This document shows, in pieces, positions 1-64,000 of a stretch of 64,000 nt of DNA. The notes beneath the pieces were generated by a model, which ran no database searches, had not been told where the DNA came from, and was given only the letters and a program-made list of their open reading frames with translations. The position numbers and the translations under genes are program-made. The DNA lies in NCBI GenBank assembly GCA_026874595.1, contig CM049306.1, forward strand, positions 27,023,519 to 27,087,518, in the 5' to 3' direction. The stretch is from Sipunculus nudus (Eukaryota > Annelida > Sipuncula > Golfingiida > Sipunculidae). Within the stretch, counting starts at the first letter, position 1. The number at the start of each line of letters is the position of its first letter.

Positions 1-447
1 GGTCAAATCTGCCAATATGCAAAATTTTGTAAAACTGAAACAACTTTTGAAATTTTGCACATTTTGTCCTCAAGTTTGACACACAAGTTGTTTCAACCAT
101 GTTTTTGGACAGGCTTGAAAACTGGTGACCTTGATAAGGATCTTTAAGGTAAAATAACCAAATTATAGTTTGTCTCTGGGATTTCTTGTGAAAGTATAGG
201 TATTACATATTTTCCCCTAAAATTTGACACACAAGTTATTTCCACTGAGTTCTTAGAAGAGTTCTAGCACTGGTGACCTTGACCCTAAAGGTCTATTATT
301 CAGGTTTTTCAGTTTTTATATTCATCCGTAGTTTAAAAAAAAACTCATCACTGTATTCATGCATATCTGTTTGATGTGAATCCCCATTCATTCATTCATC
401 CATTCATTCAAAGAGCATTTATGTATTGTTGGATTCTGATTATTTAG
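1..447. repeat. SLU7 intron with two 148-bp tandem units
   Basis: Two related units lie head to tail. TTTGACACACAAGTT occurs at 75 and 223, and ACTGGTGACC at 121 and 269, both 148 bases apart. The TGACCTTGA phrase and the unit length resemble the ~145-bp array at 16.1-17.3 kb. The stretch ends in a splice acceptor (TATTTAG) at 441-447. No gene is seen apart from the exon that follows. Confidence 0.6.
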
Positions 448-597
448 CAACACCAAGAGAAAGTTAAAGAGAAGAAAAAGAAGAAGAAGAACAAGAAAAA
501 GAAGAAAAAGCACAAGAAGAAGAAGGAGAGCAGCAGCAGCAGTGAGGAGGAGGAAGAAGAGGACCCTGAAGCAGTCCGGGAGAGAAAGATCCAAGAG
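448..597 (+). CDS. SLU7: SLU7 pre-mRNA splicing factor, penultimate coding exon
   Basis: This internal exon has 50 whole codons, phase 0 at both ends, a TTTAG acceptor before it and a GTAAAA donor after it. It encodes QHQEKVKEKK, then a long lysine run, SSSSS, a run of acidic residues and DPEAVRERKIQE. SLU7 is a nuclear factor needed for 3' splice-site choice at the second step of splicing. In the family an HQEK segment leads into a lysine-rich, nuclear-localisation-like tract and then the conserved C-terminus, which is the order seen here with the exon at 6527. The exon alone is low-complexity and would not be diagnostic; the call rests on its neighbour. The upstream exons, including the CCHC zinc knuckle, lie left of the window. 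Confidence 0.82.
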
Positions 598-2774
598 GTA
601 AAACTGCTCACAAGCAATCTTTTCTATTAGCATGCACTTTGTGCTTGATGATCGTATGCAGTATTAGGATCCTATCAGTCAATATTGCGAGCTTTGTCAA
701 AGGATATTTTATATAAGCTTCAGGTTGAGACAGGTGGCTCAGTGCTAATGATAATGTAGAAATTTTACATTTATAATTGCATTCACAGACAAGGTTGGGA
801 TAGTATTATTTAGGCACAATCTCACCACCAACTCTGCTGCCACAGATTTCTTTCAGGCAAGATAACTCAAAAAATATTTCATGGATCTTTACCAAACTTA
901 ACATGTGCATAGATATTGGTTAGAAGCTTTTTTGTAAATGGGGTCATGACCTTCACTAGGAGAGTAACCTTGACTTTGAATAGGTCCATTTTAGGAGAAA
1001 ATAACACAGATTCTTAAATATCTCAAGAAATCTTGCATGAATTGATCCAAAATTCAAGTTGACCAAAGATCTTGGATAGTGGTGTCATGTACCGGAAATT
1101 GGTAGTGCCACCTATTATCCTTTTTCTTGTTTTTATGCCATTTAATACCTCCATCATTGCAACTTGATAGCACTGTGAGCATTATAAGTAAAAAACTAAT
1201 GGACATTTCTTTCATATTATGTATATACATAGATATGGTTTATGGGAGGATGTATATATAAAGGTTAAGTAAATCTATTCCACGTGCGTTTGTTGTGTGA
1301 TGGGAGGATTTCACCCAGATCCCAGACTTTGCCCTGATTTGATTGGCTGGTACACATGTGACATCATGGACTGAATTTGTTGTTTTTATTCTCTGCTGAA
1401 AATTTGGGACTGACAGAGGCGGAAATACTGTGCTTTTACTGAGATCTAGAATTTTTAGTCACAGGGGATTTCCAAGTGTGTGACGTCACTGCCGATTTGA
1501 CAGTGCTCATAGATGTGCCCAAAAGTTTTTGAACAAATCACACAACCTCATGTTTTTAGTGGAAAAATAGATAGAAAAAAATATTTTTCCTCCAGGAATT
1601 GGGCTCATTTTATGTAAAATCTATATTAATATTTTTTTCATAGGCAATTATGTTATATGATAATATAATGAGATTTGGAATACATTTGCTTGACCTAAAT
1701 TGGGATCATTACCTCTCCTATGAGAGTGGCCTTGACTTTGAATATTCCCATATTAGGTGAACAATATTGTTTCTCAAGTTAACATTCAAAGTCAAATCTG
1801 CTGATATATAGGATACTTTCTTTCATGACTTGTGACCTTGTGTCGGATTGGAAGGTCACACCCAAAGAAACCATAGTGGCTTGCTAAGTGTCGGTATATG
1901 CTTCTGAAGATTTGGGCCTATTCTTGAATGTGGGGGGTGGGGATTAATTGTCTTGGGATTCTATGGCACCTGCAGTGACAGGCAATGTCTAGTTGAATAT
2001 GTCATTAATATTGTAAATACAGTGTTTTCTAAAACAGACTGGTTAACTTTTTGAACTTGAAGTTTGGAAGATGATTAGATGAGTAATATATTTTTTCCAA
2101 CTGATTAATGTTCATGAAAAAATCTATGGTCTTAAAAATTTTTAATCTTGCAAGCTGTACAGAGTTTTTATGGCAGCATTACATTCGAGTCACAATAATA
2201 ATAATAATTATAATATATTAATCTATGTTTATTATCTCCACTAAAGAATCAGGGTTAGGATATTTTATTTGAGGTATGCCATATTAGATTCCTGTTGTTT
2301 GCAGTTGAAACAGAGTTTATACAAAATAGACCTTGACACAGTTTTAATCAGCTATCTATCAAACGCACAATCTGAGCCATGGAGCATGCTGCGATTAGTT
2401 ATAAAAACTATTTGTACAATCAAAATAAATAAGTTTATATTTAAATAGATTGATTGCAGATCCACAAGGTATATCATAACATATAAGGGTTATCAGCCTG
2501 ACTTTGAATCTTTTAAAAGAGTATTGCATTATTTCATCCCCTGAAATTTAACAAGTATATAATGCAGTGGAGTATTTCCACATGTACTGAATGCAGAAAA
2601 GCAAATCTGACATGCAAAAGCCTGTTTCCCATCTAAATCCTGTTCAAATTACACAATTTCATTGTATTTCAATGATGCATGTTAAAATTTTTCGAAAAAT
2701 TGAATAATATATTATCTTGAAAGTATTTGTTAAATTATAAAACTATTTTTACATTTTATTCCTCAATAGAATTA
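598..2774. other. SLU7 intron, no gene seen
   Basis: AT-rich intron. Segments at about 930-1080 and 1690-1840 are diverged relatives; both carry a GGGATCAT/GGGGTCAT start, a GAGAGT..CCTTGACTTTGAATA phrase and a CCATATTAGG/CCATTTTAGG phrase. They look like old pieces of a TGACCTTGAC-type repeat. A short AAT microsatellite lies near 2200. Nothing else is recognised. Confidence 0.45.
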
Positions 2775-4394
2775 TTAGCGAACCTGGTAGCTTATGCGAT
2801 GGTGCGTCGTCGTGCGTCCTGTGTCGTGCGTCGTACATCGTGCATCGTGCGTCGTCTGTACGTTAACCAAAGCTATCTCAAAAACAGCAGGTGCTAGCAT
2901 CACCAATTTTTTTGCAAATAATCAGTCATCCAACAAACTATATCGGATTTTGTTTATTTTTTTTCTAACTGCATTTTCTTAGATTTTAAAGGGAAAAAGC
3001 TAAAAAAGCTTTAAAAATCTTCTTCTCTGAAACTGTCCAGCCAAATTGTCCAAAATTTTACAGAAATGATCCCTTGAACAAGCTTTCACAAATTTGTTCG
3101 AATGGTTCCAGTTCGGAGATTTTTGGCTGAGTTACAGGAAGTTGAACTTTGTTAACTGTGCACAAACGCATATTAAAATTTAAATCTCAGAAAAAACTGG
3201 ACCTATCATTACCAAATTTTATGCCAATGTTGGTCACATAGGTCATATCTGAAATTGAGGTATTGGTGGCGCCATCTGGATCGGCCTTTTTTGTACTGGG
3301 TCATCAGTGCCTGTATCACACTGAGGGCTACAAAAAACTTCTTCTCTGAAACCATATGGCCAAAATGTTTAATATCGCAAAGAAATGATCCTAGGGTAGT
3401 GCTTTCTAAAGTTTGTTCAAATGGTCTCTTTTCAGTGACTTCTGGCTAAGTAATGGGAGGCTGAATTTAGTCAGATGCCATAACAGCCCATTTTAGCTCA
3501 GTGGCTACAAAGATCTTCTTCTCAAAAACCACAGGGCCAAATTCTTAAATCTCACACATTAATTATCCTCAGATGTTGATTATTCAAGTTTGTTCAAATG
3601 GTTTTGGTTCAGTGCTTTTTGGGTGAGTTATGGGAAGCTGAACTTAGCCAGTTTGCTGTATCTTCCTATATGAGTTATAAACCTGCAAAACGTTTTTGGA
3701 CTGATGCCACTGAACCTAGTTTGTTAAATATTTTACAAGAATAATCCCTACAATAGTTCTTATAATAATTGTCATTAATAGTTCCACATAAATGTTTTTT
3801 GGCTGAATTATGGAGATTGAATTGAGTCATTTTACCATATATGTCAGCTGTGTTATGCTGTTACATCTGGCCTGGCACCAGTTTATCAGCATCTATTACA
3901 TCATGCCACTAGACATTTAGATTTCAGGTTATCTTTGGTTAATATTGACAAGAAAGTTTTTTTAAAAGCTTTTAAAAAATTTAGATTTATGATTTAAGTT
4001 ATTCATCATACCAGACAAAGTTACAATCATGGATATTCAGCTCTCTGTGGCTCTATAAAAACAACTGTATGTGGATTATATATTATTGGTATCCCTACTC
4101 AACTTAATTCAAGAATTTGCCATCAATGAGTTATATCTGTATTTTAATTTTGCATTCAGTATGCATCTGTAATAATTTTACATATATTCCTGATTTCTTT
4201 TTCATAAAAAGTCAGCTGAAAAGCATTTTGTATTGGGAAAATAAATTTCAAAGTTATTTCAAGTAGGGACCACTTTTGTGTACAGATGGCAGCACTTGGT
4301 TTACCATTTGCAGATTGCCAGTGCCTTGATGTTGGCCATTAGCCAAGATGATGTCAGCTCTATAAATAGTTTTGGCACAGTGCCAGGATTGAAA

Positions 4395-4660
4395 GAAGTG
4401 CAGCCAAGTATAGGTCAAGAGTTCACTCAGTGCAGTAGCTGCATTCTATTTATAGCTTTGGCAGACTGCTCACTGCATCATATTTTGCACCAAAGTTCAG
4501 CCTGAATCTATTTATAGCTTTGGCAGACTGCCATCTCTGTCAGATTATGCAACAGGTCAAGAGTTCACTCAGTGCAGCCAGGTACAGGTCAAAAGTTCAC
4601 TCAGTCTAGCCAAGTGCAGGTCAAGAGTTCACTCAGTGCAGTAGCTTGAGGCAGCACTTT
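4395..4660 (+). repeat. 32-bp minisatellite inside LE
   Basis: AGGTCAAGAGTTCACTCAG and close variants recur near 4411, 4553, 4585 and 4617; the last three are spaced 32 bases. Each AGGTCAAGAGTTCA is a direct repeat of AGGTCA/AGTTCA with a 2-base gap, the form of a retinoid-receptor half-site pair. The same cluster is in the inverted LE copy near 20.59-20.84 kb. Whether any receptor binds is unknown. Confidence 0.6.
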
Positions 4661-5071
4661 GTCACAGGTCACTCAGGGGCAACTTCCTTACTCACCTAAG
4701 CCTTGTCAGCCCAGTGCATCAAACTCTGGGGAAGTTTGATGTATTGGACTGATATTTTGACCTGTCTATGCGTCTGAGATTGTATTCTCATTTACAAGAC
4801 AGGTGGTGCCACCTACATTGACTTTTGCAGTGTATGCGGCTGCTTATTTCTACAGAGGAATTTGATACATCAGCCTAAAATAGGTTATGTTTATACATAT
4901 CGAGTAGCTTTATAGTGTACAAGACTGGTGGCACCACCTACAATAATTTTTGCACAGTGAATGTCCCTGCTTATTTCACAGGAGGGGTTTGACATATCAG
5001 ACTGACATTGGGCATATTTATATATCTCTTCATTGTATATAAGACTGGTGGTGCCAGCTACAATCATTGTA

Positions 5072-6191
5072 TTTGCCAAAACAGTTTTGCGGATACTATG
5101 TTTTCAGTCTAACGCCGACGCTGCCGCCATCGCCGCATAGGTTTCCAGAGAACTTCTCCATAACCACTGGGCAGAATTTTTTAAAATTTGGAATTATGAT
5201 CGGTCACATGTGAACTGCTGCACCCTCATTTTTGGTTGAATTCTGACCTTGCCTCTCTGCCAAGCGTCCATTTGTGTGTCTGTTTTGACACATAAACCCA
5301 CATCTCTCGGGAACCGTTTGACCGATAAGGCTAAAGATTTTACACAAATGTAGCCCATGGAAAGCTTTATAACATACACTAAAAATGGTGGCGCCACCTG
5401 CAACCATTTTTGCACAGCGTCCATCTGTTCATCTGCTTTGGGATAAAATCACTCATATCTCTGCTGTGGTTGGATATATCCATCTGAAATTTTGCATGTG
5501 TATACATCCTGGACAGCTTTCTTGATTTTATGACAGGTGGCGCCACCTACATTCAAATTTACACTGCAGACATCCAAGCTCATATCTCAGGAACCATTTG
5601 ACCGATTTGGCAAAAGCGGTGGCGCCACCTGCAATCATTTTTGCACAGCGTTCGACTGTTTGTTTGCCATGGGATAAAATCAGTCATATCTCGGCACTGG
5701 TTTGACATATCTGCCTAAAATTTTGCAGGTTTATACATCTTGGATAGCTTTCTGGATTTTGTGGCTGGTGGCGCCACCTACATTTATGTATACGCTGCAG
5801 ACATTCAGGCTTATATCTCAGGACTGGTTTGACATATCCCCCTGAAATTTTGCATGTGTATAGATCTCACATATCTCTTAATCATACACAAAATTTGCGG
5901 CACCACCTGCCACCATTTTTGCACAGTGTCCATCTGTTTGTCTGCCGTGGGCTAAAATCACTCATATCTCAGTAGTGGTTTGACTTATCTGCCTAAAATT
6001 TTGCATATTTATACATCTTGGACAGCTTTCTGGATTTTGTGGTAGGTAGCATTTCGGCTGCAGACATCCAGGCTATTATGCAACACACCTCACTCTATTT
6101 CCCCTTGCCACTCAATCCATGCCTCACTTCACCTTTCCTACTCTGATTTTGGAGGATACACGTAGTCGCTTGTGGACTACCCATATTCTAG
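5072..6191 (+). mobile_element. GGC-H Helitron-like copy nested in LE
   Basis: Starts after ATTGTA with a degenerate TTTGCCAAAACAG and the GTTTTGCGGATAC arm. It ends at CTAG (6188-6191) after a degraded hairpin (CGTAGTCGCTTG..GACTACCC). The core has exact GGTGGCGCCACC at 5387, 5536, 5618 and 5767; two of the three intervals are 149 bases, as in the array at 63 kb. It shares structure with the copies at 8007, 37926 and 62698. In the inverted LE copy the 5' end is absent while the core and CTAG remain, so that copy has lost it or never had it. Confidence 0.65.
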
Positions 6192-6526
6192 ATTTTGTGT
6201 TGTGTGCCCCCATGGCAGAATTGCAGCAGTGATGTTTGTTTTATTGTTTCTTGTTTTCAAGTGTTTAGTACTTTCATTGTTCATATACATGTTACACATG
6301 TTCTTGAAAAGTAATGGTCCAACATTGAAGCATTATACTGGTGTTATCTCATTGCACAGGTTCGCATTAGGCCTGTAGGCCTTGTATTAGTAAAATACCT
6401 GTAAATATATAAATATAAATATATCTGTTCTTAATATTTTACTTTTCAATGATTTATTCATTGCTAAGTACACACAAACAGTTACAAGTGTTGTGGATTC
6501 ATGTATCTTTTATATTTCTTTAACAG

Positions 6527-6706
6527 GCAATGAAGAAACTAGAAGAAAGAGAGAAGCTGGCAGACAAGTTGCTGGCCATTGATGAGAGGAAGCGGCCATA
6601 TAATATTATGTATGACTTTGATGCCCCGACAGAGGAGGAAATGGAGGCATACAGACGGAAACAAAAACGCATGGAAGATCCCATGGCTAATATGTTTGCC
6701 AGATAG
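6527..6706 (+). CDS. SLU7: SLU7 pre-mRNA splicing factor, last coding exon
   Basis: After a TTTAACAG acceptor the exon opens in phase 0, continuing directly from 597, and encodes 59 residues to TAG. It reads AMKKLEEREKLADKLLAIDE, then RKRPYNIMYD, a PTEEEMEAYRRK motif and DPMANMFAR. The ERKRPYNSMY, PTEEEMEAYR and (D/E)DPM.. elements are the hallmark of the SLU7 C-terminus in animals, so identification is firm. SLU7 works with PRP18 in the spliceosome to hold the free 5' exon during the second catalytic step. No break or missing key residue is visible. The intron before it is 5.9 kb because of the LE insertion. Confidence 0.93.
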   Translation, partial: AMKKLEEREKLADKLLAIDERKRPYNIMYDFDAPTEEEMEAYRRKQKRMEDPMANMFAR

Positions 6707-7385
6707 TATATGGACTCTCTCATAGAACACCACATGTAATAAGAATTACTAAAATATATTGTATATTTTATGGATTAAATGTCATACATTTCCCAAATAA
6801 TTCTTCATATCATAAATGTCTAATATTGCAATGGCCCAGTAATAGTCAGACTACAGGAGACATTCCTGGTTCAAAGAAGAGGATTTATTTTTTTGTGGTA
6901 AAACAGAAATTGGACAGCTAGGTAGACAGGCCTGAGCTTGCTATTCTACCTGAAGTATCAAGTCGAGACTTCAAGAAACACAGGCCCATGCATAAAAACA
7001 AAATATCCAGACCCTATAATCATATATCCCTGTTACCTAGAGAGTGCTTTAAAGACACATATACTAAAAGACTGACCATATTTTGTCATTTGAAATAAAT
7101 TCTTATTTTTGAAATGTGGCCAATATGATTTGCTATTCATTTGTCATAATACCTGTTTTGTAACTGTTTGGATTTTGCTCATTATTTGTTTCATAAATGA
7201 TGTTCATTCAAAGTAGTAAAGAACTTGTATCTTGAACAGTGGTAAATCTCTGATGTGCAAGTTGTGTACATATTTGAGTTTAGTTGGTATGCATGCACAT
7301 GTGTAACCTGTAACACATTTAATGCATAATCACCACCACTACTGTATACATGTGTGTATTAAATGTAAATAAAGTTTTTGTACAG
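6707..7385 (+). other. SLU7: SLU7 3' untranslated region
   Basis: A simple AT-rich stretch with no repeat family signature runs from the SLU7 stop to the AATAAA at 7368-7373. Its extent is inferred from that signal and the onset of repetitive sequence near 7.48 kb. Confidence 0.6.
7368..7373 (+). terminator. SLU7: Polyadenylation signal of SLU7
   Basis: AATAAA, followed within about 20 bases by a T-rich run and a CAGTAAAC context. It is about 660 bases after the stop codon, a normal 3' UTR length. Confidence 0.6.
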
Positions 7386-7479
7386 TAAACCTTTATCTGT
7401 GTCAGTGTGTCACTGCATCTGGTCTGTATCAGGGTCAGTGTATCACTGCCTGTTAAATGGCTTATTTAGTCAGTTACCC

Positions 7480-8006
7480 TTTCTTTATCTCAAAAGAGTT
7501 CATTTGTTCTTCTAAAATTCATAGGGAAGATTGGGGTCTATAAGGGTTCCAGATCTATTGAATTTCAGACCTGCTTGAATCCTATATGGCTGCCAGATCA
7601 AAATTTGTGATTTTCTTTTGTGCCCAAGATCTGAAAGACTTCTGCTTCCTTTCTCAAATTCACAGAGACGATTTGTGTCTCTGAGGACTCCAGCCCTATC
7701 AAATTACAGACCCATCCAGAAACCAATATGGCTGCCAGAGGACACAGTGTCTCAATGATAAAACATTTGATCCCTCTCAAATTCACAGGGATGATTGGTG
7801 TTCATATTAACTCAAGATGTATTGAATTACTGACCAGCCCAAAGTCCAATATGGCTGCCACAGAACAATCACTAATTTCAAAGAGACTGTTTGACCATTC
7901 TTAAATTCACAGGGGCAATTGGCACATTAAAGTGCTCCAGCCAAATAAAAAAAAAATGACCTGCCCAATATCCTGTGTGGCTGCCAGAGCACAGTCAGTA
8001 ATTGTA
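7480..8006 (+). repeat. ~128-bp tandem repeat with ATATGGCTGCCAG boxes
   Basis: Four diverged units each contain AAATTCA(C/T)AG(G/A)G, a phrase like GATTGG, and (C/A)(A/T)ATATGGCTGCCAG near the end (7585, 7726, 7852 and a variant near 7977). Another ATATGGCTGCCAG lies past the next element at 9321, so the GGC-H copy at 8007-9232 appears inserted into this array. The box resembles the YY1 core (ATGGC) but the match is only partial. Confidence 0.55.
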
Positions 8007-9232
8007 TCCAGCAAAATGGAGTTTTGCGGATACTATGTTTTCAGCCCACTGCCACATAGGTGTCCGGAGAACTCCTTTGTAACTGCTGGGCAGAATTTTT
8101 CGAAACCCGGGATTATGTTTGGGTCACATGTGAACTGCTGCGCCCAGATTTTGTTTTGAACTCTGACCTTTCCTCTGCCCTCTGCGTCCATCAGTGCGTC
8201 TGTGTTCACACATAAACCCCCATATCTCTGGACTCGTTTGACTGATCCGGCAGAAATTTTGCACGTTTTTACATCTTGGATAGGTTTTCGATTTTTGTGA
8301 CCGGTGGTGCCACCTACCTCCCTGTTTACGCTCCAAACATTCATGCTAATATCTCAGGACTAGTTTCACAGATCAGCCTGAAATTGTGCATATGTATAGG
8401 TCTAACATAGCCCTTTAACATACCCAATACTGGTGGCGCCACCTGCAACCGTTTTGCACAGCGGCCATCTGCCTTTGGATAAAATCATGCATATCTCTGC
8501 AGTGGTTGGACTTATTCTCCTGAAATTTTGAACATTCATACACCTTGGAAAGATTTCTCGTTATTATGACAGGTGGCGCCACCTACCTATGGGTTTGCAG
8601 TGCAGACATCCATGCTGATGTCTCAGGACTTGTTTGACCGATTGAGCTGAAATTTTACATGTTTATTCATCTTATATAGTTTTTTCATTTGCATGACAGG
8701 TGGCACCACCTACCTCCTCATTTATGTTCCATACAACCATGCTAATATCTCAGGACTGGTTTGACATATCAGCCTGAAATTTTGCATGTGTATTGGTCTA
8801 ACATAGCCTTTTATTATACCCAAATCTGGTTGCCGCATTTGCAACTTTTTTTGCACAGCATCCATCTGTTTGTCTGCCTTGGGACAAAATCATGCATATG
8901 TCTGCAGTGGTTGGACTTATTCAACTAAAATTTGCAGAATTATACATCTTTGATGGAGTTTTCATTTATATCTCTGCAATGGCTGGACTAACCTAAAATT
9001 TGCACAATTATACATCTTTGACAGATTTCTCTCGCTTTCTCTCTCCCTCCCTCCAGGTAATTCAGCCTTTACATCATAACAATACCACATCAACTAATCT
9101 ATATCTTTCATGTAATATGTCATCTACCACACAAGGTTTTCCCATTACCTTTTATATTCTATCACCACTTCACCAGTACCTCTCTGATTTAGGCGGATAC
9201 ATGTAGTCACTTGTTGACTACCCGTATTCTAG
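8007..9232 (+). mobile_element. Complete GGC-H Helitron-like element
   Basis: The left end is A|TCCAGCAAAATGGAGTTTTGC after ATTGTA. The right end is a hairpin (GTAGTCACTTGTTGACTAC), then CCGTATT and CTAG|T. TC...CTAG ends, a short hairpin a few bases before CTAG, and insertion between A and T are textbook Helitron features. The core has exact GGTGGCGCCACC at 8432 and 8572 and near matches at about 8304 and 8699. Before the hairpin, GGCGGATAC inverts the 5' TATCC(A/G)(G/C)C arm. No Rep/helicase gene, so non-autonomous. Confidence 0.7.
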
Positions 9233-9514
9233 TTTTCTTTTACATATACTTTCCAGAACATTTATATCCATTAGCCTTAGGGGATCATTGTTTTCTAATT
9301 TCACTCTTGTTAAATGCAATATGGCTGCCAGGCATATATTTTAAAATCCATTTGCAATTACTTTTTCGGGAACTGCATACTTTGATTTTTCTGAAAATTG
9401 ATCCCTTCTAGATTATTTGTGGTGATAAATTTTAGACCAATCTGACAACCAATGTGGCTTTCACTGCATATAACCTTTCATTATCTTTCACCTTTGATTG
9501 AAAGCCCAGCCTGC
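9233..9514. other. Remainder of the ATATGGCTGCCAG repeat region
   Basis: AT-rich sequence after CTAG, with one ATATGGCTGCCAG box near 9321. No gene is seen. Confidence 0.4.
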
Positions 9515-9536
9515 GGGGGGGGGGGGGGGGGGGGGG
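9515..9536 (+). repeat. Poly(G) tract, 22 G
   Basis: An uninterrupted run of 22 G immediately before the 31-bp minisatellite. Such a run can form quadruplexes and is hard to sequence, so its exact length is uncertain. Confidence 0.85.
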
Positions 9537-10445
9537 CACAGACATGACAGAAGAGTACAGCCATGACATGATGGGGCAGCATGGGAGCTTAGCCAGGACA
9601 TTATGGGGCAGCATGGAGCTTAGCCAGGACTTGATGGGGACCAGCATGGAGCTTAGCCATGACAAAATGGAGCAGCATGGGAACTGAGCCATGACTTGAT
9701 GGGGCAGCATGGAGCTTAGCCATGATATAATGGGGCAGCATGGAGCTTAGCCATGACATAATGGGGCAGCATGGGAGCCGAGTCATGACGATGGGGCAGC
9801 ATGGAGCTTAGCCAGAACATTATGGGTCAGCATGGAGTTTAGCCATGATATATTGGAGCAGCATGGGAGCTTGGCCAGGACATAATTTGACAGCATGGGG
9901 AGCTTAGCCAGGATATGATAGGGTAGCATGAGAGCTTAGCCATGACATAATGGGGCAGAGTGGGAGCTTAGCCAGGACGTGATGGGTTAGCATGGGAGCT
10001 TAGCCAGAACATGGAGGGGCAGCATGGAGGTTAGCCATCATATGGTGGGACAGCATGGAGCTTAGCCAGGACATGATGGGGCAGCATGGAGCTTAGCCAG
10101 GACATGATGGGGCAGCATGGAGCTTAGCCAGGACATGATGGGGCAGCATGGAGCTTAGCCAGGACATGGTGGGGCAGCATTGAGCTTAGCCAGGACATGA
10201 TGGGGCAGCATGGAGCTTAGCCAGGACATGATGGGGCAGCATGGAGGTTAGCCATCATATGGTGGGACAGCATGGAGCTTAGCCAGGACATGGTGGGGCA
10301 GCATGGAGCTTAGCCAGGACATGATGGGGCAGCATGGAGCTTAGCCAGGACATGATGGGGCAGCATGGAGCTTAGCCAGGACATGGTGGAGCAGCATGGA
10401 GCTTAGCCAGGACATGGTGGGGCAGCATGGGAGCTTTGCCAGACA
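9537..10445 (+). repeat. 31-bp minisatellite
   Basis: Nearly 30 copies of a 31-base unit of the form GCAGCATGGAGCTTAGCCAG + GACATGATGGG. The right half (about 10.05-10.43 kb) is almost homogeneous, including a duplicated block with the variant GTTAGCCATCATATGGTGGGA. The left half is more diverged, with 1-base indels (GGGAGC). This looks like recent expansion from one side. Minus-strand reading frames across it (MLPHHVMAKLHAAP-like) follow from the repeat. Confidence 0.9.
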
Positions 10446-10670
10446 TGTCTATGACTAGTTGTATACCAGTTGGCTATTATCCAGTGACCCATGCGAACAA
10501 TGGTTTGTTTTCGTGTGGTCAGAAATTCAACAAACATCAGTTACACCAAAATTTTCTCAGACCTTGCATGTATTAGAAAGTATACCAAAAAAAACTAATA
10601 ATCTGGTCTGGTTTATGTAATGATGTCTGGTACTTGTGGGCCATTAGGCATAATCAAAATCATATATTTG
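10446..10670. other. Unassigned spacer
   Basis: Single-copy-looking AT-rich sequence; no feature recognised. Confidence 0.3.
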
Positions 10671-10872
10671 CAGATTTGGATCCGGGGGGGGGGGGGGGGG
10701 GGGGGTTCAGACCCCCCCCCCCCCTTTTCATCAGAAATGTTTTTTTAAGGGCTTCAGACAAAATTTTGCTGCCTGGACACCCCCTTTTTCAGACCTGAGA
10801 ACCTTTTTTTAAGGGTTTTCATGTCCTCCTGGGTTGGACCCCCCTTTTTCCTAAATCCTAGATCCGCCCCTG
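10671..10872. mobile_element. Small inverted-repeat element with G and C homopolymers
   Basis: The right end is ...CCTAGATCCGCCCCTG, whose reverse complement CAGGGGCGGATCTAGG partly matches the left end CAGATTTGGATCCGGG. ATTTG stands just outside both ends (10666-10670 and 10873-10877), a possible 5-bp duplication. Inside are G22 (10684-10705), C13 (10712-10724) and three CCCCC(C)TTTTT blocks. CAGGGGCGGAT ends are typical of small DNA-transposon derivatives; the family is not determined. Confidence 0.45.
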
Positions 10873-10959
10873 ATTTGCATCCTCATGGAGTTTTACAACG
10901 CTGTCCTCAATACAAGAATTAATGGCACTCTTGACACTTTTTGTAGACAGAGGGCAGAA

Positions 10960-12240
10960 ATAGTGCTAAGCCATGAGATCAGTCAGCATGGAAGTACACC
11001 CACAACATGGTGGGACATTACAGTAGCACAGCAATGATGTGATCAGAAAGCACAGCCATGAGATCAGTATGCATGGAAGTACACCCAGGACATGGTAGGA
11101 CAACACAGTAGCACAGCCATGATATGATCAGTAAGCACAGCCATGAGATCAGTTAGCATGGAAGTACACCCAGTACATGGTAGGACAACACAGTAGCACA
11201 GCCATGGTATGATCAGCAAGCATGGCCATGAGATCAGTAAGCATGGAAGTACACCCAGTACATGGTAGGACAACACAGTAGCACAGCCATGGTATGATCA
11301 GCAAGCATGGCCATGAGATCAGTAAGCATAGAAGTACACCCAGGACATGGTAGGACAACACAGTAGCACAGCCATGATATGATCAGTAAGCACAGCCATG
11401 AGATCAGTTAGCATGGAAGTACACCCAGTACATGGTAGGACAACACAGTAGCACAGCCATGGTATGATCAGCAAGCATGGCCATGAGATCAGTTAGCATG
11501 GAAGTACACCCAGTACATGGTAGGACAACACAGTAGCACAGCCATGATATGATCAGCAAGCATGGCCATGACATCAGTTAGCATGGAAGTACATCCAGTA
11601 CATGGTAGGACAACACAGTAGCACAGCCATGGTATGATCAGTAAGCACAGCCATGGGATCAGTTAGCATGGAAGTACACCCAGGACATGGTAGGACAACA
11701 CAGTAGCACAGCCATGATATGACCAGTAAGCAGGGCCATGAGATCAGTTAGCAGGGAAGTACACCCAGTACATGGTAGGACAACACAGTAGCACAGCCAT
11801 GGTATGATCAGCAAGCATGGCCATGAGATCAGTAAGCATGGAAGTACACCCAGTACATGGTAGGACAACACAGTAGCACAGCCATGGTATGATCAGTAAG
11901 CACAGCCATGGGATCAGTTAGCATGGAAGTACACCCAGGACATGGTAGGACAACACAGTAGCACAGCCATGATATGACCAGTAAGCAGGGCCATGAGATC
12001 AGTTAGCAGGGAAGTACACCCAGTACATGGTTATGGTAGGACAACACAGTAGCACAGCCATGGTATGATCAGTAAGCACAGCCATGAGATCGGTTTGCAT
12101 GGAGGTACACCCAGTGCATGGTTATGGTAGGACAACACTGGCACAGCAATGATATGATTGGTAACACAGCCATGGTATCATCAGTAAGCACAGGAGCACT
12201 GTTATGACATGATCAGTAGGCACATGAGCACAGCTATACA
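10960..12240 (+). repeat. 85-bp minisatellite
   Basis: About 15 copies of an 85-base unit built from three sub-motifs: AGCACAGCCATG(A/G)(G/T)ATC AG, TTAGCATGGAAGTACACCC, and AG(T/G)ACATGGTAGGACAACAC. Larger blocks repeat too: GACCAGTAAGCAGGGCCATG occurs at about 11724 and 11976, implying duplication of several units at once. 85 is not a multiple of 3, so the minus-strand frames at 11064-11871 are by-products. AGCATGG and AGCCATGA are shared with the 31-bp array, hinting at a common origin. Confidence 0.9.
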
Positions 12241-14686
12241 TGGTCTTTGTTCAGAGATCCAGAGACTTGCTCTCAAACCACTCCTTTCCACACCACAGCA
12301 TATTCTCTAATCATATAGAGATAAAACAAACATAAATCATCCTTGATTCCAAAAGTGTTAACAGGTTTATTCAAGCTTGCCACCTGATATGCAAATAATT
12401 TTGTTGTTGCCATCTTGTGCATCACTCCAGAAATGATAAAGAGAATCATGTCAAGCATAGTTAGGTCTAACCTTGAATTGAGAAAATAATATAAACTATA
12501 ATAAAATTCACAAAAATGATACATAAAAGGATTGAGCACCATGGTATGAGGCAAGATCAGTGGTTAGTTCAGTATTAAAAGTAACATTATGCAAAAAATA
12601 CATGCCCTGGAACATCTAAAATCTGTTTGATATTCAAGAAATTAAGTGACTCTTTCCCTGCTACATTAGAACTAATTAAAACCCATTTTTTCCATTATAC
12701 TATTGACAATTTAAAGGAGACTTTCCTAAAATTTACACCAGATGTACTTAAGTCACAGATTAAAAAAAGTCTTAAAAATGTCTAAGGAAGTAAATGTTTT
12801 AGAAAAGGCTAATTAAAATGAAAATAATATCCCTAGGAGCTATTTATTATTTAGCATTATTATTCATATTTGTCTTTAAATTAGTACATGTATATCAAAC
12901 AGTGTAACTTCAGTCCTACCTTTCTTATTAACTAAAATACCAATCCTGACATATACAAAATCCTGCACACTGCAGTAAACACAAATTTGACACTGGCAGG
13001 TTAAACACCTGGCTGTACAACCAATAAATAAATTGTACCTGTTATATATAAGCACCTTCAGTTTCAACAGATCTATGATCAGTGAATAAATACATCTGTA
13101 AATGTCAAAATATTATGCAACAAAGTTTAACATCAACAACTCAGGCTACAAGCCAAATGTTTCTCTTTAAAACAAAATGACTCTTGGTATTGTTTTTCCG
13201 GTACATTTATTAATAAGTGTTACAGTTAAAAATGGAACTAAGGCCCATTTTAGGACATGTGGCGTCATTACTTTATGTCTGCAAAAAACAAATTACTGCA
13301 TGAAATTTGAATGAAATTAAATAACTTGGATAATGTAAAAAATTATAATAACAAAAAATGATTATAAATTAAAATAATTTAAATAAGAACTTTTGTTAAA
13401 ATTTTTAAATCAATTTTTCCTTACACTGTAACTAGTTTTAAATATGAGCAATGGCCAGGGACAATATTGAGCAAAACATAAAGTAATAAACCTAAATGAC
13501 AATTCAGAATAATACCTTAACATTACAGGTTGTAAAATACAACTGTATGCATAATCATTCAATAGTGAACATTTTGGACCGAGTATTTACCCCATTAAAG
13601 GCACACCCTTCCACAGCTACTGTATGTGATCTAAATCAAGGAAATCTGGCCCAAGACCTGCTGCTTACTTACCTTGATCTAATAAATTGGGTCATTACCC
13701 ATTCCTTCCTACTCATCTTCTATACAAAGATTTTGCCCATCTTTATAAACATCTTTATTTATCATAATGGTGTTTGTTTTAATAGGAAATGTACCATTAT
13801 TTCCCATTTTTTAAAAATATTTTGTAGTATGGTACTATAATTTACAGCTGACATAAAAACTTTACTCAGTAATAAACAGTAGTGCAAATATACTTTTTTT
13901 CTAATCAAACTGATTCTTCAGCTCTAAAAAACAACCAGATATTGAATTTTACCCTACAAAGTAATGTGTCAATAATACATAACTGGTGATAAGATTCTCT
14001 ATTTCAGATCCCTTGACAGGCTGATTAAAGACCTATGAGTCATGATGCTTAGCTGACATTGACCATTAATGTTATCATGTTTACCGGTACATACAACTGA
14101 CAACAGAAAATGAAACAAGAGGACAACAGTGTGGCCATCATTACCAGTATTTCATAGTGGTATGTGAATTGTTAATACATAAGGAAAACGAAACTAGTCT
14201 AATCTTAAACGTAAATAAGTTCTATACCAAAACCATTTTGATTTTGAAATTGATGGTTAAACTGAATCTCTTACTGGGGTTATGGGCACACTTTGATCCA
14301 GTCCTTAACTTCTGGGGATAATGTAACAGAGACCTAATTACCAATAAGGAAAAGAAAAACCTTGGTTAACAATTAATGTAAATTTCAATGATTCAGTCTG
14401 AACATTTCTGACATATGACAGGAATGATTTGCCACACTTGGTTTAAATAGTAAGAAGAATGTTCTAACTACCATTTCTTCCAAAAGAGTAACCAAGCTTA
14501 CAAAAGGGGTAAAAGAATTTGCCTTCCACTATCTTAATGCAAAAATTACATATCTTCAGTTCTAATGGTTGTAAAATGTGCCTTGTGAATATTCATTTAT
14601 CAGGTCTAAAGGTCATCGCTTAAACTCTGATGAACAACAGCCAGCTGAGCATAAAAAATACAGATCCATATTCCCATGATTTTTCT
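12241..14686. other. 3' flank of the PEBP gene
   Basis: AT-rich sequence between the minisatellite and the PEBP stop codon. On the minus strand AATAAA occurs at 13759-13754, about 930 bases past the stop, and several others lie further on near 12.84 kb; any could end the PEBP transcript. The frames at 12273-12554 and 13496-13840 have no recognisable motif and match AT-rich noise. No repeat family is recognised. Confidence 0.4.
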
Positions 14687-14913
14687 TCACTTTGCCATGC
14701 TCAGTTGCTTGTACAGCTTTGGGCAGTAGTCATCCCATTCTGCCTGCACAAAATTCCCAGCAACTGGGTCGCCAAGCTCATGCAGTGCTGCAAATTCTGC
14801 AACTTTAAAGCTCTTCCTGTTGGCTGGTGAATGATTGGTCAGTTTGCTCACACCAGGAAATATCTTCTTCCCTTCTTTTTGTTTGAACACCAGGAAAACA
14901 TAGCGATGCAAGC
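14687..14913 (-). CDS. PEBP1: PEBP family protein, exon 5 (C-terminal)
   Basis: After a TTTATTCCAG acceptor on the minus strand, GC completes the glycine split from exon 4. The exon then encodes [11 protein letters not shown]...[18 protein letters not shown], then [36 protein letters not shown] and MAK before TGA. GLHRYV(W/F)LV(Y/F), the (N/D)R..FK(V/T)..F..KY.LG.PVAG..(F/Y)QAEWDDYVP block and its position are diagnostic of PEBP1/RKIP. PEBP1 is a small cytosolic protein that binds phosphatidylethanolamine and in animals restrains Raf-MEK signalling. The five exons together give 185 residues, against about 187 in vertebrate PEBP1, with no break. Confidence 0.95.
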
Positions 14914-15729
14914 CTGGAATAAATGAGCACAATTTTATTTCTGCATCAAATTTTTACCCAAATTTATTTTCACATACTGCCAAGGTAAAATGTTTTATGT
15001 GGGCTCACTACAACTATTATTATAGTCAGCTGGCGCTATATTTCAGCACTGAAGCTATTGACCCACTTCCATTATTTATTTACACAATCAACCAATCAGA
15101 AGTTTTCCTTTCTGCCCCAGATCAAGGTCACCTGGTTACTTGACCTCTGATCGAGCCAAGACCAGTTTGTGAAAACCTGCTTTCCATCAATGCTACAGGT
15201 AATCTTGTTTCATTTCTGCTTCATGCCAAACATCCTCCAAAATATTAGGTCTTTAATCGTTTTCTTCCTGCATAATTTGATCTCCTTTTATGTACATATC
15301 ATTTGTTCTTTGTTGGAGGTTGAACGCCACCATTCTTGTCATGTCTTCAGATATTTCACAGAGGGTAATCTTTTCTGTCATTAACCCTCTTTTTGTCAGC
15401 TTTAATCAAATTGATTTTATATGGTGCAATGGACCCCTTACCAATCTGGTTTTCTGTTGTCTGAATGAGTGGGCAAGTTTAAGGTCTGGGCATAAAATCT
15501 TTTAGAAAAAGTTAAGAAACAAATTCACATCATCACATATAAAACCAAACTGTTTTTATTTCACATACACAGCAGTTTATTCTTGGCTGTTCTTTTATAA
15601 ATTTTTTTTCATGTGGCCACAACTGGGAGCTCAAGCCAGTTGTGTGAATGACTACCAGTATATATGTATCAAGCTGCATAGACTAAATGAGACATCCTAA
15701 AATCTACACAGCAGTCTACTAGTACAAAC
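14914..15729 (-). other. PEBP intron 4
   Basis: Single-copy-looking AT-rich intron of 816 bases with GTTTGT donor and CCAG acceptor read on the minus strand. No element is seen. Confidence 0.55.
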
Positions 15730-15867
15730 CTGTTCCTTTAGGAGGGCCTGCTCCGATGTATTCGGACATGGTTTCTCCCTTGTTCACGCTACTTCCAGGG
15801 ATGTTTGCTACCAACCAGTGGTGCCATTCTCTGAATTTTGGCTCATCACGACTGGGAGCATCTGGGT
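15730..15867 (-). CDS. PEBP1: PEBP family protein, exon 4 (ligand-pocket motif)
   Basis: 138 bases starting AC, which completes a D codon from exon 3 (or from the alternative exon at 17936), and ending G in phase 1 before GTTTGT. It encodes DPDAPSRDEPKFREWHHWLV, ANIPG, a SEYIGAGPPKGT segment and then the split G. DPDAPSR, EWHH and GPPKGTG are the PEBP signature lining the phosphate and anion pocket; all expected residues, including the aspartates and the histidine pair, are present. In the joined protein the motif sits at residues 65-71 and EWHH at 78-81. Confidence 0.95.
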
Positions 15868-16087
15868 CTGCAAAAATTAAGATTACCAGGCTATTAATTT
15901 GTAATCAGAAAAAATTAAGATCTATAGGCTATTTGTCATCTGAAAAACTAGGGACCCATGGGTCTTGAAGCTCAGCTGCATTTGTCTATAAGGATATATG
16001 TTTATGAGGTTTTCCAAAATATTGCTCCTGTGATCAGTTTGAAGCCAACCTGTCTACCCAAACTGGAGTTATCATCCACAAACTAAT

Positions 16088-17372
16088 TTGTGAATGGATG
16101 GGCCCTGTGACCTTAACCTTTGACCTTATGACCCAAAAATCAAAAGGAAACTTCCCCTATTTGCAGGTGCACCACATGTTGATGATGGAAGGATTGAGAT
16201 GCAAAGTTTGGTTTAAAATGCATCCACAATCTTTTCTAAAGTAGAGGGTCCTGTGACCTTGACCTTTGATCTCATGACCCCAGAATCAACAGTTCTTACT
16301 TTAGTGGTGGGCCATATATGTCAAGTTTGAAACCAATATTTCAAACCAAACTGGTGTTATCATCTGGAAACTAATATGTGGATTGATGGCCCTCATGACC
16401 TTGACCTTGTGACCCCAAAATCCATCAGTTACTTCCACTATTGGCAGGTAAGCAACATCTGGAAGATAGAATGTTTGGGACAGAAAGTTTGGATAAAAAT
16501 ACATCAACAATCTTTTTAAAGAAGTGGGTCCTGTGACCTTGACCTTTGGCCTTATGACCCAAAAATCAAAAGGGTTCTTACATTATTGGTGGGTCATATA
16601 CAAGTCAAAATTGAAAACAATATGTCCATCCAAACTGGAGTTATCATCCAGAAACAAATGTGTAGACAGATGGGCCCCTGTGACGATGACCTTTGACCTT
16701 GTGACCTCAAAAAATAGTTTCTTCCCCTATTGGCAGCTCAGCTATATGTGCAAGATCGAAGGTTTTGGATGAAAAGTTTGGCTTAAAATGCATCAACAAT
16801 CTTTCTAAATAAGTGGGTACTGTGACCTTGACCTTTGACCTCATGACCCAAAAATTGAACAGAATCTTCCCCTATTGGCAGGAAAGCAATATATTGAAGA
16901 TGGAAGGTTTGAGATGAAAAGTTTGGCTTCAAATGCATATGCATTCTTTTTAAAGAAATGAGTCCTGTGACCATGACCTTTGACCGTTGGACCCCAAAAT
17001 CCACACAGTTCTTACTTTAGTGATGAGTTATATATAAGTTAAGTTCGAACCAATATGTCAAACTAAACTGGAGTTATCATCTGGAAACTAATTTGTGAAC
17101 AGATGGCTTCTGTGACCTTGACCTTTGACCATGTGACCCCAAATTCATTTATGCTCTCCCAACACTGGCAAGTCAGCTAAATGTGCAAAATGGAAAGTTT
17201 GGCTTAAAATGCAGCCATAATCTTTTTAAAAAAGTGAGTCCTGTGACCTTGACCTATGACTTCATGACCCCAAAATCAGTTAGGTTCTTGCTTTAGGGGT
17301 GGGCCATATGTAAGTCAAGTTTGAAATCAATACAACCTGGAGTTATCATCTGGAAACAAATTTGTGTGGATG

Positions 17373-17409
<37 letters not shown>

Positions 17410-17412
17410 TGT
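16088..17412 (+). repeat. ~145-bp tandem array rich in TGACCTTGACCTTTGACC
   Basis: Nine units, each with GTGACCTTGACCTTTGACC(T/C) and ATGACCC, start near 16103, 16254, 16397, 16532, 16678, 16820, 16966, 17110 and 17244, spaced about 134-151 bases. Between them recur ACTGGAGTTATCATC(T/C)(G/A)GAAAC and ...GGCTTAAAATGCATC. The array ends in a (GACA)n tract at about 17371-17410. A piece in the other orientation lies at 56.2-56.6 kb, so it is an interspersed family lying in a PEBP intron. Read on the minus strand each unit holds AGGTCAAAGGTCA and TCAAGGTCA. Confidence 0.85.
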
Positions 17413-17935
17413 GATAACTACCATAAAAACCTGTATAAAAGTCGAGAAATTTTGACCCTGAAAAAACATCTAAAGTTGGGGGGTCCACTTGTGTGCGGGT
17501 ATGAGTCCAAGAGCAAAAATTTGTGACTTTAATGTCGGACCAACCCGTCAATGTCATGCATCAATCTGTCACTGACAATGTTGATTCTCGTGAAATCTAG
17601 GTATGTTTTTAGTTATTATTTATCATTAAAAATATTTACCTGTATTTTGTTTGTTATTTAATTTCATTTTATATTATTTATGATTGTTTCAATAAATTAA
17701 TTTGAACGTCCATCATTTTTATTCTATTAATGCCTCTGATCCCAATATAATACAAATGTCAGTGAATGTTCGGCCGACCCGTCAATGTCGAGCCAAACCC
17801 TTCCTCCTCATTCTACCAAATTCTAGATATTCATCCTAAAAAATAAATAAAATTTCAAAAGGTCGAAAATCTGGAGGATATTTAGAAGTTATTAGTCTCT
17901 ATGTCGCGTGGTGGTCCAATAAATACAATCGTTAC
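17413..17935. other. PEBP intron segment
   Basis: Contains a repeat-like phrase ACCTGTATAAAAGTCGAG with a following run of G, distantly like the end of the element at 29912. The rest is AT-rich, with a slight rise in CpG just below 17.94 kb next to the candidate alternative exon. No other feature is seen. Confidence 0.35.
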
Positions 17936-18038
17936 CTCCGGAAACGTCAACAAAGTTCTTTGCGTATTCGACGTTCAACGTTGGATATGCAGATTCAGAA
18001 AACTCCTCCATTGCTCCAAAGACCTTGGTAAATGGCAT
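17936..18038 (-). CDS. Candidate alternative first exon of the PEBP gene
   Basis: On the minus strand an ATG (18038-18036), preceded by an in-frame TGA, opens 34 codons: MPFTKVFGAM, EEFSESAYPT, LNVEYAKNFV, DVSG, then a single G before GTAACG. The exon ends in phase 1. That matches exon 4, which needs one base to its left, so splicing would give GAC and read DVSG-DPDAPSR in frame; it does not match exon 2 or 3 as an insert. The product would be about 155 residues and would replace PEBP residues 1-64. The sequence is less AT-rich and higher in CpG than its surroundings. I do not recognise the peptide; it could be the first exon of another gene or chance. Confidence 0.35.
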
Positions 18039-18104
18039 CACTTGTGATCAATAAACACACCAGGTTCTACCAGAAACTAACATGATTGTTGTCATTTTAT
18101 AGTA

Positions 18105-18479
18105 AAAAAAAAATATTCGCTAAAATAACAAAAAAAAAGTGGCGCCACCACTTACAGGAACTGACAAAACTAGTCATGGTCAATATTCAAGGCAAGATTC
18201 ATGACAATCCATGCATTATTATCAAGATATTGGAGGTTTTGTATTATATTTTTTATTATTCTGGGGGGTACTTTCAAGCCCCATAGTCCGGAGGATATAG
18301 GTTGCAGTGACCTAATTTCAGGTTTCCAAGGAGATTTTTTATTGACCTCCCTGGATATTCACTTAGACGTTTCTAGGTCCAGCAGTTACGATTTGTGCCC
18401 TGCGAACAGACGGCCGGACTTCCGATGGACAAAGCGCCATTCCTATACCTCAGTTGACTTACAGTCAGCTGAGCTAAAA
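18105..18479 (-). mobile_element. AGCTCAGCTGA-family 5' fragment
   Basis: On the minus strand it begins TTTTTAGCTCAGCTGACTGT and its hairpin partner AAGTCAACTGAGG. It continues with a CACAAATCGTAACTGCTGGACC phrase and a TGGCGCCAC core near 18137-18150, as in the 337-bp units at 57.3-58.7 kb. The 3' end of the family (palindrome plus CTTGTTT) is missing, so this is a truncated copy. Confidence 0.7.
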
Positions 18480-18625
18480 ACAGTGGCATGTTTTTTGTGT
18501 TAACGAGTAAAAAGTTCAAATAAGTAGTTCTGGTGCATTTTGTTACTTCCTTGCAAATCTCTTGAAACTTGATGCACAACTAATTCACTTTGCCATATCA
18601 CTGGATTATCCCCAAAAATACAAAA

Positions 18626-21600
18626 ACAAGGCCTACAGGCCTAATGCGAACCTGTGCAATGAGATTACACCAGGTATAATGCTTCAATGCTGGACCATTA
18701 CTTTTCAAGAACATGTGTAACTTGTATATGAACAATGCAAGTACTAAACACTTAGAACAAGAAACAATTTAACAAACATCACTGCTGTTATTCTGGCATG
18801 GGTGCACACAACACAAAAACTAGAAGTCAACAAGCGACTACGTGTATCCGCCAAAATCAGAGTGGGAAAGGTGAAGTGAGGCATGGATTGAGTGGCAAGG
18901 GGAAATAGAGTGAGGTGTGTTGCATAATAGCCGAATGTCTGCAGCCGAAATGTGTATGTAGGTTGCGCCACCTACCACAAAATCCAGAAAGCTGTCCAAG
19001 ATGTATAAACATGCAAAATTATAGGCAGATAAGTCAAACCACTACTGAGATATGAGTGATTTTAGCCCACAGCAGACAAACAGACGGATTCTGTGCAAAA
19101 ATGGTGGCAGGTGGCGCCACAAATTTTGTGTATGATTAAAAGCTATGTGAGACCTATACACATGCAAAATTTCAGGGGGATATGTCAAACCAGTCCTGAG
19201 ATATAAGCCTGAATGTCTGCAGCTTATACATAAATATAGGTGGCGCCACCTGCCACAAAATCCAGAAAGCTATCAAAGATGTATAAACATGCAAAATTTT
19301 AGGCAGATAAGTCACACCACTACTGAGATATGAGTGATTTTAGCCCACGGCCGACAAACAGAAGGACGCTGTGAAAAAATGGTGGCAGGTGGCCCCACCA
19401 ATTTTGTGTATGATTAAGAGCTATGCGATATCTATACACATGCAAATTTCAGGGGGATATGTCAAACCAGTACTGAGATATAAGCCTTAATGTCTGCAGC
19501 ATACACATAAATGTAGGTGGCGCCACCTGCCACAAAATCCAGAAAGCTATCCAAGATGTATAAACCTGCAAAATTTTAGGCAGATATGTCAAACCACTGC
19601 CGAGATATGAGCGATTTTATCCAACAGCAAACAAACAGACGGACGCTGTGCAAAAATGGTTGCAGGTGGCGCCAGTAGTACTGCATATGATAAAGAGCTA
19701 TGGGAGATCTATACATATGCAAAATTTTGGCCCAACTGGTCAAACGGTTCCCGAGATATGAGCTTGGATGTCTGCAGCTTAAACGTGAATGTAGGTGGTG
19801 CCACCTGTCATAAAATCCAGAAAGCTGTCCAGGATGTATACACATGCACAATTTCAGGTGGATAAGTCCAACCACAACTGAGATATGAGTGATTTTACCC
19901 CCAGCACACAAACAGATGGACACTGTGCAAAAATGGTGGCAGGTGGCGCCACCAGTTTTGCGTATGATAACGAGCTATGTGAGGTCTATAAACATCCAAA
20001 ATTTTTGCCCAATCAGTCAAATGGTTCCTGAGATATGAGCTTGGATGTCTGCAGTGTAAATATGAATGTAAGTGGCGCCACCTGTCATAAAATCAAGAGC
20101 GCTGTCAAGGATGTATAAACCTGCAAAATATCGGGTGGATAAGTCAAACCACTGCCGAGATATGAGTGATTTTATCCCAAGGCAGATGAACAGATGGACG
20201 CTGTCTTATATACAATGAAGAGATATAGACGTATGCCCAATGTCAGACTTATATGTCAAACCACTCCTGTTAAATAAGCAGGGACATACACTGTGCAAAA
20301 ATAACTGTAGGTGGCGCCACCAATCTTGTACACTATAAAGCTACCCGATATGTATAAACAGGCCCAATTTTAGGCTGATGTATCAAATTCCTCTGTAGAA
20401 ATAAGCAGGCGCATACACTGCAAAAGTCAATGTCGGTGGCACCACCTGTCTTTTAACTGAGAATACCATCAAAGACGCATAGACAGGTCAAAATATCTGT
20501 CCAATACATCAAACTTCCCCAGAGTCTGATGCACTGGGCTGACAAGGTTTAGGTGAGTAAGGCAGTTGCCCCCAGTGTGTCCTGTGACAAATTGCTGCCT
20601 CAAGCTACTGCACTGAGTGAACTCTTGACCTGCACCTGGCTAGACTGGGTGAACTTTTGACCTGTACCTGGCTGCACTGAGTGAACTCTTGACCTGTTGC
20701 ATAATCTGACACAGTTGGCAGTCTGCCAAAGCTATAAATAGATTCAGGCTGAACTTTGGTGCCAAATATGATGCAGTGAGCAGTCTGCCAAAGCTATAAA
20801 TAGAATGCAGCTACTGCACTGAGTGAACTCTTGACCTATACCTGGCTGCACTTCTTCCAATCCTGGCACTGTGCCAAAACTATTTATAGAGCTGACATCA
20901 TCTTGGCTAATGGCCAACATCAAGGCACTGGAAATCTGCCAATGGTAAACCAAGTGCTGCCATCTGTACACAAAAGTGGTCCCTACTTGAAATAACTTTG
21001 AAATTTATTTTCCCAATACAAAATGCTTTTCAGCTGACTTTTTATAAAAAAGAAATCAGGAATATATGTAAAATTATAACGGATGCATACTGAATGCAAT
21101 TTAAAATACAGATATATCTCATTGATGGCAAATTCTTGAATTAAGTTGATTAGGGATACCAATAATTTATAATCAATGTACAGTTGTCTTTATATAGCCA
21201 CAGACAGCTAAATATCCATGATTGAAACATTGCCTTGTATGATGAATAATTTAAATCATAAATCTAAATTTTTTAAAAGCTTTTAAAAAAACTTTCTTGT
21301 CAATATTAACCAAAGACAACCTGAAATCTAAATGTCTAGTGGCAAGATGTAATAGATGCTGATAAACTGGTGCCAGGCTAGATGTAACAGCATCACACAG
21401 CTAACATATATGGTAAAATGACTCAATTCAATATCCATAATTCAGCCAAAAATCATTCATGTGGAACCATTAATGACAATTCTTATAAGAATTATTGTAG
21501 GGATTATTCTTGTAAAATATTTAACAAACTGGCTTCAGTGGCATCAGACAAAAAACGTTTCACATGTTTATAACTCATACAGGAAGATACAGCAAACTGG

Positions 21601-22390
21601 CTAAGTTCAGCTTCCCTTAACTCAGCCAAAAAGCACTGAACCAAAACCATTTGAACAAACTTGAATTATCAACATCTGAGGATAATTAATGTGTGAGATT
21701 TTAGAATTTGGCCCAGTGGTTTTTGAGAAGAAAATCTTTGTAGCCACTGAGCTTAAATGGGCTGTTATGGCATATGACTAAATTCAGCTTCCCATAACTT
21801 AGCCAAAAGTTACTGAAAAGAGACCATTTGGACAAACTTTAGAAAGCACTACCCTAGGATCATATTAAACATTTTGGCCTTATGGTTTCAGAGAAGTTTT
21901 TTGTAGCCCTCAGTGTGATACAGGCACTGATGACCCCGTACAAAAAAGGGCGATACAGGTGGCGCCACCAATACCTCAATTTCAGATATGACCTACGTGA
22001 CCAACATTGGCATAAAATTTGGTGATGATAGCTCAAGCCGTTTCTAAGATTTAAATTTTAATATGCTTTTTTGCACAGTTAACAAAGTTCAACCTCCTGT
22101 CACTCGGCCAAAAATCTCCGAACTGGAACCATTTGAACAAACTTGAGAAAGATTGTTCCAGGGATCATTTCTGTGAAATATTGGACAATTTGGCTGGACA
22201 GTTTTGGAGAAGATTTTTAAAGCTTTTTTAGCTTTTTCCCTATAAAATCTAAGAAAATGCAGTTAGAAAAAATAAAGTCCAATAGTTTTTTGGATGACTG
22301 ATTATTTGCAAAAAATTTGGTGATGCTAGCTCCTGCTGTTTTTTGAGATAGCTATGGTTAACGTCGAATAAGCTCACAGGTTCGCTAAAA
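18626..22390 (-). mobile_element. Long element LE, minus-strand copy
   Basis: Inverted relative of 2775-6385. On the minus strand it runs from TTTTAGCGAACCTGTGAGCT to AGGCCTGTAGGCCTTGTTTT. It holds the same landmarks in the same order: the AAAGGG-A-AAAAGCT tract, the 32-bp minisatellite (20.59-20.84 kb), three CTA(A/T)4TAG boxes, a core with exact GGTGGCGCCACC at 21958, 20310, 19942, 19516 and 19239, and CTAG at 18820-18823 before the 3' extension. Its core is longer and more regular than in the plus copy (276-280 base steps). It lies in a PEBP intron in sense orientation and has no coding frame. Confidence 0.75.
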
Positions 22391-22448
22391 CCCACTGCTT
22401 TAAATGTTCAGCAGGCTGTTTAACACTTGGCATCAGTGTTTCACTTAC

Positions 22449-22515
22449 CATTCATCACTAGGGTGTAATATGCTTTATCTTCTGCTGCCCAACTGAGCAA
22501 GGGAGGGTACTGCAT
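22449..22515 (-). CDS. PEBP1: PEBP family protein, exon 3
   Basis: 67 bases between a CTGCAG acceptor and a consensus GTAAGT donor on the minus strand; starts in phase 0 and ends in phase 1. It encodes MQYPPLLSWAAEDKAYYTLV, MN and the first base of the next D. It aligns with the family segment that follows LTPTQ and contains the SW....YTL(V/I) strand before DPDAPSR. A second CAG six bases further in could serve as an in-frame acceptor that drops MQ. Confidence 0.92.
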
Positions 22516-22627
22516 CTGCAGTTAATAATGCAGTAATGAAAATACAAAATATCAACAGATGTCTGGCACACACCTACCATCTATCAATTTAAGTTCATAA
22601 ACTCTATGTACATTATAATGTTAATAC

Positions 22628-24170
22628 CAGAGTTGGGTCCAAATACTTTTAAAGTAATCGATTACACATAAATTACTTTTTAAAATATTCAATTACAATT
22701 ACAATTACTTATTAAAGTAATTGCAATTACTTTTTCAATTACTTTTGTGTTTAAAGGCTATTAACATTATGATAGTAACAACAACCGGATCAGATATTTG
22801 TGTGAGCTCTTAAATTTCTGTCACGTGGCAATCGCAACAATGACTAAATGAATTTATTTAAATAAATGTATTCAATTTTTTTAATTAAGTGAATTTAGCT
22901 TGAAAGCTCTCTGAGACAGCATGTATTCCTTCATCAACATTCTGGATCACCCGATCTTGAATATTACCAGAATTCTGATCAAATTAATTGAATTAATAAT
23001 CAAACTATTTGGTAAGAACTGGAAATATATCAATCCACGCCGAGAAATGAGTGTCACAATTCAAAATTGATGGGTGCATCACAGGTCAGGTGTGTCTCCT
23101 ATAAATCAGGAGGCTCAAATTAGGCAACACTTTTGATTAAAATCCATGCAGTGTCAACTTGCATCCCATTTGAAAACTGATGCTAAAGTGTCCTCCAGTA
23201 ACAGGTAATAATGGTATTGATTGCCAAAATGGAACATAATCAATCAAACAAAACATTATGGCATTCCAACTTACCTCTTACATTTACTGGATTGTTCTTA
23301 GATGTTACCCTAACCATCCACAAAATTCATCAAAACCTTTCTTTAACTGTTTTGAGTAAAGTTGCTTATAGACAAACCCAACGAATGGCAAAACAAATGA
23401 TCACTGCAACCATGTGAAATTATAATTAAAGGGACCTTTTACAAGCAAAGTACAATAAATAAAAGGCAGTATAGTGTTTTATCCTCAAAATATTATGGTA
23501 TCTGCCAATATTATGTTCTGGAACCACTGCTTTCTCCTTTGCACAAATCAAATTAAACTTGTGCCAGTTGATTCTTTCAGTGGTGCCAAATATAAACATA
23601 GGGCACATACCACCTGGTGGCTGTACCAAGCAATTTCACAAATCAAGAATTTCCAGTCTTACAACTTTCTTCTCCTTAGCTGAGAGTTGTCATGCATGCA
23701 CAAGATGAGACCTCTGGCAGTATGATGAACAATCACATGTGGACTGTGTATACTGACATACCTAACCATACCACAATTAACACGTAAATTGGAGATAATT
23801 AGTCAATGTGCAAGGAAAGTTTTGTTGGGAAAACTTTTATATTCAGAGAAAATGGATAGCATGAGATAAAACACATTACTTCAATTTTTTATGGGATGTA
23901 GAAGTAAATGAGTTGTTCAGTGCTTACAGCCATGGAAAATTTTGGTTGTTCTACAGGTATGCTTCAATATATCTTAAAGTTTGATGGCATTATACTTTAG
24001 AGTAATTGAAAAGTAATTGTTTAAACAATTACTTTTTAAAAGCAACATTGGATTACAATTACAATTACTTTCTATGATAAGAAAAAATAATCGATTACAA
24101 TTACAATTTCTTGAAAAAGTAATTGTAATCACAATTACTTCAATTACAATTACTTTTGGACCAAACACTG
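22628..24170. mobile_element. hAT-type non-autonomous element
   Basis: An 8-bp duplication GTTAATAC lies at 22620-22627 and 24171-24178. The ends are CAGAGTTGGGTCC on the left and, inverted, CAGTGTTTGGTCC on the right. Both ends run into long AATTACAATTACTTTT-type tracts (22.66-22.75 and 24.0-24.16 kb) that are mutually complementary and partly self-complementary. The 8-bp duplication and CAG(T/A)GTT ends are hAT-superfamily features. The 1.54-kb length and lack of a transposase frame make it non-autonomous. It sits in PEBP intron 2. Confidence 0.85.
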
Positions 24171-24461
24171 GTTAATACTAATGATTAACTTGTTGATGCA
24201 CATAAGAAGCAAAACTGTAACCATATTTCAGTGGGCAAGACATGTGCTTTTATTTGCCTTGGTAGACATTCAAAGCTGCAAAACTGCAAGTATGATACAG
24301 TATATAAGCCTCCTACAGGGGTTAATTCTTTTCCTCAACCATCTTTTGTAATATTTAACATCATCGTACCATATTAAGTAAAAGATGATATTCAATTATT
24401 ATTATTTATGATGACACTGAAATCTACTTTGTGTTATGAATTACGTGTAAAAAATGTTTAC

Positions 24462-24515
24462 CTGTGTTGGGGTCATTACATCTCCTGGATTCACCTCTTT
24501 ATCTCCAAATTTAAT
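24462..24515 (-). CDS. PEBP1: PEBP family protein, exon 2
   Basis: 54 bases, phase 0 at both ends, between a TTTTAG acceptor and GTAAAC donor on the minus strand. It encodes IKFGDKEVNPGDVMTPTQ. (L/M)TPTQ is the conserved PEBP step before the SW..L....YTL strand, and the V/I-x-(F/Y)-G-x-x-x-V-x-x-G pattern before it is also family-typical. It joins exons 1 and 3 without a frame change. Confidence 0.92.
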
Positions 24516-25826
24516 CTAAAACAAGACGAAGTACATTTAGTTGATAACACTGTACTGAACATGTTAAACTGACAAAAGATGTTGTAGTCAATAACCTCAC
24601 AACCCTGAACTAACAAATTAATACTGGCCCCCTTTAGACCCCCCATATGTCATTTACCGTTTTACCAAGCATCAACAATTGGCCTATATCCATGAACTCT
24701 ATGTGACCTTAATTGCATATTCATTCAATGAATAATCATAAGCACTGCACTAACAAGCCACCAATCAGGTGACGGTAAACATTGTAAAGCGTCAATCATC
24801 TGATGAAAACAAAATTTGCATAATTTGACTGAGCTCTGTCAAACAAAACAAGTGTAGTCTGTACCAGTCCCCATATCAGCATGTTTTCCCGGGATATTTT
24901 TTTTATACAAAGGTGACAGTATAAAAAGTCCTAGGTTAAAGGTTGCAAGAGTCATTCCTCCTACTACCAAGTGAATAATAATGGCCTACCTGGCACGAAA
25001 TTTTTTTATGACAAATAATCTAAAATATGGCAAGACAGTTCACAATGACTGTGAAAGAGTCATCAATACTGACAATAGAGAACAGCAATTCCAGTTGATG
25101 ATGGACGTCAGTCAATACAACATACGTCATCGACCTTTGTGAGGTCATTATTGATTTGTAAATAATACCATGGGGCTAGACCTTCTGTGTACGAGCGTTT
25201 TGGAATCTTGTTATAATTACATGTATTAGGTCAAAAGGGCGGAGCATATGGACTGTGGTGGATAGGTAAATTAACAGAGGTTCACCACTAAAGTGAAATG
25301 TTTCAAATAGATTTTTTTAGTAATATATGATATTAACATTTTAATTCTTTCTTCATACAGACTCTTGGGTGGGCGTGGCATTCTTTTTAATGATTCTGGA
25401 AATTATATATGTAGGCATGCATAAGCCTGGATGCTAACACCAACTTTAATTATCAGATTATAATTTATAGACAATAGTAAGCTGTGTACAAAAAACTAAA
25501 ATAGAAAGCTTCCAGGAAACTCGATATTATCGGTTGTTTCATACCAAATGGACCATGGCAATGCATACCAATAGATCACAGTAGCGTTATAATCTGACAT
25601 CACAGAGCCAGCTGGTTGTGTCTGGCAGGTGTCGCCTGTCATTTCACAGTCTGGTAAACTGTTGCAAGGCCGCGCCCCCCGGGCGTATCGTTATGAAGAT
25701 TTGCACTAAAGCCAGTAAAGGTCTTTAATTCACGCACAAACATCGTTTGACATGCATCAATTTTCGATTAAAAACGAAGATCTTACTTATGTTTAGAGGT
25801 TGAAACCACAATCAGACATACAATAC
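24516..25826 (-). other. PEBP intron 1
   Basis: No repeat family recognised. GC rises towards 25.66-25.69 kb (GGCCGCGCCCCCCGGGC), probably part of the promoter-proximal region. Confidence 0.45.
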
Positions 25827-25898
25827 CGTTAGTTTAGACGTCGGGCACCTGATATTCATATCAGTTGGCACCGACTCGGCTTCAAACGCGGCCTCCAT
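25827..25898 (-). CDS. PEBP1: PEBP family protein, exon 1 (start)
   Basis: The ATG at 25898-25896 begins 24 codons, MEAAFEAESVPTDMNIRCPT then SKLT, ending in phase 0 at a GTATTG donor. The E..VP(D/T)..(N/D)..P(T/S)..L.V.(Y/F) pattern is the usual PEBP N-terminus. A stronger-looking GTATGT eight bases further on would break the frame with exon 2, so GTATTG is chosen. Exons 1-5 sum to 558 bases, exactly 186 codons with the stop. There is no signal peptide, in keeping with a cytosolic protein. Confidence 0.88.
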
Positions 25899-26273
25899 GA
25901 TCAGTGATGATGACAGCTTTGGCTAATTATGAAAACAAGGATTGGTTAATGGATACGGAATTTATGGAATATCATCGAACTCAAATGTTTGATCGCAAAG
26001 ATAATAAAAATACTTATAAATATACATTATTTAACCTCATAAATATTTAAATATTACCGTAAAAATTGTATGCATAAATAATTATTTTCAAATTTTTCGA
26101 ATTATAAGCAATGATTCGAGTATTTGTATTACCGGATGTAGAATGACGTCACGTAGAGTAGATCTAAAAATTGTAGGATGGAAAGAAGGTAGCTCCCAGG
26201 TACACTATCAAATTATGCGATTTCTGATTTGAGAATTTGGTTTTTCCGTTTGTTTTCTGGACCTTACATACAG
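25899..26273. promoter_or_regulatory. Probable divergent promoter region (PEBP - / ZRANB1 +)
   Basis: PEBP translation starts leftward at 25898. To the right, CTTACATACAG|GTATGT at 26263-26279 is a strong splice donor on the plus strand. It could close a non-coding first exon of ZRANB1, whose first coding exon is preceded by an acceptor at 36171-36172. This is inference: no TATA box or initiator is clear, and only a transcript would show it. Confidence 0.35.
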
Positions 26274-26280
26274 GTATGTA

Positions 26281-27044
26281 TTAACCTATTCAAACCAGCG
26301 TCAAACATATCAGTGCAGTTATTGATTTTGTCCATCCGAGCTCTGATAGATTTTGTGTTTTGGTTCGGTGGTGTATGTTTGTTTTGGTTTCTGCTGCGGA
26401 TGTCATGTAACCTGTACGTGCAGCTGACCTCCAGTGACTAACATTGTTTATCCTTGCCCTATATATGCACATCTTCTGACGCAGTATAACTACATTGACT
26501 CAAGCATGAGCAAATTCCATTTTGTCGGAGACGTAAGGCAGTGGTAATGATTGCTCTGGTTTTAATTTATCAGTCCATTTCTTGCTCACAATGCCAGAGA
26601 GTGCATTGTGGTTTCACTTTCATAACTGCTGTTTCAGCCTGACCACAGCCACAGGGATTTATGATTTTTATCACAAAGTTTAGGATTTGTTCTTGTATTG
26701 ATTTTTATTTTTATTTTTTTGAGGCTGTACAAAGCAGATTTGACTAATTATTTTCTAACCAAAATATTAATTTATTAATATTATTATTTTCATACAAAAT
26801 TCCCCAGATGGATTTTGCACACACCTGAAGAAAGTACTTAACAGTATAAAAAGAGGAGGGGCCCACTAAGCTGAATTGGACTTGCTAGAGTATGACTTAA
26901 TATGCTGGTTTGGGTTTGTTCAGGCGTCAAAATCAGTAATAGTGTATTTTAGGTGGTTTTTTTTGTAAGGCTTGTTAACCCTATTTTTTGCATTATTTCT
27001 AAAATTTGATTATTTAATAAGAAGGAGAAATGTATACTTGTATA
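26281..27044. other. Unassigned sequence right of the promoter
   Basis: No motif or repeat family recognised. The short frames here (26229-26441 on +, 26290-26472 on -) lack any known domain. Confidence 0.3.
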
Positions 27045-27252
27045 AGAATATAGCATCACCAAAATTTTTGCAAATAATTAGTCATCTGAAAAACTCTATC
27101 GGATTTTGTTTATTTTTTTCTAACTGCATTTTCTTAGACTTTATAGGGAAAAAGCTAAAAAAAAGCTTTAAAAATCTTCTTCTCCAAAACTGTCCAGCCA
27201 TATTATCCAATATTTCACAGAAATGATCCCTGGAACAATCTCTCTCAAGTTT

Positions 27253-29864
27253 TTAGCTCAGCTGACTATAAGACATCTGAGCTATAGTCGTGGTCCATTG
27301 TCCGTCGTCCGTCCGTCCGTCTGTCCGTAGATGTGGCACGTTTTGAAACCGTAAGACCTAGGAATCCAAAATTCAGCATAATATTAGATGTCCCCAAGAT
27401 CTCCTACCAAGCCGAAAACTGGGTCTTTGCGACTTCATTCCTTTGAGAAATTAAGGAAAAACCTCAATTTTTTATTAAAAACCTATTTTCACACTTCAGG
27501 ACTGCCTAATATCAAAACCACTCATCTGTTTTTCCTCATATTTCCTATAAATAATCCTCTATATAATTCCTATGTACATGCCAGAAATAAGGTCTGTATT
27601 ATATAATTTAAAAAAGTTATGGGCCCAAACATAATGCATTTTGTAAATAATCAGGAAAGAAATTTTAGTACTTAACACAAAACTTGTTAAAGCTAACCAC
27701 TTTTTTTCCAGTAATATTACTTTTATTAATCAAAATTAAATTGTATACCCAAAATTAGATCAAAATCTTTTAAATTTTTTAAAATATTAGCAAAAATAAA
27801 AAATTGGTACCTTAAATTTTGCCAAACTTTGACCATGGCAAGTTTTTTTGCTGTAACTGCTGTGGATTTAATTTTCACAGCATGTTTTTGTTAGCATTTC
27901 AACTGTTAACACCAAAAATTTGAAACCAGTTGATCAAAAACTGTAGATTTAATTCAAGTTTTCAAGCACCATGTCACATATTGCTAGTGTTATGCAGTTT
28001 GCTAGAGCTCAGCTCCCAAGCTTCAGCTCTAAGTTCCTTAATTTTGGCATACAGTTAGATTTCTCCAAAATCCCCTACCATGCCAAGAATTTGGTCACTA
28101 GGACTTAATTCCTTCGAGATATCAATGAAAAACTTCATTTTTCCATTAAAAACCCATTGTTACACTTTAAGACTGCCTAATATCAAAACCACTGATCTGA
28201 CTTTGATCATATATAATATACATATTTTTCTATACATTCGCTATGCACATGCCAGAAATGATGTCAGTATTGTGTATTTTTTTTAAGTTATGGGCCCAAA
28301 CATAATGCACTTTGTAAAAAATCAAGAAATATATTTACTCCCTTAACAAGGGCATTGCTGAAGCTAGAGATTTTATTGTCAGGGATGTAACATTATTTAA
28401 TCAAGATTCAATTGAATACCCAAAATTAGTTCTGAATTTTTCAAATTTTATAAGTTATTAGTATAAATATAAAATTAGTACCTTAAATTTTGCCCAACTG
28501 TGACCATGGCACGTTTGTTTCCTGAGAGCACTGTTGATATAATTTTCATATCATGCACACATAAGGATTTCAGCTATTTAGTTTAGAAAGCTGAAAGAAA
28601 TTGGCCAAATATTGTAGCTTTTATTAATGTTTTTTATGAGACCCTGTCAGACTTTGGCTCTCTCCAGCCCCTCTTGAGTCACCTGTATGTTGACCTTGTT
28701 GACCTTTCATCAAATTATGCACGCTTGAGGCAAGAATCCAGGCAGCTTATGGCCAGCCACAGTTGATCCAGGTGTCCAACCCAACTCATCTAGTAGTTTT
28801 AACCAACAACATAACAATAAACAATAAATTAATAAATTTTTCTTGGTTTTTAATTACAAATTAAAGAAAAATAGAAAAGGAATTTGTTAGTTTATAATAA
28901 CAGGAAATTAACTTGCAGTTACTGATGATATAAGAATCTTGTATCGATGGGTAGAATGTCACATATTCCAAATAACACCATGCAGTCACCTATGGCATTT
29001 TTCAGTTCATTTTTAATGATAAAGAAGTAAATCATTTTATTCATTACTAATCATTAGGGATTATATGAAGGAAATTAATGATAGACAAAGATGCAGTTGA
29101 TAATATTAATCTAGATTCCTACTGTGTCTAGTGTGTACATTGATGTGAAATTAGTCCAAAATGAATTTTTTACAGTTATTTTTTAATATAAATAAAAGCC
29201 ATAAAACCAGATACTTATGATCATTATTTAAATGTGTGAATTTTGTATATTCTGGATTCTCAAAATCATTGTTTGGTGAAAACTGAATAAATACCAGACA
29301 TGGTGCAAATACTTTGTAATTGTATTTAAATACGAATATGATTATGTACTCCATTATAAAATTTCTTGCATAAAGAATGGGAATTCAGGTAAAAATGAAA
29401 GTATATGAATACTCGTGCAAATACTTTCAAAATGTATTCATGAATGCATTCATGAATATATTCTTTAATATTATTTTAATAATCATATCAGTTATATTTC
29501 ATTTTAAAAAATCATATGATTCTCTTATTATTTTTAATAAAAATTATATTTGGGACAATATTTGTAATTTTTTTAATAAATAGTTAAACTCTTATATTAT
29601 ATGTTCTGCTTATAAGTTATATGGCCAAGTCAAAATCTGTGTGACAATAGCACTCCATTTGTTAATAAAATAAATGAAATCAATCCTCTTCCCTGTCTCC
29701 AAAGATACTATCAAAATCATACATAAGCTAAACACCCACAACTCATAATACAGCTTATATTTATTACCACACAAAACCAGCATGTGCCTCATTTCTAAAA
29801 AATATTTTTTTATTTTTTTATCATATATAACAGCTGAGCGTCGTGACCCATAGGTCCCTTGTTT
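27253..29864 (+). mobile_element. AGCTCAGCTGA-family element, copy A (complete)
   Basis: The 5' end is TTTTTAGCTCAGCTGAC with its hairpin partner, TATAGT and a GTCCGTCCGTCC tract. The 3' end is CAGCTGAGC, the inverted 5' arm, then GTGACCCATAGGTCCC and CTTGTTT. The uninterrupted LE copy reads CTCAAGTTTGTTCAAATGG where this element interrupts CTCAAGTTT...TAATGG, so insertion was into a T-rich site. The core holds diverged ~650-800 base units, each with CCTAATATCA AAACCACTGATC and TTTGCCCAACT(T/G)TGACCATGGCA. No gene inside. Confidence 0.8.
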
Positions 29865-29911
29865 TAATGGTTCCAGTTCGGAGATTTTTGGCCGAGTTAA
29901 AGGAGGTTGAA

Positions 29912-31599
29912 CTACTGTATTTATGCGTGTATAAGACGACCCCCCCCCAATGTTCAGCCTCAAATTTTGGTTCAAATTATTTTTCAGCATCTTAAGTTGG
30001 AGCTGCCAGCTACTGACTATCACTTTGTTAGCATAATGATCACTTTAACACTGATGATTGAAATGGGATTTTATAATTTTTGATTCTTAAAATGGTCAGT
30101 GGTATATTTTTTTTATGATGCTACAAGTGAAAACAGGAAAGTTATATATAAAGGTATGGAGCAGACCAAAACGGAATTAATTAAACATATCAAAGAATGA
30201 GAATTATGCAACAATTCAAATTAATATCATAAGAGACATCAAAGGGTCAATTTTAGGGCCCAAATTTGGGTAATAAATTATTATCAAGGAGATGGCACCC
30301 ACTAAGAATTAACATGTCAAGAGAATGTGCATTACAGGGCACTGACACCTTCCTCTTTGAAAAAGATCATTTTATTTCAAAGAAATGTCAGTCTTTTGCA
30401 TAATTTGAGGGAGATCACCCAAAACACCAACTGCATATCAGTGTCCACATCCACAAGTGGCTTAAGGTAGACAAGTGACAGCGCACGAAACCAAGGCTTC
30501 CATGATACTCTAGTTAACCAAGCTTCCTCATTTATTATTCCATGTTAATCTTAAACTATCGAAAATTACATTTTCCTGGCCTGTCCACAACCATGTCACC
30601 TTCACCTAATTTATACTCACCAAATCCGGGGTTTAGTTATAAAATTGTGAGGAAATTCGTCATATTTATATCCCGCGGAAACTCAGTTCCTTTCTTGAAC
30701 TTTGTTGACCCTTTATAATACATTCAATTCTTGACGTAGTCCAAAAAATCAAGCTTGACAAACATTGAATTTCGCGTCACCTGAGGAAAGGACGCATCAT
30801 ATTTATAATTATAAAGCGCTACTGGTTTTCTTGTAATCGAAGTGCCATGTGCTTGCCTCCATGTATGTCAGTGTGCAAGCCAGCTGACAGTGTCCACATT
30901 CACTGGACTCGTGAACATTTTACGCGGTAAATACGGCACTTTATGAAAAAATCATCCTTGTATTAATATGCATATTACGTGCTACTGGATGGCATGAGCA
31001 AGTTCCCAGCATCCCGTGCGCGAGAGCTGAACTATCGGATCTTAAGTATATGGGTAAGCCCCACAAGCTGATAGCGGCATCGAAAATTATATCACTGCGT
31101 ACAAGTTTAAAGTGAATGCCAAGATATTTCTGGCAAAATAGTCTTTAAAACTTATTTATTTTCAGGATTGGGAATTCCGTTTCGGTCTGTCAGTTCCGCG
31201 ATTCTGTCCGCGATCGCGGGAAATCACTGGCTTTACTGTCAGAAGGGCTCTCATATATTGATTCCGTTAAAATTCCTGTGTCAATGCAGCAAGGGCAAAC
31301 CTTTTCTTATCAATTATTTAACTATGTGCGCATGTAAATCTGATGTATAAACGATTAATATAAACGAAAAACAAAGCACTGTAATGTTCTTTATTTAGTG
31401 TACATTACCACCATACGGACATGATCACCGGTAATCACGCCGTCCAGTTCAACTGACGTAATAATGCTGATTGCCGTAAATTATCCTCGGCGGCCCTGAG
31501 GACGCTGAAAAACTTGTACCCTTGTATAAGACAGCCCCCCTTCTTTGCCAAATATTTTTAGGATAAAATTTGTTGTCCTGTACATGAACAAATACGGTA
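29912..31599. mobile_element. TIR-like element inserted in LE
   Basis: The left end ACTGTATTTATGCGTGTATA and following AGACGAC match the inverted right end ACCGTATTTGTTCATGTACA and following GGACAAC at about 20 of 27 positions. LE sequence flanks both sides. A GTATAAGAC(G/A)(A/G)CCCCCC phrase occurs directly repeated near both ends (29928 and 31521). No clear target duplication. The 60-residue frame at 31168-31350 has no known domain. Confidence 0.45.
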
Positions 31600-31740
31600 A
31601 GTAATTTGTCCAAAAAAAGAACACTAAAATTTAAATCTCAGAAATGGCTAGAGCTATAATCACCAAATTTTATTCCAATGTTTGTCACATATGTCATATC
31701 TGAAATTGAGGTATTGGTGGCGCCTTCTACATTGATCTGT

Positions 31741-32176
31741 TTTATACAAGTGAAAATGTAATTTTAAACTCTTCTAGCTTATACACTGATTTATGATGAA
31801 ACGGTTAAGCTGATTGGTTTAAACTTTACAAGAATTATTCTATGGTAGGGTTCTGCCAGTTTTATAAGATTAGATTGGGTAAATACAGCTTTAAAAAAGC
31901 ATTGTAGCCAATTGAAAAAGGCTTTCTCTGTTTGAAAACAGATTTGACGACATGCTGAGTTTCAGCAGCCAAGTGAAGAGGTCACTCAGTACAACCAGGT
32001 GGAGTCCAGACATCACCATGGCAACTGACCTGGCTCCTAGACAATGTGTCTAGACGTCAAGACACAGTGTCTAGATGTCTAGACACAATGTCCAGATGCA
32101 GAATTCCCAGATTATTGGAACTATATCTTTCAGTTGATTGAAAAAAGATTTGTCATCTAAAAAAATTATTGGAATT
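31741..32176. other. Spacer with a GTCTAGAC palindrome cluster
   Basis: No gene. At 32046-32095 the words GTGTCTAGA, TCTAGACAC and AGACACA recur. GTGTCTAGATGTCTAGACAC at 32067-32086 is a perfect palindrome apart from its 2-base loop. Confidence 0.5.
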
Positions 32177-32830
32177 TTAGCAAACCAGTGAGCTTATGCA
32201 ATGTTGCTGCATCGTCCATTGTGGGTCGTCTCTAGTTAACCATACCTATTTCAAAAATGGCAGGAGCTAGCATCACCAAATTTTTTTGCAAATTATCAGT
32301 CATCAGTCATCATTTGTTAATTTTTTTTCTATCTGCATTTTCTTAGATTTTGGCACAGCATCTCTGTTCATCTGCCTTGGGATAAAAATACTCATATCTC
32401 TGCATTGGTTGGACTTATTGACCTGAAATTTTGCATGTTTATACATCTTGGACAGCTTTCTGGATTTTGTGGTAGGTGGTGCAACCTACATACACATTTC
32501 GGCTGCAGACATCCAGGCTATTATGCAACACACCTCACTCTATTTCCCCTTTCCACTCAATCCATGACTCACTTTGACCATCCCACTTTGATTTTGGCGG
32601 ATACAAGTAGTCGCTTGTTGACTACCCGTATTCTAGTTTTTGTGTTGTGTGCACCCATGCTAGAATTTCGGCAGTGATGTTTGTTTAATTGTTTCTTGTT
32701 CTAAGTGTTTAGTACTTGCATTGTTCATATACATGTTACACATGTTCTTGAAAAGTAATGGTCCAGCATTGAAGCATTATACCTGGTGTAATCTCATTGC
32801 ACAAGTTCGCATTAGGCCTGTAGGCCTTGT
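32177..32830 (+). mobile_element. LE copy with large internal deletion
   Basis: Has the LE 5' end (TTTAGCAAACCAGTGAGCTT) and 3' end (AAGTTCGCATTAGGCCTGTA plus GGCCTTGTT). After the TGCATTTTCTTAGATTTTG phrase at about 32350 it jumps straight to the last core unit (CACAGCATCTCTGTTCATCTG), then CTAG and the 3' extension. It confirms both LE ends. Confidence 0.75.
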
Positions 32831-33043
32831 TATGTGACTTAATGCTGCTTAAATTTATGGAAAAAATACCAATCAGTATATAATAAAGGGGAGAGATGCT
32901 TTTGAAATAGACCCTATGGTGTCTCTGTTGTAAATACAGAGACTGTTTCATACTTTCGATAGGTGACGGGGATACTGTCAATCCATTTTTAACATAAATA
33001 CCGTAAACTTGGCTGGTATTTTGCTATTCATGAGGATGTAGCC

Positions 33044-33839
33044 TGTTACAGAACCTAATATAAACAGATCACATATGGGTGATGAACACAAATTTTGTAA
33101 TGGAGATCAGATTCTGTAACACTAGGCAGCTGGAAATGTCTAGGGGAATAAATAAAGAAGTCGGTGGTTTTTTGTTAACAAATAACTATAATTTATTCCT
33201 AAAACAATCCTAACAATACAATACACTAAATCCATACAATTATACAGTGAAACGGCGGTATAGCAACAAGTCAATACGGTCACACAGAAAGATAATGGTA
33301 CAATATGTCACCAAAATAAGTCCTTTGAATGTAAGCTCTCGGAGAATGACAGTCCAGTGGAAAGTTCTTGAAACAACACAGAATGTAAACTGAAGTCCAG
33401 TGTATAAAATCCAGGAAAGTTCTTGAAATATATATAATTGACGCATTCGTCGAATAAGATCTTTAGAATCTGACACATGCTTCTGCGTCTGCTGGTATCT
33501 GCTCTGCTGTCTGCCCTGTTAAGATGTTAAAACAATAACAAAAAACCACTGAGATAAATCCTGTAAACAATGTACTGTAAACAACATGTAATCTTGTAAA
33601 CAATGTATGATAAAACAGTGTCCAGGTCAAGGCCTAATAAATTTGAAAACTATTAAGCATCCCAGAAGAGCCCCCAATTTTATGTTACGGAGGCAAATTG
33701 TTGAGGGGAAAAATTCTGGGCCAATCCCGGAGTTGAAATCAGGTCGGTGGCGCACTAGTCCGGCGTACCAACGGCTTCGCTAGCAAAGCAAGCTTCACTA
33801 GCGAGACAGTTCGGTCCGCTTTTATGTCACCCCGTAACA
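33044..33839 (-). mobile_element. TGTTAC...GTAACA element with 4-bp duplication and tRNA-Pro-like primer site
   Basis: AGCC stands at 33040-33043 and 33840-33843. The element starts TGTTACAG and ends CCGTAACA. On the minus strand a 158-bp block (33839-33682) is bounded by TGTTACGGGG and CTCCGTAACA. Six bases later comes TGGGGGCTCTTCTGGGAT (about 33675-33658), which differs at two positions from the tRNA-Pro primer-binding site of many retroelements. This suggests a short LTR plus leader, as in a miniature LTR retroelement. However, the other end is an unrelated 80-bp TGTTAC..GTAACA block, not a matching LTR, and no gag/pol is present. A DNA-transposon origin remains possible. Confidence 0.5.
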
Positions 33840-33843
33840 AGCC

Positions 33844-36172
33844 CTGGTATTGATTAATTAATCTTGACTTTTCATATATTTTCTATTAGCTCTCTGTTCT
33901 TCACTCATTTGTCAAACTGTCCATCAACATGGCACATTCTTTATTTTGAAACAAACTGTTGTTCCTTATGATTATTAGGCTGCTGTTGCTGGCTTTAAGT
34001 TGCACAAATGAAGCAATTATGTGTTGATCCACATGACTCATGGGTAACTTGTCCCATGAAAAAGTATGCTACAAAAGATATATACTTATTGTATTCAAAA
34101 TGGCTTTATATGACTTCATTTATCTAATTTAAATGCTTATCTACTGGATAAAATGGAAAATGTGGAATTGCCTGGAATTTTTCTTAACAGAAACTTCCAG
34201 GCCTTGGTCCTTTCATGTATCAGTTTGATTTATATACTTATATTACTTATACAGATGACTTTGAGGAAGTGCTAGTGTGCTGAACACTGCCTTACACAAA
34301 TATCCAATCTCAGGGAGATCTACTGTGAGAATGGTTTTGTAAGTGGGGTTTTAATTTATGCGCTTTTAGGGGGAGCTAGATTTGTACTTAATTAAGAATA
34401 CCCATTATTTGGATGCGAATGTTCAGAAGGTTGTTGTGTTCTTGTCTGACACACAGTCATGTCGGTCTGAAAATCTTTCTGTGAGGGAGTGCTTTAGTTG
34501 AGGCTTCTTCAACCAGGATGTTACTGTTGTCATAAGAGTTCATAGCAAGTTATATCACAGCTGAGATCCCATCCCATTTAAAGTGATTTGTAGAAACAAC
34601 TGTGAAACAAGTAGCCTTTTAAGACCTTAACCCTTTCCCAGAGAGCTGTGAATGTTGTCAGCTGTGTTTGTTGTTTGCACATAGACATAGCTGGTCGCGT
34701 CTGATTAGTAATCACAGTAGTAATTGTTGAGCAATTCTACAACTTACTCAGATGTCAAACAATCTAGCTAAATGCAGTACCATTGCATTATCAAACTTGA
34801 TTAGTCCGAGTTAATGACATATTATTTACAACTTGTGGTCCTGGTACTTGATCAGTCACCTGGAGGTAATTAGGTGGGAGGTAGATAGCGCTACAAACCT
34901 GTCTTTTATAAATATTTTTATAATATGATACAAAATTAATTACCAAACATACTGATTGACGCGAAAATTTGAACTGCTTTTATACTGTAAAATAAAAAAG
35001 TGGGAAAATTCAGACATGCCAAATTAACCACTTCAACAGTTTAGTACCAGACAACTGGAAATAGTCACAGATGCTTTGAACATCTGTCAACATTTGCACA
35101 GAGCATGAGTGAACACTTTGCATACCTTTAGCCTTAACCAGCTGATTAACATCAGTGACAAAACTTCTGATAAAAATGCATTATTTTTATCTTAAAAAGG
35201 CGTAAATTACTAGAGACAATTAGTTTAGCAAAATTTGTTATGAGCCTGAGCACACATTATGCAGGGTGAAACTGAAAAAGGCTGAAGCAGCATCAGTTAA
35301 GCTCATGTAGCAATTAGTTACATAATTTATGTATTTTTTAGTTGTGATTAAGAGGCACATGGTTCAGCGTTTTAATCAATTCTTTAATAATGAAAGATGA
35401 ACAGATATTGTTAGTTTAAAAAATCGGAATTTTTGTGGTGTCATTTGCAATATTTCGCAGTTTTTTGCACATTAAAGCAGTTAAGAAATATCATAGTATT
35501 TGTGTGCTTGGCTTTGAGTAAAAAACATAAAATGGTAAAGTAAAAAATACTACAATTAGTACTTACAGTCCAGGGTAACAAATTCTATATAATTTCTTAT
35601 TGTGTTAGCGCTGGCTGTCCAAATGCTGTCTGTTTTGAAATCCTGGTTAAAACATATATTTTACTCTTTCTTAGCTGTTGTTTCTTTGCAGCTCATATAT
35701 TATCCTGAGCTGTTTGTGTACTTTTCATCTTTTTACAGTAAGGGGGGGGGGGGGGGGGTGATATGGCACGTTCAGACATTACACACCCCATAAGCTGCAT
35801 TGTTGTATGAACAAGCCAGCTGGATTCAAGCCAGCAGTGTTGGTTTGTTTAATTACTTTAATGCAGGCAATTTTTTGTGTTCTTATTTTTTGTCATTATA
35901 GTAAATGGTAAATGATTAAAAAGGCCACAGTACCATGCTTAGTCCCATTGGTGACTCAGGAGATAAAGTGAGGCAAATTTCAGTGAACATGTATAATATG
36001 GATACACATGATGAAAAACATAATTTATACTTCCAGTCATTCCATAAACTTTGCAGGTATGAACTGAATGGGGAGTTCCAGGTGTCTTATTAAATTTTCA
36101 GGACTTTTATTTTTACCAATATGAATGCACATGATTGACAACAGATGCTGGGAGATGTTTGGTTTATTTCAG
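33844..36172. other. Region before the ZRANB1 coding exon
   Basis: No gene or repeat family recognised. A run of about 17 G lies at 35742-35758. A plus-strand splice acceptor (TTTATTTCAG) ends at 36172, which would make much of this a 5' UTR intron of ZRANB1. Confidence 0.4.
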
Positions 36173-36206
36173 GTTTCCTCTTGCTTGGCTGGATAACTTC
36201 AGCAGC

Positions 36207-37437
36207 ATGAGCAGCAGGAAATGGACGTGCCACTATTGCACCTATGAGAACTGGCCAAAATCAACCAAATGCACTCTCTGCCGCCAGCCGCGAGCCCTGC
36301 AGGTCATCACTACAGAGACACCTGTGGCAGAACAAGACATCTACAAGATGGCCCCACAGATCTCACCTTGCTCTGGAAGTCGCAGTGGTTCGCCATCTCC
36401 CACGTCAAGTGGACCCCTCCGCAGCAGCAGCATGGACCCCACCAATAAGTGGGCTTGTCAAGTTTGTACATATCTAAACTGGCCCAAAGCTAATAAGTGT
36501 ACTCAGTGTCTAACTGTGAGACCCAAGGTCATTATCGCTCCACCCAACCCTTCCAGGGATCCCACCCAACCCCTCAGTATCAATGTCATGATAAACGAGA
36601 ACACAGGCTCAAGCAGTGCAGCCAAACGGTCACCAAACTCTCCTGAAGCAGCCAAAGCTATGAACAATGACATCAACCGAGCAGTCGCAGCAGTGTCAAA
36701 GTCTGGCAAATGGACATGTAAAGGCTGCACATACAGTAACTGGCCACGAACATTACGATGCATTTTATGTGGCACTATTAAAGGAATGACATATATGGAT
36801 ACAATGGCAAGGTCAAGTAGCAGTGAGAACATGAGTGAAATAGAGGCAGGTTACTCTATTCGGGCTGCCGGTGCTAAACGATTGTCCCCTCCCGGGACGG
36901 CCAGATGCTTACAGGACAATATCGAGGCCCAGGCTGTTGGGGGTGCAACAGCTTCGGGGGGTCCACCTGAGGGGAAAATAGACCAAGATAAAAACGAACG
37001 AGAGAAAGGATCTACAGAAGATAGGAGATTGAGACAAATAAAAAAGAGGCTACGTGACAGTGATTGGCTGTGGCTTAATGCTTGCCAAGGGGTTGTGGAT
37101 GGGGACACGCATGCTGTGGAGGCATACTTGGCCTCTGGAGGCAGTCCTGCCAGGCAGATGAACATGGATGAGTGTATGATTCTGAATAGACCATCAGCAT
37201 TTGAGATGGGTTACACACTTGTACACCTAGCGATCCGCTTTCAGCGAGAGGACATGTTGGCTGCTCTCCTGACAGCTACGGAGGCTGTGAAGAAGGGCAA
37301 GAAGAGAATGCCATCTCACGTCAGTCCTGATTTGTCATCAGACATTTTAAGGGAGATCTCAGCAGGCATGAGACAGAGGAAGGGTGATTTTCCCTGCTAC
37401 TTCCTGACAGATCTGGCCACCTTCACACTGCCTCCAG
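36207..37437 (+). CDS. ZRANB1: TRABID (ZRANB1) deubiquitinase, first coding exon
   Basis: 410 codons plus one base, ending CCTCCAG|GTGAGT in phase 1. Three NZF zinc fingers are intact: KWTCHYCTYENW..KCTLC (residues 5-25), KWACQVCTYLNW..KCTQC (81-101) and KWTCKGCTYSNW..RCILC (168-188). A Ser-rich linker follows, then the AnkUBD region (about 278-410) with RLRDSDWLWLNAC, GDTHAVEAYLASGG, LNRPSAFEMGYTLVHLAIRF and QRKGDFPCYFLTDLATFTLP. Order and spacing match animal TRABID, which cleaves K29/K33-linked ubiquitin and acts in Wnt signalling. The start MSSRKW is chosen because family members place NZF1 within a few residues of Met1; an in-frame ATG at 36135 lies upstream of the splice acceptor. The OTU catalytic exons are not found before 64 kb. 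Confidence 0.95.
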
Positions 37438-37925
37438 GTGAGTTAGGGAGCAGCTGTTTAAGTATTATTGTATTAGTTATATACGTTTAGGCGTGATACA
37501 TCATCCACAAACTGATTTAACAGCAGCTTTAGAAAGTTGTACAGCTGCTGCTAGAAATTAGTTAATTATAATGATTTGATAGAGAAAACTGATATGCAGC
37601 TGAGGTAATACACAATTTAAGGGTCCACTTTTATATCTAATTTGAATATCTCCGCCATGATCTGCTCACATGTGGGAAATAGCAAGAGTGCAGTGGTTTA
37701 ACAATTGCTTCAACTATACCAGCCAATTCATCAGTGTAATCAATACTAATCTCTGAAACCTAAGTTTTTTCATTTCATATATAAATTCACCAAGATAAAA
37801 GAAGTTAATTTTCTAAAATTATTCAATTAAATTACTTGGACCATGAATTGCTAGTGATTATACTTTTGAAAGTAGTATGTGCAAAGTTACACAGTATTAA
37901 ATCCTACCTTTGATATATAATTGTA
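37438..37925 (+). other. ZRANB1 intron start
   Basis: Begins with a consensus GTGAGT donor. The open frame continues 17 codons into the intron to a TAG, so retention would give a truncated protein without OTU. No repeat is seen. Confidence 0.6.
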
Positions 37926-38747
37926 TCCGCCAAAACAAAGTTTTGCGAATACTATGTTTTTGACCGGGTTTCGCCGTTGCCGCATTTGTTTCTGGAGAAC
38001 TCCTCTGAGACCACTGGACTGATTTTATGACAGGTGGCGCCACCTACATTATAGTTTACGCTGCAGACATCCAAGCTCATATCTCCAGAACAGTTTGACG
38101 GATTGGGCCAAAATTTTATATGTGTATGGATCTCACATAGCTCTTTATCATACACAAAACTGGAGGGGCCACCTGCAACCATTTTGGCACAGCGTCCATC
38201 TGTTTGTCTGCTGTGGGCTAAAATCATTCATATCTCAGTAGTGGTTTGACTTACCTGCCTAAAATTTTGTGTTTATACATCCTGGACAGATTTCTTGATT
38301 TTTTGGCAGGTGGCGCCACCTACATTTATGTTAACACTGCAGACATTCAGGCTTATATCTCAGGACTTGTTGGACATATCCCCCTGAAATTTTGCATGTG
38401 TATAGATCTCACATAGCTCTAAATCATACACAAAATTGGTGGCACCACCTGCCACCATTTTTGCACAAGTTCTTCTGTTTGTCTGCTGTGGGATAAAATC
38501 ACTCATATACATGTATTGGTTTGACTTATCTGCCTAAAATTTTGCATGTGTATACAACTTGGACAGCTTTCTGGATTTTGGGGTAGGTGGCGCAACCTAC
38601 ATACACCTTTCGGCTGCAGACATCCATGCTAATATGCAACACACCTCACTCTATTTCCCCTTGCCACTCAGTCCATGCCTCACTTGATCTGTTCCACTCT
38701 GATTTTGACGGATACACGTAGTTGCTTGTCGACTACCAGTATTCTAG
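37926..38747 (+). mobile_element. Complete GGC-H Helitron-like element
   Basis: Left end AATTGTA|TCCGCCAAAACAAAG, with hairpin partner GTTTTGCGAATAC. Right end GACGGATAC, hairpin GTAGTTGCTTGTCGACTAC, then CAGTATT and CTAG|T. Exact GGTGGCGCCACC at 38033 and 38309 (276 apart), with diverged forms about half-way between and after. At 822 bases it is the shortest complete copy and the best reference for the element's ends. It has no 3' extension after CTAG. Confidence 0.75.
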
Positions 38748-41700
38748 TTTTTATAAAATTTTCTAGACTTCAAGGCCATAATAAAACACTAATTCAGTAA
38801 TCCATAAAATTGAGAAAAATACAGACTTGTGTAAAAAAAAATATCAAAATCTGCACTCTGCATTGTATCTTATGCTACAGATTTTCTTCAAAGCCCAGTG
38901 TCCTATGAAGTAACAGGTCATCATTTCACCTCTTGGAAAACCAGGCAAATGAGCTGCCCTTTTCCAGGCATGTAAAAAAATCTGGAAATTAAAGAAAAGT
39001 GTCTTAAATCTGGGAAATATGAGGGAATGTGGTTGTCCCTCAGTTATATTTTGTGACAGTGTGAAAATACATCAAGTGAATTATCCATGCATTTTGAGAA
39101 ATCTCCACTGAAATATCAGGGAAAATCATGGAATTTAATAATTTAAACCATGGGAACCTGGCATTGTATGCTGTGTATGTAAATGTAATTGTAAAAACTA
39201 AGTAAATAACTGGCCAATAAATCCTGTTTAATTTATAGAACACACCAAGAAATGTCTGTGTGTTATTTACACAACATAACATACAATAACTGTAGCTGAT
39301 TGCTTACGGAAGCCTGTTTTAGATTTAATACAGAATTATTATATTTATTTGGTTTACTCATGGTAATATCAATGACAGATGCCTTTGTAATACATGGAAA
39401 TACATGAAACTACATGAATGATCTGGTGTAGGACCAGCAGCAGTTTTTGCTGTATACCAAGATAAAATAACAGTGTCCTCATTAGAAAAGCTGAATTTGT
39501 GAATACTATGTGGTTATGGATAAACCACAGGATATTTTTGGAAATTATTGTATTTAAATCACAACAAATCATGTCCATGAAATAGATGCACACTTTTCTT
39601 ATCATATGAGGATGTTGCACTAATAGGGGCTACATGAATACAAATAACCACATGTGTAATAATTAATATGTGTTGTCTTGAAACATCATCACAATAGACT
39701 TTAGGTCATGACTGTTTGTTGACAAGGCCTGAACTATATATAATCTTCATAAAAAAATGCTGTTAAACACTTTAATTACCGGATATGAATCACTGAATGT
39801 TTGTATGTTGGCAGAGTTAGACAGATGCTTCATAAGTTATGAGTCAGAGTTTAGACAAGGCTCGATCGTAGTGTCACAGTCTGGCTGTATAGATTTTGAA
39901 CCTTTCTAGTTGAATTGTGTTTCTGAAGCTGTGACCTTCTGACAAACCATCATTCATCAAACAGACAACCAGTTGGGGCTAGACTTATTTCATCTATGTC
40001 TCATCAAGATATAAGCTGACTGGTGCAGACAAATCAAATCAATGGACACATGCAGCAGATATTTTATATAAATATAATGGATGGTCCATAGAATCAGTCA
40101 AGTAACCTAAATAGCCGTATGGGCTGTGTCACTTTTTGTTTATATATCCTTGTATTGGAAAATGAGACAAGGCATGTTCCAGTAAATGAACGTAAAATTT
40201 TGTAAATGGAGGTCCTATCATGGTCTGGTTAGTTTAATAATAAGCATGTCATTTGAATATTATTTTAATATGTGTTCTTCTGGCTGATCAGACTTCAAAC
40301 TAGGTTCAGTAGTCATCAGTGGTACATCAAGGGTGTATTGCACAGAGCTACCACCTGACCCCTCAGTGACTGATAATGAATATTGCTTAATGGCCTGATA
40401 GACAGATGTTAACATGCAAATGTGGTCTGGTGTTGGTAAAGTTGTTGTTCCATCTTAACTGCAGAAGTCGCCTATAATGTCAGACAACTCATGTTTTGAA
40501 TTTTGCTGTATTTTTTTACTGTATGATTTTGTTCTATGTAGCTTCCTAGTCATATTAAATGAGTCAGTTTAGGAAGTAATTTTTGCACCACTGGACTTGC
40601 TTAAAATTTAAAATTTCCCTGTTAGTGGCTTTAATGTTTTAAATAAAATGTCAAGAAATGCATTAAAATATTATATATATTTTCATGTCAGATGAGCTTC
40701 ACAAAAAGGATTAACTACTGTGTTCTTTAACTTTATTCAAAAGATGTGTAAGAAGTTGACTTAACTTTGATTAATACAGAGGGCTTTCAGTGTGATATGA
40801 CATAAACCTAAATGCTGCTCCACACTTGCATTAATGTCAGGATTTTAGAATCTGACTTACCAGTGATATATATATACTGTCCTGGTAGTAAAGATAAAGA
40901 ATACTTTTGGCTCAGCATTGGGGCCTGTCAGGGTCAATGATTGAGATAAGAGGGATTTTACACATCAGTATGAAAAATAAAACAGACTTTGGTCTTTAAA
41001 CAGTGATAGTCTGAAATTTGTGATAAGTTGTTTGACATTTCTAGTCCATGAAAATGTGATGTTTTAAGCTGCTTATAATGGCGAAGCCTTGTTATTCTGA
41101 AACACTGCGAAGCTTGTGAGCACTGATGCTCCCTGCGGCGTCCTCTGCTGTTTATAGTGCCCTGGGTGTAAAAACTACTGCGTTACTAGTGCATCCTTGG
41201 CATATTGACGCGTCTTATTGGTAGCATTGTCTGAATAACTATGGCAATAAAGATGCTGCCAAAAGTAAAACATTGCCTAAAAACAGATGCATAAGGGTGA
41301 ACCAGTGTAATTAATACAGTGACCAGGATAAAATGATATGATAGAAAAAAATATTAACAGGTGAACAGATGGCTTTTTCACTGGGTTGACTAAATTCTCT
41401 TGTGTATAGGTGTACTACAGATATCAGATGCTCTTGATATTTATTTCATGCTTCTGACTTCACCTGGCAATATTGCTGGGAAATCCAAGGCTTATGAAGA
41501 CCATGAAGGTTTTCTTAACAGAATGACCATATGATATGCTGCCATTTTTACTTAAATTCTGAATTATATCAGAGCAGTATTAAAAAACTGGCATATCCAT
41601 AAATGAAATCTGCCTTTATTAGAGAGTTTTTAAACTTCCAACTGCTTTTTCCCATGAAAGAAAGGTGTCCAGAATAGTGAAGTGCCAATAACAAGAGGTT

Positions 41701-42027
41701 ACTCTGTATATACATTCATGCATGTTCATTTGAAAAACTCTTAAAGCTTAGGTATAAGTCAGTCTATATTAGTCCTTCCTGTGGTGGTCCTGGTTACATA
41801 ATATTACTGTTTTATTTTTACTCCTCAGTTCTGCAGTATCCATTAATATAAAAACCCAGGCTGTTACTGTCATCCCATGCATATATGTATCAAGGAAATC
41901 AAAATGCATGAGGAGCCTGATTATTAATAAAATATTCTTAATAGGTTATATTTAAGGGACATCAGGTCAGAGGTCAGGGTCAGCGTGTGCTTTATCAAAG
42001 TCTGTGCCTTGTCAGGATGACTAAACA
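38748..42027. other. ZRANB1 intron, no feature
   Basis: AT-rich, apparently single-copy. The short frames (39040-39282 and 39369-39620, both minus) have no known motifs. No repeat family recognised. Confidence 0.45.
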
Positions 42028-42721
42028 TACTGGGTCATTCCATGTCAAATAGACAAGAGGTGGTTGCACCACCATCTCAGATTGTCTTCATTTTTTGTCA
42101 TTATTGAGAAGGGTGAAAATGATAGGGGAACCCAAAGGTACAGCTTTATATGTCCAATGGTTTGTTGTTTATGAGCCTCTGAAGTGGTAGGGATCCCATT
42201 AATTAAATTCCGCCTGTAATTTTTTATAGATTTCCAACAATGATAACTCAAAAAGTATCCAATATAACCCCACCAAATTCTCAGAATCTTCAAAATGTAT
42301 ATAGTTTTACAGTATAAATAAATTATATAGCCCCTCTGAGAACAAGTAAAAATTTTACAATTAATTGAAAAGTGTGATAAATCACACGAGGTTCTCAAAT
42401 CAAACAACTTTATTTGACATTAGACATGGCATTATTTTGTCATTATAGGTCAACTTCTACTTGTTTGGTGTCTGACAATTTTTTCCAGACCATAAGAGAC
42501 ACCATACATGCTGTTGAAGTGCTTGAGAGCCTGTCAAACATGCGACAATTACAAAAAATCATAATTTTTAAGCCAGATTTTCTCCATGTGTACAAGGTTG
42601 TACCTTTTTGAAACTTTTTTATGATTAACACTTATACAAGGTCTTTTATAAAAACATAGACTGAATTTTGGTTCAGGCTTTATTCCTATCCTACACCATG
42701 TAATAACAGAGGTGTTTTTTA

Positions 42722-44259
42722 TGCCCCCACCACAAAGTGGCCGGGGCATATAGTTTTACCCATGTCCGTCATTCCGTCCTTCCGTCATTCCGAAATCAAA
42801 CAGTTGTACGGACATTTTTTCGCAATGCCGGCAGATATTGGCCTGATTTTTGGTGTGTGGGCAGATATAGACCAGTTACAGATCGAGTTCGCGTTTCGTC
42901 CGGGTTGACTAACTTTTGACCGTTTTACGGCTCCTAAACTTAGAAAATTTCATGAAAAATAGAAATTTCATGACAAATACACATGTACGGACTTTTTTTT
43001 CGCAATGCCTGCAGGTATTGGCCTGATTTGTGGTGTGTAGGCAGATAATGACCAGTTACAGATCGAGTTCGCGTTTCATCCCGGTTGACCTACTTTTGAA
43101 CGTTTTACGCCTCCTTAACTTAGAAAATTTCATGAAAAATAGAAATATTCATGACATTTACACATGAACGGACTTTTTTCGCAATGCCTGCAGATATTGG
43201 CCTGATTTTTGGTGTGTGGGCAGATATAGACCAGTTACAGATCGAGTTCGCGTTTCATCCCGGTTGACCTACTTTTGACCTTTTAACAGCTCCTGAACAT
43301 AGAAAGTTTCATGAAAAATATGAAATTTCATGACAAATACACATGTATGGACTTTTTTTCGCAAAGCCTGCAGATATTGGCCTGATTTTTGGTGTGTGGG
43401 CAGATATTGACCAGTTACAGATTGAGTTCGCGTTTCGTCCCAGTTGACCTTCTTTTGATTGTTTTACGGCTCCTGAACATAGAAAATTTCATGTAAAATA
43501 TAAATTTTCATGACAAATACACTTGTACAGACTTTTCTTCGCAATACCTGCAGATATTGGCCTGATTTTTGGTGTGTGGGCAGATAATGACCAGTTACAG
43601 ATCGAGTTCATGTTTTGTCCCAGTTGATCTACTTTTGATCGTTTGACAGTGCTCTAACATAGAAAATTTCATAAAAAAGTGCACATGTATGGACTTTTTA
43701 TCGCAGTGCCTGCAGATGGGGGCCTGATTTTTGGTGTGTAGGCAGATAATGACCAGTTACAGATCGAGTTCTTGTTTTCTCCCAGTTGACCTACTTTTGA
43801 CCATTTGACTGCTCCTGAACATAGAAAGTTTCATGAAAAATAGAAATTTTCATAACAAATGCATATGTACTGACTTTTTTTCCTCAATGCCTGCAGATAC
43901 CACCCTGATTTTTTATGTGTGGGCAGATAATGACAGTTACAGATCGAGTTCGCGTTTTGTCCCGGTTGACCTATTTTTGATTGTTTTACGGCTCCTAAAC
44001 ATAGAAAATTTCATGAAAGACAGAAATTTTTATGGAAAATGCACATGTATGGACTTTTTTTCACAATGCCTGCATATACTGGCATGATTTTTGGTGTGTT
44101 GCTTGATAATGACCCTTTACAGATCGAGTTTGCATTTTGCCCTTGTTGACCTACTTTTGTCCATACGACACCTCCTGAACTTAAAAAAATTTTCAAAATT
44201 TTACAAATGTTTCTAATTTGCCCCAGGCGGGGGCATTCGTGTCGTTCCGACACATCTAG
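42722..44259 (+). mobile_element. ATGCCCCC-family element with 180-bp tandem core
   Basis: The 5' end A|TGCCCCCACCACAAAGTGGC CGGGGCATATAG is a hairpin, followed by a GTCCGTCATTCCGTCC tract. The 3' end has GGGGGCAT, the inverted 5' arm, then the palindrome GTGTCGTTCCGACAC, AT and CTAG|T. The core holds eight units of about 180 bases, each with TCGCA(A/G)TGCCTGCAGATATT, TGATTTTTGGTGTG and ACAGATCGAGTTCGCGTTT. Unit landmarks are at 42807, 42986, 43166, 43346, 43525, 43687, 43867 and 44046. Helitron-like by its CTAG and hairpin; no gene. Confidence 0.8.
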
Positions 44260-45824
44260 TCTCATTTTCATCATGGAAATAGCTTGGAATTTCTTCTTCA
44301 GTTATTATGATTGCAGCTGTAAAGGCACAGGTATTACCATGGGTCCTTTCAGGACAACTATCTAACAACTGCAATTAGTTTTTAAAGACTGGTCATACAT
44401 TAATTATTATATGTACATTTACTTTTTTCATTTTACTATTTTTATCTAAAATATCGACCATGATAAAAATCATAAAATTTATGTGAAATGTAAAACATAA
44501 GTCAGACTTCTTTCCCCCTATCAAAATGTGATACAAGGTTTCTTACTGAAATTAAATGAATATATACATTGGTACCTGGCAGTAATCTCCAGTGATTGTC
44601 ATCAAAAGGTCCTGGTTGCAATAGGTGCTGTAGATCAAGTACAGGTGTATCAAAATTTAGATTTCTTGAACTCATGAGCATACTTAAACTGCAAATTTGT
44701 TGTATTATTAGAGATGATCACCAGAACATGTGCTCATGGTTATTATTGCACTGATTAAAATATACTGAAAGGGCTGATGATCTGATAGCATGGTATAGTT
44801 GAAAATCACTCAGAGTTCACTCTTAAAAATTTCAAACATGTCTTTATTTTTTTTTTATATTTATCCTAAATTTAATTTATTTACTCTTGAATTATAGATG
44901 TTGCCAAAACCTCAATTTTTGTGGAATCCAGTGCTTCTTAGCTTAACTTCGTGGTGGTGCTTGTGTAGTACCTAAAAGTTGTTTGTAGTTGCTTTTCAGA
45001 CAGTAAATATGTCATCTTTGTGCAAGATAGTGAATCTTCTTGAGACAGAAAATGACAAGACAGTACACACAGTGTATGAAAAGTTGTCAGGACAGCTAGC
45101 CTTGGCATAATTGACTGTGATACATTAACCCCATTTTGATTTAGGCATAAAAATCTCAGGCAAAAAAAGTTTATATATTTCACAGTTTACATATCTCCTG
45201 ATTATGATCTTGGTCAATGCTTGAGGTAAAAGTTTATGTAAATACATAACATGCATGTATATATATTTAGTTATAGCCTGTTATGCAGTTGTCCAGGAAC
45301 GAATACTTGTGATGCCAGTGCTATTAAAGAAAACAAACATGTGAACTGAACAGGGAATTCCAAGTGTGTTCCATGCTGAAAAAACGAAAACAAATACACC
45401 TCTATTAGTACATGTCATAATATATATTTGAATCTTGGACCATACTGCATTCTGTGTTTATTCTTAAGGCTTTATGTCAGTTTTCATTCTATAAAAGTTT
45501 CAGAAAGATACAACCATGTACACTTAGAGAAAATTTAGGCTGAATAAAGCAAAGTTTTGGAATCAGTTAATTCTCTAAAACAATTCAACAGCATACATGA
45601 TATCTCACACATTCTAAAAATTGTCAAACACCAGGCATGTATTTAAACATGGATTTGGTGTCAAGACACTGTTTTAGCTACTGAAACAGAAACCAAGTTT
45701 TGATTTATAGATTTGACTGTGATTTACTGACTACAGAAAAATCGCTTGAAATACCTACACTTATATATTTAGTACTCCATTTTCAAGATATTGACAAGCT
45801 GAACCAAGATTGTCATATGCATTT
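44260..45824. other. TIR-element interior, no gene
   Basis: AT-rich sequence between the two nested elements. The minus-strand frame at 44938-45183 has no known domain. Confidence 0.4.
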
Positions 45825-46986
45825 TTAGCTCAGCTGACTATTAGTCATCTGAGCTATAGTCGTGGTCCATTGTCCGTCATCCGTCCGTCTGTCCGTCCGT
45901 CCGTAGATGTGGCACGTTTGGAAACCGTAAGACCTAGGAATCCAAAATTCGGCATTATGTTAGATGTCCCCAAGATCTCCTACCAAGCCGAAACTTGGGT
46001 CTTTGCGACTTCAGTCTTTTGAGAAATTAAGGAAAAACCTCAATTTTTTATTAAAAACCTATTTTCACACTTCAGGACTGCCTAATATCACAACCACTCA
46101 TCTGTTTTTCCTTATATTTACTATAAATATTCTTGTATATAGTTCCTATGTACATGCCAGAAATTAGGTGTGTATTATATAATTTAAAAAAGTTATGGGC
46201 ACAAACATAATGCATTTTGTAAAAAATCAGGAAAGATATTTGATCATTTAACACAAAACTTGTTAAAGCTTAGGACTTTTTTACAGTAATATAACTTTAA
46301 TTAATCAAAATTAAATTCTATACCCAATATTAGATCAAAATCTTTTAAATTTTTTAAAATATTAGCAAAAATAAAAAATTGGTAACTTAAATTTTGCCCA
46401 ACTTTGACCATGGCACGTTTTTTTCTTGTAAGTACAGTTGATTTAATTTTCACAGCCAGTTTACATATGGATTTAATCTGATGAATTTTGAAATTTGATA
46501 GTTTAAGCTTAAAAAATAGTCTAGCTATTGGAGTTATTTAGAGGCCTTGATGTATTTGTATTTTCTAGCATCATGACCCCACTTTTGTTTACTACAACTT
46601 TGCCTTGTAATCCAAAAATTGGCATAATGTTAGATGTCCCTAAGATCTCCTTCCAAGCCAAAAACTGGGTCTCTGTGACTTTTTTTCTTTGAGAAATTAA
46701 GGAAAACCTCAATTTTTTATTAAAATCATTTTGACACTTCAGGAATGCCTAATATCAAAACCACTGATCAGAATTTGATCATAGTAAATATGCATATTCT
46801 TCCATATGTTTCCTATGTAAATTCCAAAAATTAGGTCAGTATTGTGTAATTTGTTGAACTTATGGGCCCAAACATAATGCAACTTGAAAGGACTTCCGGT
46901 TGACATGTTGAGGTGATAGGACGGGAGTGTGAGGTCTCCGAAAAGAATTACATAAAAAAGTGAAAAGACCGAGATAATATAGTGTT

Positions 46987-47982
46987 ATGGATACCAGACA
47001 GAAAAGAAAACAAAAAGAGCAACCAGAGGGCACGTTGGATAAGTACGTCATTTGTGAAACAGAGACCAGTGGCGCAGGTAAAACCCGCAAGGCAAGTGTC
47101 ACTGAGAAAACATGGCCTCCCGTGCAGACCACAAGGAGTGAGCACCTGAAGGTGAGCGTGAACATGACATTGAGAAAAAATTGAATGACTTTTAAAGATG
47201 CGCTGTTGGGGGCAATAGACACTCTCAGAAATTCTTTGACAACTGAAATAGAAGTAAAGTTCAAAGTGTTAAAAGAAGATACAAACGCGAATGTGACAAA
47301 AATAGTAAAACTTGAACAAAGCCTTGAATTCTCCCAGAAAGAACTTGAAATATATAAAACGCACACAGATGAATTGATAGAGGAAAACAAAAAATTGAAA
47401 GAGGAGTTGGCAAGTGTCAAGACATTTCAGAGTAAAATGGAGAAAGATTTTGAAGAAACCAAAAGACAATTGCTTGATAAAATGAATGAAGCAGAGCGGT
47501 ATTCAAGAGAATTTAATGTTAGGGTTGCCGGGCTAACTGAAACTAATGGAGAAAACTGCGTGAAACTGGTGGCTCAAATAATATCTGAAAAAGAACTGAT
47601 GGAAAGAAAATCGGTGGAGGAAATAGAGAACCTGATTGAGAATGCCCATCGGACAGGCAAAGGACTACCAAATAAGCAGAGGCAAATAATTGCTAAATTT
47701 GTGAAAAGAACTGATAGGAATACAATAGTAAAGAATGCAAAGAGTCAGCTGAATAGAGTAGAAGGCGCCAAAATTAAAATGTTCGAAGACCTTACAAAAG
47801 CAGATTATGAGCTAAAGAAAAGAGCGCAACCGCAGATTGAGGCTGCTTATAATGACCAGAAGAAAGCCGTGTTCCGCCGAGGGAAACTAATAATAAATGG
47901 ACACCTGGTGGCAATACAAGGCAAAGCTGGAGCGCGACTCGAAATGATAAGCCAGCGGAACGTGGCCCAAGCCCTGGATTGA
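46987..47982 (+). pseudogene. LINE ORF1 (L1-type RNA-binding protein), one stop
   Basis: The ATG at 46987 opens a frame that runs to 47982, broken once by TGA at 47182-47184; translation could restart at the next codon, ATG at 47185. After a basic N-terminus come a coiled coil (about 47270-47500: QSLEFSQKELEIYK.., ELIEENKKLKEELASVK) and an RRM-like domain with NVRVAGL, ENAHRTGK and IIAKFVKRTDRNTIVKNAK. A C-terminal domain follows with KMFEDLTKADYELKKRAQP and FRRGKLIING. This order is that of L1 ORF1p, a nucleic-acid chaperone that trimerises through the coiled coil. Confidence 0.85.
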
Positions 47983-48581
47983 AGAATCGCCTAGAGACTG
48001 AATGGCCAGGGACCACACGCATGAATGCCCATGACTGCAGCTCTACCTGAGACGATTTTGGGTGCAATGTTTTTGGACTTTGTTTCTTTATTTTCAGAGT
48101 CGTAAAATTGACTCGGTTAAATATTTAATAATAAAGACTGAAATAATAGTTACATTAACAGTTTATTTTTCAGATCAATAAGAAGACTTGAAAGTGCTGT
48201 AAAATAGTTATTTAAAATGTGTTTCATCTTGTTCTGTTTAATCATGTTTAATATCGGTGATCAGATCGAGGCCTCGCTGGTAATGTTTAACCGGATAACA
48301 GTTTTTGCCGTTTACTGTGTGGATAGTGACCGAGCCTCTATTGTCGCTCATTACCAAGTGGTACGTGAGTTGTGAAAGACTCAGGGGTAGGTACTGTCAT
48401 ATTTGTGTGCTTTGTAGTAATATGTCTGTAGTTGTTATCTATGTTGATGTACATGATACATCATTTAGTATGTCATTTATTAATTCACTTTTTGGTATAT
48501 CCACCATCACCTTTTATACGAAGGTTCGACCATACCTTACATTATTGGTAAAAAATAATATGTCACAAAGATATATTCCTT

Positions 48582-51500
48582 GAATTTACAGTAGCGACCC
48601 TCAATACCAGAGAGATAAATAATACAAAGAAAAGGAGGACAGTGTTTACATGGATGAGGCGACAAAAGGCGAATGTTATATTTCTACAAAAGACGTATAG
48701 TAGTAAATCATGCGAAGTACAATGGCGTAATGAGTGGGGAGGTCATATACTTTATAACCATGGAAGTAATCATAGTAGAGGTGTTGCTGTTTTATTCAAA
48801 CCGGGGTTAGATTATCAGATTATAAGAATTAATATTGATGAAGAAGGAAGAATACTCATAGTAGAAACATTAATTCAAGATCAAGTTATATATTTCTGTA
48901 ATTTATATGCCCCAAATCAAGAAAGTAAACAAATTGCTTTCTTTAAAAAGGTAAAAAATAAGCTTTTAGAATTTGGAGTGGATGAAGATAAAAATCTTAT
49001 TATAGGGGGTGATTTTAATATTGTATTTTGTAATATTGATAAGGATGGAGTAAGAGAACAAAGTAAAAGTAGTAGATATAGTGAACGATCTGTCAAGCTG
49101 CTTTAATTTAATTGATATATGGAGAACTCAGAATGAAACAACAAAAATGTTTACATGGCATCAAAAAGAACCTGAAATTCATTGTAGATTAGACATGTAT
49201 TTCATTTCTAGTGCTTTACAAGATTTTGTAAATAATTGTGACATTATCCCAGCTGCAATGACAGATCACTCTGGTGTAGTTTTGAAATTTGAAGATACGA
49301 AGCAGACCGCAAGAGGGAATGGGTACTGGAAATTTAACAATGATTTATTAAATGACCCTCAATATGTTGGTATGATAGAAAATAAAATTGATGATTGGTG
49401 TAAAGAATTGGCAAGTACAAATTGCAGGGGAAAATGGGAGTTATTAAAATATTTTATTAGAAAAGAAACCATAGTTTACTCAAAGAAAATTAAGAAGAAA
49501 ATAAATGATCATTATGATCAATTAGCTTCAAGACTAAAATATTTAGAGAGAGAAAACACAGATACTGAAGAATACTTCAAGCTAAAAGAAACACTGAACT
49601 GTTTAGATCTTAAAAAGGCTGAAGGGACAATTATTAGAGCCAGAGTGAGATGGAGAGAATGGGGAGAGAGGAGTTCAAGGTATTTTTATCAGCTAGAGAA
49701 AAGAAATGCAGTAAAGAAACATATTAGAAAACTTAAATCACAGGACACTGAAGACACGATATCTGATAATAAAGAAATACTATTAACAGTAAAATTATTT
49801 TATGAAAATTTGTACAAAAGTAGATATCGAAAAAATGTTTTATCTGAAGGTCAAATAGTTTTTGATAATCCAAGTCTGGTCAAACTTACAGATGAACAAA
49901 AAATAATATGTGAAGGTCTACTTACTCTAGATGAGTGTGAAAAGGTAGTTAATTCCATGAAAAATAATAAATCCCCTGGAAATGATGGTTTATCCATAGA
50001 ATTTTATAAATGTTTTTGGAAAAGGGTGGGGCCCTTGTTAGTTGATTCATTCAACGATTCATATCATGTAGGGGAAATGTCACCATCTCAAAGACAGTCA
50101 ATTATAACACTCCTAGAAAAAAAAGGGAAAGACAGATTACTTATTAAAAACTGGCGCCCAATTTCTTTATTGAATAATGATTATAAAATTGCATCCAAAA
50201 CAATAGCAGAAAGAATAAAAAAAGATCTGGCACATGTTATACATATTAACCAGCATGGCTTCGTAAAAGGGAGATATATAGGAGAAGCAGTCAGGACAGT
50301 ACTTGATACTATGGAATATTTAAAGATGAGTAGACACCCAGGATTATAAGTATACGTTGATTTTGAAAAAGCTTATGATTCATTAGAATGGGAATTTATG
50401 TTAAATGTATTAAAACAAATTAATTTTGGAAATGATTTGATATCCTGGGTAAAAACATTTTACAATAATATCGCTTCATGTGTAACAAATAATGGATACA
50501 GTTCAGGCTATTTCCAAGTTGAGAGAGGTGTTCGACAAGGGGATCCCCTCTGACCATACTTATTTATCTTAGCAATAGAACCCTTAGCAGAAGCAATAAG
50601 ACAAAATAATCAGATACAGGGAATTAAGGTAAATAAAGAAATAGAGCTAAAGTGTTTATTGTATGCAGATGATTTGACAGCTATAATGAAAGATGGTGAA
50701 TCTGCAGACAAATTATTAAGTCTGATTGAAGCCTTTTCCAGAGTTTCAGGCCTTAAAATTAACCAAGAAAAATCAGAAGCCATGTGGCTTGGTTCAAAGG
50801 CAAATTGTAAGGAACAACCAATAAATGTTAACTGGAAGACATCTGTCAAAATATTAGGAATTAATATCTCACATGATCAAAATAAAATGATAGATCAGAA
50901 TATTCAACCAAAACTAAAAGATGCTAAAGAAACACTTAATGCTTGGAGAAGTAGAAATTTAACTTTAAATGGAAGGATTATGTTAGCAAAGTCATTGGGT
51001 TATTCTAAGTTTCAATATGTAGCATCAGTAGTAGATATACCTGAAAATTATAAAAGGGAAGTTGACCGTTTGCTGTTTAAATTTATATGGAAAGGGAAAA
51101 AAGAGGACGGATAAAAAGAAGGATTTTAATGGATGAATATGAACAAGGTGGACAGAAAATGGTTAATGTAAAATGTATGATTGAGGCCCAAAGGATAAAT
51201 TGGGTGAAAAGATATTTATATGGAAATAATATCCCATGGAAATCCCTAGTGGATTCACTGTGTAATCATTATGGAGGGTTTTCACTCCTTTTACAGTGTA
51301 ACTACTCTAGAGCAATATTACATAAACTACCATCCTTTATAGAGAAATTTTTAAAATATGGAAAACTGTTAGAGAAGAAAAGGATCAAGAAATTATTTGG
51401 AATAATTGCAACATAACTTTTAATGGGAAACCTTTGTTTATTGAAAATATGAAAAATGCAGGTTTACTTTTTATATCAGATTTGGTAGAACAAGGTAAAA

Positions 51501-52279
51501 TAATACCTTTTCTAGAGTGGAGGAATAGAGGAGTTAAAGTGAAATATTACATGTCTTGGAGAAGTATAATTAGTCAGGTATGGAAAGCATTGAGGTTTAT
51601 AAATTCTGCTGAATGTTCTAACAATGATGAATGGATTTTGAAATACACCAAGACAAAGCTCTCAGAGGTTACCTCAAAACAATTGTATAAAGTTTTATTA
51701 GATAACATCCCAAGGGACATGGGTAAAGGTGAAAAAAAGCATGAAGAAATTAATGATATACAAGACGGTCAGTGGACAGCTATATATAAATTACCCTGGA
51801 TAACTACCAACGATAAAAAACTCCAAGATTTCCAATACAAGATAATCCATTGGATATTGGTTTTGAATGATTGGCTTTATAAATGTAAATTAATTGAAAA
51901 TGAAAAATGCACATTCTGTGCCAATGAGAGAGAGACATTAGAACCTTTCATATATGAGAGTGAAATAAGCAGACAATTTTGGGAAGAATTAGAAAATCAT
52001 TGCATGTTTTCAACAGGGAAAGATTGGAGTCGAGATGTAAAAAAAATATTATTTGGTATTATAAGAGATATAAATTTAAATAAGATCATAAATATCATTA
52101 TTTTGCTTGGTAAGAAATACTTATATGAGTGCAGGTATTATGGAACAAAACCAAAGGTCACAATATTTATGCATAAAGTTAAACAGTATCATGACATAGA
52201 GATAGAGATGGCGAAGAAAGGTAATAAATTGACTGAGACTAGAGAATTGTGGTCATGTCTAAACTTATCACAAAGTTGA
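48582..52279 (+). pseudogene. LINE ORF2 (AP endonuclease + reverse transcriptase), broken
   Basis: Endonuclease motifs present: NNTKKRRT start region, GGDFN, CRLDMYFIS and TDHSG. The catalytic glutamate motif reads QKTYS where the family has QETxS, so this Glu is Lys. RT motifs present: NKSPGNDGLSIEFYK, NWRPISLLNNDYKI, QHGFVKGR, DFEKAYDSLEW, QGDPL and YADDL. Breaks: a frame change near 49.08-49.10 kb, TAA at 50347-50349, TGA just after QGDPL (about 50551), and frame changes near 51.11 and 51.37-51.41 kb. The C-terminal zinc-knuckle region reads CTFCANERETLEPF.YES and appears to lack its usual His and last Cys. Not functional as it stands. Confidence 0.9.
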
Positions 52280-52917
52280 TATTTAGGTGACAATATTTCG
52301 CTCGTGTTGTATTTTTGTTCCTTTTGTGCTATATGTTGTGCTTTTGTGTATTGAAATTGTTATGGTATTGTGTTATATGTAAATATGTAAAAAAAAAAAA
52401 AAAAAAATAATGCAACTTGAAAAAAAATAAGGAAATATATTAACTCGCTCAACATAATAATTCTTGAAGCTAGAGACTTTTTTTCAGGGATATAACTTCA
52501 TTTGATCAAGATTCCATTGTACACCGAAAATTAGATCTGAATTTTGCAATTTTTTCAAGTTATTAGCATAAATATAAAATCAGTACCTTAAATTTGCCCA
52601 ACTTTGGCCATGGCAAATGTATTTTCCAGTATGTACTGTGGATTTTATTTTCACAGCATGTACACACAAGGATTTAATCTGTTAAAATCTTAAATTTTAA
52701 AATAAAGGCTAAAAAATTAGGCTTATTATTGACTTTTTTGTGGAGGCTCTTGTAGTATTCCCTTACATTGTCAAGCAGCCCACTTGGGGCCACTGTAGGT
52801 CATTCAGTATAGCTCTCTGTGCCCAGGGTGTTGTTATGAAATCCCATCACTCCTGCAAGCCCTCTCTCTTTGTTGAACTTATCCAGGCTGTCTGCAGTTA
52901 ATACCACAGGGAGTCTT

Positions 52918-52945
52918 CTCTCTCTCTCTCTCTCCCCCCCCCCCC
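52918..52945 (+). repeat. (TC)n-(C)n tract
   Basis: About eight TC pairs followed by a run of C, inside copy B. Confidence 0.8.
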
Positions 52946-54288
52946 ACCACACCCAATTCTGTTGACAGACCTGCACTATAAACAAGATGAATCTTATAAT
53001 TTCACATTTTTCAGCAACCAGCAGTAACAACAGAGACTCCTCCCCTACCGACCCCTTCAACACAGAACTCATAAACAAGATGAATCTTTTAATTATAATG
53101 TTAAATTAATTCTTTATGTTGAGACTTGGACAATTTAAATTTTTTTTAAAGATAAAAATGTTCAGGAATTGAATTCTAACATTAAAATGTTATAAAATAT
53201 TATGATCTAACATAAGTGCTAATTGACTAGATTTAAGAAGATATAAATAGTTTGTAGCATTTGTATCTCTTAAAGTTGGCAGGGCCTAGGTGTGAATAAT
53301 ACTATTAAACCTAGTTTTAAAATCAGAAATATTGGTCAAACTTTGTGGGAATAATTTTTAAATCATATGGCCATATATTTAACTATTGAAAACTTAATTT
53401 CTTCACACATTCTTTGTTTATGAAATGTAACTTTCATATAACATTTACCGTTGGCCCATTTTTCCCTTGGTGCATCATAAAATGGTTTCAGGCCACAAGT
53501 TTTTTACACATTGCATATGTTTTAGCTTATGTCCATTATTCTGTAATCTACAGAGATTAATTTTAACAGCTCCATTTTCTCTTTGCTTTTGAAATGCTAT
53601 TATACATAAACCAAAAGAAATAAGAATATTTTGCATTTGCTAATATTTTCCAAAATTCAGCTGAGCGACGTGACCCATGGGTCCCCTTGTTTGGAAGCAG
53701 AAATGTAGATTATTTCTCATATCAGATATGAAGTTGATACAACCTCGTACACATCTCATAATTTTAGGTTAAAAATGGTCAATTTTGGTTGACAGCTGGT
53801 ATTTCAGAGCTTATTATAGGATTATGAACAATACCTCAAGCACCAACTTTATACAGATGTTTGCTTAAGGTCTTATTCTCTTCCACTGAGCCAGTTATGA
53901 TGTCACTGCTATCCATTTTGGTTGTTATTTTATTCAATCAAACCCCGCTTGATAATTTTTTTTACAGTTTTAAATGCTCTTGTATATGAAAAGGATTTGT
54001 CTTACACTCTGTTTTTGTCATATGACATTTTGCATTTTATGCATATTTAAAGTCCTGAAAATCTCAGAGGGATACCTTTAATGGTTCTGAAGATATATTG
54101 ATTTAAAAAATAAAAAAATTACAGGCAGAAATTAAAGAAAGGTGACCCTTCTAACTTTGTAGGCCTATAAAAATTACAGGAATGAGTCCTGAAAGCCAAT
54201 ATCTTGGGATTCTCCGTCAAATGTATCAAGGAATGCATAAAAACCTTTTTTCTTGATTTTTGTCTATTTGACATGGAATGACCCTACT

Positions 54289-55592
54289 GTATAATATTCT
54301 CTGTAAAATCTGCGGCTTAAGTTAGAAAACTGGTGCACTTAAACCTTCAAATCCTCACTGAACTTACTAGGTACACTGCGGCTTTAGATGGATGATTCCC
54401 TTGAAGTCTTCATCATGGTATGGACATATCTATGCAATAAGTGGGAGGTGACAGTCATGCTCAAGAGGATATTGACCTAAAGGCTGATTCGAGTGAACTA
54501 TATTCTTGATCTGATGTATAAAAGGAACTGATAAATTCTGTCATGTCTAGAACATAAGGTTAATATAACTGATTTGATTTTTGCAAAAATAATACAAGGC
54601 TTAATAAACCCTGTTGCAATTAAATGTTCACACGTTGGCAGATCTTGGCAGGCCTTCTTTCCTTATCTGTATTAGATATTTGTTTAATTTTTTTTTTAAT
54701 TATCAAAATTTCTGTCAACTTTTCACCAATTTATTGTCTTTGAATTTATATTATTACAGATCAGCCAAGGATATCAGAACACCTGAATGGCTCCAGCTGG
54801 CATGGTTTCATGCACTAAAAGTCCAGTTGAGACTTTAAAGGGGGGTTTTCCAGATCTCGTTTTCTGAGGGCATTGCGGATGGGGTACAAGAAAGTTTGGA
54901 TGCTGCTTGTAAAGCATGAGGCTTAAGATAGAGAATTTATGGTAGATCAATTCTTCTGACCTGAAAATATGTCAGGCAAAAGTAAATAAACCAATGGCTT
55001 ACACAACAGATAGAACATGCATGCCTATTTGTGGGAATTTGTGTTACATATTTTTTCTGTTTCATTCATAGTGTTTAAATAAAATTTGAATGTGACAACA
55101 TTAAACATATTTGATCATGTAATATTAGATGTATTTAAATATTTTTTTTCTCTGCATGATTGGTTGTAACAGTCTGAAATGCCCATGTCAGTATTGTCTT
55201 CTTGAGTTTATTTTTGCCTGTACATATCATAGGACTGTTTAATGATTAATAATGAGGAACATTACCAAAGTAAATGAAGATGAAAAATAAATTCCAAAAT
55301 GCCTGGGTAAAATTATGTTTATTTGCACAAGCAGTTACATAAACAGTACAGTATTTATCACTAGATGTTGCCCCAAAGTTAAATTTCATGTTTGACCTAA
55401 TTCACACCCTTGCCCCTAGAAGTTCTCCATTATCATTGGATCTTTTGGTCACTGACATTGCCCTTGTCCTAGATGATGGAACCAGATAAAATTCCCTTTC
55501 CACCAAAACCCAGTCTTTAGCAGATTTACCAGATCACACCTTTTGCTTCTATTTTCTTGTCACCTTTACCAAACATAGTCATCTCTTTTTTA
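54289..55592. other. ZRANB1 intron, no feature
   Basis: AT-rich and apparently single-copy. The plus-strand frame at 54614-54838 spans an ATTACAG acceptor-like site but is not TRABID sequence. Confidence 0.4.
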
Positions 55593-56165
55593 TTAGCTCA
55601 GCTGAATGTAAGTCAACTGAGCTGTAGTGATCAGTCAGTGTCTGTCGTCAGTCTCTCTGTCTGTCTGTCTGTTAGACTGGCACATTTTGACACACTGGGA
55701 CTTAGAAACCTGTAACTGAATATCCAAGGAGGTCAATAAAAATCTACTTGGAAACCTATATTAGGTACCTGTGACCTATATGCTCCAACTATTTGGCTTG
55801 TAAGTTCCCCCCCGCCCCCCTAGAATAATTAAAATTTGATATAAAACCAAGTATCTTGATAATTAATGCATGGATTGCCCTGAATATTGACCATGACAAG
55901 GTTTATCAGTTCCCGAAAACTGATGGCGCCACTTGCATTTTTTCTCATTTTTACAATTTGTTGCTTTTGAGACCATGAAATGACAGCAGTCGTGTCAGTT
56001 TTTTACTGTAGTTTCTAGTGTCCCAAAACCTGATGTGTTTATTGATTATGACTGGTTTCTTCAGTTCCTGAAGACTGGTGGTGCCACAGGTATTTTTTTC
56101 TTTTTTTTTTAATGTTTTTATTCCTTTATTTGAGACTGCCAAATTATATTGATATATCAGATTTG
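55593..56165 (+). mobile_element. AGCTCAGCTGA-family 5' fragment (337-bp subfamily)
   Basis: Starts TTAGCTCAGCTGAATGTAAG with hairpin partner TCAACTGAGCTGTAGTGATC, then a (GTCT)n tract. Two diverged core units follow, with GATGGCGCCACTTGCA near 55922 and GGTGGTGCCACAGGTA near 56074, each after TCAGTTCC(T/C)GAA(G/A)ACTG. No 3' palindrome or CTTGTTT end is found, so it is truncated or ends within the next element. Confidence 0.6.
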
Positions 56166-56199
56166 CAAATGTGGTTTCATCTAGTGTCCTGAATACTTG

Positions 56200-56640
56200 T
56201 GTGTCATTAGGGGATGCCCTATAGTAATCACCTTGTCCATCCGTCCGTCTGTTCATCTGTTCCTCTTTCTGTATGTCTGTCAAATTTGTTTCCTGATGAT
56301 AACTCCAGTTTAGATTGACATATCAATTTCAAACTTGAATTATATATGGCACACCTCTTAAGCAAGAACTGTATTGATTTTCAGGTCATGAGGTCAAAGG
56401 TCAAGGTCACAGGACCCACTTTTAGAAAGATTGTGGATGCATTTTAAGCCAAACTTTTCATCCCAAACCTTCAATCTAGCAAATATAGGTGACCTGCAAA
56501 TAGAAGATCAACCTGATTGATTTTAGGGTCATGAGGTCAAAGGTCAAGGTCACAGGGGTCATCTGTCCAAATATTTGTTTCCAGCTGATAACTGCCTATT
56601 GGATTGAAATATTAGTTTCCATCTAGTCTAATATTTGACC
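56200..56640 (+). mobile_element. GGTCAAAGGTCA-family 5' portion
   Basis: Begins near TAGGGGATGCCCTATAGTAA, a short palindrome followed by CACCTTGTCCATCCGTCCGTC. Core units read GATAACTCCAGTTTAGATTG, GGTCATGAGGTCAAAGGTCA and AGGTCACAGG, the inverse of the 16-17 kb array. Two AGGTCAAAGGTCAAGGTCA clusters lie near 56392 and 56533. This supplies the 5' end that the 16-kb copy lacks in readable form. Confidence 0.65.
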
Positions 56641-56958
56641 CATCAATAAAGTAAAAACCCTTTTCAGGCTTTGGTCGTCCTTAAAAAGTCATGATTTTTT
56701 AGATTTGAAAAATCAGTAATAAGAAGTCTTGATGTTTTAGGAAATTCTCAGAAGTCATGAAAAAGTCATGAATTTCTTTTCCTTACTGTCTGAAAATGTT
56801 TTGTGTCAACTTTAAATATTATATTTATCAAAGATTTAAAGGCACATGAAAACCACCTTATTGAGACGACACCTGGGCATTTCATCACTTATTTTGCTGT
56901 TCTATCTATCTGGGCTGTTAACCCGTCAGTGCCATCATCCAATTCTTACAAATACTTT
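56641..56958. other. Spacer
   Basis: No gene or repeat recognised. It contains AAGTCATGA-type short words (56.69-56.78 kb). Confidence 0.3.
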
Positions 56959-57328
56959 TTAGCCCTCAGCCCTTAGGCTGATGGGCTATTGTCGTCATCC
57001 AAGCTGTCCGTCCGTCCGTCCGGCGTCCGTTAACTTTTACATTGTGAGCGGGATATCTTGAAAAGGATTCACCGCCAGAATTTTATTTCCTTGGTAAAGA
57101 TGTATATCAACAATATCTCGGTCAAGTTCGAAGATGGGTGACCCTGACATATTTTTCTACATTTTTGAGCTGATTATAGAAAAACACTTAGATGCTTATT
57201 ACTCAGGAACCATTTGGTGGATTTTCACAAAACTTACTATGCTTCTTGGGACTGATAGTCTGTACCTGCTTCATAAGTTTGGTGGCCCACCTACAATTTC
57301 TGATTTTTGATGAATTTTTATCAGATTT
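56959..57328 (+). mobile_element. AGCCCTCAGCC-family element, 5' part
   Basis: The 5' hairpin AGCCCTCAGCCCTTAGGCTG ATGGGCT is followed by ATTGTCGTC and GTCCGTCCGTCCGTCCGGCGTCC. The core has GGGATATCTTGAAAAGGATT and ACTCAGGAACCATTTGGTGG. It is interrupted at 57329 by the next element, and its 3' end is not found before 64 kb. Same architecture as the other families, with a different sequence. Confidence 0.6.
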
Positions 57329-58699
57329 TTAGCTCAGCTGACTGAAAGTCATCTGAGCTATAGGGATCACCTTTTGTCCGTCGTCCGTCCGGCCGTCCGG
57401 GCGTCTGTCCGTTAACAGGGCACAAATCGTAACCGCTTGAACTGGAATCTTCTTACTTGACATCCTGGGAGGTCCATGAAAAATCTCCTTGGAAACCAGA
57501 AATTAGGTCTCTGTTACCCATATCCTTCGAGCTATGGGGCCCCAAAGTACCCCCCAGAAAAGTCCAAAATTTCATACAAAAACTTCAATATCTCATTTAC
57601 TACTTGACTGATGGTCATGATTTTTGGCATACATATTGATCATGAGAGGTTCCATCAGTTCCTGAAGACTGGTGGCGCCACCTGTATTTTTCGATTTTTT
57701 ACGAATTTTTTTCTCTATTTTTGAGACCTTTAAAAATGTGAACATCTGTTAACAAGGCACAAATCGTAACGACTGGACTTAGAATCTTCATTCTCGACAC
57801 ACTGAGAGACCTATGAAAAGTCTCCATGAAAACCAGAAATTAGGTCTCTGTTACCCATATCCTTCCAGCTATGGGGCCCCAAACTACCCCCCAGAAAAGT
57901 CAAAAATTTCATACGAAAACTTCAATATCTCATTAAATACTTGACTGATGGTCATGATTTTTGTCAAACATATTGATCATGAGATGTTCCATCACTTCCT
58001 GCAGACTGGTGGCGCCACCTGTATCGTTCAATTTTTTACGAATTTTTTTCTCTATTTTTGAGACCTTTCAAAATGTAAACATCTGTTAACAAGGCACAAA
58101 TCGTAAAGACTGGACCTAGAATCTTCATTCTTGACACACTGAGAGACCTATGAAAAGTCTCCATGGAAACCAGAAATTAGGTCTCTGTTACCCATATTCT
58201 TCGAGCTATAGAGCCCCAAAGTACCCCCAAGAAAAGTTAAAAATTTCATACAAAAACTTCAGTATCTCATTAACTACTTGAATGATGGTCATGATTTGTG
58301 GCATAACTATTGATCATGAGATGTGTCATCTGTTCCAGCAGACTGGTGGCGCCACCTGTATCGTTCAATTTTTTACGATTTTTTCCTCTATTTTTGAGAC
58401 CTTTAAGGATGCTGTCATCTGTTAGCATGGCACAAATCGTAACAACTGGACCTAGAATCTTCTCTCTTGACATGCTGAGAGGCCCATGAAAAGTCTCCTT
58501 AAAAACTTGAAATTAGGTCTCTGTTACCCATAACCTCTGAGCTATGGGGCTCCGAAGTACAGCTCAGATTAATGGAAAATTTGATATAAAAGCTGAAGTA
58601 TCTGAACAACAAATGCAGGGATCACCATAATTGTTTGCATGGATTTTGATCATGGAGTGTGTCATCAGTTTCTGCAGCCTGGGTGCGCCACCTCTATTT
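57329..58699 (+). mobile_element. AGCTCAGCTGA-family element C with 337-bp tandem core
   Basis: 5' hairpin TTAGCTCAGCTGACTGAAAG..TCATCTGAGCTATAG, then GTCCGTCGTCCGTCCGGCC. Core units of 337 bases have GGTGGCGCCACC at 57671, 58008 and 58345, and the variant GGGTGCGCCACC at 58681. Each unit also has GGCACAAATCGTAA, TTAGGTCTCTGTTACCCATA and a CCCC(C/A)AGAAAAG phrase. Copy D1 is inserted in the fourth unit. The 3' end is not in view. Confidence 0.8.
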
Positions 58700-60609
58700 T
58701 TAGCTCAGCTGACTATAAGTCATCTGAGCTATAGTCTTGGTCCATTGTCCGTCGTCCGTCCGTCTGTCCGTCCGTCCGTAGATGTGGCACGTTTCGAAAC
58801 CGTAAGACCTAGGAATCCAAAATTCGGCATAATGTTAGATGTCCCCAAGATCTCCTACCAAGCCGAAAACTGGGTGTTTGCAACTTCGTTCCTTTGAGAA
58901 ATTAAGGAAAAACCTCAATTTTTTATTAAAAACCTATTTTCACACTTCAGGACTGCCTAATATCAAAATCACTCATCTGTTTTACCTCATATTTACCATA
59001 AATATTCCTCTATATAGTTCCTATGTACATGCCAGAAATTATGTCTGTATTATTTAATTTTAAAAAGTTATGGGCCCAAACATAATGCATTTTGTAAAAA
59101 ATCAGAAAAGATATTTGATCACTTAACACAAAAAATGTTAATGCTATGGACCTTTTTTCCAGTTATATAACTTTAATTAATCAAAATTAAATTGTATACC
59201 CAAAATTAGATGAAAATCTTTTAAATTTTTTAAAATATTAATAAAAATAAAAAATTGGTACCTTAAATTTTGCCCAACTTTGACCATGGCACGTTTTTTT
59301 CCTGTAAGTACTGTGGATTTAATTTTCTCAGCATGTTTTTGTTAGCATTTCAACTGTTAACACCAAAAATTTGAAACCAGTTGATCAAAAACTGTAGATT
59401 TTAATCAAGTTTTCAAGCACCATGTAACATATTGTTTACATCAAGCTAGTGTTATGCAGTTTGCAAGAGCTCAGCTCCCCAGCTTCAGCTCTAAGTTCCT
59501 TAAATTCGGCATACAGTTAGATGTCTCCAAAATGCCCTACCATGCCAAGAATTTGGTCACTAGGACATTCGAGATATTAATGTAAACTTCATTTTTCCAT
59601 TAAAAACCCATTGTTACACTTCAAGACTGCCTAATATCAAAACCACTGATCTGACTTTAATCATAAATAATATACATATTTTTCATTCTCTATGCACATG
59701 CCAGAATGATGTCAGTATTGTGTAATTGTTTTAAGTTATGGGCCCAAACATAATGCACTTTGTAAAAAATCAAGAAATATATTTACTCCCTTAACAAGAG
59801 CATTGCTGAAGCTAGAGATTTTTTTGTCAGGGATGTAACATTATTTAATCAAGATTCAATTGAATACCCAAAATTAGTTCTGAATTTTTCAAATTTTATT
59901 TAGTATAAATATAAAATTAGTACCCTTAAATTTTGCCCAACTGTGACCATGGCACGTTTGTTTCCCGTGAGCACTGTTGATATAAATTTCATATCATGTA
60001 CACATAAGCATTTCAGCTTTTTAGTTTAGAAAGCTGAAAGAAATTGGCCAAAAATTGTAGCTTTTATTAATGTTTTTTATGAGACCCTGTCAGACTTTGG
60101 CTCTCTCCAGCCCCTCTTGAGTCACTTGTATGTTGACCTTGTTGACCTTTCATCAAATTATGCACGCTTGAGGCGAGGCATACATGGAATCCAGGCAGCT
60201 TATGGCAAGCCACAGTTGATCCAGGTGTCCAACCCAACTCATCTAGTAGTTTTAACCAAGGAAATAACAAAAAACAATAAATTAATAAATTTTTATTTGG
60301 TTTTTAATAACAAATTAAAGAAAAATAGAAAAGGAATTTGTTAATAACAGGAAATTAACTTGCAGTTACTGATGATATAAGAATCTTGTATCGATGGGTA
60401 GAATGTCACATATTCCAAATAACACCATGCAGTCACCTATGGCATTTTTCAGTTCAATTTTAATGATAAAGAAGTAAATCATATTATTCATTACTAATCA
60501 TTAGGGATCATATGAAGGAAATTAGACAAAGATGCAGTTGATAATATTAATCTAGATTCCTGCTGTGTCTAGTGTGTACATTGATGTATAATTAATCCAA
60601 AATGAATTT

Positions 60610-61513
60610 TTAGCTCAGCTGACTATAAGTCATCTGAGCTATAGTCGTGGTCCATTGTCCGTCGTCCGTCCGTCTGTCCGTCCGTCCGTCCGTCCGTCCG
60701 TCCGTCCGTAGATGTGGCACGTTTTGAAACCGTAAGACCTAGGAATCCAAAATTCAGCATAATGTTAGATGTCCCCAAGATCTCCTACCAAGCCGAAAAC
60801 TGGGTCTTTGCGACTTCATTCCTTTGTGAAATTAAGGAAAAACCTCAATTTTTTATTAAAAACCTATTTTCGCACTTCAGGACTGCCTAATATCAAAACC
60901 ACTCATCTGTTTTTTCCTCATATTTACCATAAATATTCCTCTATATAGTTTATATGTACATGCCAGAAATTAAGTCTGTTAAGTATAAATTCTTTAAGTT
61001 ATGGGCCCAAACATAATGTACTTTGTAAAAAATCAGGAAAAATACTTACTCACTTAACATGAAAAATTTTGAAACTAGAGTCTATTTTCCCATGTATATA
61101 ACTATGTTTAATTAAGATTCAATTGTTTACCAAAAATTAGATCTTAATTTTGTAAATTTTTTAAGTTATTCGCATAATAATAAAATCAGTACCTTAAATT
61201 TTGCCCAACTTTGACCATGGCACGTTTTTTTTCTGTTAGTACCATTGATTTAATTTTCACAGCATGTAAACATAAATATTTAATTTGTTTAAATCTGAAA
61301 TTTGAAAATAAAAGCTTGAAAATTAGGCTAGTTATTGATTTTTTTCTTGAGGCTCTGTTGTAGTCATTTGCTTTGATTACAGATTACAGATGCAGGCTCC
61401 CACTCCAGGTCAATGGAAGTCAGCTGTGCTAGGGTTTCTGATTGGTTACAGTCACTGGGGGAGATCCCCTGCTGTGGCAGGTGTACAGTTATTCTCATAT
61501 CACCATCCCAATC

Positions 61514-61545
<32 letters not shown>

Positions 61546-62544
61546 CAAACCCAACCCACCAAGTGTTATGCAGTTATTGTTATTGTTTTCACTGTATCTC
61601 CTTCATTGTAATGCTGTTTCCACTCCGATATGCAAAAACTTTCCTTGAAAAGGTAATTCAAGGTGTAATCCAGAAGATGCAATGTTGTGTAATGTGGCAT
61701 TTTTAAAGAAATCAATTTTCTTTTAAATGATTTTAACAAATATAATTGAACCCATCGGTATACTTAAATTTATAAAATATGAAGCACATTATGGATAAAT
61801 AAAGACACATTTAAAAATTGTGAAATCTAAATCAGGTATTATTTTAAGATATTTATTGTTTTGCAGATTTAAAAGATATATTTTTGTGGTAAAAAATAAA
61901 TAAATATTTGTATGCATGATGTGGTGTTATCTGACAAGATTGAGATTTATGATGATGCAATTAAGAATTATGAATCAACTTTTATATTCGGATATATATG
62001 TTATATTGGAAATGTATAGAAATATAAACTTATAATAAAAAAAATTGATGTAATAAAAAAATGAGGATTTAATACAAACATTTGTTCATTATTTTCCTGC
62101 CTCAGCAGAATTTGAGATCAGGCTTTGTTTGCCCTTTTTTATGTTGTTAATTAGTTATATTTCAGCTGTATAAATTTCATTAAAAAAATACATTTATATT
62201 TATTAAAATATATTATACAAAAAATAGATTCAATTGAACAAATGTGTAAACTACTGAAATGTCAACAGTTAATCAAAAAGCCAACTAATGATCATGGTAA
62301 TATTACAGATCATTTGTTCACAAACTGCTCACATGCTTCAATTTCAACATTAGGAAACACATGGTTAGGTCACAAAATATTATTTGCAACAATTTCTTGC
62401 TCATCAATACAAACAAATCATATAAACCAATCATGGCCTTTATTGCCTCTTCCTCTTACACAGCATCTCCATTTGATATTATTTTAGATTTTTACCTTCA
62501 AGGTCAACTTCAGCTGAGCATAGTGACCCATAGGTCCCTTGTTT
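60610..62544 (+). mobile_element. AGCTCAGCTGA-family element D2, complete, nested in D1
   Basis: 5' end TTAGCTCAGCTGACTATAAG with hairpin partner and about twelve GTCC repeats (60659-60709). 3' end CAGCTGAGCATAGTGACCCA TAGGTCC, then CTTGTTT. Copy A shows the empty site AATGAATTTTTTACAG at 29160-29175; here the element stands between AATGAATTTT and ACAG. It is complete at 1.94 kb, with a C30 tract at 61515-61544 and no gene. Confidence 0.85.
61515..61544 (+). repeat. Poly(C) tract, 30 C
   Basis: Uninterrupted run of C inside D2. The length is likely to vary or be misread. The proline-rich frames over it are artefacts. Confidence 0.85.
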
Positions 62545-62697
62545 ACAGTTATTTTTTAATATAAATAAAAGCCATAAAACCAGGTACTTATGATCATTAT
62601 TTAAATGTGTGAATTTTGTATATTCTGGATTCTCAACATCATTGTTTGGTGAAAACTGAATAAATTCCAGACATGGTGCAAATACTTTGTAATTGTA

Positions 62698-64000
62698 TCC
62701 GCCAAAACAGAGTTTTGCGGATACTATGTTTTCAGCTGCACGCCGCCGCCGCCGCCGCCGCGTAGGTTTCCGGAGAACTCCTCCGTAACCGCTTGGCGGA
62801 ATTTTACGAAACCCGGGATTATGTTCGGGTCACATGTGAACTGCTGCGCCCCGATTTTGTTTTGACCTCTGACCTTTCCTCTGCGCTCTGCGTCCGTTTG
62901 TGCGTCTGTTTCCACACATAAACCCACATATCTCTGGAACCGTTTGACGGATCAGGAAAATTTTTTTTCACAAATGTAGCCCTTGGAGAGCTTTATAACA
63001 TACACAAAAAATGGTGGCGCCACCTGCAACCACTTTTGCACAGTGTCCATCTGTTCGTCTGCCTCGGGTTAAAATCACTCATATCTCTGCAGTGACTGGA
63101 CTAATTCACCTGAAATTTGGCATGCGTATACATCCTGGATAGCTTTTCTGATTTTATGACAGGTGGCGCCACCTACATTCACGTTTACGCTGCAGACATC
63201 CAAGCTCATATCTCGGGAACCGTTTGACCGATCAGGAAAATTTTTTTGCACAAATGTAGCCCTTGGAGAGCTTTATAACATACACAAAAAATGGTGGCGC
63301 CACCTGCAACCATGTTTGCACAGTGTCCATCTGTTCGTCTGCCTTGGGTTAAAATCACTCATATCTCTGCAGTGACTTGACTAATTCACCTGAAATTTGG
63401 CACGTGTATACATCCTGGATAGCTTTTCTGATTTTGTGACAGGTGGCGCCACCTACATTCACGTTTACGCTGCAGACATCCAAGCTCATATCTTGGGAAC
63501 CGTTTGACCGATCAGGAAAATTTTTTTGCATAAATGTAGCCCTTGGAAAGCTTTATAACATACACAAAAAATGGTGGCGCCACCTGCAACAATGTTTGCA
63601 CAGTGTCCAGTTGTTTGTCTGCCTTGGGTTAAAATCACTCATATCTCTGCAGTGACTTGACTAATTCACCTGAAATTCGGCATGCGTATACATCCTGGAT
63701 AGCTTTTCTGATTTTATGACAGGTGGCGCCACCTACATTCACGTTTACGCTGCAGACATCCAAGCTCATATCTGGGGAACCGTTTGACCGATCAGGAAAA
63801 TTTTTTTGCACAAATGTAGCCCTTGGAGAGCTTTATAACATACGCAAAACTGGTGGCGCCACCTACAGCCATTTTTGCACAGCTCCTGTCTGTTTGTCTG
63901 CCATGGGATAAAATCACTCATATCTCGGCAGTGGTTTGACATATCTGGCTAAAATTTTGCAGGTTTATACATCCCCGACAGCTCTCTTGATTTTATGACA
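62698..64000 (+). mobile_element. GGC-H Helitron-like element, 5' part, runs off the window
   Basis: 5' end AATTGTA|TCCGCCAAAACAGAG with hairpin partner GTTTTGCGGATAC, then a (CGC)n tract at 62741-62761 and GGAGAACTCCTCCGTAACCG. Copy A gives the empty site AATTGTA|TTTAAATAC at 29324/29325, so the element inserted between A and T. From about 62930 the core becomes a regular array. The CTAG end lies beyond the window. Confidence 0.8.
62930..64000 (+). repeat. 280-bp dimeric tandem array with GGTGGCGCCACC
   Basis: Exact GGTGGCGCCACC at 63013, 63162, 63293, 63442, 63573, 63722 and 63852: intervals 149, 131, 149, 131, 149, 130. Two half-units alternate, one ACAGGTGGCGCCACCTACATT and one AATGGTGGCGCCACCTGCAA, giving a 280-bp unit. 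Units are nearly identical, so this array expanded recently. Three plus-strand 62-70-residue frames spaced 280 bases apart are by-products. Confidence 0.9.

What the first reader, a model, noticed from the sequence alone, without database searches (positions are those of the whole stretch)
42722..62544. Five or six unrelated families share one terminal architecture
The common order is: 5' palindrome; TATAGT or similar; (GTCC)n; tandem core; one 5' arm repeated inverted; 3' palindrome; CTAG or CTTGTTT. Examples: AGCTCAGCTGA ... CAGCTGAGC, GACCCATGGGTC, CTTGTTT; ATGCCCC..GGGGCAT ... GGGGGCAT, GTGTCGTTCCGACAC, CTAG; TCCGCCAAAAC ... GGCGGATAC, GTAGTC..GACTAC, CTAG; GCGAACCTG ... CAGGTTCGC, AGGCCTGTAGGCCT, TGTT. 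AGCCCTCAGCC and TAGGGGATGCCCTA show the 5' half only. The sequences differ but the layout is kept, as if one replication machinery reads structure. Helentrons have related asymmetric inverted ends; the constant (GTCC)n and tandem core recall bivalve 'pearl' elements.
Basis: partly seen in the sequence, partly recalled or inferred. Interest (0 to 1): 0.75.

Follow-up and report, generated by a model that had tools for sequence, protein, structure and literature searches.

The report
Rolling-circle transposons in shared orientation domains
These repeats are several families of defective rolling-circle (Helentron-type) transposons that share one end layout, and along the chromosome examined different families point the same way over stretches of roughly 100 kb, as if the direction of DNA copying decided which strand they enter.

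Summary
The shared layout is largely real. Families A (AGCTCAGCTGA), B (ATGCCCC), C (TATCCGCC) and D (GCGAACCTG) each have a 5' arm repeated inverted near the 3' end, then a small 3' palindrome and CTTG or CTAG. Not constant: (GTCC)n is absent from C and D, D has no 5' hairpin, E and F show only 5' halves. This is the published layout of HINEs, non-autonomous Helentrons; one A copy has a paralogous empty site in the window (T tract, no duplication). The genome encodes Rep-helicase-endonuclease loci; I could not show that they share these ends.

The surprise is orientation. On contig C1 beyond 1.2 Mb, the nearest copy of another of families A, B, D, F within 50 kb points the same way in 177 of 200 cases (400 joint rotations: mean 99, maximum 127), decaying to chance beyond 500 kb. 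An LTR control gives 6 of 13, but is small and less clean by pair counts. In the first 1.2 Mb all 65 listed copies of five families are minus. I favour strand-specific insertion at replication forks, like IS608. Which fork strand is only suggested: 11 of 12 kept pieces within 200 kb of contig ends fit, but the prediction written beforehand gave 6 of 11.

The parts
45827..53692 (+). Family A element, interrupted by a LINE (about 46893-52410); 5' AGCTCAGCTGA..., 3' CAGCTGAGC, GACCCATGGGTC, CCTTG then T
60612..62544 (+). Family A element, both ends
27255..29861 (+). Family A element nested in a D element of the same orientation; a paralogous empty site is in the D copy at about 22040-22300 (minus)
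15948..18475 (-). Family A element, minus orientation; this copy ends in CTAG
55595..56207 (+). Family A 5' part (3' end not seen; right limit not determined)
57331..58698 (+). Family A 5' part with about 337-bp tandem core, directly after the F fragment; right limit not determined
58702..60100 (+). Family A 5' part; right limit approximate, not determined
42721..44259 (+). Family B element: 5' hairpin, GTCC-like run, about 180-bp tandem core (7.6 copies), GGGGGCAT arm, hairpin, CTAG
62696..64000 (+). Family C 5' end and about 280-bp tandem core, runs off the window
37918..38753 (+). Family C 5' end and core
32180..32829 (+). Family D element (diverged 5' end) holding a C 3' end (32596-32636) before its own 3' end
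2778..6384 (+). Family D element, both ends; C-like 3' end about 6.15-6.2 kb inside it
18627..22385 (-). Family D element, both ends, containing a C core and C 3' end
56208..56600 (+). Family E 5' half (TAGGGGATGCCCTA, TATAGT, GTCC run); right limit arbitrary
   Evidence: the piece folded cut the palindrome, so its hairpin was not tested
56961..57330 (+). Family F 5' half (AGCCCTCAGCC...GGCTGATGGGCT, GTCC run), ended by the A element at 57331

Best explanation
The families are HINEs: non-autonomous Helentron-type rolling-circle elements moved in trans by a Rep-helicase. Their 5' arm and hairpin, the inverted arm near the 3' end and the 3' palindrome mark start and end of the transferred strand (inferred from Helentrons). 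They insert into T tracts without target duplication (shown for one A copy). On C1 the strand they enter is set by the locus and is the same for families A, B, D and F (shown). The most likely cause is that the transposon strand joins single-stranded T-rich DNA on one particular side of passing replication forks, probably the lagging-strand template, so orientation records fork direction in the germ line (inferred).
For: Ends. Empty site. Helentron domain set. Orientation on C1 beyond 1.2 Mb, cross-family pairs of A, B, D, F pointing the same way: 51 of 54 under 10 kb, 59 of 63 at 10-30 kb, 160 of 212 at 30-100 kb, 207 of 312 at 100-200 kb, 451 of 765 at 200-500 kb, 585 of 1208 at 0.5-1 Mb. 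Of 366 listed copies, 200 have another family within 50 kb and 177 agree with the nearest (counted from each copy); neighbours 10-50 kb away, 137 of 160; 400 joint rotations mean 99.4, maximum 127. C1:0-1.2 Mb: all 65 listed copies of A, B, C, D, F minus. LTR control: 6 of 13 within 50 kb, 11 of 25 within 100 kb (Fisher p 0.0005 and 5e-5). Flanks of 20 A copies: one pair shares the whole flank; 9 of 9 flanks that match another element have its orientation. Contig ends within 200 kb: 11 of 12 kept pieces fit the lagging-template rule, 12 of 14 with the two dropped ones.
Against: The chromosome-end prediction, written before fetching, held in 6 of 11 informative pieces at 100 and 300 kb; at 300-600 kb 4 of 12 fit, with 0 of 4 right-end pieces at 600 kb. 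Rare-variant A copies 0.9-2 Mb from ends fit in 2 of 9 (100 of 137 places listed); C copies at C7:0.48 and C10:1.18 Mb disagree. Family C follows weakly (39 of 59 within 50 kb). The LTR control by pairs is less clean: 6 of 7 under 10 kb, 4 of 6 at 10-30 kb, 30 of 54 at 30-100 kb, 48 of 71 at 100-200 kb; under 30 kb it does not differ clearly (Fisher p 0.06) and at 100-200 kb not at all (p 0.89). The short 11-mer list has 3 plus against 68 minus copies in the first 843 kb of C1, and 2 more plus by 1.02 Mb. Concordance of 110 of 117 under 30 kb would need very polar forks. Only C1 was mapped densely. No replication data, no autonomous partner linked. Confidence lowered from 0.55 to 0.5 on rechecking the control.
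Confidence: 0.5

Rival explanations
1. Transcription, not replication, sets the strand: insertion into the exposed non-template strand of genes, or selection against one orientation in introns.
For: In the window the one gene exon identified (ZRANB1-like, plus strand, 36135-37487) lies among plus elements; gene-sized domains would give short-range concordance; the LTR control may share part of the pattern (48 of 71 pairs at 100-200 kb).
Against: A 1.2 Mb block with all 65 listed copies of five families minus and decay over 100-200 kb exceed usual gene lengths (general knowledge; no gene map was made); the nearest-neighbour LTR control does not follow the domains (6 of 13).
Confidence: 0.22
2. 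Regional strand composition: the elements need T tracts and point whichever way T tracts point.
For: Masked flanks of 20 A copies have 61 T runs against 22 A runs of 4 or more on the sense strand.
Against: In 24 end pieces turned by element orientation, masked DNA has 236 T runs to 188 A runs and near-zero skews; element sense strands also hold many A runs. This is too little for 9:1 orientation.
Confidence: 0.08
3. Segmental duplication, subtelomeric exchange or same-strand nesting makes clusters that merely look like domains.
For: Among 20 sampled A copies one pair (L080/L081) shares its whole flank at about 95%; 9 of 9 flanks that match another element have its orientation; some end pieces share long near-identical stretches or satellite.
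Against: Duplication cannot by itself make unrelated families agree; 137 of 160 agree when only neighbours 10-50 kb away are used; the other sampled flanks differ apart from element-derived stretches and one 48-bp match.
Confidence: 0.13
4. Ordinary HINEs with no special insertion rule; the orientation signal is an artefact of lists cut at 100 places on one contig.
For: Lists are cut at 100; the list is incomplete on the minus strand beyond 843 kb (copies are missing from it) and was not used for the statistics.
Against: Searches agree where they overlap; the lists used carry both strands to near their last place; rotation controls used the same lists.
Confidence: 0.05

Closest known systems
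HINEs / DINE-1 (non-autonomous Helentrons), PMC4067079 (passages)
   Same: Subterminal inverted repeats, 3' palindrome, central tandem repeats in some copies, T-rich TT insertion without target modification; a Helentron family with palindromic subTIRs is mentioned
   Different: No orientation domains in the passages seen; here partner Helentrons with the same ends were not demonstrated
Cg_HINE elements of Crassostrea gigas, PMC7492417 (passages)
   Same: Left and right modules, tandem core, TT insertion, no duplication, many families in one bivalve genome
   Different: The passage says only that they integrate in both orientations; no regional pattern in the passages seen
IS608 / IS200-IS605 single-strand transposons, as described in PMC5371812 (passages)
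   Same: Orientation recapitulates replication direction because insertion prefers the lagging-strand template
   Different: Bacterial, different transposase; here the strand assignment is inferred
Human LINE-1 orientation preference relative to replication, PMC10030826 (passages)
   Same: A eukaryotic element with a replication-related strand preference
   Different: Retrotransposon; recalled as a modest bias, whereas here neighbouring copies agree in about nine of ten cases

Membership tests
HINE (non-autonomous Helentron) | Subterminal inverted repeats, 5' arm near the terminus and 3' arm tens of nt inside | tested here: met
   A, B, C, D
HINE (non-autonomous Helentron) | Palindrome close to the 3' terminus | tested here: met
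   Present in B, C, D and two of four A copies, each only modestly beyond chance (17-65 of 1000 shuffles); weak in two A copies and one C copy
HINE (non-autonomous Helentron) | T-rich / T-T insertion, no target duplication | tested here: met
   Paralogous empty site for one A copy; 6 of 7 A 5' ends in the window directly follow TTTTT
HINE (non-autonomous Helentron) | Shared ends with an autonomous Helentron of the same genome | tested here: inconclusive
   Rep loci exist; ends not reached
Autonomous Helentron (C4 and C8 Rep loci) | Rep, Pif1-type helicase and endonuclease in one open frame | tested here: inconclusive
   Rep and OTU in the C8 piece, Pif1 2B and Exo_endo_phos in the C4 piece; the two halves come from two loci and the middle was not fetched; one search gives open frames of 2,229 and 2,250 aa around the Rep matches
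Canonical Helitron | 5'-TC ... CTRR-3' termini, A|T insertion, no terminal inverted repeats | tested here: not met
   Ends begin AGC/ATG/TAT/GCG with inverted arms; T-tract insertion for one A copy; a CTAG end does occur in B, C and one A copy
MITE (TIR DNA transposon) | Terminal inverted repeats at both extreme ends with target duplication | tested here: not met
   3' arm is internal, followed by palindrome and CTTG/CTAG; no duplication in the one empty site tested
Replication-oriented single-strand transposons (IS608-like behaviour) | Orientation follows fork direction, sense strand in lagging template | tested here: inconclusive
   Orientation domains shown on C1; fork direction only by contig ends, 11 of 12 kept pieces within 200 kb but 6 of 11 in the prediction written beforehand
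Bivalve 'pearl' elements | Sequence and module structure of published pearl elements | not tested
   Resemblance is recalled only

The most novel reading that the evidence does not exclude
Eukaryotic rolling-circle transposons of the Helentron type insert almost only into one strand of replication forks, so tens of thousands of old copies form a readable fossil map of germline replication direction in this animal.
Probability: 0.4. Interest if true: 0.9.

Novelty: new variant of a known kind. Interest (0 to 1): 0.71.

Why it matters
Where Helitron-type elements get single-stranded DNA is open; the Helraiser paper names IS608's dependence on lagging-strand replication, and negative supercoiling, as possible parallels for the cleavage step (PMC4778049, passages). 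A locus-determined insertion strand shared by families would tie them to replication forks in a eukaryote, and would turn HINE orientation into a cheap proxy for germline fork direction and origin spacing in species where replication has not been mapped. The test is direct: compare the orientation map with a fork-direction map.

Tried and rejected
Link to an autonomous element: two Rep loci (C4:36.17 Mb, C8:80.14 Mb) align with each other through nearly everything fetched, about 3 kb 5' of the open frame and nearly 8 kb 3' of it, much of the latter tandem repeats; no A-F ends were found in them. One 5' piece from each of five other Rep loci gave none either, except that a complete C element lies upstream of the C17 locus in the same orientation, a neighbour rather than a proven end. 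LINE RT pattern as control: only 142 copies, too sparse. The rare C pattern gave 16 copies. The list was not used for run statistics because it is incomplete on one strand. Chromosome-end test: 125 pieces examined, 26 called, 6 mixed or short (L005, L146, L126, L106, L040, L062), 93 without a library match, two of them all N. Called rows dropped before the 11 of 12 count: L008 and L023 (110-bp matches inside a tandem repeat; L023 fits, L008 does not). L110 (88 bp) was kept. Literature on orientation domains: searches showed nothing on Helitron orientation domains in the titles and abstract starts listed (20 of 52, 15 of 126, 15 of 15, 1 of 1, 15 of 101, 5 of 5 papers listed) nor in passages of PMC5148889, PMC5876387, PMC4778049, PMC5738225; only open-licence papers are held, and no paper was read whole. 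On rechecking I lowered two odds (best explanation 0.55 to 0.5, novel case 0.42 to 0.4) because the LTR control is less clean by pair counts.
Full report
Setting. The window is C1:27,023,519-27,087,518 of a 1.43 Gb genome in 153 contigs; C1-C17 are 61-111 Mb long and C18-C20 under 0.1 Mb.

Observation. I named six families by their 5' ends: A AGCTCAGCTGA, B ATGCCCC, C TATCCGCC, D GCGAACCTG, E TAGGGGATGCCCTA, F AGCCCTCAGCC. In A, B, C and D the 5' arm recurs inverted near the 3' end (9-10, 8, 12 and 9-11 nt; 0-15 of 1000 shuffles as long), then a palindrome and CTTG or CTAG. For C the two ends were taken from different window copies; a complete copy is seen upstream of a Rep locus on C17 (L095). 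5' hairpins are strong in the copies of A, B, C, F folded and absent in D. The folded piece of E was cut too short to test its palindrome. (GTCC)n is not universal: the C copy at 62.7 kb has a GCC run and D has CGTCGTG units. The 3' palindrome is individually weak in several copies. So the layout is real but looser than stated.

Abundance. Pattern matches on the two strands: A 38-mer 5,666 + 5,703, C 1,615 + 1,588, F 611 + 650, D 3' end 2,053 + 2,072, B 1,478 + 1,454; reversed controls 0 in each. The 11-mer AGCTCAGCTGA occurs 48,134 times against 97 for its reverse.

What they are. The layout matches published HINEs (PMC4067079 and PMC7492417, passages). One A copy (27255-29861) sits in the T tract of a D element; a D copy in the same window, in the opposite orientation, keeps the uninterrupted site, and the alignment shows no duplication beyond the T tract. 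In three D copies (3' ends near 6.38, 18.63 and 32.83 kb) a C-type 3' end lies roughly 150-200 bp before the D end, so these D elements are composites.

Machinery. Helitron_like_N has 143 matches in the genome (150 of 195 candidates scored), seven of them in open frames above 2,200 aa. A C8 piece carries DUF6570, OTU and Rep, and a C4 piece Pif1 2B and endonuclease domains, together the Helentron set, though not seen in one fetched frame.

Orientation domains. The lists give the first 100 places of each pattern, all on C1: A (126 places merged, to 11.2 Mb), B (100, to 30.0 Mb), C (100, to 30.5 Mb), D (100, to 17.2 Mb) and F (100, to 73.2 Mb). Over the whole genome each family is balanced between strands, yet in the first 1.2 Mb of C1 all 65 listed copies (35 A, 7 B, 5 C, 17 D, 1 F) are minus. 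The looser 11-mer list, complete on both strands only to 843 kb, has 68 minus and 3 plus there and 2 more plus by 1.02 Mb, so the block is not absolute. Beyond 1.2 Mb sign domains are shared: cross-family pairs of A, B, D, F agree in 51 of 54 (under 10 kb), 59 of 63 (10-30 kb), 160 of 212 (30-100 kb), 207 of 312 (100-200 kb), 451 of 765 (200-500 kb) and 585 of 1208 (0.5-1 Mb). Of 366 such copies, 200 have another family within 50 kb, and the nearest agrees in 177 (each copy counted as a start); rotating the signs of each family 400 times gives mean 99.4 and maximum 127; using only neighbours 10-50 kb away, 137 of 160. By region: 83 of 94 at 1.2-7.6 Mb, 82 of 94 at 7.6-17.5 Mb. Family C follows less well (39 of 59), for reasons I do not know.

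Control. An LTR element (2,470 matches; of 7 pairs closer than 10 kb, 4 are 5.98-6.11 kb apart) agrees with the nearest A, B, D or F copy within 50 kb in 6 of 13 and within 100 kb in 11 of 25, against 177 of 200 and 213 of 258 (Fisher p 0.0005 and 5e-5). By pairs the control is less clean: 6 of 7 under 10 kb, 4 of 6 at 10-30 kb, 30 of 54 at 30-100 kb and 48 of 71 at 100-200 kb; it differs from the families over 0-100 kb (40 of 67 against 270 of 329) but not clearly under 30 kb (p 0.06) and not at 100-200 kb. It is small, and specificity to Helentron-type elements is therefore likely rather than proven.

Independence. I compared the upstream flanks of 20 A copies (14 from the minus block, 6 from a plus block near 3.2-3.5 Mb). 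One pair (L080/L081) shares its whole flank; L066/L076 share an A-derived stretch and L068/L076 48 bp; the rest are unrelated. Nine flanks match another element (best match each), all nine in the same orientation. Masked DNA of 24 oriented end pieces has nearly symmetric composition, so regional T richness does not explain the sign, although DNA close to A copies is T-rich on the sense strand (61 against 22 runs).

Direction. If the sense strand enters the lagging-strand template, elements near a left chromosome end, where the fork must run outward, should be minus and near a right end plus. C1 left fits. At 200 kb, 8 of 8 kept pieces fit (9 of 10 with the two dropped tandem-repeat pieces). 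I then wrote the prediction down and sampled 60 further pieces: 6 of 11 called ones fit (3 of 4 at 100 kb, 3 of 7 at 300 kb). At 600 kb 1 of 5 fits. Split by depth after the fact, 11 of 12 within 200 kb and 4 of 12 at 300-600 kb fit. This agrees with terminal domains of a few hundred kb and with the correlation length on C1, but the split was not foreseen, and satellites and shared stretches near ends confuse the picture. Rare-variant A copies at 0.37-0.77 Mb fit in 3 of 3 and at 0.9-2 Mb in 2 of 9 (100 of 137 places listed, C1-C10); two C copies, at C7:0.48 and C10:1.18 Mb, do not fit.

Interpretation. Unrelated families agreeing at a locus means that the locus, not the family, sets the strand. 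Replication fork direction is the process known to do this for single-strand transposons in bacteria (IS608, as reviewed in PMC5371812), and its domains in animals have about this length (recalled). Transcription is the strongest rival and is not excluded. The claim shown is cross-family orientation domains on C1; the claim inferred is lagging-strand insertion.

Noticed in passing
46893-52410: A LINE with a poly-A tail inserted in the A element 45827-53692, flanked by a repeat of about 'ataatgcaacttgaaa' (read by eye).
   Followed up: no
33044-33691: Copy of an LTR-like element; among 100 listed places 4 of 7 close pairs are about 6 kb apart.
   Followed up: partly
36135-37487 (+): Exon of a ZRANB1/TRABID-like gene (ankyrin ubiquitin-binding domain and RanBP zinc finger; the gene name is recalled). 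A SLU7-like exon near 6.6 kb (+) is read by eye only; the ORF 6691-6918 gave no Pfam match.
   Followed up: partly
L007, L016 (left ends), L022, L024 (right ends): A satellite with about 375-bp period 200 kb from four contig ends, in one orientation relative to the chromosome end.
   Followed up: no
L008, L015, L023, L040, L045 against L092: The tandem array lying 3' of the C8 Helentron frame also occurs near several contig ends, in both orientations, which suggests a satellite derived from, or a target of, Helentrons.
   Followed up: partly
C1, family C list: Family C follows the orientation domains much less than A, B, D, F (39 of 59 within 50 kb); unexplained.
   Followed up: partly
2778-6384, 18627-22385, 32180-32829: Each of these three D elements carries a C-type 3' end shortly before its own 3' end, so D looks like a composite amplified as a unit.
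   Followed up: partly
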